A stretch of 35,408 bases of DNA from a virus. The stretch lies in the IMG/VR virus record IMGVR_UViG_3300020446_000036, positions 1 through 35,408 of that record; one strand, written 5' to 3'. Under the pieces are notes generated by a model. The model saw only the letters and a program-made list of their open reading frames with translations, had not been told where the DNA came from and did no database searches. Below, piece after piece: positions 1-35,408 of this stretch. The translations under genes were made by a program, and so were the position numbers. The stretch's first letter is position 1. Each line of letters opens with the position of its first letter.

Positions 1-224
1 TAGAAGGAAATGAGATTGACCTACCTGACTACTGGCTAGGTTTGGTGGATGAGGATACAATCACAGTCCAACTCACACCAAACAAGGGATTCCAGCAGAT
101 TTATGTCGAGAACATATCAGACAACAAGGTGTACGTCGGCACACAAAGCGACAAACCGATTGATTGCTTCTACTTCATACAGGCAGAAAGAAAGGACATT
201 GACAGGATGGAGGTCGAGTATTAA
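1..224 (+). CDS. C-terminal end of a phage tail/fibre-type protein (partial)
   Basis: The reading frame is open from the left edge, with its first complete codon at base 3, so this is the last 73 residues of a longer gene and not a gene starting at the internal TTG at 42. The visible segment contains LPDYWLGLVDEDTITVQLTP and ends IDRMEVEY. The pattern of a Pro-Asp-Tyr-Trp stretch followed by LVDEDTITVQLTP recurs near the C-terminus of structural and tail-fibre proteins of marine tailed viruses (recalled family pattern, not searched). Its TAA shares one base with the ATG of the 880-residue fibre gene, so the two are probably translationally coupled. The specific structural role is unknown. Confidence 0.65.
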   Translation, partial: EGNEIDLPDYWLGLVDEDTITVQLTPNKGFQQIYVENISDNKVYVGTQSDKPIDCFYFIQAERKDIDRMEVEY

Positions 225-2866
225 TGGCAAATAGCGATAAGGACATCAAGATTACACCAAATACAGGAGAGTCTGCTTCGCCTAAGATAGAGGTGACAGG
301 TGCGGATAACGCAACCAAGACCATAACAATAAACGATGATGGCACTATATCGTTTGATTCCACCATAGCAGCAACTTCAGGTTCAATAGCAAATGGAAAT
401 GCGAACTTAGTGACAGGAGATGCGGTGTTCGACTACATCGCAACAAGCCCACTTACAGTCGGAAACGTAATAGAAGCATCAGGCACATCTGCCCTTAAAC
501 TAAAAGCAGGTTCAAGTTTCATCGATATTCTAGACGGTGGTGTAAGCAACCACATCAATGTCACTCCTGCTAGTGGTCGTTTGAATCTATTTGGAGAGAC
601 ACTCGCAATCGGTGAGGCAGACTCAACAATAACAACCGGAGGAACATATGACTTGACTCTAGATACAAACGGAGGAACAAACTCCGGTTCGATAAAGATA
701 CTAGATGGTGCAAATGGAAACATAGAGTTGGATAACAATGGTTCAGGACAGGTGGTATTCAAGGGTAATTCAACGAAGGGTTCCGGTCAATTCGTACTTA
801 ATTGTGAACAAAACTCTCATGGTATTGTTGTCAAGGGTCCACCACACTCTGCGGGAGCATCATACACACTGACGTTGCCTGATGATGATGGTGCTGCAAA
901 TCAAGTCCTAAAGACAGATGGATCAGGTAATCTCAGTTGGGTTGACCAAAGTAGCGGGGGTATCTCCGATGTGTCTTCTGACACAACACCACAATTAGGT
1001 GGAGATTTGGATGTCAATGGAAACAAGATTACATCAGCCTCAAACGCTGATGTCACAATAGAGCCAAATGGAACAGGTGACATCAACCTCTTTACCGACA
1101 AGGTGGTTGTAGGCGATGCCTCCACTAACTTTGAGATACAACACAGGACTACGACAAACTCCCTACTGCAATTCCAAGCAGGAGGAAACACACGACTCGT
1201 ATCTGATGCTGCCATATACATAAACGCAGATGAAGCAGGAACAAGTAGTGCTACTGGTAGCCTAATTAGACTTAATGCAATAACAACAAATATTGGTAAG
1301 CACAACACCAATGCCACTCTAACGACATCAGGTACAGGTGACTTGACCCTAAACACAAACTCAGGAACGAACTCAGGAACAATAAAGATTTTCGATGGTG
1401 CTAATGGAAACATAACACTCACACCGAATGGCACAGGAGCAGTCAAATTCTATGATGCCTACACGTTTCCGACATCAGATGGTAGTAATGGACAGGTTCT
1501 AACTACCGATGGTAGTGGGACATTATCATTTACAACAGTAAGTAGCGGTAGTGGTGGTGCTGTTTCGGCAGTAGCCAACGGTGCTGACAATCGTATTGCT
1601 ACGTTTAGTAGCGCAGATGCTTTGAATGGTGAGGCTAATCTGACATTCGATGGAAGCACACTGTCAGTAAATGATGCAGGTATAGACATAAGAGAACAAT
1701 ATGGAAGATTGAATTTCAAGAAGGACGCATCTACTGGTTTTGTGAATAACTACGCTATCTTCTTCTATAACAATACGGATTCGATCAGAGGTGCGATAAA
1801 CTTCAATAATTCAGGCGAAAGGATGGGTTTCAGAACAGGTTCCGATTACCAAATCTACCTACAAGACGGTGTTTTCTATCCTGTGACTGATGATGACGTA
1901 GATTTAGGAAAATCAACTAACAAGTTCAAGGACTCATTCTTTGGCCTAGTCGATGCTGAGAACTTCAAGATAAATGGTGGACAAGGTACTGATGGTCAAG
2001 TGCTAACATCAACAGGTAGTGGTGTTGCTTGGGAAACCCCAAGCGGGGGAGGTGGTGGTAGCACATCACCTGCTGGTTCGGATGGTCAAATCCAATACAA
2101 CAACGGGGGAAGTTTCGGTGGGGATGCAGACTTCACTTGGGATGATAGCAACAACAGATTGGTCATAGGCTCAACCACATCACAACATGATAGTCTAGGG
2201 AAGTTGACCGTTAAGGGTACTGATGCGGGAATGCTCATAGAAAAGCACGACGATGGTTCAAGTGGTGGACCTACTCTCGCACTTTACAGGTATTCTGCAT
2301 CTGTCGCTGATAATGATTTAATTGGTCAGGTGAATTTCCGAGGCGAGGGTTCGACAGGAAATCCATCAACATACATGTCTATCAGAACTGAGATAGAAGA
2401 TACCACTGAGGGAACGAAGGACGGCTCATTGATTGTTAGGGGATTAATCAATAACTCACAGACGAACTTGGTCGAGATTCATGGAGCAGGTCTTACGTTG
2501 AGTCAAGGGTCATACAATGTAGGCAATGTATCTAAGGATGCTAATACTGTATCAGGTTCTAGTTTGGCTAATGGTAGTTCTGTGACATTATTTACTGTCC
2601 CTGTCACTACTAGAGGATTTAGAGCAACTATATATGTGAAAGACACAAGCAACACTGAATATCAAATCGAAGAAATAATAGGATATAACACAGGATCGGG
2701 CGTTGATTTCTCATCATTCGGTCAAGTCTACAGTGGTTCTGCTCCTATCGGTTCTCTTGATGCGACGAATAGTAGCGGCACAACATTAATACAATTTACA
2801 AACGGACAGGGTAGTGCAATTAACTACCAAGCCACTATCAGTGTGACGCATATGGATTTGAGTTGA
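224..2866 (+). CDS. Large repeat-rich tail fibre protein
   Basis: An 880-residue protein very rich in Gly, Ser, Thr, Asn and Asp, with short beta-strand-like repeats and Gly/Ser hinges, as expected of trimeric viral fibres. A segment with the pattern GT-DLTL-TN-GTNSG-IKI-DGANGNI occurs twice, around residues 140-167 and 370-397. A linker of the form QVL-T-GSG--W/F followed by a Ser/Gly run occurs three times (about residues 226, 421 and 589). The last 100 residues differ in composition and may form a separate C-terminal tip. No catalytic motif or intramolecular chaperone protease triad was recognised. The start ATG overlaps the stop of the upstream structural gene. The likely role is host-surface recognition, inferred from composition and position. 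Confidence 0.75.
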   Translation: MANSDKDIKITPNTGESASPKIEVTGADNATKTITINDDGTISFDSTIAATSGSIANGNANLVTGDAVFDYIATSPLTVGNVIEASGTSALKLKAGSSFIDILDGGVSNHINVTPASGRLNLFGETLAIGEADSTITTGGTYDLTLDTNGGTNSGSIKILDGANGNIELDNNGSGQVVFKGNSTKGSGQFVLNCEQNSHGIVVKGPPHSAGASYTLTLPDDDGAANQVLKTDGSGNLSWVDQSSGGISDVSSDTTPQLGGDLDVNGNKITSASNADVTIEPNGTGDINLFTDKVVVGDASTNFEIQHRTTTNSLLQFQAGGNTRLVSDAAIYINADEAGTSSATGSLIRLNAITTNIGKHNTNATLTTSGTGDLTLNTNSGTNSGTIKIFDGANGNITLTPNGTGAVKFYDAYTFPTSDGSNGQVLTTDGSGTLSFTTVSSGSGGAVSAVANGADNRIATFSSADALNGEANLTFDGSTLSVNDAGIDIREQYGRLNFKKDASTGFVNNYAIFFYNNTDSIRGAINFNNSGERMGFRTGSDYQIYLQDGVFYPVTDDDVDLGKSTNKFKDSFFGLVDAENFKINGGQGTDGQVLTSTGSGVAWETPSGGGGGSTSPAGSDGQIQYNNGGSFGGDADFTWDDSNNRLVIGSTTSQHDSLGKLTVKGTDAGMLIEKHDDGSSGGPTLALYRYSASVADNDLIGQVNFRGEGSTGNPSTYMSIRTEIEDTTEGTKDGSLIVRGLINNSQTNLVEIHGAGLTLSQGSYNVGNVSKDANTVSGSSLANGSSVTLFTVPVTTRGFRATIYVKDTSNTEYQIEEIIGYNTGSGVDFSSFGQVYSGSAPIGSLDATNSSGTTLIQFTNGQGSAINYQATISVTHMDLS
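640..1412 (+). repeat. Duplicated fibre motif, copies at about 640-724 and 1333-1412
   Basis: Two diverged copies encode nearly the same 28-residue unit (GT-DLTL-TN-GTNSG-IKI-DGANGNI). The DNA copies differ mainly at third positions and a few codons. This suggests an old internal duplication that built the fibre by adding modules. Confidence 0.6.
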
Positions 2867-2875
2867 GGTGATTGA

Positions 2876-3622
2876 ATGGGAAGACAGCCTTTTAGATTAG
2901 TACAAGCAGATGGAACGGTTAAGTCGGCAGCAGATGTAGGTGCTGGTGGAGGTGGTAGTAGAAGCACTTTGCTAAAAGCATTCGTAGATGGCTATGGTAA
3001 GAACAACACTAACGCAGGTGTATCAAACTATCAAAATACGTTGACCACAGCGAATCACACTTCACAAAGCCTTTATTCCACAATAACACTCAATAATGCT
3101 AATTATGAAGGGGCGCATGGATATCCATTTATGGCTACTATGGATGGTAGTGTGACAAAGGTGAGGGCTAGATTTTACAGGGCAGAAACAGGTTCGGAGT
3201 TAACTGACCCTAAAGTAAGAATAGGTATCTATGATGTTGATGAGATAAGCACAGGTAGATTGCAGGTCACTGACCTACAAGGGTATTGGGATATGCCAAC
3301 AGACTCAACCGGACATGTGACAATCACAGGTCTTACGAGTGGTAGTGTTAGTCTGACTAGGGGAAAGATGTATTTCGTAGCCTATGTTCTACTATATGAC
3401 TATCAAGGTAATTCATCCACTTGCGCTCAATTTGCTGGAAACTCTAGTGACTTTGAAAGGCAGTTGATACATGGCGTTAACTCAAACCCAACTAAACAAG
3501 CGTACCTATACGAACCTGCATTAGACCATACCTTACCCTCTACATGGGGCCATAGTGCAAATTATTTTGACGTAGGCACAACCTTTTACAGTAGACCTTG
3601 GTTCAACTTATATGCTTCGTAG
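2876..3622 (+). CDS. Putative second fibre/tail-tip protein
   Basis: A 248-residue protein starting MGRQPFRLVQADGTVKSAAD, then a Gly-rich hinge (about residues 23-28), then a region rich in aromatic residues, Thr and Ser that looks all-beta (YFVAYVLLYDYQGNSST is one predicted strand-rich segment). It follows the large fibre after a 9-base gap and has an excellent ribosome binding site, GAGGTGATT, just before its ATG. Hinge plus globular beta domain would suit a tail-tip or receptor-binding adhesin, but no named family was recognised. The role is inferred from position and composition. Confidence 0.6.
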   Translation: MGRQPFRLVQADGTVKSAADVGAGGGGSRSTLLKAFVDGYGKNNTNAGVSNYQNTLTTANHTSQSLYSTITLNNANYEGAHGYPFMATMDGSVTKVRARFYRAETGSELTDPKVRIGIYDVDEISTGRLQVTDLQGYWDMPTDSTGHVTITGLTSGSVSLTRGKMYFVAYVLLYDYQGNSSTCAQFAGNSSDFERQLIHGVNSNPTKQAYLYEPALDHTLPSTWGHSANYFDVGTTFYSRPWFNLYAS

Positions 3623-3630
3623 GTGATTAA

Positions 3631-3921
3631 ATGGAAAGAAATAGACCGGGAATACCCCTTAGAAACTCAATAGAGTATAACAATGGAATACGCACTGAGA
3701 CAATGGAAGATATTGATTGGTTTGATATAAGAGAACATAGGAATGCTTGGCTGGTATTCACAGACATATATGCTCTAAGCGACATCAACTCAGGCTTGAC
3801 AGAACAACAAAAAACTGAAATAAACACTTTCAGACAAGAACTGAGGGACATCACAGAATATGCCACTGCAAATGAGGCATGTGATAACTTTCCACAAGTA
3901 CCGGATTGGGTAGAGGATTGA
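3631..3921 (+). CDS. Tail-assembly-chaperone-like protein (Phage_tail_APC type)
   Basis: A 96-residue protein. From about residue 29 it shows the pattern R-x-x-R-N-x-W-L followed by T-D-x-x-x-L-x-D, and near residue 69 the segment FRQELRDIT. These match my recollection of the small phage tail assembly chaperone family (R..RN..L..TDW..L.D ... YRQALRDI). The C-terminus FPQVPDWVED, with Pro and Trp, is also typical. In known phages such proteins lie directly downstream of fibre genes and help fibre folding or attachment, which is the position seen here. It has a clear AGGTGATTAA ribosome site overlapping the end of the previous gene. Family assignment is by pattern only. Confidence 0.55.
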   Translation: MERNRPGIPLRNSIEYNNGIRTETMEDIDWFDIREHRNAWLVFTDIYALSDINSGLTEQQKTEINTFRQELRDITEYATANEACDNFPQVPDWVED

Positions 3922-3927
3922 TAGAAA

Positions 3928-4218
3928 ATGGCACTTAGAATAACATATGAAACAGACCACGGAATAAACTGCACTGAAGCGCATTGTGTGATAAGTAGAG
4001 CAAGATGTATCAAAGGAGAAGCGAATTTCACATTGACATACAATGGGGAGATATATTACAATGAGCAATCGTATTTAGATGGAAAGACACCCGTTGCCGG
4101 ATTCAACATGGAGTACGAATTAGACATAAATGATGATGCTAATCATTACAATATAGTAAAGGAATGCTATGAGCATCTCAAGACTGTCGATGGATTCGAC
4201 AATGGTGTAGATTGTTAG
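3928..4218 (+). CDS. Small tail-module protein of unknown function
   Basis: A 96-residue protein starting MALRITYETDHGINC and ending FDNGVDC. Small proteins with an ETDHG-type start and a C-terminal ..DC are common after fibre genes in marine tailed viruses, where they are annotated as hypothetical. It has four cysteines in the first 34 residues or so, plus one near the middle of the C-terminal half and one at the very end, and a mixed alpha/beta composition. It starts six bases after the chaperone-like gene with only a weak ribosome site. No function can be assigned beyond co-occurrence with the fibre block. Confidence 0.6.
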   Translation: MALRITYETDHGINCTEAHCVISRARCIKGEANFTLTYNGEIYYNEQSYLDGKTPVAGFNMEYELDINDDANHYNIVKECYEHLKTVDGFDNGVDC

Positions 4219-4352
4219 ATTTCAAACCTACTAGAGACATGCATCTGCACCAATACGCAGATGAATACTATGTTGAAGTAGAGTATGAGCATCGTGGATA
4301 TCTCTACTCCCCTTTGCTCATTGATGAACATAGTCATCAATATGGTGTATGA
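4212..4352 (+). CDS. Possible 46-residue protein after the tail block
   Basis: An open frame from TTG at 4212 (alternative ATG at 4239) to TGA at 4350-4352, overlapping the previous stop by seven bases. The product, MLDFKPTRDMHLHQYADEYY then VEVEYEHRGYLYSPLLIDEH and a short tail, is rich in His, Tyr, Asp and Glu like the neighbouring tail proteins, which favours real coding. Against it are the rare start codon, the weak ribosome site and a competing membrane-like frame on the opposite strand. It is the last plausible plus-strand gene before the convergent junction. Confidence 0.35.
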   Translation: MLDFKPTRDMHLHQYADEYYVEVEYEHRGYLYSPLLIDEHSHQYGV

Positions 4353-4605
4353 CATCAACAATACTACAACGAGGAAAGTTGAGATATTGTAGCCAACAGT
4401 GCCGAACCTCATCAGTTCAGCCTCAGTAGTGTCATGAGCGTGGTCATGAATCTATTTCTATTCGGCACATCCAATGTTAATTCGTCCATCGTCTCATTAG
4501 CCCACTCATTGAACCATTGGCAGTTCCGTTCCACAGTGTAGAAATTACACTGGGTCGTAAATTAACATTGTGTTTGAAGGGGCGATCTTGTGCAAAAAAA
4601 CGAGC
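4353..4605. other. Convergent junction between the tail block and the replication block
   Basis: About 250 bases without a convincing gene, between plus-strand genes ending at 4218 or 4352 and minus-strand genes ending at 4606. It contains a perfect hairpin at 4534-4552 and an A7 tract at 4594-4600, which reads as U7 on the minus strand. I see nothing else in it. Confidence 0.6.
4534..4552 (+). terminator. Hairpin in the convergent junction
   Basis: Perfect 7-bp stem CAGTGTA/TACACTG with a 5-base loop (gaaat). It lies downstream of the plus-strand tail block and may stabilise or process the 3' end of that transcript. No T run follows it directly, so it is not a classical intrinsic terminator. 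Confidence 0.4.
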
Positions 4606-4618
4606 CTAAATTTTCTCG
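4594..4618 (-). terminator. Hairpin plus U7 at the end of the minus-strand operon
   Basis: On the minus strand the stop of the zinc-ribbon gene lies inside a weak 4-bp stem (CGAG/CTCG) followed directly by seven Ts (complement of 4594-4600). Archaeal RNA polymerase terminates at oligo-U, so this is a good candidate end for the whole replication operon. A T7 run at 4622-4628 could serve plus-strand transcripts in the same way. Confidence 0.5.
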
Positions 4619-4773
4619 AAATTTTTTTGGGAGGCGGAAGCGACGGACCAAAGGCCCGAACACTCCCGACACTCCCAAATCTTAATTTTCTTTGGCGAAC
4701 CGACGTATACGCCTGATATTCTCAGGGGTATTGTCCATTGTCCACAATAGGGGCATTTGTCATGAAGACCCAC
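4606..4773 (-). CDS. Small zinc-ribbon protein
   Basis: A 55-residue protein with CPYCG near residue 9 and CREC near residue 37, so two CxxC knuckles about 25 residues apart as in a treble-clef or rubredoxin-like zinc ribbon. I chose GTG at 4773, which overlaps the end of the upstream membrane-protein gene; the frame is open further upstream, to 4857, but that stretch overlaps the membrane-protein gene. It is the last gene of the minus-strand block. It could bind DNA, RNA or a protein partner; nothing indicates which. Confidence 0.55.
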   Translation of the reverse strand: MGLHDKCPYCGQWTIPLRISGVYVGSPKKIKIWECRECSGLWSVASASQKNFEKI

Positions 4774-4918
4774 TTCTCTCACTCTCTTCCCTGATGAGCG
4801 TTTCCATGTACTCTTCCACGTTAGAGTGCGTGTATCGAGTGCTGCCAAACGCTGCAAAGAAAAGCAACGAGATTACTATCACAAATATTATCCAACCAAA
4901 CCATTCCCAAGGTGTCAT
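4760..4918 (-). CDS. Small single-span membrane protein
   Basis: A 52-residue product starting MTPWEWFGWIIFVIVISLLF. One strongly hydrophobic helix (about residues 8-23) is followed by a charged tail of about 28 residues ending ESERSGSS. Its ATG overlaps the stop of the exonuclease gene (TAAATG), and its end overlaps the zinc-ribbon gene, so it fits the overlapping style of this block. It is short enough to be missed by usual gene callers. Possible roles such as anchoring, a holin-like function or superinfection exclusion are guesses. Confidence 0.55.
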   Translation of the reverse strand: MTPWEWFGWIIFVIVISLLFFAAFGSTRYTHSNVEEYMETLIREESERSGSS

Positions 4919-5512
4919 TTACCATTCAACTCCTAATTCAACTTCTTCTTCCTTCTCAATAGAATATCCCTTGACAAAGGAATTCTCTTGACCATACTTC
5001 CATAGATCATAAACCAACTCGCAGTCCTTAAGACAATACTCAGCAACCTCAGAGTAGCCACCCCTCTTCCAAACGATAGGTGCTTCCTCACTTGTCATAG
5101 TCTTGTCGTCTCCTAGGGTCTTCGTCACAAGGTTCGATAGGGTGAATCTCTCACCTGTTATCGATCTTATGTCCCTACTGGTATCGATGTAGGCTTTCTT
5201 ATCTAGGTATTTCTTTATGCAATATATGTCAAGTGCATTCTTCAACACAGGAAGATCGAAGGAAACGATGTTGTGTCCTAGTAGTTTGCCTCCCTTCTGC
5301 AAGTGATCATCGAGATCATACTTCAATTGCGAGATAGGCTTTACAGTATAACCACTCTTCTGAAGGGAGTCAACTGGCTCATCGATGTATATCGTGCCGT
5401 TGCTACCATCCCAAGTACATACAGTCGATACCTGAAACATATGGGTATTGCCCCATCCCCCTATCTCATGGGAGTAGTTCTTCGTCTCAAGGTCTATCGC
5501 TAGGACACTCAT
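4919..5512 (-). CDS. DnaQ-like 3'-5' exonuclease (DEDDy type)
   Basis: A 197-residue protein with an RNase H-like exonuclease signature. It has D7 and E9 in AIDLET (ExoI), a GHNIVSFDLPVL segment (ExoII with its Asp), and EYCLKDCELVYDLW near the C-terminus, where Tyr-x3-Asp is the ExoIII pattern of DEDDy enzymes. This is a stand-alone nuclease domain about the size of a bacterial epsilon-like domain. The viral polymerase carries its own exonuclease motifs, so this enzyme more likely acts in repair, end trimming or RNA removal than as the main proofreader. It overlaps the upstream gene by ATGA. Confidence 0.75.
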   Translation of the reverse strand: MSVLAIDLETKNYSHEIGGWGNTHMFQVSTVCTWDGSNGTIYIDEPVDSLQKSGYTVKPISQLKYDLDDHLQKGGKLLGHNIVSFDLPVLKNALDIYCIKKYLDKKAYIDTSRDIRSITGERFTLSNLVTKTLGDDKTMTSEEAPIVWKRGGYSEVAEYCLKDCELVYDLWKYGQENSFVKGYSIEKEEEVELGVEW

Positions 5513-5739
5513 TTCTTATCATCTGACCAAAGTTTGTCTATCTTCTTCTGCTCTGCTGCTTTGGGATCGGGAGCGGTTGCTGGTGTTCCTTTCGCCATCC
5601 ATGCGCATAGTTTGTCTCCACCTACGTTGATCATGGTCTTCACTTCCCATCCTTCCTTTCCATAGGTGTTCAAGGACTCCGTAATTACCTTGGGTCCATC
5701 ACTTACATCGAATATCAGATATTGGTGTTCGTATTTCAT
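5509..5739 (-). CDS. Small DUF4177-like protein
   Basis: A 76-residue protein. The segment LNTYGKEGWEVKTMINVGG matches the recalled DUF4177 pattern (LN..G.EGWELV), a small alpha/beta domain of unknown function frequent in phages and bacteria. The C-terminal third is Pro/Ala/Lys rich and probably disordered. It overlaps the exonuclease gene by ATGA. The match is by eye. Confidence 0.5.
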   Translation of the reverse strand: MKYEHQYLIFDVSDGPKVITESLNTYGKEGWEVKTMINVGGDKLCAWMAKGTPATAPDPKAAEQKKIDKLWSDDKK

Positions 5740-5813
5740 AATACCACTCTTTCCAATACAATGTGTGATTCGGTTGGTATTTGAACATTGTCAATCTTTT
5801 CATCCTCTTTCAT
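5736..5813 (-). CDS. Possible 25-residue peptide gene
   Basis: An ATG at 5813 opens a 25-residue frame (MKEDEKIDNVQIPTESHIVL then ERVVL) whose TGA overlaps the next ATG as ATGA. It fills exactly the only gap between the helicase-like ATPase gene and the DUF4177-like gene. The overlap pattern fits neighbouring genes, but the length is too small to be sure; it could be a translational-coupling leader. Confidence 0.3.
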   Translation of the reverse strand: MKEDEKIDNVQIPTESHIVLERVVL

Positions 5814-5818
5814 GGTAA

Positions 5819-7264
5819 TCATTCCCCTACCCACTTTATGTATGCCTTCTTCGCTATCCTCTTTTCCTCAAAGTTGTCTGATATCTTTTGGAACCACTTG
5901 TAGATAGTTGATTCTCCCTTCTTCGTGGTTGATCTAACCTTACCTATCAATATGGTCTTGTTGACGAACCCATCAGAATCAGGCTTGTTCAACTCGTCAT
6001 ACACCTGCTTGAAGATATTCACGTTTGCCTTCTCTTGAAGTCCCTTTCTCTCGACTCTAAGTGCAGTATCCAGCCACGATACTAGACTCTTGTAGCACTG
6101 CCTGATCAGTGATCCTGCCTGTGCCACGTTCCTTGAGTTCACTTGGAACCTCTTTGATTTGTCAGTAATACTAGGTGCTTCTGCGATTGCACATAGCATC
6201 GATATCCTGACCAAGTGGTTGTTCAACCTAGTTAAGAAGTTCGTTGCTATATCCATAACTTCAGCCCTACTGCTTTCCACATACTTACGCATACTCTCAT
6301 ACTCACGAAGCACTGCGTTATTGAAGTCATTGGAGAATGTCATTACCTTGAGTGGGTCATTACCTACATCGGTATATCTCTCCTTCAATGTCTCATGTAC
6401 CTTGGCAAAACCTTGAGCAAACCTCTCGATGGGTGCTTTGTTGTCTACTACCTTCCCATACTCGTTGATCACACTAGTGCGTATCTCATCTTGGATCGAT
6501 TGGGGAACCTCCCAAATGAATATCAGCATCCTTTGCATGATACCCTTCTCAGCAATAACCGATGTCAGTGCCTTTGGTATGTATGAGGTGGCGTAGACAG
6601 ACCGTTGACATCTGCATTCTAGGACAGTATCACCATCCTTGAGTTTCTTGGTGATGACCCAGTTCTCTCCCCAAAGAGTATTCATCAGTGTCATGAGATA
6701 CATAACCACATTCTCTTTGTGTTGTGATTGCTTGAATACACCCGAATACTCAAATTCGTCGTATACGATCAGTCCATCTCCTTCCAATGCACCCTTGATC
6801 TGCACATCGATGTATTCTCTCACTGGACCCTCACCGTTATCCACGATGACTTCCTCTTGCTTCATCGATCCTATCAGTGCTGCATCTGTTATCTCCTTGA
6901 CATCGAAGATGTCAAAGTAATGTCCTCTAGATTGTAGCAATTCAAACGTCTTCTTCGCTACAGGACCAAAGAAGTTGTACAACTCGGTCTTTCCCGAACC
7001 TGAAGTCTGCATCCAAAGGAAGGGTATTCTTGTGTCTTCCCTTCTCTTTCCACTTGGGATGCAAACCATGTCCTTAGACATCTGCCCTAACAACACGAAT
7101 GCTGACATCGCAGCAGGTACGTGGTTGTATTTCGACACATCAGTTGCACTTGCAGTATACTCCTTGATCAAGGCTGGCAAGTCCAACTTGTTGCTTACTT
7201 CTGTCTCCTGTTCTTCTTCTAAGAACCCATAGTAGAGTTCATCTTCATCATATCCATCTATCAT
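5819..7264 (-). CDS. Helicase-like P-loop ATPase (DUF3987-like), probable replication protein
   Basis: A 481-residue protein with Walker A TSGSGKT at about residues 87-93 and a Walker B-like strand GLIVYDEFE at 164-172. The C-terminal 80 residues include a segment (FVNKTILIGKVRSTTKKGES) that looks like a winged-helix region. The pattern resembles the DUF3987/primase-associated ATPases found beside archaeo-eukaryotic primases in mobile elements. The nearby primase gene supports a role as replicative helicase or helicase loader. No MCM helicase is visible in this window. I chose the ATG at 7264 because GGTGAT lies six bases before it; an ATG at 7270 overlaps the previous stop. Confidence 0.5.
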   Translation of the reverse strand: MIDGYDEDELYYGFLEEEQETEVSNKLDLPALIKEYTASATDVSKYNHVPAAMSAFVLLGQMSKDMVCIPSGKRREDTRIPFLWMQTSGSGKTELYNFFGPVAKKTFELLQSRGHYFDIFDVKEITDAALIGSMKQEEVIVDNGEGPVREYIDVQIKGALEGDGLIVYDEFEYSGVFKQSQHKENVVMYLMTLMNTLWGENWVITKKLKDGDTVLECRCQRSVYATSYIPKALTSVIAEKGIMQRMLIFIWEVPQSIQDEIRTSVINEYGKVVDNKAPIERFAQGFAKVHETLKERYTDVGNDPLKVMTFSNDFNNAVLREYESMRKYVESSRAEVMDIATNFLTRLNNHLVRISMLCAIAEAPSITDKSKRFQVNSRNVAQAGSLIRQCYKSLVSWLDTALRVERKGLQEKANVNIFKQVYDELNKPDSDGFVNKTILIGKVRSTTKKGESTIYKWFQKISDNFEEKRIAKKAYIKWVGE

Positions 7265-7266
7265 TT

Positions 7267-7965
7267 TCATATCACCATTTTATCTTCGGAGTTTAGCACA
7301 TCCAATATTCTATGTGCAAGGACTTTTCCGAATCCCTCTAGAGCGGCAATCTCCTTCACGGAGGATTCACCTATCTCCATTATAGACCCAAACTCATCAA
7401 TCAGCAACTTAGCCTTTGAAGGGCTTATTCCCTTTATTGATGTCAGTACGTCTATCCTCAAATCACCTGTGCTTATCTTCTGCTTGATGAGGGTAGGGGC
7501 ATGTATGTCCCTACTCACATTGCTCATCTTGCACACTGATGTTATTATTCTAGCAGCCCTCTTCGCATTATCGACTAGGATGATGTTAGCGTCTGTATCT
7601 AACAGTATCCTGCCTATGCCACCGAGGAACTTGTTCGTGTACATGGCGATTGAGTTCTTATTGAACTTCATCCCCATGACTCGCTTTGCGTATTCCGTTA
7701 TCGCTGCGTCAATGTTTCCATAGACTATTACGATGTTGTTCATGTATGCCCTATCCATGTTATCCAGTTGGTTCCATAGTCTCTTGTTGACCACTGAACC
7801 TAGGAAGTCTATGGCAGACTTTGCCTCAAAGCACGTTTCTCCATAGATGTAGTCTCCTATCTCCAACCACTTCTTCTCATATGGTATATTCAACTTCATA
7901 GCATGAGTCTCAACCATATCAGCGAGATCAGAGTTCTCTCTACTATCTATGAGTAGTTTATTCAT
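7267..7965 (-). CDS. XPF/ERCC4-type structure-specific nuclease with helix-hairpin-helix domain
   Basis: A 232-residue protein. The N-terminus LLIDSREN starts the ERCC4 nuclease fold. GDYIYG (Gly37-Asp38) and EAKSAID (Glu47, Lys49, Asp53) match the GD..ERKxxxD catalytic signature, with Ala replacing the usual Arg. Residues about 174-223 hold tandem helix-hairpin-helix motifs (IKGISPSKAKLLIDEFGS and ALEGFGKVLAHRIL). This is the XPF/Mus81/Hef nuclease layout without a helicase domain, as in crenarchaeal XPF. It would cut branched or flap DNA at stalled forks or recombination intermediates. The start chosen is the ATG that overlaps the upstream TGA as ATGA. Confidence 0.85.
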   Translation of the reverse strand: MNKLLIDSRENSDLADMVETHAMKLNIPYEKKWLEIGDYIYGETCFEAKSAIDFLGSVVNKRLWNQLDNMDRAYMNNIVIVYGNIDAAITEYAKRVMGMKFNKNSIAMYTNKFLGGIGRILLDTDANIILVDNAKRAARIITSVCKMSNVSRDIHAPTLIKQKISTGDLRIDVLTSIKGISPSKAKLLIDEFGSIMEIGESSVKEIAALEGFGKVLAHRILDVLNSEDKMVI

Positions 7966-8162
7966 ACACAACCACCAACTAGATTGAATGTGCTTTCTAT
8001 GAATGCCATCATTCCCGTTAGATAGAATCCTACCCTAGTGTAGAATATCTTATCCTCCCTATCCTGTTTCTTTTTCTTAGCATCAATGACCGACTTGGCA
8101 GTATCGATGATTGGGCTTTCTACTATTTCCTTCTTCTTTCTAGAGAATATCTTCTTTATCAT
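7962..8162 (-). CDS. Small basic protein with a C-terminal hydrophobic helix
   Basis: A 66-residue protein starting MIKKIFSRKKKE at the ATG that overlaps the primase stop by ATGA. The first 45 residues are Lys-rich, and the last 20 or so (FYLTGMMAFIESTFNLVGG) are moderately hydrophobic and could be a membrane or amphipathic helix. No family recognised. It lies between the primase and the XPF-like nuclease. Confidence 0.55.
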   Translation of the reverse strand: MIKKIFSRKKKEIVESPIIDTAKSVIDAKKKKQDREDKIFYTRVGFYLTGMMAFIESTFNLVGGCV

Positions 8163-9172
8163 TCTGCATACCTCCAACATCTTCCAATGCAGTATCCCTG
8201 TGGAATCAAGACGTTCTTGCATCCGGGTGCATTGTATCCCTTCTCAACGATACCTCTTAGGTATCCTCTCGTCACTTGAGGGTTCCAGTCTCCCCATACA
8301 TCAGGCTTGGAGTTGGCGATGTGTTCAAACTCATCCATGATGATCTCCATTGCTTCCTCCTTCTTTTCCCTCGTTATATTTCTCTCGCCTAGAGCGAGTA
8401 TGTCCCTATACCAAAGTGCTAGATACACCCTAGCGAAGTGACCGGGATTCTCAACCATGATGGCATTGTGCAAGCAAGGAAGGATAGGAAGTTTGCCTAC
8501 AGGTTTAGGTGGAATAATTTCCTCCTTTGAAATCTCGATAGGCTCGACTTCAGGCCATGTAATCAGTTCGCTGCCGTGAGTACCATCGACTAGCCTAGGC
8601 TGCTTTGCTAGGGCTAGAATGGGGTCTAATCCGTTGCCGATGTCACCGATGAGTAGGGGGATGCAGAAATAGGGCTCGCCCTTACCATCATCACTGCTCA
8701 TATTGACTGTATTGGGTATTCTTCGGAGTCTGTTCGTTTGAATACCACTATCGTCCAAGGTGTTCCTGCCCTTCCTGATCTTCATGTACCATCTTTGTAT
8801 CTGACGTATGTTGTCTGCTTCGATACCGTATACTATCACATGAAAGCCCTTTCCACTGAAGAAAGCCTTGAACTTGATATCATCCACAATCAACTCAGTG
8901 AGAACCGATGTCATGTCATCATATGCCTCCTGTAGCGTCTTGTCACCATGAGCATCGAAGTCCAAGAAGGCCCTGTCAAGGATGATGGATGAGTCTATCT
9001 TCACATTGTCGTTGAACTTCTTGAAGTCATAGATCGTGAAGTAGCAGTTCATCATACCATTGTAGGTATTGATGAATTCAATCAATTCTACCCTATTCTT
9101 CACTATTCTTCTCTTCATCTGTCTCGCTTGGGGCAGGTGGCTCCCCGCCCAAACTTCCTTCGGAAACATCAT
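8159..9172 (-). CDS. Single-chain archaeo-eukaryotic primase, PriS catalytic domain fused to a PriL-like Fe-S domain
   Basis: A 337-residue protein. Residues 70-75 LDFDAH carry the catalytic DxD, residues 106-111 SGKGFH match the sGxGxH motif, and RRIPNTVN at 150-157 matches the basic motif III region of the AEP/PriS family. After about residue 220 the sequence resembles the PriL C-terminal domain: LPCLHNAI, then PGHFARVYLALW, then NPQVTRGYLRGIVEKG. Four cysteines (C233, C318, C328, C332) fit the 4Fe-4S ligands. It makes primers for the viral polymerase. The start is set by a strong GGAGGTAAT seven bases before tandem ATGs at 9172 and 9169. PriS-PriL fusions are known in some archaeal plasmids; this is a very compact one. 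Confidence 0.75.
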   Translation of the reverse strand: MMFPKEVWAGSHLPQARQMKRRIVKNRVELIEFINTYNGMMNCYFTIYDFKKFNDNVKIDSSIILDRAFLDFDAHGDKTLQEAYDDMTSVLTELIVDDIKFKAFFSGKGFHVIVYGIEADNIRQIQRWYMKIRKGRNTLDDSGIQTNRLRRIPNTVNMSSDDGKGEPYFCIPLLIGDIGNGLDPILALAKQPRLVDGTHGSELITWPEVEPIEISKEEIIPPKPVGKLPILPCLHNAIMVENPGHFARVYLALWYRDILALGERNITREKKEEAMEIIMDEFEHIANSKPDVWGDWNPQVTRGYLRGIVEKGYNAPGCKNVLIPQGYCIGRCWRYAE

Positions 9173-9434
9173 TTTTATTACCTCCAAATCTCACTGTAGC
9201 AGATGATAACTCGATTTTTATCGTCTCCGCTATCTCCGCTTTTATTTTCATTAGAACCTTCTTCTGAAATTCTTCGCCTATCTCATTCCAAACTATGTCC
9301 AACTTATCCTTTGGAGTCATGTAGTCATACGCCTTGTGCGCCATTATGTTTATCGTGGTCTGAACATTCGATATCTCTTCAAAGGTCCATTCTTTCTTCT
9401 TCAGTTCATTCATTATGTATTGGTTCAAATTCAT
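9093..9434 (-). CDS. Hypothetical helical protein with an acidic tail
   Basis: A 113-residue protein beginning MNLNQYIMNELKKKEWTF at the ATG that overlaps the nuclease stop (TAATG). It is predicted to be mostly alpha-helical, and its last 25 residues are Gly/Pro rich then strongly acidic (SETDEEKNSEE). An acidic tail of this kind is seen in single-strand-binding and DNA-mimic proteins, but no other feature supports either idea. Its 3' end overlaps the primase gene by about 80 bases. Confidence 0.55.
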   Translation of the reverse strand: MNLNQYIMNELKKKEWTFEEISNVQTTINIMAHKAYDYMTPKDKLDIVWNEIGEEFQKKVLMKIKAEIAETIKIELSSATVRFGGNKNDVSEGSLGGEPPAPSETDEEKNSEE

Positions 9435-10300
9435 TACATCCAACTCTCTTCTTGTGCTTTCTCACATATTCCATAGAAACTACAGTTCTGACATGTCTTG
9501 AAGAAATACTTCGCATAGAAGTCATCCTTCTCATAGGATGCCAATAACTCAACTAGTCCCTTCAATACTGCTGTATGACTAGATGGTTTACATTCCTCGA
9601 CATATGTATAATTTGATGCGGGGTAGTACCAACCCCAATACTTCATCTCATACTCAGGGTTCAATCCATTCTGCTCAAGGACTTCGGGACTTGCACTATC
9701 AAAGAGTAGTTTGTAGAACGCCATCTCCTTCCTCATCATGGTTCTCTTGTAGTCCTTCCAAGGCCCGGTCTTCAACTCCATAGGGATGTAGAAACCATCT
9801 TCCTCAAAGATTCGATCAATGATACCCTGTATGTGGACCTTGTATGGTCTTGACAATTCGACCTTGGGATTCCAATCGGGTTGTATGACAATCTGTGCAT
9901 CGAGTATTACCTCATTACCCGGTGGTAGGAACTCATGTGTCTTACCCTCATTCCTAGCCTCGATGAATCTTTGTGTCGCATTCGTTGCCATAGTGTCATA
10001 CATATCAGAATAGTCGTCTATTGGAAACAGGCTCATGCAGTAGTTCTTCACCTCAGAGGGAGTCATCGTCTCCGCCTTCTTGACATCGAATGTATTGAAG
10101 AAGTCCTCTTGCGAGTTGTGTATTATACTACCCTTAGCCATAGCGGGACTTTGATCGATGGGCAATCTCATCGGATATTGAAAGAAATACCTAGCAGGAC
10201 ACCATTGAAAGGAACCGAATGAAGACTTCGTTATCTTCAGTATAGGTTGCGTCTCATCATCATAACTTGCAGGATTCCACTCATACGTATATTCTCTCAT
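9434..10300 (-). CDS. Cas4/RecB-like PD-(D/E)XK nuclease with Fe-S cluster cysteines
   Basis: A 288-residue protein with the Cas4-type layout. One cysteine (C34) lies near the N-terminus in FQWCPARYFF, H61 in KGSIIHNSQED, D162 in GIIDRIF and E175-x-K177 in MELKTG. Three clustered cysteines (C270, C273, C279) lie near the C-terminus in TCQNCSFYGIC. In Cas4 and AddB-type enzymes the four cysteines hold a 4Fe-4S cluster. No CRISPR array is visible, so this is probably a replication or recombination exonuclease. I used the ATG that overlaps the polymerase stop (TGATG); another ATG lies nine bases upstream. Confidence 0.8.
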   Translation of the reverse strand: MREYTYEWNPASYDDETQPILKITKSSFGSFQWCPARYFFQYPMRLPIDQSPAMAKGSIIHNSQEDFFNTFDVKKAETMTPSEVKNYCMSLFPIDDYSDMYDTMATNATQRFIEARNEGKTHEFLPPGNEVILDAQIVIQPDWNPKVELSRPYKVHIQGIIDRIFEEDGFYIPMELKTGPWKDYKRTMMRKEMAFYKLLFDSASPEVLEQNGLNPEYEMKYWGWYYPASNYTYVEECKPSSHTAVLKGLVELLASYEKDDFYAKYFFKTCQNCSFYGICEKAQEESWM

Positions 10301-11199
10301 CAAAACCACTCATCCAATGTCTTTTGTTTTCTGTCTTTTCTTATTCTTTGCTCATCCCAACCCATTGCTCTAAACACAGGGCTGGCCTTCTTCACTATAG
10401 ATTCTGCATAGTGACTCCAATCAGGAGTGAAGTTTGCGAAGTCTTCTATCCTAGGTGCTGAATAATACTCAGGCTTCACCACCACTTGTTTCGTAGGATG
10501 CACTAGGGAGTGTGGGTTGTTCCTTATCTTCAGATATAGATAGGAGTCATCGATGTGATCCTTGTTCAACTTGTTATGTAGAAGCACACCTATCACTCCC
10601 GAACCCACTGTTGGTTTCTTACCTGCTCCTTTCCATCCCTTTCCCGATTTCTTCACAGTCTGAAATGATGGTGACTCACAGCACAATGCCTTGGTGAGAA
10701 ACATGAGGCTAGATGTAGTATCGCAGTTATTGCATAGAACATGGAATCTTTCAGGTCTATACCTACTTCTCTTCAGCACCCTCTCAGTCTTTATCTTACC
10801 GAGTTTGGTCTTCTCGTATATCTCATTGAGATATTGAACTACCTCGTCCTCGGTCTTCTCATTCACCCACATGTTGAGTACGGTGATCTGAACCTCCTTG
10901 TCCAGTTGCGTTTCTGATACTCTCTTTGCAGTGAATCCAGTCATGACGAATTCCTCTTCATCGAGGAACTCCCCATCCTTCCAAGTGATCAAACCAGCAT
11001 TCCTGTTCTTGGTAGCACCCACACCTAGGGTTCTGAAATACTTCTCAAACTCCAAGGTGACGGGATGCTCATCAAGGCCCAACACATTAGGAAACTTGGA
11101 TCGAACATGATCGTTCAATGTGGATAGTACAGACTGTGCTTCCTCAACACTGTCCACTTGACAGTATATCGAATCTGTGTGTCCATATACCACTTCCAT
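10300..11199 (-). CDS. DNA polymerase B, C-terminal fragment (motif C, thumb, PIP box)
   Basis: A 299-residue protein that begins right at polymerase motif C (MEVVYGHTDSIY) and continues through the palm end and thumb region. The usual YGDTDS reads YGHTDS here: the first Asp is His, while the second, metal-binding Asp is kept. The protein ends QKTLDEWF, a good PCNA-interacting (PIP) box, which links it to the clamp encoded nearby. A cluster of cysteines around residues 155-174 (CNNCDTTSS, then CC) may be a zinc site. It has its own ribosome site, GGGAGGAAG, and its ATG overlaps the zinc-finger gene stop (TAATG). It presumably assembles with the 562-residue fragment encoded upstream. Confidence 0.85.
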   Translation of the reverse strand: MEVVYGHTDSIYCQVDSVEEAQSVLSTLNDHVRSKFPNVLGLDEHPVTLEFEKYFRTLGVGATKNRNAGLITWKDGEFLDEEEFVMTGFTAKRVSETQLDKEVQITVLNMWVNEKTEDEVVQYLNEIYEKTKLGKIKTERVLKRSRYRPERFHVLCNNCDTTSSLMFLTKALCCESPSFQTVKKSGKGWKGAGKKPTVGSGVIGVLLHNKLNKDHIDDSYLYLKIRNNPHSLVHPTKQVVVKPEYYSAPRIEDFANFTPDWSHYAESIVKKASPVFRAMGWDEQRIRKDRKQKTLDEWF

Positions 11200-11375
11200 T
11201 ATTCTTCCTCCCTGAATTGTCTAGCCCATTTCAACGGACTCATCATGAAGATGTAGTTGTTGAGCCAGTTCTGCACACAGAAGTTGCAGACGAAACCGCT
11301 CTTTGTGTCACAACCAGCAGCATAGTTGCTGCTCACATTACAGACATAGCATTCCTTGAATATTACTCCACTCAT
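11199..11375 (-). CDS. Small zinc-finger protein inserted between the two polymerase genes
   Basis: A 58-residue protein starting MSGVIFKECYVCN, with C9, C12, C22, C30 and C33 (CxxC ... CNFC), so a probable zinc ribbon or treble clef. Its ATG overlaps the stop of the N-terminal polymerase fragment (ATGA), and its stop overlaps the ATG of the C-terminal fragment (TAATG). The three genes are therefore translated as a chain. There is no HNH, GIY-YIG or LAGLIDADG motif and no intein splice residue, so it does not look like a homing element. It could be a polymerase accessory factor; its function is unknown. Confidence 0.6.
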   Translation of the reverse strand: MSGVIFKECYVCNVSSNYAAGCDTKSGFVCNFCVQNWLNNYIFMMSPLKWARQFREEE

Positions 11376-13060
11376 GATAACTGCCTCACTTTGAATGCTG
11401 CTTCACGAATGGCCTCCCTAGCACTAGCAGTAATACTTGCTGCCAAGTCAACATCAGCCCAACCGAACCCTTGGTATGCAATGATACCGTAGAAGGATGC
11501 CATCAATCTCTTGACTGCTAGTTGGTTGTTGTTCCACTTGGCATACTCCGACTTGTTTTCTGCCTTCTTCATGTTTCTCTTGTATTCATTACGTAGTTCC
11601 TTCAACTCCAATACTGCCCTAGGTAATAGTCCTAGTTCATCAGTCTTGTAGTATAGCATCTTGGTGTTCTCTACATCCGAGAAGTCCTTTGGTGTGAATA
11701 TGTTCACTGCAAACTCAGTCGGGTTATCGGATTTAGTCTCCCAAGATATGTTCCTCGCTATCATCATAGATGGGTATAGTCCAGCGAAGTCAAACGCTGC
11801 CACTCCTAGATGAAGACCGTTGGTTCCTGCTTCTAGCGGATCGTATACCATTGCCCCATCGTAGTCAACCCTTTCTCCCTTGGAGCCTGTGGGTGCTTTC
11901 CATGATGCGTTGCGCATGAAGTAGATACCACCCATGTGACTAGCATAGAAACACGCATCGAATGGTGCTTTCAGTAGTCTTTGTAGTGATATGATAGCCT
12001 CACTTGTGTAGTTTTCCTCATCTATTCTCCTAATTAGGTCAACGTCAATCAATGCATATCGCATGTAGGTGTGAGTATCCTCCAACCATGCTCTTGCGAA
12101 GAACTCGTTCTTGTCTGGAAACTTCTTACTGACTAGTTTCTTCTCGCCAAGCACTTCTGTTGAGATGTAGTCCAAGGAAAGCGATGGTAAACTGCCTCTT
12201 TGAGCATCGTTCCACTGTCTTTCAAACGCTAAATCTAAATTTAGGGTAATTCTTCCCTTGATTGGTTGTTCAATCGGAGAAAAAGTCTCTTTTCTAAAGG
12301 TAAATCCTTCTTTTGTTGGATAAAACCCTGTTATTTCTCCAACAGGAGACATAACTCTTGCATCTATCTTGTTTTTTATGCATCTTTCTAATAGTTTTGG
12401 TAAATCGAACTGATTTCCGAACCATGATATAAGCATATCGGGGTCATCATTGATGATATCTGACAAAAACGCACTAATCATGGTGCTTTCACTATCAAAT
12501 CTCCTTGTGATGACCCTCTTATCGTCAATGTTGTTTACAGAAACCATGTATTGTAGTTTCATCTCAGGAAACCACACATACTGATAGAAGCACTGCCTAT
12601 AATTGTCATAGACGACAATACAGGTGATGGAACCATTGTGTTCTCCACCTTGCTGCCACTCCATGTCCCAATACCACTTTCTGAATCGGTATTCAGGTAT
12701 CTCATCCATTTCATCGACTGCATATCTGTGGTGATGTGACACATCAGCCTCAAATGTAAGATGAAAAGCCTCCCTAGCATCACGCATGTGCTTTGGGTGC
12801 TTTGGCTCAAAGAATACCTTGGACAATGATGATCCTTGTAGGTCAACTGCTACATCATGCTCGTATGTGAAATCAAACTCAGTCTTCTTACCCCACTTGT
12901 TCGTAGTGGAGGATCTATCCTTCACAGCATCGTCCCTCCTGACATAGAAGTATGGTCTGAAATCATTGAATGATACAAACTTCTCATTTCTAATTGGTTC
13001 GTCTCCTTCTCCTTCTCGCCATCTTAAACAAACACCTTCATCTGTTGGTGCTATTATCAT
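11372..13060 (-). CDS. DNA polymerase B, N-terminal fragment (exonuclease, motifs A and B)
   Basis: A 562-residue protein with proofreading motifs ExoI (YWDMEW, D132/E134), ExoII (SWFGNQFDLP, N216/D219) and ExoIII (YALID, Y335/D339), then polymerase motif A DFAGLYPS at 424-431 and motif B KRLMASFYG at 517-525. It stops at ...FKVRQLS, just before the strand that would carry motif C. Motif C begins the gene 172 bases downstream, so the two products together equal one normal family B enzyme of about 860 residues. A GAGGTGAT ribosome site precedes the ATG, right after the PCNA gene. A split polymerase is also known from Methanothermobacter. Confidence 0.9.
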   Translation of the reverse strand: MIIAPTDEGVCLRWREGEGDEPIRNEKFVSFNDFRPYFYVRRDDAVKDRSSTTNKWGKKTEFDFTYEHDVAVDLQGSSLSKVFFEPKHPKHMRDAREAFHLTFEADVSHHHRYAVDEMDEIPEYRFRKWYWDMEWQQGGEHNGSITCIVVYDNYRQCFYQYVWFPEMKLQYMVSVNNIDDKRVITRRFDSESTMISAFLSDIINDDPDMLISWFGNQFDLPKLLERCIKNKIDARVMSPVGEITGFYPTKEGFTFRKETFSPIEQPIKGRITLNLDLAFERQWNDAQRGSLPSLSLDYISTEVLGEKKLVSKKFPDKNEFFARAWLEDTHTYMRYALIDVDLIRRIDEENYTSEAIISLQRLLKAPFDACFYASHMGGIYFMRNASWKAPTGSKGERVDYDGAMVYDPLEAGTNGLHLGVAAFDFAGLYPSMMIARNISWETKSDNPTEFAVNIFTPKDFSDVENTKMLYYKTDELGLLPRAVLELKELRNEYKRNMKKAENKSEYAKWNNNQLAVKRLMASFYGIIAYQGFGWADVDLAASITASAREAIREAAFKVRQLS

Positions 13061-13064
13061 TCTA

Positions 13065-13817
13065 TCACCTCGCTAAATATGGGGCCTTCAACAACACACG
13101 GTTGTTTGAAACTATCAATATGGGAAAGTCATCCCTCAGATACACAGTGGTATCATCGTTTAGTATGGATGCGAAAACACCCGTCACTTCAACAGTCGAT
13201 TGTTCTCCCTCTACAGATTGTGTGTCAATAGTGGTGAGATAGGACTGTATGGTTCCATCCTTGTTTGAGGAAAGTTGGAACTCATTACCGTCATAGTTGA
13301 ACTTGTATCTACCAGTCTTCAGGACATCACATCCCTTCGCAGCATCAATCAAGTCCGTTGCACTGACCACTACCTTCGTCTCAAACGGTGTGTTGTTCTT
13401 ACCGAATACAGGCATACCCTCAGTGGGTATCGATAGTGTTCGTAGTCTCTCGATCATCGCATAGTTAGGATGGTTGACCGCTATGCCAAAGGATGCGGTC
13501 TTGTTTGATGTCCTCAATCTGACATAATCACCAACCTCAACGGTGACATCACCCTTGAATGTCTTCAAGTAGTTGAGAAACGTATCAACTACTATCGCAC
13601 ATTCACCGATGTCATCAACCGTATCCAGTGGTATAGTAGCAGAACAGACGGTACTCATGTCTGCATTGAACAGTTGCACACCGTCTGTCCTTGCTACCAT
13701 ATACGCTGAAGGTGATAGGTTTCTCCTAGATACTGAAGCACCACTTGGATAGTCGCCACGCATTAGTATATCATTGAGATTCTTGATTAGTATCTTGCTA
13801 TCCACAGTGAACTTCAT
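13065..13817 (-). CDS. PCNA-like sliding clamp
   Basis: A 250-residue protein of normal PCNA length. The N-terminus MKFTVDSKILIKNLNDIL and the C-terminal strands VYLRDDFPILIVSNNRVLLK ending KAPYLAR match the archaeal/eukaryal clamp pattern (D-x-P-L/I near the end, then ...LAPR). Two similar halves are expected, joined by the loop around residues 120-130. The clamp tethers the polymerase (which has a PIP box), and probably other PIP-bearing partners, to DNA. It lies directly before the polymerase gene and overlaps the RecA-like gene by four bases. Confidence 0.85.
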   Translation of the reverse strand: MKFTVDSKILIKNLNDILMRGDYPSGASVSRRNLSPSAYMVARTDGVQLFNADMSTVCSATIPLDTVDDIGECAIVVDTFLNYLKTFKGDVTVEVGDYVRLRTSNKTASFGIAVNHPNYAMIERLRTLSIPTEGMPVFGKNNTPFETKVVVSATDLIDAAKGCDVLKTGRYKFNYDGNEFQLSSNKDGTIQSYLTTIDTQSVEGEQSTVEVTGVFASILNDDTTVYLRDDFPILIVSNNRVLLKAPYLAR

Positions 13818-14698
13818 AGTTTACCAGTCCTAAGTTCCTCTATACCATTCCACTTGTTCTGTCCGTTGGTTGTGAATACAACCCATTCCTTACCAACAAG
13901 ATCAGGGTTCGTCTTACTTGCTTGTAGTTCTGCGACGTAGTTCGTCACTGTCCCTGCTTTCATCTTCTTGATGTGTACCATCTGATTGAACCTAGCAGGT
14001 GTTGACTTGTGCCAATCAGGAACCTCGCCAACAGGAACAGGAACCGATATACCCTCATACAGTGGTTTCATGTGAGTGATTAGGAATCTATCACAGTTCA
14101 CCGATAGGAAAGCGTCTAGAAGACGATTGTATATCCTGTTCCTTATCTTCCAATCCAAGGGAGTCACAGATACAGAATCTGTATCCTTGATGATGGAGCC
14201 CGACTTGGATTGGTTCTTTGCCAAGTGTTCCCTCAACGCATCGCTTGATCCCTCGTATGCCTTGTCAACTCCATCAAGGATGAAAGCCTTGGTGTTCTTG
14301 TCAGCGTTAGTCTCTTCCTTTACCATCTCAATGAAGGCATGGGCATTGTTGAAACTCTCATTCCAATCAATAGACCCATCGCCCTTCATCTCCAACGGGT
14401 TGAAGATAACGATGTCATCAGTTCTATCCCATCCAGCATCCCATGTTGCTTCTGCACCATCATCAAAGTCAAGAACGAAGACCTTCATCTTCTTCTCTAT
14501 CTCTTCAGGTGTTCTGCAATCAAGGGCAATACCAGTCTTTCCGACCTTGGGATTCCCTGTGATGGAACAAAGGAGGAACGATCTATCTCGCTCCTTCCTG
14601 AGTTTCATCTGCTCAAGGATCTTGGCCTTCCTTTCCTCAAAGGAAATGTTCGCTATCTCGGTCTTGCTTTCTTCACTCGGTTTAGTAGTCCAACTCAT
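13814..14698 (-). CDS. RecA-fold ATPase, Sak4/AAA_24-like recombinase
   Basis: A 294-residue protein with Walker A GNPKVGKT at 48-55 and Walker B KAFILDGVD around 137-145, followed by RFLITHMKP, a sensor-like strand ending in a polar residue. The short RecA core without RecA or RadA DNA-binding domains matches the Sak4/AAA_24 ATPases of phages, which help single-strand annealing and recombination. It sits between the candidate single-strand binding protein and PCNA, as expected for a recombination mediator. The start used is ATG at 14698 (MSWTT...), as ATG and GTG starts just upstream have poorer ribosome sites. Confidence 0.65.
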   Translation of the reverse strand: MSWTTKPSEESKTEIANISFEERKAKILEQMKLRKERDRSFLLCSITGNPKVGKTGIALDCRTPEEIEKKMKVFVLDFDDGAEATWDAGWDRTDDIVIFNPLEMKGDGSIDWNESFNNAHAFIEMVKEETNADKNTKAFILDGVDKAYEGSSDALREHLAKNQSKSGSIIKDTDSVSVTPLDWKIRNRIYNRLLDAFLSVNCDRFLITHMKPLYEGISVPVPVGEVPDWHKSTPARFNQMVHIKKMKAGTVTNYVAELQASKTNPDLVGKEWVVFTTNGQNKWNGIEELRTGKL

Positions 14699-14948
14699 AT
14701 GCATCACTTACGTATTTCAATTTAGGTTCGTTTCTTTGGTAGTCGCTGTATGCCTCTAGTATGTGGTTCAGTTGCTTCAACGACGTTTGTATTCTGATCT
14801 CCTTGCCGGAGGCACTGTGGAACTTTATCCAATAAGCCCCAGTGTCTATGTTTCTTCTCCATGTGATGAAGTCAATCTTGGACATATGCATCGCAAACGA
14901 TGGTCCGTGAATGAATTCACCAGTTAGTTCGTATGTCAATTGCGTCAT
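14682..14948 (-). CDS. Hypothetical 88-residue protein
   Basis: An 88-residue protein starting MTQLTYELTGEFIHGPSFAM. It alternates short beta-strand-like stretches (IDFITWRRN, AYWIKFHSASGKEIRI) with a C-terminal helix (LKQLNHILEAYSDY), suggesting a small PH-like or beta-sandwich domain. No family recognised. Its ATG overlaps the upstream TGA (TGATG) and its end overlaps the Sak4-like gene by 17 bases, so it is co-translated with recombination genes. Confidence 0.6.
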   Translation of the reverse strand: MTQLTYELTGEFIHGPSFAMHMSKIDFITWRRNIDTGAYWIKFHSASGKEIRIQTSLKQLNHILEAYSDYQRNEPKLKYVSDAYELDY

Positions 14949-16183
14949 CAGAACCAGTCCGTATTGTCTTCAACAGATATTGTCACAGGTTCAGCAGACC
15001 CTCTCTTGTCAATGGCGTAGATACCCGACACGTTGATTGTCGCTGAATTTAGATTGCCGTTCTCATCTCTAGACTGTGAGGTTCTACCAATGACAGCAAC
15101 AGTGGAACCTATGCCAAAGTCAATATCGAGATGTGGTGGAATCCAACAGGTAGTTCCTGCATATCCATCACCATCATAGTCGAAGTCAGAGTTCAAGTCT
15201 GTAATCGATATGATGCGATTGCCGTTCTTCGTGGGGTTCATGTTCATGCTTGACACAGAACCGTCAGTGACAACGAATCTCTCGTTGTAGTTCTTCATCG
15301 ATGCAAGACCGTGATACCTGTCTAGGTCTAGTAGTGGGGAGTAGTTGTCCTCACAGAACTGCATCAATAGGTCTTGCATGTTGATTGCCTCAACATCCCT
15401 CTTCTCGACATCGCCTTCAGGTAGGTTGTCATTGTATACGAGAGATGCGAGAGTAGTCTCAGTAGCACCATGTATCTTCAGATTATCATTGCTGTTCGGT
15501 ATGCATGTGAAATGCACAAACGTGAACGTAGCAGGGGAGAATCCCCTTGATGCTTCACCCTTGTAGTTGAAGTAGTATCTTCCGAAACCTAGTCCCTCAA
15601 CTTCACCGATGAAGATACCGCTTCTCCTGTATTCCTCTACAGGAAGTGGTCTTCCGTAGTTCTTGTTCGGGTTCATTCCATATGCCTTCATAGCATCTAG
15701 TGGTATGATGTGAACACCATCACCGACATCCATAGCAGCAGGGTGTAGGGTATCGGATACCTTCACCCTCTCTTCACCATCGTGCATTCTTCGCATCGTA
15801 TACTTACCCTGACCAACAGGGTTCGTCTCAACGATAGCGACCTTACCTGAGTTGTATGCAGTATCGTTGGATATCTGATACTCCTTCTTCACTCGGTCCC
15901 TTTGCATAGCCATCATGTCCCTCGCCTCATCTAGAGAGATGAAGAAACCGAAAGCCTTGCGGAACAATCCGCCACTGTTCGTATTTTCTGTTCTGTTCGC
16001 CTGTCTTGCACTGCTGAAGAACTGCCTCCAAAGAGAAAGCACTATCAAAGCATCAGAACTCTTATCGAGACTGTTCTGTGAACAAATCTCATCGATCTTA
16101 GCCCAAGCATCATCGATGCTCATGCCAAGAAGTTCTGCTGCCTTCTCTACCTCGTTCTTCAATTTCATTTCATCTTCTTTCAT
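14948..16183 (-). CDS. Candidate single-stranded DNA-binding protein (RPA/OB-fold-like)
   Basis: A 411-residue protein. The first 80 residues are helical. The middle and C-terminal parts are strand-rich, with a segment STVAVIGRTSQSRDENG followed by ATINVSGIYAID that reads like the core of an OB fold. The very C-terminus, SVEDNTDWF, is acidic and ends in aromatics, like the protein-interaction tip of many single-strand binding proteins. Its place between the clamp loader and Sak4-like genes fits. There is no zinc finger, unlike several archaeal RPAs, and the fold call is by eye. The start is set by AGGTGATGAAA before the ATG at 16183. Confidence 0.4.
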   Translation of the reverse strand: MKEDEMKLKNEVEKAAELLGMSIDDAWAKIDEICSQNSLDKSSDALIVLSLWRQFFSSARQANRTENTNSGGLFRKAFGFFISLDEARDMMAMQRDRVKKEYQISNDTAYNSGKVAIVETNPVGQGKYTMRRMHDGEERVKVSDTLHPAAMDVGDGVHIIPLDAMKAYGMNPNKNYGRPLPVEEYRRSGIFIGEVEGLGFGRYYFNYKGEASRGFSPATFTFVHFTCIPNSNDNLKIHGATETTLASLVYNDNLPEGDVEKRDVEAINMQDLLMQFCEDNYSPLLDLDRYHGLASMKNYNERFVVTDGSVSSMNMNPTKNGNRIISITDLNSDFDYDGDGYAGTTCWIPPHLDIDFGIGSTVAVIGRTSQSRDENGNLNSATINVSGIYAIDKRGSAEPVTISVEDNTDWF

Positions 16184-16346
16184 TTTCATCACCTATTGTT
16201 TTCCTTCTTTTTTCATATTCTGACTTTGGGCCGTCAAGTGCCTCATCATAATTTACGTCGTTGATGATACGACGATACTGGTTCCGTGTGCAGCCGAACC
16301 TTCGCTGATAGTAGTTATCCGTCCAATACTTTTCATTTTCTTTCAT
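16170..16346 (-). CDS. Small basic protein (58 residues)
   Basis: A 58-residue frame with a perfect AGGAGGTAAT ribosome site before the ATG at 16346. The product starts MKENEKYWTDNYYQRRFGCT and is rich in Arg, Tyr and Lys. The RRFGCTRNQYRRI stretch could be a recognition helix of a helix-turn-helix, which would suit a nucleic-acid-binding role. It overlaps the next gene by 14 bases. It fills what would otherwise be a gap between annotated genes. Confidence 0.65.
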   Translation of the reverse strand: MKENEKYWTDNYYQRRFGCTRNQYRRIINDVNYDEALDGPKSEYEKRRKTIGDENERR

Positions 16347-16350
16347 ATTA

Positions 16351-16596
16351 TTACCTCCTATTCATCTCATAATCATACGAGTTGAATACGTATTTTTCCC
16401 ATTCTGTTATCGCACTAGCGATCTTATTATCATACTTCCCACAGATGATCGTGCCTGATTTCAAGTGTATCTCTACGATCATATCATCAGTATCTTCAAC
16501 ATTAGTTTGTCTTGGTCTAGTAATGATACATGCTATCTCTCGTATGTCTATTAGTTTCTCTATGTCTTTTTCCGCATTATGTATTCCTATTATCAT
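16351..16596 (-). CDS. Hypothetical 81-residue protein
   Basis: An 81-residue protein beginning MIIGIHNAEKDIEKLIDIRE, set at the ATG that overlaps the clamp-loader stop (ATGA) after GGTGGTAAG. The pattern is strand-rich (IACIITRP, MIVEIHLKSGTIICG) followed by a helix with AITEWEKYV. This resembles a small PH-like or Sm-like fold seen in many short phage proteins, but no family can be named. The frame is also open further upstream, inside the clamp-loader gene. Confidence 0.6.
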   Translation of the reverse strand: MIIGIHNAEKDIEKLIDIREIACIITRPRQTNVEDTDDMIVEIHLKSGTIICGKYDNKIASAITEWEKYVFNSYDYEMNRR

Positions 16597-17510
16597 CTTA
16601 CCACCATCTGTCCTATCATCCAAGATGCGAGTATCTTGGGAGTCATCGTTCTGCTTCTCCATTCGGACTCTCCAATGATCCGAAGGAACTTGAATTTGTT
16701 ATCATGCTCCATCTCCGAATTGAGAACTACATCGTGTAGATTAACACAAATCTGAGTCATGTCTGATGTTTCGTAGATCATTTTATGCACCTTATCTAAC
16801 GCTGATTGGAATTGTTTATTTTCTATTTCTGTTATTATTTCGTTATAAGATGTTAAACTCTTTACTAACTGTTCTGCTAACGGGGAACCACTGTGTACTG
16901 CTGCTTGGAGTTCTGTGACTCCCCTACGCATATCTCCATGCAGTCCTGATATAAAACGTCTTAGTTCATCGAGTTCGATATGGGTGATATTCTCCCTATC
17001 GAGTATGTTCGTGAGCATCGTCTCCATGTTCAGGTCAGAGAGCCTTGTGAAGTTGTAGTTGGCACATCTAGACTGCAATGGGTAGATTATACGATGTCTC
17101 TCATTGCATGTGATGATGAACCTACAGTTAGCCTCATACCTCTCCATGATTCTCTTCAATGCATTCTGAGCATCCTTGGTCATGCCATCCATCTCATCCA
17201 ATAGGATGATCCTGAAGGGTATGTCACCTATCTTGGAACTTGATGCGATCTCCTTGATGAGAGTCCTCACTGTCTCTAGTTTCCTATCATCGGAGGCGTT
17301 TATCTCAAAGAAGTTCTCTTCCTTCTCATCGCCTAGTAGGTCATTCGCCAACGCCCCTGCTGCTGCGGTCTTGCCTGTTCCAGCAACACCGAACAACAGT
17401 ATGTTCGGCATGTCATTGTTGACGACCCAAGAACGTGCATCTCTAACGAACTTCTCTTGTCCTATAATTTCAGTCATCGATTTTGGCCTATATTTTTCTG
17501 TCCATAACAT
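16593..17510 (-). CDS. Clamp loader small subunit (RFC-S)
   Basis: A 305-residue AAA+ protein starting MLWTEKYRPKSMTEIIGQ, the standard opening of archaeal replication factor C small subunits. Walker A GVAGTGKT is at 41-48, Walker B ILLDEMDGM at about 95-106, then the sensor ITCNE and the arginine-finger SRC motif in LQSRCANYNF. Length is slightly under the usual 315-330. With the RFC-L-like protein encoded nearby it should load the viral PCNA. I used the ATG at 17510, six bases after AAGGTGA; another ATG lies six bases upstream. Confidence 0.9.
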   Translation of the reverse strand: MLWTEKYRPKSMTEIIGQEKFVRDARSWVVNNDMPNILLFGVAGTGKTAAAGALANDLLGDEKEENFFEINASDDRKLETVRTLIKEIASSSKIGDIPFRIILLDEMDGMTKDAQNALKRIMERYEANCRFIITCNERHRIIYPLQSRCANYNFTRLSDLNMETMLTNILDRENITHIELDELRRFISGLHGDMRRGVTELQAAVHSGSPLAEQLVKSLTSYNEIITEIENKQFQSALDKVHKMIYETSDMTQICVNLHDVVLNSEMEHDNKFKFLRIIGESEWRSRTMTPKILASWMIGQMVVR

Positions 17511-17748
17511 TGTCATTCACCTTTTCATATTGATAGTAGTAGTTCCTGTTGATCATAACAGTCCCTACCTTTCGTATGCTTTTCTCCATCCTTAGCATCT
17601 GTGACATTGATCTAATATTCAATGCATGATGCTTGTACTTACTGTTCCAAGCAGTGAGAACATCCACGCTGGTGAATGGTCCCTCGGCTTGTTCAGCGAA
17701 CTCGGAGATGAAGTTCCGAACTCTTTGTGTCCTGTAGTATTTCTTCAT
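17488..17748 (-). CDS. Winged-helix DNA-binding protein
   Basis: An 86-residue basic protein. The segment GPFTSVDVLTAWNSKYKHHA followed by NIRSMSQMLRM has the spacing of a helix-turn-helix (FTSxDVLxxW ... SMSQML). It is followed by a strand pair RKVGTVMINRNYYYQYE that would form the wing. Such single-domain winged helices act as local transcription regulators in archaeal viruses, which is the inferred role. It lies between the two clamp-loader genes and starts with a TAATG overlap. Confidence 0.65.
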   Translation of the reverse strand: MKKYYRTQRVRNFISEFAEQAEGPFTSVDVLTAWNSKYKHHALNIRSMSQMLRMEKSIRKVGTVMINRNYYYQYEKVNDNVMDRKI

Positions 17749-18596
17749 TAGAAATCCTCCAAGTAAGAAGATACAGGTGTAGGGTCTGTCTTCTTCCTTC
17801 TTTTCTTCTCCCCTAGTTTAAGCATCCTACATTGCTTGTTATCCAATACCGTCTTCGCATACTCAACGAAGTCAGGATCTTTGAGTAAGTCATCTAGGAG
17901 ATATGACTCCCTCTTCTTCAATCCCAACTTCCTGCATATACTAGGTAGTTCACTACGAGGATACCTCTTGTCAAATGACAGTCTTCGGTATATCTTCCCC
18001 TCATGCTTGTATGTCAGCAACTCATAGAAGTAGTCTGAAGACCATCTTCTCTTCACCACTGAGTCAACGAAGGCTAACTTGTTGGGATGTATGTTGGATG
18101 ATAGTAGGCTCATCAGTAGTGCATCAGCAGGTTTGTTCAACTTCATCAACTCCACCACCTCATCCCTGTCTACATTCTTGAGATACTCAACGACCAAGGT
18201 AAAAACGTCTAGGTCATATTGCCTAGGCTCAACGCTGTTGGGTGCTATTTCCCTAAGAGTCTCTTGGAATAGTTTCTTTGAACCTGCTCTCTTCAACTTG
18301 CACATGTTGAATATGTCCTTCGGGACACTCTTCTGATCAATCGAAGTGAGAACGATCTGTCCTCTATACTCCTTCAACGTCTTCTTGATGGCATCCTTGT
18401 TGGGCTTATGGTGCATGTCCTCTATGAGTATCCCTCTAGATATTGGGATACTGTAGTTGTCATGTATGTCATACTCATCTGCATAGAAGATAATAGGGTC
18501 TTCAGAAAGATACTCCAATGCCTTGCTCGTCTTCCCTGTTCCGGGCTTACCGACCATCAATATTGGTCGAATCTGCTTCGTCGTCGTCCAACTCAT
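17748..18596 (-). CDS. Clamp loader large-subunit-like AAA+ ATPase (RFC-L-like)
   Basis: A 282-residue protein with Walker A GKPGTGKT at 16-23, a Walker B-like strand RGILIEDMHH near 54-63, a sensor-1 strand GQIVLTSIDQ near 80, and a helical C-terminal half ending in a basic run (KKRRKKTDPTP) and SSYLEDF. Archaeal RFC large subunits also have a basic tail followed by a hydrophobic/aromatic PCNA-binding end, which this resembles. It lacks the SRC motif, as expected of large subunits. Position next to RFC-S supports the call. It is shorter than cellular RFC-L (about 400-500 residues), so a different AAA+ role is possible. Confidence 0.6.
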   Translation of the reverse strand: MSWTTTKQIRPILMVGKPGTGKTSKALEYLSEDPIIFYADEYDIHDNYSIPISRGILIEDMHHKPNKDAIKKTLKEYRGQIVLTSIDQKSVPKDIFNMCKLKRAGSKKLFQETLREIAPNSVEPRQYDLDVFTLVVEYLKNVDRDEVVELMKLNKPADALLMSLLSSNIHPNKLAFVDSVVKRRWSSDYFYELLTYKHEGKIYRRLSFDKRYPRSELPSICRKLGLKKRESYLLDDLLKDPDFVEYAKTVLDNKQCRMLKLGEKKRRKKTDPTPVSSYLEDF

Positions 18597-18885
18597 TCAT
18601 TCTCACTTCCATTATTTCTGTATATTTCTTCTCACAATCAGCACAGTCTATTTGTGCCATGTAGTATTTCAGTGGTCCTTCGTACATGATACCTGCTTGG
18701 TATGCGAAGTCCTGACCACCACACTCCCTGCACCCGTTGAATACGAGTAGGAGCATCGACTTGTCTATGATTTCCTCATCATCTGCATCATCGTCATATG
18801 TCGGTATCAATGCCTTGACCATGTGACACGATCCACATAGACTACCATACTCAGCCATGTATACATTACACCTTGAACACTTCAA
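18547..18885 (-). CDS. Double zinc-ribbon protein
   Basis: A 112-residue protein starting MKCSRCNVYM. Four CxxC knuckles (CSRC, CGSC, CREC, CADC) form two predicted zinc ribbons separated by an acidic stretch (DDDADDEEIID). The end is also acidic (ELDDDEADSTN). The first codon is TTG at 18885, supported by GGAGTGAT just upstream. It overlaps the RFC-L-like gene by 50 bases. Zinc ribbons of this kind occur in RNA polymerase subunits, translation factors and viral regulators; the exact role cannot be read from sequence. Confidence 0.6.
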   Translation of the reverse strand: MKCSRCNVYMAEYGSLCGSCHMVKALIPTYDDDADDEEIIDKSMLLLVFNGCRECGGQDFAYQAGIMYEGPLKYYMAQIDCADCEKKYTEIMEVRMNELDDDEADSTNIDGR

Positions 18886-18889
18886 GATA

Positions 18890-19285
18890 TCACTCCGCCT
18901 TTAGTTCGATCATTCTCTCAAGACCTGTGAGTGAATGTTGTAGATTCTTGTTGAACAAGTCTACTGCCTCTCTAAATTTAGGCCAGTCATTTCTGACATC
19001 GGGTAGGTTATCAGGTATTAACTCACACAACTTATCCAAGTTATTCTTGCCTGTTATGATTAATATCGGTCTAGGTCTAGACTTATGTTCCTGCTCCTTG
19101 TATCTAGATTCTATCTCATACATATACAAGGTTCTCTGTATGGCTTTCAACATATTTGAGTCACCTCTCATGGTCACTCTAAGTCTGACTCTATACCCTA
19201 TTCTAGTAGAATCATCCCTGTTCACGTTTATCTCTAATTTAGGCAGGGACAGCATAATCCCGATTAACTGCTCTTTTGTATACAT
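18890..19285 (-). CDS. Homing-endonuclease-like fold protein lacking a clear LAGLIDADG motif
   Basis: A 131-residue protein starting MYTKEQLIGIMLSLPKLEIN. The order of a helix, a strand pair with YRVRLRVTMRG, a helix with MLKAIQRTL, strands around RPILIITGK, a helix NLDKLCELIP and a C-terminal helix with WPKFREAVDLF resembles a single LAGLIDADG-endonuclease fold. The first helix would be where LAGLIDADG sits, but reads LIGIMLSLPKLE, without the catalytic acidic residue in a DG context. It may be a DNA-binding relative or an inactive enzyme. The fold call is by pattern only. ATG at 19285 follows GTGATGAT; a TTG at 19300 is the alternative. Confidence 0.35.
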   Translation of the reverse strand: MYTKEQLIGIMLSLPKLEINVNRDDSTRIGYRVRLRVTMRGDSNMLKAIQRTLYMYEIESRYKEQEHKSRPRPILIITGKNNLDKLCELIPDNLPDVRNDWPKFREAVDLFNKNLQHSLTGLERMIELKAE

Positions 19286-19289
19286 ATCA

Positions 19290-19778
19290 TCACTTAGCAA
19301 AATACTCGTCTCGTAGATGCAAAGCCCAATCGTCTGCGTCGGGATTTATATGTTGCGCCTCTATCTTGTCGAGTTTAGGCCAATAGACATGTCTTGGGGA
19401 AACCCGGTTGGTTCCCTCCCTCATCGCATTGTCAACTGCATAGTCAGCAGCCTGTTGAACGAATGAGTCTATCATATCCCATAGATAGTAGTTCATCGAT
19501 CTTGAGATAGAGAACCTCTTTCCATGTGAATCTGAGTGTGACTTTATCGTATTTCTGAATGTCTTGGCGATGTCTATTTTATTCGCAGTCCTTCTCTTTG
19601 GCTTATCCACTGTCGGAGTCACCAACTGACCATTTGAATCCAAGTAAGGACAGGTATTCACAGGACGTTGTATCTCGTTCTTGAAACCAACATGCTGCAA
19701 AGTCGCTATCCCTTTCTCTATCGATACGCATCTGTATGGTATCTTCTTTACTAGTGAAATCATTCCAACTTCTATCAT
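19290..19778 (-). CDS. Histone-fold protein with an N-terminal extension
   Basis: A 162-residue protein. The first 60 residues or so have an unrecognised mixed composition. From about residue 66 it reads like an archaeal histone: an alpha1-like helix (KIDIAKTFRNTIKSHS), a loop FSISRS, a long alpha2 (MNYYLWDMIDSFVQQAADYA, continuing to about 120), then EGTNRVSPRHV, which aligns without gaps to the histone L2/alpha3 segment GRKTVTARDV. The conserved Asp of the RD clamp is His here. It would bind viral DNA as a dimer, possibly with the 70-residue protein encoded on the other side of the ligase gene. It starts with a TAATG overlap to the ligase. The fold is inferred by eye. Confidence 0.5.
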   Translation of the reverse strand: MIEVGMISLVKKIPYRCVSIEKGIATLQHVGFKNEIQRPVNTCPYLDSNGQLVTPTVDKPKRRTANKIDIAKTFRNTIKSHSDSHGKRFSISRSMNYYLWDMIDSFVQQAADYAVDNAMREGTNRVSPRHVYWPKLDKIEAQHINPDADDWALHLRDEYFAK

Positions 19779-21304
19779 TATACCATCTCCATTAAATCAC
19801 TCATCTTGTCTATGTCTGCTGGATACTTGTCATCCCTGATCGTCTTGTTCCTTGGGAACCTTATGCTGTATCCCTCATCGGTGAGGGTCACTGCTTCAAA
19901 TGCGATAGTCAATACTATCCTAGGAAGTACATTGTATTCGTTGTCTATCACAGTTTCAATGTTCTTCCTCAACCTACCTGTGAGTCTCTCAAGATCCTCA
20001 TCTGAGAACCCATTACCAACATATCCTATTTTGACGTAGTTTCCATTGTCAAGTATGGATACACCATATGTGCTAAAAAGCCCGATGTTCTTTCCCTTGC
20101 CCATCTTAGCAGATGTAATCACCACATCTAACTCATACTGCGCAGGTTTGTACTTCCACCAAGAACTACTTCTCTTTCCAGCATCATATGTGGCAGTGGC
20201 ATCCTTCAACATGATACCCTCAAATCCCTCATCAATCGCATTGTTGTATATCGCATTGATGTTGAACTCACCTAGGGAATCATGGTAGTAAGGACATGAT
20301 GGGTACGGTAGTTCTGACAGTAGTTCCTTACGTTTCAACTGTGAGACACCCATGAGATTATCGCCTTTATAATAAAGAACATCAAAAGCGACGACCTCAA
20401 TCGGACACTTCTCAATGGCCTTCTGAACATCCTTAGAATGTACCCTAGTAGCCATTTTCTGATGAGGCAACGGTCTTCCGGTAGTATCTACCGGATAGAA
20501 CTCGCAGTCCAATATGACGCTCGTATCGGGCCATTCTGAGGCCATGTCCAAAACATCGGGAAACTTGTCTGTGACTCTCTTTCCCTTTCTGTTGAAGATG
20601 GATACGTTGTTCCTTGACTTGTGTATCTGATATCTATTACCATCGAACTTGTAGTCAACTATCGTATCATCGAACTTCTTCATTCCGGGTCTTGGTTTAG
20701 CGAGCATTGGTTTGATGAACTGGCCTGTGATCAATGTCATCTCAGGTTCAACGTCATCCTCTAGGCATCTTACGATGTAGGATAATGAGTGTAGTTTAGA
20801 CCACTCATTTATCTCATCCCTATCATAGAAGCGTACCAACGCCTTCCTGATGTTGCTAGTTAACACACCTGCTCTTGGTTTCCTCAACCATAGTCTGATG
20901 AACCACTTCAATTCTATCCTAGACATCTTGAGAATCTCTTCCTTCAATATCTGAGCATTATTGGACTCCCTCTTGCTACAGTCAAGTGAAAGTAGGTTGT
21001 CCAACTGTTTTATAGTAAGGTTAGATGTTCTATCATTACCAAACGAGAAGTTGTACATTGCCTCACCTAAGTCTTCAAAGACGTTGGAGTATGAAATCAA
21101 CTCTTCATCAAATACATCGAAGAAACTAGAGAGCCATCTTATCGCTCTACTGTCTGATATATTATTGGGTTCGTATTCCATATTCAGTATCTTGACAACC
21201 AGTGACCTATCATGAAAGGTAGAGAAATGTCTATTGAAATACGAGTTGAATGATTCTTCACTGTTCTCATATGCCTCTAGGAAATTGCATAAATGCACCA
21301 TCAT
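19778..21304 (-). CDS. lig: ATP-dependent DNA ligase
   Basis: A 508-residue ligase of typical archaeal length, with an N-terminal helical DNA-binding domain (about residues 1-195), an adenylation domain and a C-terminal OB domain. Motif I is KFDGNR with catalytic Lys219, then the DCEFYPVD segment (266-273), VAFDVLYY (305-312), motif IV EGIMLK (362-367) and motif V WWKYKP (382-387). It seals nicks in Okazaki fragments and repair patches, probably with the viral PCNA. Two ATGs are adjacent at 21304 and 21301. The two histone-fold candidates flank this gene. Confidence 0.92.
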   Translation of the reverse strand: MMVHLCNFLEAYENSEESFNSYFNRHFSTFHDRSLVVKILNMEYEPNNISDSRAIRWLSSFFDVFDEELISYSNVFEDLGEAMYNFSFGNDRTSNLTIKQLDNLLSLDCSKRESNNAQILKEEILKMSRIELKWFIRLWLRKPRAGVLTSNIRKALVRFYDRDEINEWSKLHSLSYIVRCLEDDVEPEMTLITGQFIKPMLAKPRPGMKKFDDTIVDYKFDGNRYQIHKSRNNVSIFNRKGKRVTDKFPDVLDMASEWPDTSVILDCEFYPVDTTGRPLPHQKMATRVHSKDVQKAIEKCPIEVVAFDVLYYKGDNLMGVSQLKRKELLSELPYPSCPYYHDSLGEFNINAIYNNAIDEGFEGIMLKDATATYDAGKRSSSWWKYKPAQYELDVVITSAKMGKGKNIGLFSTYGVSILDNGNYVKIGYVGNGFSDEDLERLTGRLRKNIETVIDNEYNVLPRIVLTIAFEAVTLTDEGYSIRFPRNKTIRDDKYPADIDKMSDLMEMV

Positions 21305-21305
21305 G

Positions 21306-21518
21306 TCATTCCCTCATACTGAACGCTACAGTATGCACATGCTTCTCACTCATCTTCCTATCCTTGGAATCCTCAAACTCCAAAACGAGTTTGTCCAAGA
21401 ACAGATCGAAATGATTCGCAATGTATTTCTGTAGTGCATCATACGTATTAGGATCAACGTATGTCCAATCACTCAACTTTTCCTTCAATGCTATTTTCAT
21501 CTTCCTGTTTGAAATCAT
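21306..21518 (-). CDS. Possible minimal histone-like protein
   Basis: A 70-residue protein, the length of a single archaeal histone. The layout is a short first helix (KIALKEKLSDW), loop TYVDPN, one long helix (TYDALQKYIANHFDLFLDKL, continuing to about 51), then DRKMSEKHV and a final helix HTVAFSM. Residues R54-K55 and H60-V61 sit where histones have R-K-T...D-I/V in loop 2 and alpha3, with one residue fewer. As in the neighbouring 162-residue protein the usual Asp is His. The pair could form a heterodimer. The protein is acidic overall, unlike most histones, which lowers confidence. Start set at ATG 21518; GTG 21527 and ATG 21500 are possible. Confidence 0.35.
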   Translation of the reverse strand: MISNRKMKIALKEKLSDWTYVDPNTYDALQKYIANHFDLFLDKLVLEFEDSKDRKMSEKHVHTVAFSMRE

Positions 21519-21720
21519 AATTACCACTCATCATTCTGTTTAACGTCTCTACGACTTTTGTTGCTTCATCTTGGTTGAAGCGCACACCCTTCCTTGTGGG
21601 TGAACCATTCTCAAACCATCGAATGTCAACGATGGGGATGTTCCAATACTCACCAGTGAGAACAACTAGTTCCTTTGCTGGACCCCTAGGAATCCTAACG
21701 AGTATCTTTTCATTCTTCAT
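21469..21720 (-). CDS. PC4-like single-stranded DNA-binding protein
   Basis: An 83-residue protein. The segment GEYWNIPIVDIRWFENGSPT followed by RKGVRFNQDEATKVVETL resembles the PC4 fold: curved strands with an IRxF/Y stretch, a K/R-KG turn, then a helix with regularly spaced hydrophobics. PC4 proteins bind single-stranded DNA and act in transcription or replication. The tail (about 18 residues) is acidic. Start ATG at 21720 follows GGAGTGGATGGT. It overlaps the histone-like gene by about 50 bases. Pattern-based call. Confidence 0.45.
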   Translation of the reverse strand: MKNEKILVRIPRGPAKELVVLTGEYWNIPIVDIRWFENGSPTRKGVRFNQDEATKVVETLNRMMSGNYDFKQEDENSIEGKVE

Positions 21721-22126
21721 ACCATCCACTCCTGAAGTTATTCAATTCCTTGAAGGATCGGAAATACCTAGGTGATGCTAACTTGTCCAATCTGTTGACT
21801 ACCCAAACAACACCACCTAGGCTCGATACCTTCACAATTTCATACTCACCGTCTTCCACTTGAATAACTTCCTCAGTGGATATCTCAGGTGATAGACCAT
21901 ACTGCTTCGTCAACAACGTGCCTATCTTCCCCATATTCTCAGCAACATACTTCACAATCAGAGATCGTTGTATGGGAACCTTGGCATCGACAGTGACTTG
22001 GATAGAACCCTTCCACTTGCATACCCTACAACCCATCCCCTTCTTCTTCTCTTCCTTCTGACATATTGGGCATGGTATTTCTGCTGGCAATGGGGCAGGG
22101 AAGTTGATTGTGACTGCCCTTTCCAT
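21710..22126 (-). CDS. Zinc-ribbon protein (DnaJ-like knuckles)
   Basis: A 138-residue protein. C19-x2-C22 (CPIC) and C33-x2-C36 (CRVC, followed by KWKG) form a zinc ribbon like half of a DnaJ cysteine-rich region. The remainder is mixed alpha/beta with a basic C-terminus (LASPRYFRSFKELNNFRSGW). The ATG at 22126 comes two bases after the lipoprotein stop; an upstream in-frame ATG (22162) would overlap the lipoprotein gene. No known family could be named. Confidence 0.55.
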   Translation of the reverse strand: MERAVTINFPAPLPAEIPCPICQKEEKKKGMGCRVCKWKGSIQVTVDAKVPIQRSLIVKYVAENMGKIGTLLTKQYGLSPEISTEEVIQVEDGEYEIVKVSSLGGVVWVVNRLDKLASPRYFRSFKELNNFRSGWYEE

Positions 22127-22127
22127 G

Positions 22128-22559
22128 TTAGCAACTTCCGTCCCATAGCCTGTATCTAACAACGTAGTCGTATGTCATGTTCATGCTGAAGTCAGGGAAG
22201 TGCAGTATCGCACTACCAGTCGTTCCATATCCATCTGATATGTATAGACCGTTCTGATTCACATGTCCTGTCTTAGACTCGAATGTGGTATTGTCGAATA
22301 CCACTGTGTTGTTCTCAAACACGAAGGATGTGTGTGATGCTGTGTATGTGAAGTAGTCCAACTGGAACAACATCGTATCATTGCCTAAATCAACTATGGG
22401 CATGGTGCTGTTATTGTCCTGCATCCACGTCACTTCCTCATCCACCCTAACCCAATCAGGAGTAGGGCATTCGGAGAATACATCCTCCGGGTCGGGTATG
22501 GCCTCAGTGCATCCAGCCAACATCGTGCTTATCATCAATAGTGCGATTACCTTCTTCAT
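22128..22559 (-). CDS. Secreted lipoprotein with many N-glycosylation sequons
   Basis: A 143-residue protein with a classic lipoprotein signal: Lys-Lys start, hydrophobic core and lipobox LAGC (Cys17), MKKVIALLMISTMLAGC. The mature part has six N-x-S/T sequons (N49, N50, N60, N83, N90, N127), unusually many for its length, which fits surface glycosylation in archaea. Three cysteines including the lipid-bearing one, no enzyme motif. It would sit on the outer face of the host membrane. In known viruses such proteins may block superinfection or change the host surface, but this is inference. It overlaps the JAMM gene by ATGA. Confidence 0.75.
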   Translation of the reverse strand: MKKVIALLMISTMLAGCTEAIPDPEDVFSECPTPDWVRVDEEVTWMQDNNSTMPIVDLGNDTMLFQLDYFTYTASHTSFVFENNTVVFDNTTFESKTGHVNQNGLYISDGYGTTGSAILHFPDFSMNMTYDYVVRYRLWDGSC

Positions 22560-23071
22560 TCCTCTTCGCCTCCAAAGTCGAATAGAGTCGGAGAGACTCT
22601 CTGTGGGCTAACGTGACCAAACTGGTATTTAACGAATTTAGATGTGTTCGACTTCAAGTTGTATGAGAAATACTCATTGTCACCAACAACGATGGCATGT
22701 TCCATCATGGGCCTCCATGTGTTGATCGTCCTCCAATCAGTCCCACTGAAGAAAGCCTGACCGAATGGATGTGTGTGTATCCATACCTTGATCGGCAGTT
22801 TCATCCCGAATATCGACTTGTCATCTTGATTGAACCATACAAGTCCGGGGTTTCCCTCACTACAGTACATATTGTCGTTGGAGTCAATCACAACTTGAAT
22901 CTCATTACCATTACATACGTCATGAGTCACTGCCCATATCAAATCCAAGAAACGCTCACATTCCTCATTTACAGGCCAAAACGATATGTCCTCTACATTG
23001 TCGGCATAGTGAGACTTTATCTCATCAAACTTCGCATTGTCATACACTGCCACTGCTTCATCCGATAACAT
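22556..23071 (-). CDS. JAMM/MPN metalloprotease (deubiquitinase-like)
   Basis: A 171-residue protein with the JAMM zinc motif complete in spacing: H99-T-H101-P, seven residues, S109-x-x-D112 (in WIHTHPFGQAFFSGTD). The expected upstream catalytic Glu is probably in the NEIQVVID strand or just before it. Family members cleave isopeptide bonds of ubiquitin-like proteins or trim their C-termini; phage tail and sulfur-carrier systems also use them. The virus encodes a Gly-Gly-ending ubiquitin-like protein and an E1-like enzyme, so these are likely partners. Start ATG 23071 follows a perfect GGAGGTG; an ATG further upstream overlaps the neighbouring gene. Confidence 0.8.
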   Translation of the reverse strand: MLSDEAVAVYDNAKFDEIKSHYADNVEDISFWPVNEECERFLDLIWAVTHDVCNGNEIQVVIDSNDNMYCSEGNPGLVWFNQDDKSIFGMKLPIKVWIHTHPFGQAFFSGTDWRTINTWRPMMEHAIVVGDNEYFSYNLKSNTSKFVKYQFGHVSPQRVSPTLFDFGGEEE

Positions 23072-23441
23072 ACAACACACCTCCAACAAGTATGACACCA
23101 ACAACGAGCATCAGCAGCATCCTGCTTCTGTTCCTGTACACTGTCACTCTTCTGTTTACCATGCCGACGTTCTTGGTTAGTTTGTCCACTGTCTTTCGTA
23201 TCTCTTCGTCAACCTTGGTCAAATCACCAATCATCTCGTCCTGCACTGTGTCAGTGACGCTTTGGTATGTTTCGTTCTCTATCAATTCCAATCCTAGTGC
23301 GTTGACCTTGTACTTCAAGGAACCAACGGTTCTCTTGTATCCATTTTGGAAGAATTGCTCTTGTATTCTAACAAGGCTATACCCATCCTCAATGCAGTTC
23401 TTCAACAACACTACTTCTGTTTCTGTCCATTTCTTACTCAT
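23058..23441 (-). CDS. Myb/SANT-like protein with a C-terminal membrane anchor
   Basis: A 127-residue protein. Residues 3-50 (KKWTETEVVLLKNCIEDGYS, on to TVGSLKYKVNALGL) have a Myb/SANT-like or GcrA-like helix-turn-helix pattern starting with the typical W-T-E-x-E. The middle is a heptad-like helix. The last 20 residues (MLLMLVVGVILVGGVLYVIG) form a clear membrane helix. A DNA-binding head on a membrane anchor could hold the viral genome or a promoter at the membrane. The ribosome site AGGAGGTT is very good. It overlaps the JAMM gene by 14 bases. Confidence 0.6.
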   Translation of the reverse strand: MSKKWTETEVVLLKNCIEDGYSLVRIQEQFFQNGYKRTVGSLKYKVNALGLELIENETYQSVTDTVQDEMIGDLTKVDEEIRKTVDKLTKNVGMVNRRVTVYRNRSRMLLMLVVGVILVGGVLYVIG

Positions 23442-23596
23442 CTTTTCAACCTCCTATAGTTATAGGTGAATTCTTTTGCTAGAGCCATTGCTCTTTGTTC
23501 ATCAATTATACTGTTATTTCTTGTGATATATTCGGCTATCACATGTATGGGTTCTCCACCCTCTATCATCATCATAATATCGCTCATCCTACTCAT
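23438..23596 (-). CDS. Small protein (52 residues) between the E1-like and Myb-like genes
   Basis: The frame starts MSRMSDIMMMIEGGEPIHVI and ends TYNYRRLKR. Its ATG overlaps the E1-like stop (ATGA), and its stop overlaps the next ATG (ATGA), so it is locked into the operon. The composition is helical. A short GEPIHVIAEYI stretch recalls a helix-turn-helix, but too little sequence exists to assign it. Confidence 0.6.
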   Translation of the reverse strand: MSRMSDIMMMIEGGEPIHVIAEYITRNNSIIDEQRAMALAKEFTYNYRRLKR

Positions 23597-24156
23597 ATGC
23601 TCACCGTCACGAAATCCGATACTTCCTCATCATTGAATCTCTTCTGAATCCATTGTGAGCCCATTGCTGCGATTACTATATTCATCTGATTCACCTGTTC
23701 TGCGGAACCATCCCACTCCTGTGCTTGGCATGAGTAGGAACCATCATCACCAACTAATAGCATATCAAGTTTGTTTTTGTCGATGTCTGATGAGATCAAT
23801 ACGGCATTTCTTCCCTGCGCTCTCAAGTCCAGCCACTGCTTAGGTTTCTTTGAATTGTATAGCATTCTTCTCGTACTCATGTTATCAACGCAACAAACAA
23901 CAAGATCATACTTGTCAAGATCCCTATCCATAACAACATCAAATGGTTGTGCCTTGATGTTGAACTGTGTCTGCATGGACCTCGCCTTTGTATCTCCAAT
24001 GTGAGATACGTTGTAGTTCTGATACAGAATGTTCTTTCTTTCTACCTTATCTGAGTCAAAAACCGTTAGGTCGTATATCTTCAGTTTATTCAGGAATTGC
24101 ACAAGGAAACTCCCTATGCCACCTGCTCCTATTATCAATATCTTTCTTTTACTCAT
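23593..24156 (-). CDS. E1/ThiF/MoeB-like adenylating enzyme
   Basis: A 187-residue protein with the nucleotide loop GAGGIGS at 10-16, then FDSDKVERKNILYQ at 33-46 (matching D.D.VE.SNL.RQ) with HIGDTKA at 52-58, and CCVDNMSTRR at 88-97 (the C.DN...R motif). This is the adenylation domain of enzymes that activate the C-terminal Gly-Gly of ubiquitin-like proteins. It is shorter than MoeB (about 250 residues) and lacks the usual paired CxxC zinc ligands; only C88, C89 and C143 exist as possible catalytic cysteines. The partner is inferred to be the Gly-Gly protein encoded at 28731-28928. Start ATG 24156 follows GAGTGAT. Confidence 0.8.
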   Translation of the reverse strand: MSKRKILIIGAGGIGSFLVQFLNKLKIYDLTVFDSDKVERKNILYQNYNVSHIGDTKARSMQTQFNIKAQPFDVVMDRDLDKYDLVVCCVDNMSTRRMLYNSKKPKQWLDLRAQGRNAVLISSDIDKNKLDMLLVGDDGSYSCQAQEWDGSAEQVNQMNIVIAAMGSQWIQKRFNDEEVSDFVTVSI

Positions 24157-24161
24157 TTTAA

Positions 24162-24374
24162 TCACTCATCCTCTTCTCTCTTTAGTTCATCCAAGAGATG
24201 CTGTGGCGCACCTGCTTCAATCAATCTTACTTTTAGTACCTCATAGAGCCAACAGTCGTCACAACAAACTCCCTCTTTGACAGGTTCCGCATCATGACCC
24301 CACCAATGGGGATTATCATCGTCTATTCGCATTGTTTTTTCACATATTACACATATTTCCAATCTTACCATCAT
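24162..24374 (-). CDS. Small zinc-ribbon protein (70 residues)
   Basis: The 70-residue product has CVIC at 8-11 and CCDDC at 37-41 around a His/Trp-rich stretch (NPHWWGHDAEP), a likely zinc ribbon. The C-terminal third is a charged helix. Its ATG overlaps the TFB stop (ATGATGG, two possible starts). Co-transcribed with TFB and the E1-like gene. No named family. Confidence 0.55.
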   Translation of the reverse strand: MMVRLEICVICEKTMRIDDDNPHWWGHDAEPVKEGVCCDDCWLYEVLKVRLIEAGAPQHLLDELKREEDE

Positions 24375-25264
24375 ATTATCAACTTCCTCTTAAATTGTAA
24401 GTAGTATTCAGGAACTACTTGTTTCCTCTTCATTCCTAGGCATCTCAGTATCCTAGCAGCAGCAGTTCTGATCGTCACTTCTGAGACACCTTGGGTTCGC
24501 TGCAACTGCCTTTGTGTCACACTTCTCTCATTGAATCTCGCAGTTAACCAAATACCTGCGAGAACCTGTGTCGTGGTAAATGCCTCATCTGAGAACATTT
24601 CCTTGATACCGTAGAGTATCTCAATGCACTCACTCATCAAGTAAGTGTCATCGTCGTAGGAGCCGAGTGTGTCAGTAAGTATCCTTTGTACCTCGCTCTC
24701 TATGTTTATCTGCCTAGGTCTTATGTTGTCTCCCAATGCCCTCATCGTCTTCTTCAGTAGTTTGAAGAAGGGCTTGAACTCCTGTCCATTCGTCTTGCAG
24801 AATTGCCTGACTGTCACACTGACATTGTGTTTCCTGAGTGTGGCATATGCAACAGCAGCACCAAACATTTCTGCATTTGACGCATGATACTGAAACCGTC
24901 TCTCCCTCAAGAAGTTGGAGATGTATGCTGCATCCTCCTTCATCGTCTGTGATGGGTTGTAGTAGGATAATGCCATGTGGATGATCGATCTATACTTGTC
25001 ACTTTTCTTATTGTATCTCTCGACTCTCTTCAATGCCCTTATTCTCTTGTCACCATACTGACCTGCTCCTATGACTGAGCCTAAGTCCTTGGTTCTACTG
25101 ACTGACTCCCTACCTATCATGCCCATGTCTCTTCCGGGCATCATCATACTACTGGTTTCCTCTAAGGGAGTCAGCATGATGACAAGACCACAATTGTCAC
25201 AGGTGTGTTCACCTAACCTCTCATCATAGGTAGACTCACTATTACCACATTCAATGCATTTCAT
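24371..25264 (-). CDS. tfb: Transcription factor B (TFIIB-like)
   Basis: A 297-residue protein with an N-terminal zinc ribbon (C3, C6, C22, C25 in CIEC and CDNC) and a linker containing LGSVIG, as in archaeal TFB B-reader/linker regions. Two cyclin-like repeats follow, the first around 85-185 and the second around 205-290, ending with a helix-turn-helix (VTQRQLQRTQGVSEVTIRTA) that would read the BRE. It would direct host RNA polymerase to viral promoters. It overlaps the upstream gene by 14 bases. Start ATG 25264 is preferred; GTG 25273 is possible. Confidence 0.9.
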   Translation of the reverse strand: MKCIECGNSESTYDERLGEHTCDNCGLVIMLTPLEETSSMMMPGRDMGMIGRESVSRTKDLGSVIGAGQYGDKRIRALKRVERYNKKSDKYRSIIHMALSYYNPSQTMKEDAAYISNFLRERRFQYHASNAEMFGAAVAYATLRKHNVSVTVRQFCKTNGQEFKPFFKLLKKTMRALGDNIRPRQINIESEVQRILTDTLGSYDDDTYLMSECIEILYGIKEMFSDEAFTTTQVLAGIWLTARFNERSVTQRQLQRTQGVSEVTIRTAAARILRCLGMKRKQVVPEYYLQFKRKLII

Positions 25265-26519
25265 TTTCTTCACTTATCTCATTATTACATCTATCTATCC
25301 ATTCTTTGTCTACTCTTATCACCTTTGGTGGAAGATTGCTTCTTAGAGTATGGATCGCATTCACTGCTGCTTGGTCATTCAACAGGGCCAACGCCCTAGA
25401 TACTATCTGATCACCTATGCTAGAGTTCCCATGTATGTTGTCTATGCATATGGGTCCATTCAACTTGTATTGACCCATCGCAACTTTGTGGGTTCTGTGT
25501 GGTGAAACACCGCTTATGGAATATACCTCTACGCTTTGATGCTTGTTGGAAGTGCGTCGTTGTGGTATGATCACCCAATCAGCGAGTTGACCATTCACCA
25601 ACATACTCTTCCTAGGGAGATGATCATTCTCATCCTCCTTGTGCATGAACACCTTCAACCTAGTGGGGAACTTGGCCTCCATCTCAGTAAGGAGTTTCTG
25701 CGCCCTTTCCTCTACGATCTTCTGTGTTCTATTCTGATCTAGGAAATGATGCATTACTCGCTCAGTCGATGCTGACATGTTCTTGTAGGTATCCATGTCT
25801 AGAGTTCTGATTAGATTCATAGGAGAAAGATTCCACTTCTTCGATCTGTTGTTCATGTCCTTGTGATATTTTAGGAAGGAGTCTAGATCCTTGTTCTTTA
25901 TTGGAATCCATAGAGAGTCTGATATCTCCAATGCACATTCCTTATCACTGATTCTCTTTGTGTTGAGTCTGACCTTCACTCTCTCACCATCCCTGAAATA
26001 TCGATATGGTGTCCTGTTCTCCAAGGCATGAATAACCCTAGGTGGAACAGTGAGAAGCATGTTGACATACTCCTTCATGGTCACGCTACTCTTCTCAAAG
26101 CATAGTCTATTGATGATCTTGGACATTATGTGTTCTGCGTTTTCCTTGGAAACTGCCACTCCATTCAGTCTGACACTTGATTTATTGTAGAGAAGATGTA
26201 CGGTAAACATACCATCCTCCATCTTCCTAGATATGATGACATTCTGATTGTCGTCATTGTATATTACCGAGAACTTGTTCAACCTAGACCTTGGAAAGAA
26301 CCAAACTCTCATCGCTTGTCTGATATTCTCAAGTACAGGGTCATCTGAACTGGACATATTCGTATGTCCCACTTTCATCATGTGTTCGCCTAGATGGTTG
26401 ACAGTATTCCTTCTCCTTCTATGAGAAGAGAGTGGAGGAACATACCTGACGAGCATCGATGTCTTGTAGTATTCATCCCTATTGTCATTCGGCGTTGGTA
26501 TTAGCACTTTGATTTTCAT
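25251..26519 (-). CDS. Unknown 422-residue basic protein
   Basis: I do not recognise this protein. It starts MKIKVLIPTPNDNRDEYYKT and has an unusually basic composition with several Arg/Lys patches (SSHRRRRN near residue 32). The middle is mixed strands and helices (LLYNKSSVRLNGVAVSKENA), and the C-terminal part has IIPQRRTSNKHQSVEVYSI and a helix-rich end. Position before TFB and after the reductase suggests an information-processing role, but no motif confirms it. The ribosome site AGGTGAT before the ATG at 26519 is excellent. Confidence 0.6.
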   Translation of the reverse strand: MKIKVLIPTPNDNRDEYYKTSMLVRYVPPLSSHRRRRNTVNHLGEHMMKVGHTNMSSSDDPVLENIRQAMRVWFFPRSRLNKFSVIYNDDNQNVIISRKMEDGMFTVHLLYNKSSVRLNGVAVSKENAEHIMSKIINRLCFEKSSVTMKEYVNMLLTVPPRVIHALENRTPYRYFRDGERVKVRLNTKRISDKECALEISDSLWIPIKNKDLDSFLKYHKDMNNRSKKWNLSPMNLIRTLDMDTYKNMSASTERVMHHFLDQNRTQKIVEERAQKLLTEMEAKFPTRLKVFMHKEDENDHLPRKSMLVNGQLADWVIIPQRRTSNKHQSVEVYSISGVSPHRTHKVAMGQYKLNGPICIDNIHGNSSIGDQIVSRALALLNDQAAVNAIHTLRSNLPPKVIRVDKEWIDRCNNEISEENEMH

Positions 26520-26793
26520 TTATATCACCTAATTCATTTCTTATTTTATAGTCAAGCCATGCTTGTTTGTCAAACATATACTGTCTGAAATTATCCTTAA
26601 CATTAACGTCGTGGATATCATGAGAGTTTTTCCTATGATACACACTCTCTAACCTATTGTAGACATAGGTGCTAGAGACATAACCATTAAGAAAACTATC
26701 TTTCAGACGTTTCAGATCATAATCGAACTCTTCACTGAATATGTCGATTATCTCAATCATTTGTTTCTTGTCAAATCTTTTTTTATATTTCAC
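26485..26793 (-). CDS. Hypothetical helical protein
   Basis: A protein of about 102 residues if GTG at 26793 is used (a GGTGGAG site precedes it); an ATG at 26763 would give 92 residues. It is mostly helical and charged, with several aromatic residues (DIFSEEFDYDLKRLKDSF, YVYNRLESVYH), and ends in a polar tail. It overlaps the reductase end and the next gene. No family recognised. Confidence 0.5.
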   Translation of the reverse strand: MKYKKRFDKKQMIEIIDIFSEEFDYDLKRLKDSFLNGYVSSTYVYNRLESVYHRKNSHDIHDVNVKDNFRQYMFDKQAWLDYKIRNELGDINENQSANTNAE

Positions 26794-28654
26794 AGGCTCC
26801 ACCAGCGCAAGCAATCTCGCCGGAAAAATCTGTATTGTCATTCTCTTCAACTACCTCAGTAAAATTGACATCGGCTAGTAGTTGAAACATTCTGTTGTAA
26901 GTCTCTTCATCACATTCCTCAAACGGTGCTTGAGTGTAAGTGCCGCCACTGTAGGGCAACACAGCAAGACCGTTGTAGTAGTGTCTGTTCTTCCACATCC
27001 ACTCTCCTGCTCTTTCCCACTCATCCTCTCGGACTGATATTGTGGCAGATACATTGTGACCGTTTACTCCCCTGTTGTGTCCTTGTTTGACCCAACGAAG
27101 TGAGAAGTCCTTCACCCTCTCTAGCATCTCCAAGGCAGACTCATGCCTTGTGATGATGTTTCCTGAAGGTGCTTTCTGTGGTATGGACAGTACAGCATCA
27201 GTAGCCTTCAGCGTATCATCCTCAACCAAGTCAGGAACCGTCTCTTTCAAGTAGGCGTATATTGGTTCTGTCTTGTTCATCCTGACTCTTCTAATGTAAT
27301 GAGGGGCATACCAAGCATGAATACCTGAAGATGTTCCCAATACACAAGAAGCAGTCCCTGATGGTTTGATGCAAGTAATCCTAGCGGATTGTCTGACACC
27401 AATGATATCAGCGACTCTCTTGTTCTCTTCCTTGGCAATGTATGCTGCATGTTCAACATCCAAGTCAGATACCTTGTTGCTGGCAATACCAGTCATAGAC
27501 ACACCTAGCAGGGAATCCCTCTCGGTTGTTCTCTTCCATACTTCCCTCAGATAGTGGAAGTCAGTGTATGCTGCTTGTAGTGTTCCTAGGAACGTAGCAG
27601 CCTTCACTCTCTCTTCCAAGTCCTCTTGGGACTCCACATCAGAAACGTTGCACTCAGTTAGGTTGCAGAACTGATATGGTCGTAGTGCTATCTCACAACA
27701 TGGGTTGGTTCCCCAATCCTTGTCATGACTATGGTATATTCCGGGCTCTCCTGAGCCCGATTGAACTATTCTGTCCCATAGGTCGAAGAAATACTCCTTC
27801 TTGAGTTTGCTTCTTACCAATACAGCAGAATTGTTGGCTCTTGACCTTTGAGGGTTGTCTCTCCAAAACTCTCCTGACTTACATGTGATCATATCCATGT
27901 CATCTGCTGAGAATAGGCTAATCAAAGCAGCCCTCCTTATTCCACCTGCCAATACTGCATCAGCGATGTAGCATAGCATGTCATGGACTTCTAATGATGA
28001 CAATTGAGAACCGTTCTTCTTCTCCATGAGCATGTTCTCTATCTTTACGATACATTCCCTCAATGGTGCTGGTCCCGGCGCACGACCACCTGATGTTTTC
28101 AACAAAGCACCCTTTGGTCGTATATCCCTGTAATCGAATACTGGTGTTGATGTTCTCTTACCAGTATAAGTCTCGAATAGTATCTTAACAGCGTCAGCCC
28201 ATCCCTCTATCGAGTCATTTACGAGTATTCTTCTCTTTCTCTCAGGATTGGGTTGTATAATCTCAGGTAGTTGCTCTATGTGGTGGTATTGTACCGAATA
28301 ACCGACACCTGTGCCACCTAATAGTAAGAACATTGCTTCTGAGAAGCATTCTATCGCATTGATTGGCATATAAGCACAATTGTATATCCTGTTTGGCGAT
28401 AGTTCGATTGGTTTTCCAGCAAATTGCATGGATCGCATCGATGGTAGAACTTTCTTGGGTATTACATAGTTCTCATACACTTTTATTATATCATCAACGA
28501 AGTCCTGTCCGTGATGTTGGAATTTATCAACGTGCATGGTAAGGTTTCTGTAGCAAACCTCTTCCCAAGATTCTCTTCTCTTTTCTGCTGGTATGTATTT
28601 TGCGTATTTCGTGTAAACGTTAAAGTCTGATAGTAGTTTTTGGTCTAATTTCAT
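26783..28654 (-). CDS. nrdJ: Class II (adenosylcobalamin-dependent) ribonucleotide reductase
   Basis: A 623-residue protein. YNCAYMP holds a redox cysteine (C93), TNPCCEIALRPYQFCNLTEC holds the radical-site cysteine and the partner redox cysteine, KPSGTASCVLGTSSGIH is the conserved phosphate-loop region, and the C-terminus CAGGACEI provides the tail cysteine pair C616/C621 at the spacing of the Lactobacillus monomeric enzyme. No small subunit is needed; it reduces ribonucleotides using vitamin B12. It supplies dNTPs for viral replication. The start is ATG 28654, after AGGAGAGAT; the frame is open 48 bases upstream into the hairpin region, which I reject. Confidence 0.88.
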   Translation of the reverse strand: MKLDQKLLSDFNVYTKYAKYIPAEKRRESWEEVCYRNLTMHVDKFQHHGQDFVDDIIKVYENYVIPKKVLPSMRSMQFAGKPIELSPNRIYNCAYMPINAIECFSEAMFLLLGGTGVGYSVQYHHIEQLPEIIQPNPERKRRILVNDSIEGWADAVKILFETYTGKRTSTPVFDYRDIRPKGALLKTSGGRAPGPAPLRECIVKIENMLMEKKNGSQLSSLEVHDMLCYIADAVLAGGIRRAALISLFSADDMDMITCKSGEFWRDNPQRSRANNSAVLVRSKLKKEYFFDLWDRIVQSGSGEPGIYHSHDKDWGTNPCCEIALRPYQFCNLTECNVSDVESQEDLEERVKAATFLGTLQAAYTDFHYLREVWKRTTERDSLLGVSMTGIASNKVSDLDVEHAAYIAKEENKRVADIIGVRQSARITCIKPSGTASCVLGTSSGIHAWYAPHYIRRVRMNKTEPIYAYLKETVPDLVEDDTLKATDAVLSIPQKAPSGNIITRHESALEMLERVKDFSLRWVKQGHNRGVNGHNVSATISVREDEWERAGEWMWKNRHYYNGLAVLPYSGGTYTQAPFEECDEETYNRMFQLLADVNFTEVVEENDNTDFSGEIACAGGACEI

Positions 28655-28687
28655 AGTTATCTCTCCTAATAGTAGTTTTTTGAAGGA

Positions 28688-28721
28688 GGGAGAGCAAGGC
28701 ACTCTCCCCCCTTCGAGGGGG
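28688..28721 (-). ncRNA. Paired hairpins in the leader between the Ubl and reductase genes
   Basis: Two GC-rich inverted repeats overlap by two bases: GGGAGAG/CTCTCCC (stem 28688-28694 with 28702-28708) and a 6-bp stem 28707-28712 with 28716-28721 around a 3-base loop. They lie between the Gly-Gly protein stop and the reductase ATG. No T run follows on the minus strand, so an RNA-processing, transcript-stabilising or reductase-control structure is as likely as a terminator. Confidence 0.5.
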
Positions 28722-28730
28722 TTTATCCTC

Positions 28731-28928
28731 TCAACCGCCTATGATGGCAGGTGCGAGTGTTATGTTATCCACGGAAGTCCAATCGACTTGGCTGATGGTT
28801 TCCCTGCTTGTCAGTTCTCCATCTATGAATACCCAATGGGTAGGATGCTCATTGATCTGCTCAATGGCCTCAGTCATTGTCACTTCTAGGTCTGTGTGTC
28901 CAGTTTCATTCATTATCACTAATTGCAT
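28731..28928 (-). CDS. Ubiquitin-like / sulfur-carrier-like protein ending in Gly-Gly
   Basis: A 65-residue protein, the size of ThiS. It starts MQLVIMNETG (a first strand like that of ubiquitin, MQIFVKT), then a second strand HTDLEVT, a helix MTEAIEQINEH, a strand THWVFIDGEL and a last strand VDNITLAPAIIGG. The ending D-x-I-x-L-x-P-A-x-x-GG is the ThiS/MoaD/SAMP pattern, with Gly-Gly directly before the stop. A strong GGAGG lies eight bases before the ATG, fixing the start. It could be conjugated to proteins or carry sulfur, activated by the E1-like enzyme encoded 4.6 kb downstream. Sequence pattern is clear; function is inferred. Confidence 0.7.
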   Translation of the reverse strand: MQLVIMNETGHTDLEVTMTEAIEQINEHPTHWVFIDGELTSRETISQVDWTSVDNITLAPAIIGG

Positions 28929-28969
28929 GTCTTTTTCCTCCGGTATTTTCTTGTTTTCTTCGATAGTCC

Positions 28970-29194
28970 TTAAGCGTTGCCGCCTAGTTCCTTGAGCCTT
29001 CCCGACAATACGTTGATCGTTGTCTCGTAGTGTGTGCAAAGTGCATTCAATTCGTTTGCCTTGTTAACGACTAACTGCAATTGCTGGTTGAGGTAAGCAA
29101 TCTGTTCTTCAGGGGTTGCTGGCCTCGTCTCAGGTTCTTCGACTTTCGGCTGTTCTGCTTCTTTCTCATTTTTATTGTCTTTCTTTTTACTCAT
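28970..29194 (-). CDS. Coiled-coil protein with a disordered start
   Basis: A 74-residue protein starting MSKKKDNKNEKEAEQPKVEE, a highly charged, Pro-containing and probably disordered arm of about 30 residues. It is followed by a long helix with heptad-like spacing (IAYLNQQLQLVVNKANELNA, then YETTINVLSGRLKEL). It may form dimers or trimers. ATG 29194 is preceded by GGAGATGATT. No family recognised. Confidence 0.55.
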   Translation of the reverse strand: MSKKKDNKNEKEAEQPKVEEPETRPATPEEQIAYLNQQLQLVVNKANELNALCTHYETTINVLSGRLKELGGNA

Positions 29195-29195
29195 T

Positions 29196-29276
29196 TCAAT
29201 CATCTCCGAGTCCTATGGGCCACAAAGCCCCTATGACTACTGCTCCGACTGCTACTTTCACTATTTTTCCTAACAT
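29196..29276 (-). CDS. Small membrane peptide (26 residues)
   Basis: A 26-residue frame, MLGKIVKVAVGAVVIGALWP then IGLGDD, mostly one hydrophobic Gly/Ala/Val helix with a basic start and acidic end. A strong AGGAGTGA lies just before the ATG at 29276, which argues that it is translated. Such tiny spanning peptides can act as holin-like or membrane-shaping proteins; this is only a suggestion. Confidence 0.55.
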   Translation of the reverse strand: MLGKIVKVAVGAVVIGALWPIGLGDD

Positions 29277-29277
29277 T

Positions 29278-30420
29278 TCATTCACTCCTATTTTTCATTT
29301 CTTCAATTAACCTAGAGGCTTCGTACTTGGTCAACCCGTCCGTGTCTCTTCCATAGCCTAATGCCTTTAGGTAGTTTCGCTGTTTCTCCGTTGCCGGAGT
29401 TTCATCCGAGGCCCTTGTCAATATCTTGTGTAATGTCGATGCTTGTGCATCGGACATCATACCGTCATTCGACAGCCTCTTCTTCATGTCACTTAGGAAG
29501 TTCCTCTCCCAAGCGTTGATTCCATCTTCCTCACTAAACACACGGAAACCATAGTTATCACATGCGTATGCAAACTTGGATTCCTTCGTCTCGTTCTTCA
29601 TCCTCTCGGATAACTCGATCTGTCTCCTTCTAGCATCTAGAAGATTGTCCTCGGTTTCTAACTCTTGGACATGTCTCTCCTTGAATGCGAAGAACAGTGT
29701 CAGGTCATTCATCAGTGAATCATTCGGGTATCCCCTAGACGATTGTTGGTTCCTAGTGTTGTCAGGGTGATTCCATCGCCATACGATAGAAGCCATCTCA
29801 TAATCAGAAGTACCATATGTACCCGATCCTCTTTTTCGCAACTTGGTGATGCTTCTCTTCATCCTCAACTCATTGTCCCAATACTTCTTACCAGTATCCC
29901 TGACGTTGACTCTAAGATCAAGGTCTTTGACTGCGTTGAACATATCAGTGAATGCCTTGCCATGTCTAGCCCACCAAGCATCCTTCTTCATTGACTCGAC
30001 CCTAACGCTGACCCATTGCTCGATCATCTCATCAGTGATCTCATCATCCTTGAGGTTCTTCTCATTGGCAATGGCCTTCATGATCATGTAAGAGTTGATG
30101 TGGTCGGAACCAACACACTCGATGTTTCCATTCTCAGTGTTCTCTATCTCAAAGTGATATACGATATGATGACCACATAGACAGTAGTTGGGATGTAGTA
30201 GTGCGAACTTAGGCGCACTTGAGCCATCGCCCCAATACACATCACCAGTGGCCCTCCACTCAAGTTTGGCCTCATCATAGTTATCCGCTACAGATAACTC
30301 AACTATCCTCTTCATGAGTTTCCTATCCCAATGGCCCTTTCCTAGTTCCCTCTTTGGGCTCCATTCTTGTCTCTCCATTGTCAATTCAATTGCTTCTCTC
30401 GGTATCCAAGAACTATCCAT
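29278..30420 (-). CDS. Protein with a Cys/His cluster and a C-terminal T-x-K-Q...LTKxEAS helical module
   Basis: A 380-residue protein. Around residues 79-108 it has CLCGHHIVYHFEIENTENGN followed by VGSDHI, a pattern (C-x-CGH-x-I-x-Y-x-F ... VGS) that I recall from phage and bacterial proteins of unknown function and that may bind zinc. The last 40 residues (ATEKQRNYLKALGYGRDTDG followed by LTKYEASRLIEEM) form the two-helix T-x-K-Q..YL..L...LTK.EAS motif found at the ends of various DNA-related phage proteins. The middle is helical and basic. TGATG overlap with the upstream gene; GGTGATT precedes the ATG. Confidence 0.55.
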   Translation of the reverse strand: MDSSWIPREAIELTMERQEWSPKRELGKGHWDRKLMKRIVELSVADNYDEAKLEWRATGDVYWGDGSSAPKFALLHPNYCLCGHHIVYHFEIENTENGNIECVGSDHINSYMIMKAIANEKNLKDDEITDEMIEQWVSVRVESMKKDAWWARHGKAFTDMFNAVKDLDLRVNVRDTGKKYWDNELRMKRSITKLRKRGSGTYGTSDYEMASIVWRWNHPDNTRNQQSSRGYPNDSLMNDLTLFFAFKERHVQELETEDNLLDARRRQIELSERMKNETKESKFAYACDNYGFRVFSEEDGINAWERNFLSDMKKRLSNDGMMSDAQASTLHKILTRASDETPATEKQRNYLKALGYGRDTDGLTKYEASRLIEEMKNRSE

Positions 30421-30659
30421 CAATAATCACCCTCCGACTTCTCATACATTCTTTGTTCCTCTAGCCATGCTTGAAGCATGAAGTCTATCTTACCAAAGAC
30501 AGCCTCACTAAGACCACCAATGGTCTTTCGATGTAGTGCGAGCCAAGTCCTGTGTGCTGTATTCAGCACGACCTTGACGTTATCACTCTCATCAGGTGTC
30601 ACCATCAATGGTGGCATTTCTTCATCATTCACCAATACAAAATCTACATTTACATCCAT
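30420..30659 (-). CDS. Hypothetical 79-residue protein
   Basis: A protein starting MDVNVDFVLVNDEEMPPLMV at the ATG 30659, which follows a perfect GGAGGTATT. A strand-rich first half is followed by two helices (AHRTWLALHRKTIGGLSEAV and GKIDFMLQAWLEEQRMYE). No family recognised. The frame is open upstream inside the previous gene, but the ribosome site decides the start. Confidence 0.6.
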   Translation of the reverse strand: MDVNVDFVLVNDEEMPPLMVTPDESDNVKVVLNTAHRTWLALHRKTIGGLSEAVFGKIDFMLQAWLEEQRMYEKSEGDY

Positions 30660-30661
30660 AT

Positions 30662-30943
30662 TCAATACCTCCTTCCTGCGTGTGGAAGATCCTGTGGTTT
30701 TATCTCCCACAATATTCCACTTTTTACTTGACGAGACATCTCGCCTTCCCATATTCGACCCCATTCCTCAAATGTTCCTTGGACAAAGCCGAACCACAGT
30801 GGATATCCACCGTAATTCTTGTCCTCTAGTTCAGTAGCGAACAAATAGTCACCTGAGATGGATTCCCATCCCTTGATGACCTTGTGATTAACATCACCTC
30901 GTTGTATGTACAACTCACCATCTATCGTCACTACATCACTCAT
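30662..30943 (-). CDS. Hypothetical 93-residue protein
   Basis: The product starts MSDVVTIDGELYIQRGDVNH and contains the aromatic-rich stretch YGGYPLWFGFVQGTFEEWG, suggesting a compact beta domain. AAGGAGG lies just before the ATG at 30943, which overlaps the upstream stop as ATGA. Function unknown. Confidence 0.6.
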   Translation of the reverse strand: MSDVVTIDGELYIQRGDVNHKVIKGWESISGDYLFATELEDKNYGGYPLWFGFVQGTFEEWGRIWEGEMSRQVKSGILWEIKPQDLPHAGRRY

Positions 30944-31203
30944 TCTGATTCCTCCTTGTTGATTACCATGATAGGTTTCTGATCCTTGTTGCTCTCTTTG
31001 CGAAGAAGCCACTCTTCCATTATAGGGTGCAGATTATCTCGCTTCTTACCTGTGATCGGACTATAGTTGGTGATCATCTGTAGAATACCATATGCGGTGT
31101 ATCCCTCATCGACCATCTTCTTGATCTTGTAGTAAAACAAGATGTCCATTTCGTTCTCTGTCTTTCTTCTTATCTCATCTAATTCTTCTATTGTTATTTC
31201 CAT
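30940..31203 (-). CDS. Hypothetical helical protein (87 residues)
   Basis: The product starts MEITIEELDEIRRKTENEMD and is largely helical and charged, with a possible helix-turn-helix stretch MVDEGYTAYGILQMITNYSP. A regulatory DNA-binding role is conceivable but unproven. AAGGAGGTTGAAT precedes the ATG, which overlaps the upstream TAA. Confidence 0.6.
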   Translation of the reverse strand: MEITIEELDEIRRKTENEMDILFYYKIKKMVDEGYTAYGILQMITNYSPITGKKRDNLHPIMEEWLLRKESNKDQKPIMVINKEESE

Positions 31204-31322
31204 TATTCAACCTCCTTTTCATTTAACAGATAACAAGCCATGCAGGGTTCCAACGAATCCTCCCATGCGGCATCGGGAACCACCACATAGCCTGTATCCT
31301 TACATTCTTCACACGTTATCAT
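31203..31322 (-). CDS. Tiny zinc-knuckle protein (39 residues)
   Basis: The 39-residue product starts MITCEECKDTGYVVVPDAAW and has CEEC (C4/C7) and CMAC (C27/C30), forming a small zinc ribbon of the C-x2-C-x2-TGY type seen in DnaJ-like knuckles. AAAGGTGGCAAA precedes the ATG. Its start overlaps the end of the upstream gene and its stop overlaps the next ATG (TAATG). It is below the size most gene callers accept. Confidence 0.6.
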   Translation of the reverse strand: MITCEECKDTGYVVVPDAAWEDSLEPCMACYLLNEKEVE

Positions 31323-32373
31323 TTTGCCACCTTTGTTCTACATCTTGCATAATAGCACGTTCTTTCAATTTGGCCCTGAACATCGCCATACGAGCCTCTT
31401 CTTTTACCTGCATGTTGAATATGTGATCTTCAGGCCACCATTCAGGTCTTCTATCGATCTTTGCGAACTTTAACAAGTGCATGTATCCGTCGCTCATGTG
31501 AATCTTCTTCCTGTATGGCTTCCACTCAGCGAATGACCATTTACCGTTGAGATAGTATTGACGATATTCCTCAACTACATCCTCCATCGACATCATGATT
31601 CTCTTTGACCTATACTTATCAGCCATTGCTGGTTTAGGCAAGTCTCTGACATTATCAAAGTCATAGTCTGAGATTAGGTTCACATCATCGTTGAGGCTAG
31701 GGTTGTTGTCATGTGAATCACTCACATACCTCATTCTATCTAACCATCTACTACCATGCACCTTGCCATCTCTATCATAATGGCGGTTTGGATCATCCTT
31801 TATATTGAGGTCATCCACTATTTCCTCCCTTGCCTGTAGATACAAGCAGTACATGACGAACAATGGATACACATCATTCATTCTCTTTTGGACGGAGTGA
31901 TACTTGTAGGTCATCGTTTCATTGTCATCATTGACAGTGGAATACCTTCCAGTGTACTCATTGCACAATGCAAGTGAATGTAGCCAAAGGTATGTCGCAC
32001 CATCGAACATCCTAGCCCATATCGTTGAGGGATGGTTGAACATCACTGACTTATACAGATACGGCTGCTTTACCTCATACAACTTATGCAGGAGTTCCCG
32101 TAAGGGGATCTTATACTCAAACAGATTTCGCCTAAGATGCGACAACTCATTGTCGTTGAACACTTGATAGGAGTTATACAATCTAAAGTTCATGTAATCA
32201 TGCATCTTGTTCAGTATATTGGCAGGTATTGCACTAGTCACTATCATTTCACCAAACCAATGTAGGTTGGTCGATAGCATCTGAAAACTCTCAGTAGGCA
32301 TCTTGACAACATGCTTGTCGATCATCATGGTCGCTGCCCTGATTGGGTTCTTGTCTAATACGAATATATTCAT
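31309..32373 (-). CDS. Pyr_excise-like viral protein (DKHVVKM family)
   Basis: A 354-residue protein. The N-terminus MNIFVLDKNPIRAATMMIDK followed by HVVKMPTESFQMLST matches a family, common in marine phages and large viruses, with the start MNIFxLDxxPxxAAxxxxDKHVVKMxxE. It is often annotated as pyrimidine-dimer DNA glycosylase-related. The middle has NHPSTIWARMFDGATYLWLH, also typical. I recall the family pattern but have not checked whether glycosylase residues are kept; the function may differ. It overlaps the helicase gene by ATGA. Confidence 0.55.
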   Translation of the reverse strand: MNIFVLDKNPIRAATMMIDKHVVKMPTESFQMLSTNLHWFGEMIVTSAIPANILNKMHDYMNFRLYNSYQVFNDNELSHLRRNLFEYKIPLRELLHKLYEVKQPYLYKSVMFNHPSTIWARMFDGATYLWLHSLALCNEYTGRYSTVNDDNETMTYKYHSVQKRMNDVYPLFVMYCLYLQAREEIVDDLNIKDDPNRHYDRDGKVHGSRWLDRMRYVSDSHDNNPSLNDDVNLISDYDFDNVRDLPKPAMADKYRSKRIMMSMEDVVEEYRQYYLNGKWSFAEWKPYRKKIHMSDGYMHLLKFAKIDRRPEWWPEDHIFNMQVKEEARMAMFRAKLKERAIMQDVEQRWQNDNV

Positions 32374-33821
32374 GCTATACCAACTCTATCTCCTACGTAA
32401 TATAGGTTCTTCATTGCCCTAGTTATTGCTACATAGCACAGGTTGTTTTCCTGTTGCCTGTCTGCTGACGACTTTGCCATTGGGTGTGGCATCACATCAG
32501 TCTTGATGATCCAAACGTTGTTGGACTCAAGACCCTTGGCCTTGTGGATAGTGGAGAAAACTACTCCACGATTCTTGCCATCCTTGAATATCGTCTCGAT
32601 GTTATCAAGCAGTCCCTTGACACTAACTGCGTTTCTTGTTAGATGAACAATGCAGTCATATCGATCTTGGAGACTTTCTGCTTGTTTCTCCTTGTCATTC
32701 CTGATAAGAGACATCTTCGCCTCATTAACGAAGTCCTTCAACTGTGGAAGGAACATCTCGATTGGCATCTCATCAGGAACACCTGTCTTCTTGACAAGTG
32801 ACTTCAATGAAGTGCCGATGTCACGACCAAGCACATACGCTGGTCTGCCTTGTGCTATCATAGCGAAGCATCTCTCAATCAATGGTGCATTGACCCTGCA
32901 TAGAACCATGTCACCTTCTGATGGATTGAATGGTGCATTGACTGTGACAGTTCCCTCATCAGCCTCATCGTGGCAGTGGTAATCAGGAACATACCTGTTT
33001 GCTTCTGCAACAACGGACCTTGGACACCTGAATGTCTTGCTCAATGTGAACTTCTCCACACCTCTTGACGACTTCACAAGTGTTGACTCAAACAGTCCCA
33101 TCGATGCTGAGTCAGCACCACGGAAACCATAGATCGCTTGATTTGGATCACCAACGACAACCATCCTTCCACCATTACATGCCTTCAGAATAAGTTGCCT
33201 TTGTGCCTCATTGAAGTCCTGTGCCTCATCGACAAACAGGACATCGAAATGCTCTATGGAAAGATCCATCACGATTGGTAGCCAAATCATGTCATCGAAG
33301 TCAAACTCATCCGTCGTTAGACTTCTACGGTATAGATCAGGTATCGCATTGATTGCAGAATCCCTATCACGAACACCATCAAACTCAATGTTGTACTCGT
33401 AGATGATGTCCATCACGGTTCTTCTATCCACGTTGGGATGGAAGGCCATTGACGACTTCAACAGTGAGATCAACTTACCCAACTGGTTCTTCGACTTGTA
33501 CTTCTTACCTAAGACCAACTCGATGTTGTTTCGGTTCTTCCACTTGTTCATCCTACCTCTTCGATTCACCTTCTTGATTGCCTTCATTCCTAGGGAGTGA
33601 AAGGTCATCGCCTTGCAGTCGCTTGGTAGTTTATTGTCCAACTCAGATGCTATGGCCTTGTTGAAAGCCAAGAATCCTTTGTTAGCACCGCTCGTTCTCT
33701 TGGAGCCCTGCACAATAGTGAAGGTCTTGCCAGTGCCAGCACCAGCATACACCATCACATGACTTGTGCCATGTTCCAGTTCGTTCCATATCTCTTCTTG
33801 TTCATTTGTTCCCTTTATCAT
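32370..33821 (-). CDS. UvrD/Rep-like superfamily 1 DNA helicase
   Basis: A 483-residue protein with Walker A AGAGTGKT at 26-33, motif II FVDEAQDF, motif III VVVGDPNQAIYGFRGA, motif V FSTIHKAKGLE and motif VI CYVAITRAMKNLYYVG. This is a short SF1A helicase, about two-thirds the length of UvrD, with reduced 2B insertions. It probably unwinds DNA during viral replication or recombination. I chose ATG 33821, after AAGTGATGAAA; the frame is open nine bases upstream. It overlaps the neighbouring genes at both ends. Confidence 0.88.
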   Translation of the reverse strand: MIKGTNEQEEIWNELEHGTSHVMVYAGAGTGKTFTIVQGSKRTSGANKGFLAFNKAIASELDNKLPSDCKAMTFHSLGMKAIKKVNRRGRMNKWKNRNNIELVLGKKYKSKNQLGKLISLLKSSMAFHPNVDRRTVMDIIYEYNIEFDGVRDRDSAINAIPDLYRRSLTTDEFDFDDMIWLPIVMDLSIEHFDVLFVDEAQDFNEAQRQLILKACNGGRMVVVGDPNQAIYGFRGADSASMGLFESTLVKSSRGVEKFTLSKTFRCPRSVVAEANRYVPDYHCHDEADEGTVTVNAPFNPSEGDMVLCRVNAPLIERCFAMIAQGRPAYVLGRDIGTSLKSLVKKTGVPDEMPIEMFLPQLKDFVNEAKMSLIRNDKEKQAESLQDRYDCIVHLTRNAVSVKGLLDNIETIFKDGKNRGVVFSTIHKAKGLESNNVWIIKTDVMPHPMAKSSADRQQENNLCYVAITRAMKNLYYVGDRVGIA

Positions 33822-34257
33822 TTTCATCACTTATTTTTATTATCTTATTATTGAGTGCAATTATCTGCTTTTGGAGTTTATCGAAATGCTCCGGTCCTCG
33901 ATGATATATCGATTGTGCAACCTTGGAGTTTAGGTTCTTCATGTTCGTGAAGTTCTCATCGAGTTTCTCCATGTTGTCGATCACCCTATCCAACTTCCTG
34001 TCTAGAGCCCTTTGCTGCTCCATCACCCTATCGATCCTGCGATCAATCGCCTCTATCTTCCATGAGTAGAGATCACCTAGGAACTCCCTCATCTTCTCCT
34101 GCTTACCCTGAATATTACGAATACCAGCACCTTTGCTGATATCCTTACGCTCATGCTCAGGACACAGTTTCCTAGATGACCTATTGGTTGGAACCTTGAA
34201 CGTGCGATTGCACTTGTGTCCATCCTCCAATATGTGTTGGCAGTTTTTGTATGGCAT
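33802..34257 (-). CDS. Zinc-finger plus coiled-coil protein, first gene of the long operon
   Basis: A 151-residue protein. C6, C16, C32 and H35 (NCQHIL ... HKCNRTF ... LCPEHER) give a probable CCCH zinc finger in the first 40 residues. Residues about 75-140 form a long charged coiled coil (IDRRIDRVMEQQRALDRKLD and on). An ideal AGGTGATATT ribosome site precedes the ATG. It is the first gene after the long non-coding region and may be an early regulator or scaffold; this is inferred from position only. Confidence 0.6.
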   Translation of the reverse strand: MPYKNCQHILEDGHKCNRTFKVPTNRSSRKLCPEHERKDISKGAGIRNIQGKQEKMREFLGDLYSWKIEAIDRRIDRVMEQQRALDRKLDRVIDNMEKLDENFTNMKNLNSKVAQSIYHRGPEHFDKLQKQIIALNNKIIKISDENDKGNK

Positions 34258-34344
34258 AATATCACCTGTGAATAGTAATTAAGTCGGGAAAATGCGGGTG
34301 GAGAGAGAGGCCCTGTATCTTGGGATGCGCATTTTTTACCGATA

Positions 34345-34846
34345 CAAACCGACTTTTTTGAGTAGTAGAATTGGGAAGAGAACGATCATCGCTGTACTGT
34401 GGGAAAACCCAACACGTAGCCTTTTCTCTTTTTACTCGTACAAACCCAACTCCTGTTAATGTGGATTGGAACACACGTATTATGACACTACGCTGTGTAA
34501 GGAAGTGAATAAGAACAATTCGTGTTTTTTTATTCACACAACCAATCCAAGGAGTAGTTTGTTGGGACAATCTGTATGGTGCTATGCCCAATATCTGCGA
34601 AGGTGATCAGTCACGATCATCGGTTTACACAATAGAATGTACAGAACTAACTGTTTTTCACACACATCGTTGACTAATACGATATTGCACATACAATCGT
34701 GCCTCTTGTTCAAACCGACGGTTTTGCTAATTCTTGTTTTCCGTTTCCCTTTGCTGCTGTAATTGTTTATACCGGACAGCCCTTAACGTGGTAGGGAATC
34801 AACTTCTGCATCTTTTCAGATTTTACTGATATCAAACCCAACTGTT
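34345..34846 (+). repeat. Dispersed CAAACC(C/G)AC-type elements
   Basis: Copies at 34345-34353 (CAAACCGAC), 34441-34449 (CAAACCCAAC core, followed by TCCTGTT), 34711-34719 (CAAACCGAC) and 34833-34842 (CAAACCCAAC, followed by TGTT), with a partial copy at 34405-34413. All face the same way. They could be iterons or operator sites. Confidence 0.45.
34505..34537. repeat. Inverted repeat GTGAATAA/TTATTCAC
   Basis: A perfect 8-bp stem (34505-34512 with 34530-34537) that extends inward by three further pairs if a G-T pair is allowed. The loop contains a T7 run. It lies in the middle of the non-coding region among the repeated elements and could be a protein-binding palindrome or an unwinding element. 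Confidence 0.5.
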
Positions 34847-34866
34847 CATGTGACCTATGTGAGTCA

Positions 34867-35211
34867 CTATGAATCTGAACGCATTGCTATCAGCAGCAAT
34901 GCAAGGTAGCCAATGAGATCCTTGACGATATCCTCATCAGCCTCCATTGAGTCATTTCCTCTCATGAGGCGACTCAACTTGTCATCAATCCTGACTTTCA
35001 ACTGCTCGTCCTTGTCTACCTTGGAGAACACCCGAACAGGATTGAACACCGAGTCTCCATATTGGATGTTCTTCTGAAGAAGGAACTCCTTCACCTCATC
35101 CATGACTTGCTCGATGTTTTCTTGAGTAGTAATTTCTTTCACCTCCCCACTACTTCCACTAGTCTGTGGATGTGGGTGGTGGTTTTTCTTCTTGTCGTTA
35201 TTTGGTGTCAT
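34867..35211 (-). CDS. DUF1599 / nucleotide-modification-associated domain protein
   Basis: A 114-residue protein. After a disordered, His/Pro-rich start it shows QKNIQYGDSVFNPVRVFS (residues 46-63), then LKVRIDDKLSRLMRG (71-85) and ADEDIVKDLIGYLALL (91-106). These match the DUF1599 pattern (KN.DYGDS ... RI.DKLSRL ... ED...DLIGYL), a MazG-related helical family found in phages with modified-nucleotide metabolism. It may hydrolyse or handle nucleotides. GAGGTAG precedes the ATG at 35211. It stands apart from the main operon, after the non-coding region. Confidence 0.75.
   Translation of the reverse strand: MTPNNDKKKNHHPHPQTSGSSGEVKEITTQENIEQVMDEVKEFLLQKNIQYGDSVFNPVRVFSKVDKDEQLKVRIDDKLSRLMRGNDSMEADEDIVKDLIGYLALLLIAMRSDS

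Positions 35212-35408
<197 letters not shown>

What the first reader, a model, noticed from the sequence alone, without database searches (positions are those of the whole stretch)
10300..13060. Family B polymerase split exactly before motif C with a zinc-finger gene in between
The 562-residue fragment ends after the helix that precedes motif C, and the 299-residue fragment begins at MEVVYGHTDS, so no part of the enzyme is lost. The 172 bases between hold a complete 58-residue CxxC protein whose ends overlap both fragments (ATGA and TAATG). The two fragments and the insert lie in three different frames, so a single sequencing error cannot explain the split. The position coincides with a well-known intein site in archaeal polymerases. 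The split gene may be the outcome of a lost intein or mobile insertion that became a new subunit.
Basis: partly seen in the sequence, partly recalled or inferred. Interest (0 to 1): 0.7.

Follow-up and report, generated by a model that had tools for sequence, protein, structure and literature searches.

The report
Ancient two-gene polymerase with cargo slot
This virus of marine archaea makes its DNA-copying enzyme as two separate proteins cut just before the active-site motif C; every close relative found is cut at the same residue, but the small zinc-finger gene between the halves is only one of many interchangeable genes found there, and some relatives have none.

Summary
A family B DNA polymerase is encoded as 562 + 299 residues, with a 58-residue CxxC ORF between them (ATGA and TAATG overlaps). 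It is no artefact: 150 distinct IMG/VR relatives are all split at the same residue (start codon + 3 residues + YGHTDS). They form one clade (SH-aLRT 100) that excludes 47 marine relatives with one continuous gene. The halves map to KOD polymerase residues 2-532 and 534-759, so nothing is lost. No intein piece remains; the known pol-c intein site (YGD|TDS) lies 7 residues inside the C-half. Start codons, Shine-Dalgarno sites and varying frames show separate initiation of the C-half. The zinc-finger gene is not a general third subunit: the gap is -4 to 2554 nt, holds about 87 gene families, and two nested lineages have no insert. In this form it is confined to the window's nearest clade, under purifying selection. 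HNH and GIY-YIG endonuclease genes sit in the slot of scattered relatives, mostly right after the N-half, so a mobile-endonuclease origin is plausible but unproven. The magrovirus split is already annotated (ICTV: PolB-NTD/CTD); I found no description of its fixed position, single origin or cargo slot.

The parts
11372..13060 (-). PolB N-half, 562 aa: N-terminal domain, 3'-5' exonuclease, palm motif A, fingers, motif B; ends in the helix before motif C
   Evidence: aligns to KOD Pol 2..532; homologues in all split relatives, 51-78% identical
11199..11375 (-). 58-aa CxxC zinc-ribbon-like ORF in the gap; cargo family F6
   Evidence: dN/dS about 0.05-0.10; no Pfam hit, no convincing PHROG hit
10300..11199 (-). 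PolB C-half, 299 aa: motif C strand, rest of palm, thumb with an extra CxxC element, C-terminal PIP-like box
   Evidence: (aligns to KOD Pol 534..759)
11768..11791 (-). motif A DFAGLYPS (N-half residues 424-431)
11486..11512 (-). motif B KRLMASFYG (N-half residues 517-525)
11170..11187 (-). motif C YGHTDS (C-half residues 5-10); the first Asp is His, as in all split and all continuous marine relatives
   Evidence: HF1 has YGDTDS
11207..11212 (-). GGGAGG Shine-Dalgarno-like site for the C-half, inside the 3' end of the insert ORF
   Evidence: 88% of 150 relatives have an SD match of 4 or more there
10678..10734 (-). CxxC...CC metal-binding-like element in the thumb of the C-half (residues 156-174); at least one Cys pair in 138/138 split relatives, no CxxC in 47 continuous ones
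10303..10326 (-). PIP-like box QKTLDEWF at the C-terminus of the C-half
   Evidence: 133/138 split relatives; function inferred
13065..13817 (-). probable sliding clamp, immediately upstream of the N-half
   Evidence: weak profile matches to beta clamp and PCNA, E 0.001-0.02; conserved next to PolB
9434..10309 (-). PD-(D/E)XK nuclease, overlaps the 3' end of the C-half gene
   Evidence: PF12705

Best explanation
The viral replicative PolB became two genes once, in the ancestor of this magrovirus clade, by a break in the loop between the helix that ends the fingers/palm segment and the beta strand that carries motif C. N-half and C-half are translated separately from one operon (termination-reinitiation at ATGA/TAATG overlaps plus own Shine-Dalgarno sites) and are inferred to assemble non-covalently into one exonuclease-proficient polymerase whose palm is built from both chains and whose C-half binds the clamp through a PIP-like tail. 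The junction is now a slot where small genes, including the window's 58-aa zinc-ribbon gene and, in relatives, HNH and GIY-YIG endonucleases, come and go. The zinc-ribbon gene is such a cargo gene, conserved in this form only in the window's nearest clade. Shown: exact shared split, single clade, complete fold across two chains, separate initiation signals, variable cargo, cargo-free relatives. Inferred: operon transcription, heterodimer assembly and activity, clamp binding. Whether a mobile endonuclease made the original break is left open (about even odds).
For: 150/150 distinct split relatives have exactly 4 residues before YGHTDS; 147/150 N-halves end 19-22 residues after the ITASAR motif, against 24 residues from ITxxSR to YGHTDS in all 47 continuous marine relatives. 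One origin: split = one change, SH-aLRT 100 (FastTree keeps 140/140 together). Separate initiation: first C-half codon ATG 144, TTG 5, GTG 1, against only 13/47 ATG at the same codon in continuous genes; SD match 88% against 19% there and 21% random; gap length mod 3 is 57/51/42, so no fixed frame link. Structures: N-half pLDDT 91.7, C-half 90.7; VIA Z 27.4 and 15.5 to KOD Pol (7om3_A), complementary ranges 2..532 and 534..759. Both halves under purifying selection, dN/dS about 0.10. Slot: N->C median 682 nt against 4 nt (clamp->N) and 27 nt (C->nuclease); cargo families rarely found outside the gap in 872 kb of flanks. Endonuclease-like genes in 9 gaps, 8 of them first after the N-half. Insert-free: L055/L057/L150 (-4 nt) and L086 (-1 nt), nested among cargo-bearing tips.
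Against: No biochemistry: assembly and activity are inferred. The complex of the two halves could not be predicted here. The endonucleases may have invaded an existing split rather than caused it. No major cargo family spans the basal fork of the split clade, so the ancestral insert, if any, is unknown.
Confidence: 0.85

Rival explanations
1. The 58-aa zinc-ribbon protein is a third polymerase subunit that bridges the two halves.
For: It lies exactly between the halves, is translationally linked to both, and is under strong purifying selection (dN/dS about 0.05-0.10); distant F6 relatives occur in about ten other gaps.
Against: Most split relatives have unrelated genes in the gap and two lineages have none. 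One F6-like gene lies downstream of the polymerase instead (L074).
Confidence: 0.1
2. The split is the trace of a lost intein at pol-c, as proposed for Methanobacteriales and as in Nanoarchaeum equitans.
For: Same neighbourhood of the enzyme; known inteins sit at YGD|TDS (PMC549080); split PolB3 of Methanobacteriales was proposed to come from erratic intein excision (PMC4104785).
Against: The break is 7 residues upstream of the intein site; no intein residues on either side in 150 relatives; cargo genes are ordinary ORFs and the endonucleases are free-standing HNH/GIY-YIG.
Confidence: 0.08
3. The two halves are joined after all, by programmed frameshifting, bypassing, an intron or trans-splicing.
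For: In insert-free relatives the two frames overlap by 1-4 nt.
Against: Gap lengths -4 to 2554 nt with all three frame relations; start codon and SD conserved at the C-half start; no Rfam match in 12 loci tested; no intein pieces.
Confidence: 0.03
4. A variant of the best explanation about origin only: simple fission by frameshift or internal re-initiation with no mobile element; the junction was colonised later.
For: Insert-free forms exist and look like a frameshifted gene with an ATGA overlap; 13/47 continuous genes already have ATG at the codon that became the start.
Against: Insert-free lineages are nested inside cargo-bearing clades, so they look derived.
Confidence: 0.4

Closest known systems
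Aoguangviridae / magrovirus PolB-NTD and PolB-CTD (ICTV profile PMC10768690)
   Same: Same virus order; PolB annotated as two genes in YSH_150918
   Different: That source only labels the genes in a figure legend; it does not describe the residue-exact split, single origin, cargo slot or insert-free forms
Aeromonas phage 25 / 44RR gp43A-gp43B (PMC2988022; L348)
   Same: Viral PolB in two genes, in phage 25 with a homing endonuclease between; the phage 25 halves co-purify and are active
   Different: Break lies between motif A and motif B (43A ends near residue 498; motif B is in 43B), not before motif C
Methanobacteriales split PolB3 (PMC4104785)
   Same: Archaeal PolB made of two polypeptides
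   Different: Cellular enzyme; proposed to come from intein excision; break position not checked here
Nanoarchaeum equitans PolB with split pol-c intein (PMC549080)
   Same: Break near motif C
   Different: Break at YGD|TDS with intein halves that can trans-splice; none here
Phage Aeh1 nrdA split by mobE (PMC2988022)
   Same: Essential phage enzyme split by a free-standing endonuclease, functional as two chains
   Different: Different enzyme; single known case

Membership tests
Family B DNA polymerase | Exo I-III, motifs A, B, C and right-hand fold | tested here: met
   D132/E134, D219, D339, DFAGLYPS, KRLMASFYG, YGHTDS; fold Z 27.4 / 15.5 to KOD Pol. First Asp of motif C is His; [quoted passage not shown]
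Magrovirus (order Magrovirales) replication module | PolB with clamp, RFC-S, ERCC4 nuclease and ATP-dependent ligase in one contig | tested here: met
   ERCC4, RFC-S/AAA, DNA ligase, TFB-like ribbon; clamp weak. Family-level placement not tested, as the named reference genomes were not held
Split PolB made by a homing endonuclease (phage 25 type) | Free-standing homing endonuclease gene at the junction | tested here: inconclusive
   Absent in the window; endonuclease-like genes present in 9 relatives' gaps; activity and causal role not shown
Split-intein PolB (N. equitans type) | Intein N and C fragments fused to the halves | tested here: not met
   Window and relatives have no room for intein pieces: 4 residues before YGHTDS in 150/150; N-ends 19-22 residues past ITASAR in 147/150
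Intein-containing PolB, pol-c allele | Break at YGD|TDS | tested here: not met
   Break 7 residues upstream
Two-subunit functional polymerase | Halves associate and polymerise | not testable with these tools
   Needs expression and assay

The most novel reading that the evidence does not exclude
A whole clade of marine archaeal viruses has fixed a replicase whose catalytic palm is built from two chains, and uses the break as a standing slot for mobile endonucleases and small, clade-specific genes that are expressed with the replisome and are rarely found elsewhere in the surrounding region.
Probability: 0.6. Interest if true: 0.65.

Novelty: new variant of a known kind. Interest (0 to 1): 0.5.

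Why it matters
Splits of replicative polymerases are known from scattered cases. Here one break is kept, to the residue, across a diverse viral clade and can be compared with insert-free, cargo-bearing and endonuclease-bearing sisters and with a continuous sister group. That makes two questions testable: whether a mobile endonuclease can fix a permanent gene fission in a core enzyme, and why the genes are not re-fused. It also offers a natural split site for engineering two-part polymerases.

Tried and rejected
Sequencing or assembly error: rejected by 150 distinct relatives. RNA intron: no Rfam match at gathering threshold in 12 loci, which tests only the curated families. Intein: no residues left. 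Zinc residues once inside the polymerase: continuous relatives lack them. General direct-repeat signature of cargo insertion: only 2 of 147 gaps held a second copy of the N-gene end clearly above shuffles, although cargo ORFs in first place end in EMx(0-3) more often than others (13/105 against 5/360, Fisher p 6.5e-6); part of this may be the shared Shine-Dalgarno AAGGAGATG, so it is not used as proof. Phage collection: no C-half match; only about 24% identical matches for the N-half among the best hits, mostly haloviruses, and the two I opened are continuous. One GTDB contig (L349, in a MAG named Maricaulis) is also split. Philosof 2017, Zhou 2023 and Prabhu 2025 were not held, so prior description of the split there could not be checked.

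Full report
Observation. On the minus strand the window encodes a 562-residue PolB N-half (13060-11372), a 58-residue CxxC protein (11375-11199) and a 299-residue PolB C-half (11199-10300) that starts MEVVYGHTDS. The overlaps ATGA and TAATG are as reported. Pfam DNA_pol_B covers the N-half at profile positions 37-196 and the C-half at 222-348. The insert has no Pfam match and no convincing PHROG match.

The split is real and general. A search of IMG/VR with the C-half gave 43 relatives; 41 are split and two, L042 and L043, are continuous. Further scans brought the set to 199 distinct loci with both parts: 150 split and 49 continuous (47 marine viruses of the L042 kind plus haloviruses HGTV-1 and HF1). 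In all 150 the C-half has exactly four residues before YGHTDS; 147 of 150 N-halves end 19-22 residues after the ITASAR motif; in the 47 continuous marine enzymes the distance from ITxxSR to YGHTDS is 24. So no more than a residue or two is gained or lost, and no intein piece is left.

One origin. On an IQ-TREE tree of 69 rows the split state needs one change, with SH-aLRT 100; FastTree on all rows also keeps 140 of 140 split tips together, with weaker support of 0.65 for that fork. The His in place of the first motif C Asp is shared with the continuous marine group, while HF1 has YGDTDS, so it probably predates the split.

Nothing of the enzyme is lost. AlphaFold2 models of the halves (mean pLDDT 91.7 and 90.7) align to KOD polymerase (7om3_A) residues 2..532 (Z 27.4, 488 residues, 3.4 A) and 534..759 (Z 15.5, 217 residues, 2.7 A). 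Motifs A and B are on the N-half, motif C on the C-half, so the active site must be assembled from two chains. That they do assemble is inference. The C-half carries an extra Cys-pair element in the thumb (138/138) and a PIP-like tail (133/138); the continuous group has no CxxC there. The upstream gene is probably the sliding clamp (weak profile matches).

Separate translation. The first codon of the C-half is ATG, TTG or GTG in 150/150, while the matching codon is ATG in only 13 of 47 continuous genes. A Shine-Dalgarno match of four or more is present at 88% of C-half starts, 86% of N-half starts, 19% of the matching places in continuous genes and 21% of random 15-mers. The frame relation between halves is spread over all three values (57/51/42). 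This argues against frameshifting or bypassing as a shared mechanism.

The insert is cargo. The N-to-C gap ranges from -4 to 2554 nt, median 682, against medians of 4 and 27 nt for the clamp-to-N and C-to-nuclease junctions. It holds 465 ORFs in 87 families; of the families examined, most have no match elsewhere in 872 kb of flanking DNA. The window's insert is 83-90% identical in its nearest clade only, with dN/dS about 0.05-0.10; distant zinc-ribbon relatives (family F6) occur in about ten other gaps. Two lineages have no insert at all: L055/L057/L150 (ATGA overlap) and L086 (TAATG); both are nested among cargo-bearing tips, so loss of cargo is the simpler reading.

Mobile endonucleases. HNH-type genes (family F16 in five gaps, F26 in three) and one GIY-YIG-type gene (F66, MUG113/T5orf172) occur in scattered tips, eight of nine directly after the N-half. 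Sister loci show the occupied and the empty site: L105 and L113 lack what L107 (HNH), L112 (HNH) and L115 (GIY-YIG) carry, with 95-100% identical N-gene ends. This resembles how free-standing homing endonucleases are distributed in T4-like phages, where Aeromonas phage 25 has a split gene 43 with a seg-type endonuclease between, and the two products co-purify and are active (PMC2988022). In phage 25 the break lies between motifs A and B, so the two cases are independent. Whether an endonuclease caused the magrovirus break, or invaded later, is open.

Compared with what is known. Split PolBs are known from Methanobacteriales and N. equitans (PMC4104785) and T4-like phages; the pol-c intein site is YGD|TDS (PMC549080), 7 residues inside the C-half. 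The ICTV profile of Aoguangviridae labels PolB-NTD and PolB-CTD genes in a magrovirus (PMC10768690), so the split itself has been noticed. I found no description of its fixed position, single origin, cargo slot or insert-free forms, but key papers were not held. Hence 'new variant of a known kind', interest about 0.5.

Noticed in passing
L189:3794-4135: A gap ORF of 114 aa matches Viral_Rep (PF02407, E 4e-17), the replication-initiator domain known from circular ssDNA viruses, inside an archaeal tailed-virus contig.
   Followed up: no
L110 and L325 (contig IMGVR_UViG_3300021958_000021, 184,733 bases): One contig about twice the usual magrovirus genome length carries two different split PolB loci; either two genomes joined or a duplication.
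   Followed up: no
window 22556-24165: A ThiF/E1-like gene (23593-24165, PF00899 E 1e-15) near a weak JAB-like gene (22556-23104), a ubiquitin-pathway-like pair.
   Followed up: no
window 24371-25273: Protein with a TFIIB-type zinc ribbon, a viral TFB-like factor.
   Followed up: no
N-halves of 17 loci, e.g. L023, L025, L034, L036: A CxxC...CxxC insertion just before motif A, absent in the window.
   Followed up: partly
L035:3671-4444: An N6/N4 DNA methyltransferase (PF01555, E 7e-54) sits in the polymerase gap of one relative.
   Followed up: no
L346:1099-1890: In halovirus HGTV-1 a LAGLIDADG endonuclease gene lies directly upstream of the continuous PolB gene.
   Followed up: no
L349: A contig binned into a Maricaulis MAG carries a split magrovirus-type PolB; probably a misbinned virus contig.
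   Followed up: partly

Follow-up and report, generated by a model that had tools for sequence, protein, structure and literature searches.

Ubiquitin-like protein (Ubl) pathways are known targets of viruses, which hijack or dismantle them. Trios of a Ubl, an E1 and a JAMM protease are already known in cells; as far as we found, it is new to see all three together among the core genes of a virus, as we describe here for magroviruses. Among the related systems, the PRTRC cassette of plasmids and ICEs encodes a ThiF E1, a Ubl (protein C), an E2-like protein B and a JAMM (protein A). The archaeal SAMP/UbaA/HvJAMM system shares with the viral trio a Gly-Gly Ubl, a single E1 and a JAMM, and it is E2-less. 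Tagging without an E2 that is reversed by a JAMM has an archaeal precedent (PMC4443979). The same three parts make up cellular sulfur-transfer operons (siderophore and sulfur-assimilation), which combine a ThiS/MoaD-like protein, an E1 and a JAB protein (PMC1779556). The anti-phage systems Bil, Bub and CBASS Cap2/Cap3 contain E1 and JAMM domains related to the viral ones, and maturation of BilA by the JAMM-type protease BilC is a precedent for Ubl processing (PMC11354881); unlike the viral trio, which consists of core viral genes, these systems serve the host as defences and include an E2. In Borg elements of Methanoperedens, an archaeal mobile genome, JAMM de-SAMPylases are encoded, accompanied in one case by a SAMP (PMC12660748), but the E1 is reported from the host genome and the JAMMs are multicopy and diversifying. 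In Crassvirales, crAss001 gp76/gp77 are a ThiF E1 adjoining a Prok-JAB protein; this E1 has ~25-33% identity to the viral E1, but the crAss001 proteins are larger and no Gly-Gly Ubl has been established in Crassvirales.

Results

The trio and its neighbours

The window, that is, the whole stretch of DNA that we analysed, is an entire IMG/VR record of 35,408 bp. The initial annotation had located a Ubl, an E1-like and a JAMM gene in it, and all three were present there on the (-) strand, with the Ubl ending in PAIIGG directly before its stop codon. The features of this region are as follows.

28731..28928, (-) strand: Ubl, 65-aa predicted beta-grasp protein, lysine-free, PAIIGG-stop (AlphaFold2, PDB matches, homologues)
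28734..28739, (-) strand: C-terminal Gly-Gly codons, stop directly after, tail absent in this virus (sequence and homologues)
26783..28660, (-) strand: B12-dependent ribonucleotide reductase, encoded in the Ubl-E1 interval (Pfam Ribonuc_red_lgC and RNR-II insertion domain; 95/162 loci)
24371..25273, (-) strand: TFIIB-like transcription factor (TFB), upstream of E1 (TFIIB zinc-binding 6.7e-7; 151/162 loci)
23593..24156, (-) strand: E1-like adenylating enzyme, ThiF/MoeB fold, 187 aa (Pfam ThiF 1.1e-15; profile versus PDB)
24022..24024, (-) strand: E1 Tyr45, at the position of MoeB Arg73, the ATP gamma-phosphate arginine (E. coli MoeB alignment; Tyr in 55/57)
23728..23730, (-) strand: E1 Cys143, aligned with MoeB Cys187, candidate thioester cysteine (invariant, 57/57)
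22556..23071, (-) strand: JAMM/MPN+ metalloprotease, 171 aa (AlphaFold2 and structural match)
22901-22903, (-) strand: JAMM upstream Glu57, metal/catalytic (invariant in the 65-row alignment)
22736..22777, (-) strand: JAMM motif HTHP-x6-SxxD, His99, His101, Ser109 and Asp112 (65-row alignment)
21710..22162, (-) strand: Cys4 zinc-type protein (CPxC...CxxC), downstream of JAMM (133/162 loci, four Cys conserved)

On inspection, none of the conserved neighbours (a 422-aa protein, the Cys4 protein and a 114-aa protein) could be assigned as an E2- or E3-like enzyme. Neither PF14460, the only E2 family model tried, nor the E2-like PRTRC protein B was matched in magroviruses, in searches whose controls were also silent.

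We examined the distribution of the trio in 20 long contigs picked by DNA polymerase (PolB) alone. JAMM was found in 20/20, E1 in 19/20 and Ubl in 18/20, the three absences lying at contig ends, and in the pooled loci each missing member likewise fell where the available sequence or contig stopped. Thus the co-occurrence that the initial annotation had suggested looking for in other magroviruses was observed in both samples, and wherever the sequence sufficed we saw no related virus with E1 and JAMM that lacked the Gly-Gly protein. Ubl, E1 and JAMM are magrovirus core genes, situated among core replication genes. Their order (Ubl, E1, JAMM on one strand) is kept in relatives, with 2.3-7.0 kb and other genes between Ubl and E1, while E1 and JAMM adjoin in 18/195 loci, where they overlap by 4 or 1 bases or lie 9 bases apart.

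The Ubl and its C-terminus

A ubiquitin-type beta-grasp fold, as had been proposed for the 65-aa protein, was confidently predicted by AlphaFold2 (pLDDT 93.4), with the order b-b-a-b-b-a-b and a flexible tail. Structural matches of this model in the PDB were ubiquitin, NEDD8, SUMO, MoaD and TtuB; the top Foldseek matches were ubiquitin and NEDD8 (best E 3.5e-3, prob 0.99), and VIA gave Z scores of at most 5.9 (best, MoaD), modest values such as are expected at 65 aa. The window Ubl alone yielded nothing reliable, and no Ubl family, against Pfam and NCBIfam, its profile had no match among PDB sequences, and the PRTRC and Prok_Ub models did not match. Pfam ThiS was matched weakly by six Ubl members (best 0.0045), and the SAMP1 model gave 0.033 in 2/66 Ubls, with no SAMP-level sequence match. 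The Lon inhibitor PinA, weakly and partially matched (residues 7-52) by 25/66 Ubls (best 1.4e-4), was rejected as a family assignment, as rescanning ten Ubls singly returned one match, whose 12 bits fell short of the cut-off of 27.

Among the homologues (164 relatives confirmed by tblastn in IMG/VR), Gly-Gly was kept in 93/93 distinct sequences and, GGG variants aside, stood 0-2 residues from the end. One or two variable residues followed it in 73 of 83 distinct Ubls, forming 32 different tails, and mapped on the E1 tree these tails changed at least 16 times in length and at least 58 times in sequence. An example of a tailed end is GGSY. Invariance of Gly-Gly together with freely changing tails is the mark of a protease-matured precursor, suggesting a tie between JAMM and Ubl; the viral Ubls differ from the SAMP pathway in being mostly such tailed precursors. 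However, several Ubls, including that of this virus, are already untailed and yet JAMM is kept, so that maturation cannot be its sole role. The tails, invisible from one sequence, add this maturation role to what the initial annotation had envisaged. From residue 3 onward 59/66 Ubls were lysine-free, as against 2% of 63-aa stretches in other window proteins, a near-absence that would be expected if self-tagging were avoided.

The E1-like enzyme

The proposed ThiF/MoeB-type adenylating domain was confirmed by Pfam ThiF (57.8 bits, cut-off 28.1), and tblastn confirmed 380 relatives in IMG/VR. In profile searches of the PDB, UBA5 ranked first (6.6e-10), followed by Cap2, UBA3, UBA4 and MoeB. The PRTRC_ThiF model was matched by 57/57 viral E1s (best 9e-20), although the window E1, at 47 bits, lies below the curated PRTRC ThiF cut-off of 144.75; the UbaA model gave weaker matches than PRTRC or ThiF. 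PRTRC was also the closest by a full-length plasmid match, the E1s of both share WLDL and SxSC motifs, and PRTRC_A was weakly matched by three viral JAMM members; unlike the cassette, the viruses showed no ParB or other PRTRC proteins. Relative to UbaA, the viral E1 is shorter and lacks the N-terminal arginine segment and the zinc cysteines. The archaeal-type Ubl pathway originally proposed was upheld in its trio of parts, but the viral E1 resembles the ThiF proteins of PRTRC plasmids more closely than UbaA, and two phosphate-binding arginines are absent from it.

The nucleotide-binding GxGGIG motif is invariant in the viral E1s, and equivalents of the MoeB catalytic residues Asp62, Asn70, Gln74, Lys86 and Asp130 (Asp34, Asn42, Gln46, Lys57 and Asp91 in the viral numbering) each occur in 57/57, as do the glycine loop and Cys143. 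The segment bearing MoeB Arg14 is missing from 57/57 viral E1s, and the Arg73 position is occupied by Tyr in 55, Asn in one and Thr in one. Both arginines hold ATP phosphates in MoeB/UBA1 (residue roles from PMC12355090), so that adenylation by the viral E1 is not assured. Arg96, Arg97, Arg112 and Arg116 of the viral E1, which are invariant or nearly so, are candidates to take their place at the ATP phosphates. Where the viral E1 has Tyr, the PRTRC E1 retains arginine, whereas the crAss001 E1 lacks it as well. Judged by sequence, the 187-aa protein is a member of the E1 superfamily that probably works like an E1, rather than a proven canonical E1.

The JAMM protease

On the basis of its sequence and predicted structure, the 171-aa protein is a JAMM/MPN+ metalloprotease with the full zinc motif and Ser. 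The motif, first given as HxHP-x7-SxxD, is intact, but its spacing is x6. Glu57, His99, His101, Ser109 and Asp112 were invariant in the 65-row alignment, in the canonical HxH-x10-D arrangement, and none of the JAMM ORFs in the pooled loci had a broken catalytic motif. Prok-JAB was matched by 53/65 homologues (best 4.5e-5), and by the window JAMM alone at 0.0015, under the Pfam cut-off. The AlphaFold2 model (pLDDT 84.8) was nearest to P. furiosus JAMM1 with SAMP2 (VIA Z 8.6, rmsd 3.5, 109 residues), and the VIA matches listed were all JAMM/MPN or RadC proteins. When the JAMM profile was compared to PDB sequences, WD40 repeats ranked first, followed by the true JAMM matches AMSH and Rpn11; we attribute the former to a chance likeness of the short stretch PFGxAYFSGTDxxTVxxW. 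Every JAMM ends in EEE, which we rejected as a protein motif, as it most likely reflects the ribosome-binding site of the gene that follows, given the GAGGAATGA overlap in the window sequence.

Discussion

We consider it reasonably probable that the three genes constitute one virus-encoded Ubl pathway, combining JAMM maturation, E1 activation, E2-less tagging and JAMM removal. In this model, the Ubl would be made as a precursor in most relatives (and already mature in this virus), and JAMM cleavage behind Gly-Gly would expose the glycine, which the E1 would adenylate with ATP. The E1 would then probably hold the Ubl as a thioester on Cys143, and the activated Ubl may be transferred to lysines of viral or host proteins with no E2 involved, in the manner of the archaeal SAMP pathway; JAMM may then remove it from the tagged proteins. 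The most likely purpose, and the weakest step of the proposal, is that host or viral proteins of replication or transcription are redirected early, as the genes lie in a replication/transcription module beside the viral TFB; tagging of an archaeal transcription factor for proteolysis is a precedent (PMC4895103). We regard the chances as evenly balanced that the trio is, in full, an autonomous, E2-less and essential core module with an altered E1 ATP site that retargets such proteins.

The strongest alternative, though an unlikely one, is that the Ubl is a sulfur carrier, which the E1 would activate for a sulfur source to form a C-terminal thiocarboxylate, with JAMM maturing the carrier or freeing the product. 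Possible acceptors would be a tRNA, a cofactor or a nucleotide, with parallels in MoaD/ThiS-type and siderophore sulfur-transfer operons. The PAI(V/I)GG terminus resembles MoaD/ThiS, and the weak ThiS matches of six Ubls, MoaD as best VIA match and the closeness of TtuB are consistent with a carrier, as are the short tails after Gly-Gly that are removed by JAMM from the QbsE and HcyS carriers. However, sulfur-transfer operons carry sulfur enzymes or a rhodanese-E1, and searches of 12 long magrovirus records for PAPS reductase (PF01507), ATP_bind_3 (PF01171; TtuA/NcsA/TilS) and rhodanese (PF00581) found none, while controls were matched in 13-14/14 genomes. The viral E1 has no rhodanese domain, no tRNA gene is present in the window, and a carrier has no need of the loss of Ubl lysines; the sulfur might nonetheless go to an enzyme of the host. 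The sulfur transfer or tRNA thiolation that the initial annotation had offered as an option is weakened by the absence of these usual partners, for which reason E2-less protein tagging is favoured, without proof.

It is improbable that the trio serves counter-defence, with JAMM stripping host Ubl tags from viral proteins and the viral Ubl and a catalytically weak E1 acting as decoys for, or competitors of, a host SAMP/UbaA tagging defence. The loss of the Arg14 and Arg73 equivalents and the structural proximity of JAMM to a SAMP-cleaving enzyme agree with this idea, as do the many JAMM de-SAMPylases of Borg elements, proposed to oppose host tagging (PMC12660748), and bacterial Ubl tagging used against phages (cited in PMC12660748). 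An active-site set kept in 57/57 E1s would nevertheless be unusual for a dead decoy, and strict conservation in all members agrees more with a house pathway than with an arms-race gene. That the three are unrelated genes which merely share a genome (an orphan ThiF, an orphan JAMM and a beta-grasp protein used for something else) is very improbable, as the 2.3-7.0 kb and intervening genes between Ubl and E1, the want of a Pfam Ubl family for the window protein and the weak PinA matches of 25 members are set against co-occurrence without counterexample, a Gly-Gly that is invariant while tails change freely, E1-JAMM gene overlaps and a PinA match in just 1/10 single rescans (12 bits, cut-off 27).

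The magrovirus survey and ICTV profiles that the comparison covered contain no mention of ubiquitin, ThiF or JAB, and as far as we found, an archaeal virus carrying a whole Ubl pathway has not been described before. The very small size of the system (65 + 187 + 171 residues) and its more than 90 sampled natural variants allow direct tests of the E2-less step, of what the loss of the E1 arginines means and of how tail and protease are linked. The trio also bears on the movement of Ubl systems among plasmids, viruses and cells, given that plasmid PRTRC proteins are the closest to its E1 and that a related E1-JAMM pair occurs in crAss-like phages. It is thus probable that magroviruses, a widespread family, have a protein-tagging (or sulfur-carrying) pathway of their own. 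They rank among the most abundant virus groups of the ocean and the trio belongs to their core genes, so that it is likely to be of consequence in almost every infection of marine group II archaea.

Organization of the locus

The window is a complete 35.4-kb IMG/VR magrovirus contig in which genes for a ubiquitin-like protein (Ubl), an adenylating enzyme (E1) and a JAMM metalloprotease all lie on the minus strand, within the half of the genome devoted to replication and transcription:

28731-28928, minus strand: Ubl, 65 amino acids, ending PAIIGG-stop (from sequence)
23593-24156, minus strand: E1, ThiF/MoeB-type, 187 amino acids (Pfam ThiF, 1.1e-15)
22556-23071, minus strand: JAMM, 171 amino acids, with HTHP-x6-SxxD (from motif)

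A B12-dependent ribonucleotide reductase separates Ubl from E1, a TFIIB-like factor lies upstream of E1, and no tRNA genes were found in the window. E1 and JAMM are tightly coupled in 18 of 195 loci, the two genes sharing 4 or 1 bases or being separated by 9. Downstream of JAMM in 133 of 162 loci is a strongly conserved Cys4 protein (CPxC...CxxC; window 21710-22162) that matched no family and is a possible partner of the pathway. The start of a small lipoprotein-like ORF (22128-22559; signal peptide with LAGC; present in 48 loci) overlaps the JAMM stop codon. Elsewhere, a 162-amino acid protein (19290-19778), conserved in some relatives, has a C-terminal half that appears to resemble a histone fold (KRFSISRSMNYYLWDMIDSFVQQAADYAVDNA...), and DNA polymerase B (PolB; 10300-13060) is apparently split into ORFs of 562 (11372-13060) and 299 amino acids (10300-11199), with a 58-amino acid Cys-rich ORF between them.

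Fold and conservation of the three proteins

Sequence profiles alone did not recognize the Ubl. Its AlphaFold2 model, built with 66 homologues as input, was confident (pLDDT 93.4, pTM 0.80) and comprised strands 2-7, 10-15, 31-35, 38-40 and 55-60, a helix (18-27), a short helix (42-47) and a loose C-terminal tail. The best Foldseek matches in the PDB were ubiquitin, NEDD8, SUMO and archaeal ubiquitin (best E 3.5e-3, probability 0.99). VIA-align placed MoaD first (Z 5.9, rmsd 3.1, 62 residues), a modest Z because the chain has only 65 residues, and also listed FUBI, ISG15, bacterial Ubl, TtuB and UFM1; a few non-ubiquitin beta-grasp proteins (protein L) scored near these ubiquitin-type matches. 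The model thus supports the beta-grasp fold proposed in the initial annotation. Lysine is absent from residue 3 onward in 59 of 66 Ubls, which by common descent count as one observation, compared with about 6% lysine in E1 and JAMM, and lysine-free 63-residue stretches amount to only 2% in the remaining window proteins. This composition fits a modifier that avoids self-tagging.

The Pfam match upheld the ThiF/MoeB-type domain of the 187-residue protein. UBA5, Cap2, NEDD8 E1, Uba4 and MoeB were the solved structures nearest to its profile; among curated NCBI families, PRTRC_ThiF was matched by 57/57 E1s with the lowest best E-value (9e-20), and the longest plasmid matches were annotated PRTRC ThiF. 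In alignment with E. coli MoeB, the viral E1s have invariant counterparts of Asp62, Asn70, Gln74, Lys86, Asp130 and Cys187 and lack the zinc cysteines. The Arg14-bearing N-terminal segment is absent, and the Arg73 position is Tyr in 55 of 57. As the equivalents of both arginines contact ATP phosphate in MoeB/UBA1 (PMC12355090), their loss indicates that the viral ATP site is changed; a PRTRC E1, in contrast, retains the Arg73-position arginine, and crAss001 gp76 has Gly there. For this reason we claim an E1-superfamily member that probably works like an E1, rather than a proven canonical E1. A short ThiF-like E1 in Virus Rctr197k, from a methane-oxidising enrichment (6004-6627; 33.6% identity to the window E1 over half its length), also lacks the Arg73 equivalent, and no Ubl or JAMM was recognized next to it.

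Prok-JAB was matched by 53 of 65 JAMM homologues (best 4.5e-5), the window JAMM itself scoring below the cut-off (0.0015). The structure nearest to the JAMM model (pLDDT 84.8) was the P. furiosus JAMM1-SAMP2 complex (Z 8.6), followed by RadC, AMSH, Cap3 and Rpn11. Glu57, His99, His101, Ser109 and Asp112 are invariant among the 65 aligned homologues and intact in pooled ORFs. The intact protease motif described initially therefore stands, with its spacing corrected from x7 to x6.

Co-occurrence of the trio

Confirmed IMG/VR relatives numbered 380 by E1 and 164 by Ubl, and 80 of each were taken further. All three genes occurred in 134 of the first 162 loci, invariably in the order Ubl, E1, JAMM. 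Among 20 long records chosen by PolB, independently of the trio, and each searched whole, JAMM was found in 20, E1 in 19 and Ubl in 18, missing members being at contig ends: E1 and Ubl would both fall past the end of a 30,939-bp record (JAMM at 29,930-30,406, minus strand), and Ubl would precede the start of a 54,191-bp record (E1 from 3,467). Each absent member in the pooled 206 loci would likewise fall outside available sequence, and re-searching doubtful loci over whole records recovered E1 in all but two, where Ubl is at or near the contig end. No related virus was thus shown to keep E1 and JAMM without a Gly-Gly Ubl.

Among cellular genomes, matches came only from three magrovirus-like contigs, probably mis-binned, in bacterial MAGs named Altibacter and Maricaulis. 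A phage collection that does contain haloarchaeal tailed viruses whose polymerase is related gave no Ubl or JAMM match. On this comparative genomic evidence, the trio is a core feature of the magrovirus group, at least where polymerase identity is at least ~59%. One 184,733-bp contig (IMGVR_UViG_3300021958_000021) carries two full trios ~90 kb apart; it looks like two joined virus genomes because the trios differ in sequence.

Ubl + E1 + JAMM sets are already known from cells and plasmids. In Borgs, JAMMs and a single SAMP are present and the E1 was reported from the host genome (PMC12660748), whereas the magrovirus contig encodes all three members; lambda-like phages pair a Ubl with JAB (PMC1779556). 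In crAss-like phages a Prok-JAB protein adjoins the ThiF E1, as at 4265-6663 of Bacteroides phage crAss001 (gp77, with HSH-x10-D, and gp76, annotated as thiamine biosynthesis); an N-terminal stretch of gp79 (2253-2930) appears to resemble a beta-grasp Ubl, and these proteins may form a second phage Ubl system. Among the papers searched, which did not include the main magrovirus genome papers, we found no account of an archaeal virus family with the full trio in its core gene set; relative to the literature searched, the novelty is this complete core module, not the trio as such.

Proposed maturation and function

Gly-Gly adjoins the C-terminus in 93/93 distinct Ubls, and a tail of one or two residues extends beyond it in 73 of 83 distinct cores (Y, Q, C, SL, NL, NQ, SY, CY and AF among them; 32 classes, counting no tail). 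Mapped on a tree of 105 E1s, the tails underwent at least 16 changes in length and at least 58 in sequence, while both glycines stayed constant throughout. From constant glycines beside often-changing tails, we read the tailed Ubl as a precursor cut after Gly-Gly. The predicted protease is the JAMM encoded beside it; BilA/BilC is an established case of maturation by a JAMM-type enzyme (PMC11354881), and such processing has been proposed for tail protein I of phages (PMC1779556). In the window virus and a subset of its relatives the Ubl gene specifies the mature form directly, yet JAMM is still kept, which points to a putative second role, removal of Ubl from targets.

We consider protein tagging the probable function of the trio; archaeal SAMPs tag proteins without an E2, and JAMM enzymes undo this (PMC4443979). 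Sulfur transfer is built from the same three parts (PMC1779556), but we regard it as unlikely, PAPS reductase, TtuA/NcsA-type ATPase and rhodanese being absent from 12 long magrovirus records in searches with positive controls. Counter-defence, operating with a weak E1, appears less plausible still, and we give very little credence to a coincidental assembly of the three genes. Archaeal SAMP tagging can also mark a transcription factor for proteasomal degradation (PMC4895103). The TFIIB-like factor and replication genes around the trio offer a hint, and only a hint, of which proteins would be tagged.

Follow-up and report, generated by a model that had tools for sequence, protein, structure and literature searches.

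Ubiquitin-like protein, E1-fold enzyme and JAMM protease genes co-occur in magrovirus-type viruses and probably specify a reversible protein-modification system

The window analysed here (35,408 nucleotides, positions 1 to 35,408 of IMG/VR record IMGVR_UViG_3300020446_000036) carries genes for a small ubiquitin-like protein (Ubl), an E1/ThiF-like enzyme (E1) and a JAMM/JAB metalloprotease (JAB), all on one strand, with the E1 gene 4.6 kb and the JAB gene 5.6 kb downstream of the Ubl gene. The three genes strictly co-occur, which makes the Ubl–E1–JAB triad a core feature of the group. With a probability of roughly 60 per cent, we consider Ubl, E1 and JAB to be a virus-encoded, reversible protein-modification system resembling SAMP modification or urmylation; these viruses probably bring their own means of tagging and untagging proteins. 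A preliminary description of the window had not connected the E1 and JAB genes with Ubl, whose resemblance to known modifiers they turn into a plausible pathway. Viruses are known for hijacking or undoing the ubiquitin-like tagging of their hosts; a modifier, an E1 and a remover as an invariant viral gene set are unusual.

The gene content includes a split PolB, RFC, PCNA, TFB, an ATP ligase, an SF1 helicase and a class II RNR (helicase, ligase and RNR were identified by HMM, the clamp loader by tblastn, and PolB, PCNA and TFB were read from the open reading frames). Magroviruses (order Magrovirales) are tailed archaeal viruses with genomes of 90–110 kb that encode a split PolB, RFC-S, PCNA, TFB, an ATP ligase and an SF1 helicase (PMC10768690). 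The genomes related to the window are 84–103 kb long, to which one record of 185 kb is added. From the gene content, the size of the relatives and the magrovirus literature, we infer that the window comes from a magrovirus-type virus with hosts among the Poseidoniales. According to the same literature, such hosts would be abundant archaea of the surface ocean, and this type of virus is very common in the sea. The window also contains a 136-aa open reading frame (18890–19300, minus strand) with weak LAGLIDADG-like similarity (E 0.0023, below the cut-off).

The Ubl gene and its immediate surroundings comprise the following features.

28731–28928 (stop included), minus strand: Ubl, 65 aa, including MQLVIMNETGH...TLAPAIIGG; recognized from sequence, homologues, an AlphaFold2 (AF2) model and the ThiS profile
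28734–28739, minus strand: codons of the C-terminal Gly-Gly, with no tail after it in this protein
28937–28941, minus strand: GGAGG, Shine-Dalgarno-like, read directly from the sequence, with an 8-base spacer to the Ubl ATG
28929–29039, minus strand: accidental open extension of 37 codons from a TTG, outside the Ubl protein; from the open reading frame list and homologues

The automatically called reading frame (28731–29039, minus strand) begins at a TTG and yields a protein of 102 aa, exceeding by 111 bases, or 37 codons, the 65-aa Ubl that starts at the internal ATG (28926–28928). The preliminary description had pointed out this open frame and the GGAGG eight bases before the internal ATG, and both are confirmed, by the reading frame listing and by direct reading, respectively; where it supposed an upstream ATG, however, the upstream start is a TTG. 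Its choice of the internal ATG as the true start agrees with the homologues. The 24 relatives found first (54–92 per cent identity) align from residue 1 onward, half of them with one extra N-terminal residue, and the sequences 5' of their starts are different and contain stops in most cases. Two in-frame stops lie within the would-be extension of the closest relative (L024, 92 per cent identical). An ATG occupies the equivalent position in 112 of 114 distinct homologues, 37 or more open codons 5' of the start are found in only one of the 114, and a conserved N-terminal extension is found in none. Because the homologues share the internal ATG and the extension is not conserved, sequence comparison places the true start at that ATG and marks the 37 codons as accidental. 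The risk of misannotation is peculiar to this genome and does not extend to the Ubl family.

A profile search found at least 173 viral Ubl loci. Between the window Ubl and that of L024, pS is 0.67 and pN is 0.03, and dN/dS in close pairs with measurable dS ranges from 0.05 to 0.19; substitutions are strongly synonymous, and purifying selection on the gene is strong. The Ubl gene is also present on three GTDB contigs (NZTP01000027, 30 and 16; loci L085, L086 and L087) of the Altibacter MAG EAC109, which are most likely wrongly binned viral contigs.

The AF2 model of Ubl, built with 25 family members, has secondary structure elements in the order E-E-H-E-E-H-E (pLDDT 86.7). Its structural neighbours (Foldseek and VIA-align) are overwhelmingly ubiquitin-like and include ubiquitin, MoaD (Z 5.8 over 62 residues, 3.0 A), SAMP2 bound to a JAMM, TtuB (24 per cent identity) and a bacterial Ubl–DUB complex. 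Individually, these matches score modestly (Foldseek E 3e-3, Z below 6), which is normal for a protein of 65 residues. Ubl is thus predicted to have a beta-grasp fold (b-b-a-b-b-[a]-b). In a profile–profile comparison (hhalign), the diverse Ubl profile aligned end to end with a ThiS profile that we built from E. coli and Bacteroidota sequences (E 4.4e-5, 66 columns), GG on GG. The alignment score was 27.1 versus a maximum of 18.2 among 200 column shuffles in which the terminal GG was retained, none of the 200 being as good. The match to MoaD was weaker (E 0.0018).

The 65-aa window Ubl had no match among the HMMs of Pfam, PHROGs, NCBIfam and PADLOC. With the Pfam ThiS/MoaD model (PF02597), the best family member reached E 0.033 and stayed below the curated score; since Pfam ThiS does not reach Ubl, we name the protein ThiS-like and not a ThiS. 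A search of PDB chains with the Ubl sequence profile returned no ThiS, MoaD or ubiquitin match (best E 0.16), and the case for Ubl is therefore carried by the fold and the profile–profile tests. In length and sequence, Ubl is nearer to ThiS and TtuB than to ubiquitin. Of the likeness to ubiquitin proposed in the preliminary description, the beta-grasp check by structure and by ThiS profile comparison upholds the fold, whereas length and sequence point to ThiS and TtuB; the ThiS/MoaD-type ending that it saw in TLAPAIIGG is borne out by direct reading and by the alignment of the two GG pairs.

Gly-Gly is present in every Ubl homologue seen, followed almost always by zero, one or two residues (a few homologues read as having three, and one has seven). 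The identities of these tails vary (Y, C, SL, NY, CY, Q and others). A GG with a short, variable tail is the sequence pattern of a Ubl precursor that would be matured after the GG. In 99 of the 114 distinct homologues, the Ubl core has no lysine, and lysine accounts for 0.2 per cent of residues versus 6–8 per cent in neighbouring proteins. A modifier that has to avoid self-tagging would be expected to show such depletion; the observation is suggestive only, because E. coli ThiS is likewise lysine-free and the viral Ubl is poor in arginine too.

The E1 gene and a small gene that overlaps it are located as follows.

23593–24165, minus strand: E1/ThiF-like adenylating enzyme (predicted), 190 aa, possible start at Met4; from Pfam ThiF and an AF2 model
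24162–24374, minus strand: zinc-finger-like protein with CxxC...CCxxC, 70 aa, overlapping the E1 start; present in 16 of 67 loci

The window E1 matches Pfam ThiF at 1.2e-15 (57.7 bits, cut-off 28.1). Its AF2 model (pLDDT 89) folds like Cap2 and, in VIA comparisons, has Z of about 20 to NAE/SUMO E1, MoeB, ThiF and UBA5, with matches covering nearly the full length. The nucleotide-site residues GxGGxG, DxD..N..Q, K and DN..R are invariant among 38 diverse members, and the arginine of the MoeB/ThiF NLqRQ motif is replaced by Tyr48, which is nearly invariant in the viral family. From its model and conserved residues, the viral protein is therefore best described as having the E1 fold but an altered site, and adenylation is predicted for it. 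Cys146 is the only invariant cysteine of a loop that is modelled with low confidence, and its spacing fits the zinc-ligand cysteine of ThiF better than the catalytic Cys184; a thioester in the viral E1 is therefore not assured. The CxxC zinc pairs of ThiF and MoeB are absent, and the UbaA model scores 37 bits on the viral E1 versus a cut-off of 450.

For the protease, three features can be listed.

22556–23104, minus strand: JAMM/JAB metalloprotease, 182 aa (TTG at 23104) or 170 aa (start at 23068); from Prok-JAB and the motif
22736–22777, minus strand: JAMM motif HTHPFGQAFFSGTD, H110 to D123; the complete metal motif
22901–22903, minus strand: conserved Glu68

JAB carries the invariant Glu and the HTHPx6SxxD of active JAMM enzymes, and the strict pattern (E plus HxH(x10)D, with Ser) is found in 160 of 165 distinct JAB sequences; of the remaining five, four have E-V-S for E-x-Q and one is cut within the reading frame. 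The Prok-JAB model scores weakly on the window protein (18.8 bits versus a cut-off of 25); of 40 family members, 34 give a match with E no higher than 0.01, the lowest E being 1.4e-4. Once matches to designed Armadillo and beta-propeller chains are rejected as repeat artefacts, the solved structures closest to JAB are those of AMSH-type deubiquitinases and of the Rpn11 homologue from Caldiarchaeum. Among the 16 distinct JAB–Ubl pairs in which Ubl is tailless, the JAMM motif is intact in all, which indicates that trimming is not the only job of JAB and argues for deconjugation in addition to maturation.

The partners of a SAMP-type modifier, E1 and JAMM, are encoded in the window together with Ubl, and all 24 near-complete related genomes have Ubl, E1 and JAB. 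When only loci long enough to show the partner are taken, those fetched by E1 contain Ubl in 43/43 and JAB in 77/77 cases, and those fetched by JAB contain Ubl in 43/43 and E1 in 62/62. With the clamp-loader gene as the fetch, which is outside the proposed system, E1 and JAB were found in all 31 loci that have the full 10 kb upstream. Of 80 loci fetched by a nearby 381-aa protein, 79 have Ubl; the remaining contig breaks off inside the gene for the 381-aa protein. Loci fetched by PolB mostly stop short of the triad and are uninformative for co-occurrence. Loss of a triad member was never seen in loci long enough to show it. As the triad genes sit in a conserved block, their co-occurrence partly reflects shared descent, and the counts are inflated accordingly. 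The direct neighbour of Ubl, the RNR gene, is present in only 47 of 69 loci, and a functional link between Ubl and RNR was dropped on that ground.

Two further proteins of the block, both with unassigned function, are as universal as the triad. One is the 381-aa protein (29278–30423, minus strand; 67 loci), whose features are a ClCGH motif, the strongly conserved stretch VWRWNH and a DUF3072-like C-terminal tail, and the other is a 422-aa protein (25251–26519, minus strand; 68 loci). Both are candidates for components or targets of the system. In tblastn searches of 50,697 phage records, neither Ubl nor the 422-aa protein had a match, and close magrovirus relatives therefore seem to be absent from that collection. 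The record IMGVR_UViG_3300021958_000021 (184,733 bp) contains two different complete Ubl–E1–JAB sets (loci L021 and L077) about 93 kb apart, and probably represents two magrovirus genomes joined in assembly.

We propose that Ubl would serve as a virus-specific modifier of the ThiS/SAMP/Urm1 type. The viral E1 would use ATP to adenylate the C-terminal Gly-Gly of Ubl and would pass Ubl to amino groups, probably of lysines, on host or viral proteins, a transfer that would proceed without a recognized viral E2 or E3. The viral JAMM would trim the short tail of Ubl in viruses that have one, and would take Ubl off its targets, so that the three proteins would act on one another. No E2 or E3 was found in the virus, although the search for E2 (PF00179) lacked a positive control and is hence no proof of absence. 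SAMP and Urm1 systems work without E2 and E3. The targets may be host proteins of transcription, replication or defence, or virion proteins. Host transcription is one idea, suggested by analogy because SAMPylation in Haloferax drives turnover of TBP2 (PMC4895103), and a viral TFB lies in the same block. A more far-reaching claim, that magroviruses possess, as an essential part of their core functions, a complete and self-sufficient reversible tagging system that re-tags host or virion proteins during infection and is the first full one to be recognized in an archaeal virus, we advance tentatively and rate a little below even odds.

The main rival to protein tagging is sulfur carriage, in which Ubl adenylated by E1 would receive a C-terminal thiocarboxylate and hand its sulfur on to a cofactor, to tRNA or to some other small molecule; JAB would only trim, and a host sulfur pathway would be boosted. 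ThiS as the closest profile match and TtuB as a structural neighbour favour this reading, as do operons of JAB, ThiS-like and E1 genes described for sulfur assimilation; a trimming role for JAB was proposed in such siderophore- and sulfur-assimilation-linked operons (PMC1779556). However, no rhodanese, class V cysteine desulfurase, ATP_bind_3 thiolase (TtuA/Ncs6-type ATPase) or MoaE was found in the 24 near-complete genomes, in searches that detected their controls; JAB stays intact beside tailless Ubls, and the viral E1 lacks the zinc pairs of ThiF and MoeB. Host enzymes could supply sulfur, and the missing viral partners therefore lower but do not remove the standing of this explanation, which we judge unlikely. 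A dual function, with Ubl as both sulfur donor and protein tag in the manner of Urm1 and archaeal SAMP2, is known for Urm1/Uba4 (PMC5349211) and would fit a ThiS-like Ubl sequence together with an AMSH-like JAB. Yet no viral sulfur-transfer gene was found in the same 24 genomes, and homology is the one positive point for either half; we regard dual function as decidedly improbable.

Two other roles have very little probability. Ubl could be a non-covalent inhibitor of a host protease, similar to the Lon inhibitor PinA, or could act as a decoy in the SAMP pathway of the host: one member (L014:9998-10201) matches PinA at E 4.6e-4, 13 of 25 members fall under E 1, and one member matches the PHROG Lon-inhibitor profile at E 0.01. 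The PinA identity was set aside, as every score is below the Pfam cut-off, and inhibitor and decoy alike leave the universal GG, the tail and the fixed E1 and JAB partners unexplained. T4 PinA, a Lon protease inhibitor, might itself merit comparison with beta-grasp folds. A structural or virion role, like that of the lambdoid phage tail assembly proteins TAPI (Ubl) and TAPK (JAB), recalls the Ubl–JAB pairs known in phage tail operons (PMC1779556) and the phage tail-tip proteins among the BFVD matches of Ubl, but seems slightly less credible still: instead of tail genes, the triad has RNR, TFB, clamp-loader and ligase genes as neighbours, and it includes an E1, whereas described TAPI neighbourhoods list none. 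That the Ubl reading frame arose by chance, as its shortness and the failure of library HMMs to match the window copy might suggest, is refuted by at least 173 viral loci under strong purifying selection with conserved start and end.

Among known systems, Haloferax SAMP/UbaA/HvJAMM1 shares with the viral triad a small beta-grasp Ubl ending in GG, a single E1, a JAMM desampylase, no E2 or E3 found, and (as we infer for the virus) an archaeal host. Here, in contrast, the genes are encoded by a virus, the GG is often followed by one or two residues, and the E1, of 190 aa, differs from UbaA in lacking zinc cysteines and a C-terminal extension and in having Tyr for the Arg of NLqRQ. ThiS–ThiF (thiamine) and TtuB/TtuA (tRNA thiolation) share the length class of 65–66 aa, the GG end and the best profile match, but the viral set has a JAMM enzyme, sulfur-transfer partners were not found with it, and the PF02597 score is not reached. 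Operons of JAB, ThiS-like and E1 genes for siderophores or sulfur assimilation (PMC1779556) have the same three components, whereas the viral block has core viral genes and no biosynthetic genes. Bacterial Bil (E1/E2/Ubl/JAB) and CBASS Cap2/Cap3 share E1 and JAMM chemistry; those are host defences with E1–E2 components, whereas here a virus holds the genes. Borgs are archaeal extrachromosomal elements with AMSH-like JAMM de-SAMPylases, and Lilac Borg has a SAMP; unlike the viral protease, the Borg JAMMs are multicopy and were interpreted as counter-defence, and the E1 described is that of the host (PMC12660748).

A 2021 paper on host prediction counted MoeB/ThiF among the auxiliary genes that archaeal viruses carry most often, and mentioned ubiquitination (PMC8276007). 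This common gene probably serves an overlooked 65-aa Ubl and not molybdopterin. Ubiquitin, ThiF and JAB go unmentioned in the main text of a 2023 paper on brackish magroviruses, and we found no earlier report of Ubl or of the full triad, although the magrovirus papers of Philosof (2017) and Prabhu (2025) may mention Ubl or JAB. If proteins are indeed tagged, the role of minimal Ubl conjugation without E2 and E3 would be directly testable with a module of three genes that is transferable to Haloferax.

The crAss-like phages resemble the magrovirus-type viruses in having a virus-encoded E1 beside a JAB whose active-site sequence is similar. In crAss001 (MH675552.1, 2265–4660; locus L247), the JAB-domain protein gp77 (HSHNNMATFFSGTD) is encoded directly before the ThiF/E1 protein gp76. 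Unlike the viral E1 of the triad, gp76 has 383 aa and an extra N-terminal domain, and a nearby Ubl is neither annotated nor found in this phage; Crassvirales may hold a similar system with an unannotated Ubl.
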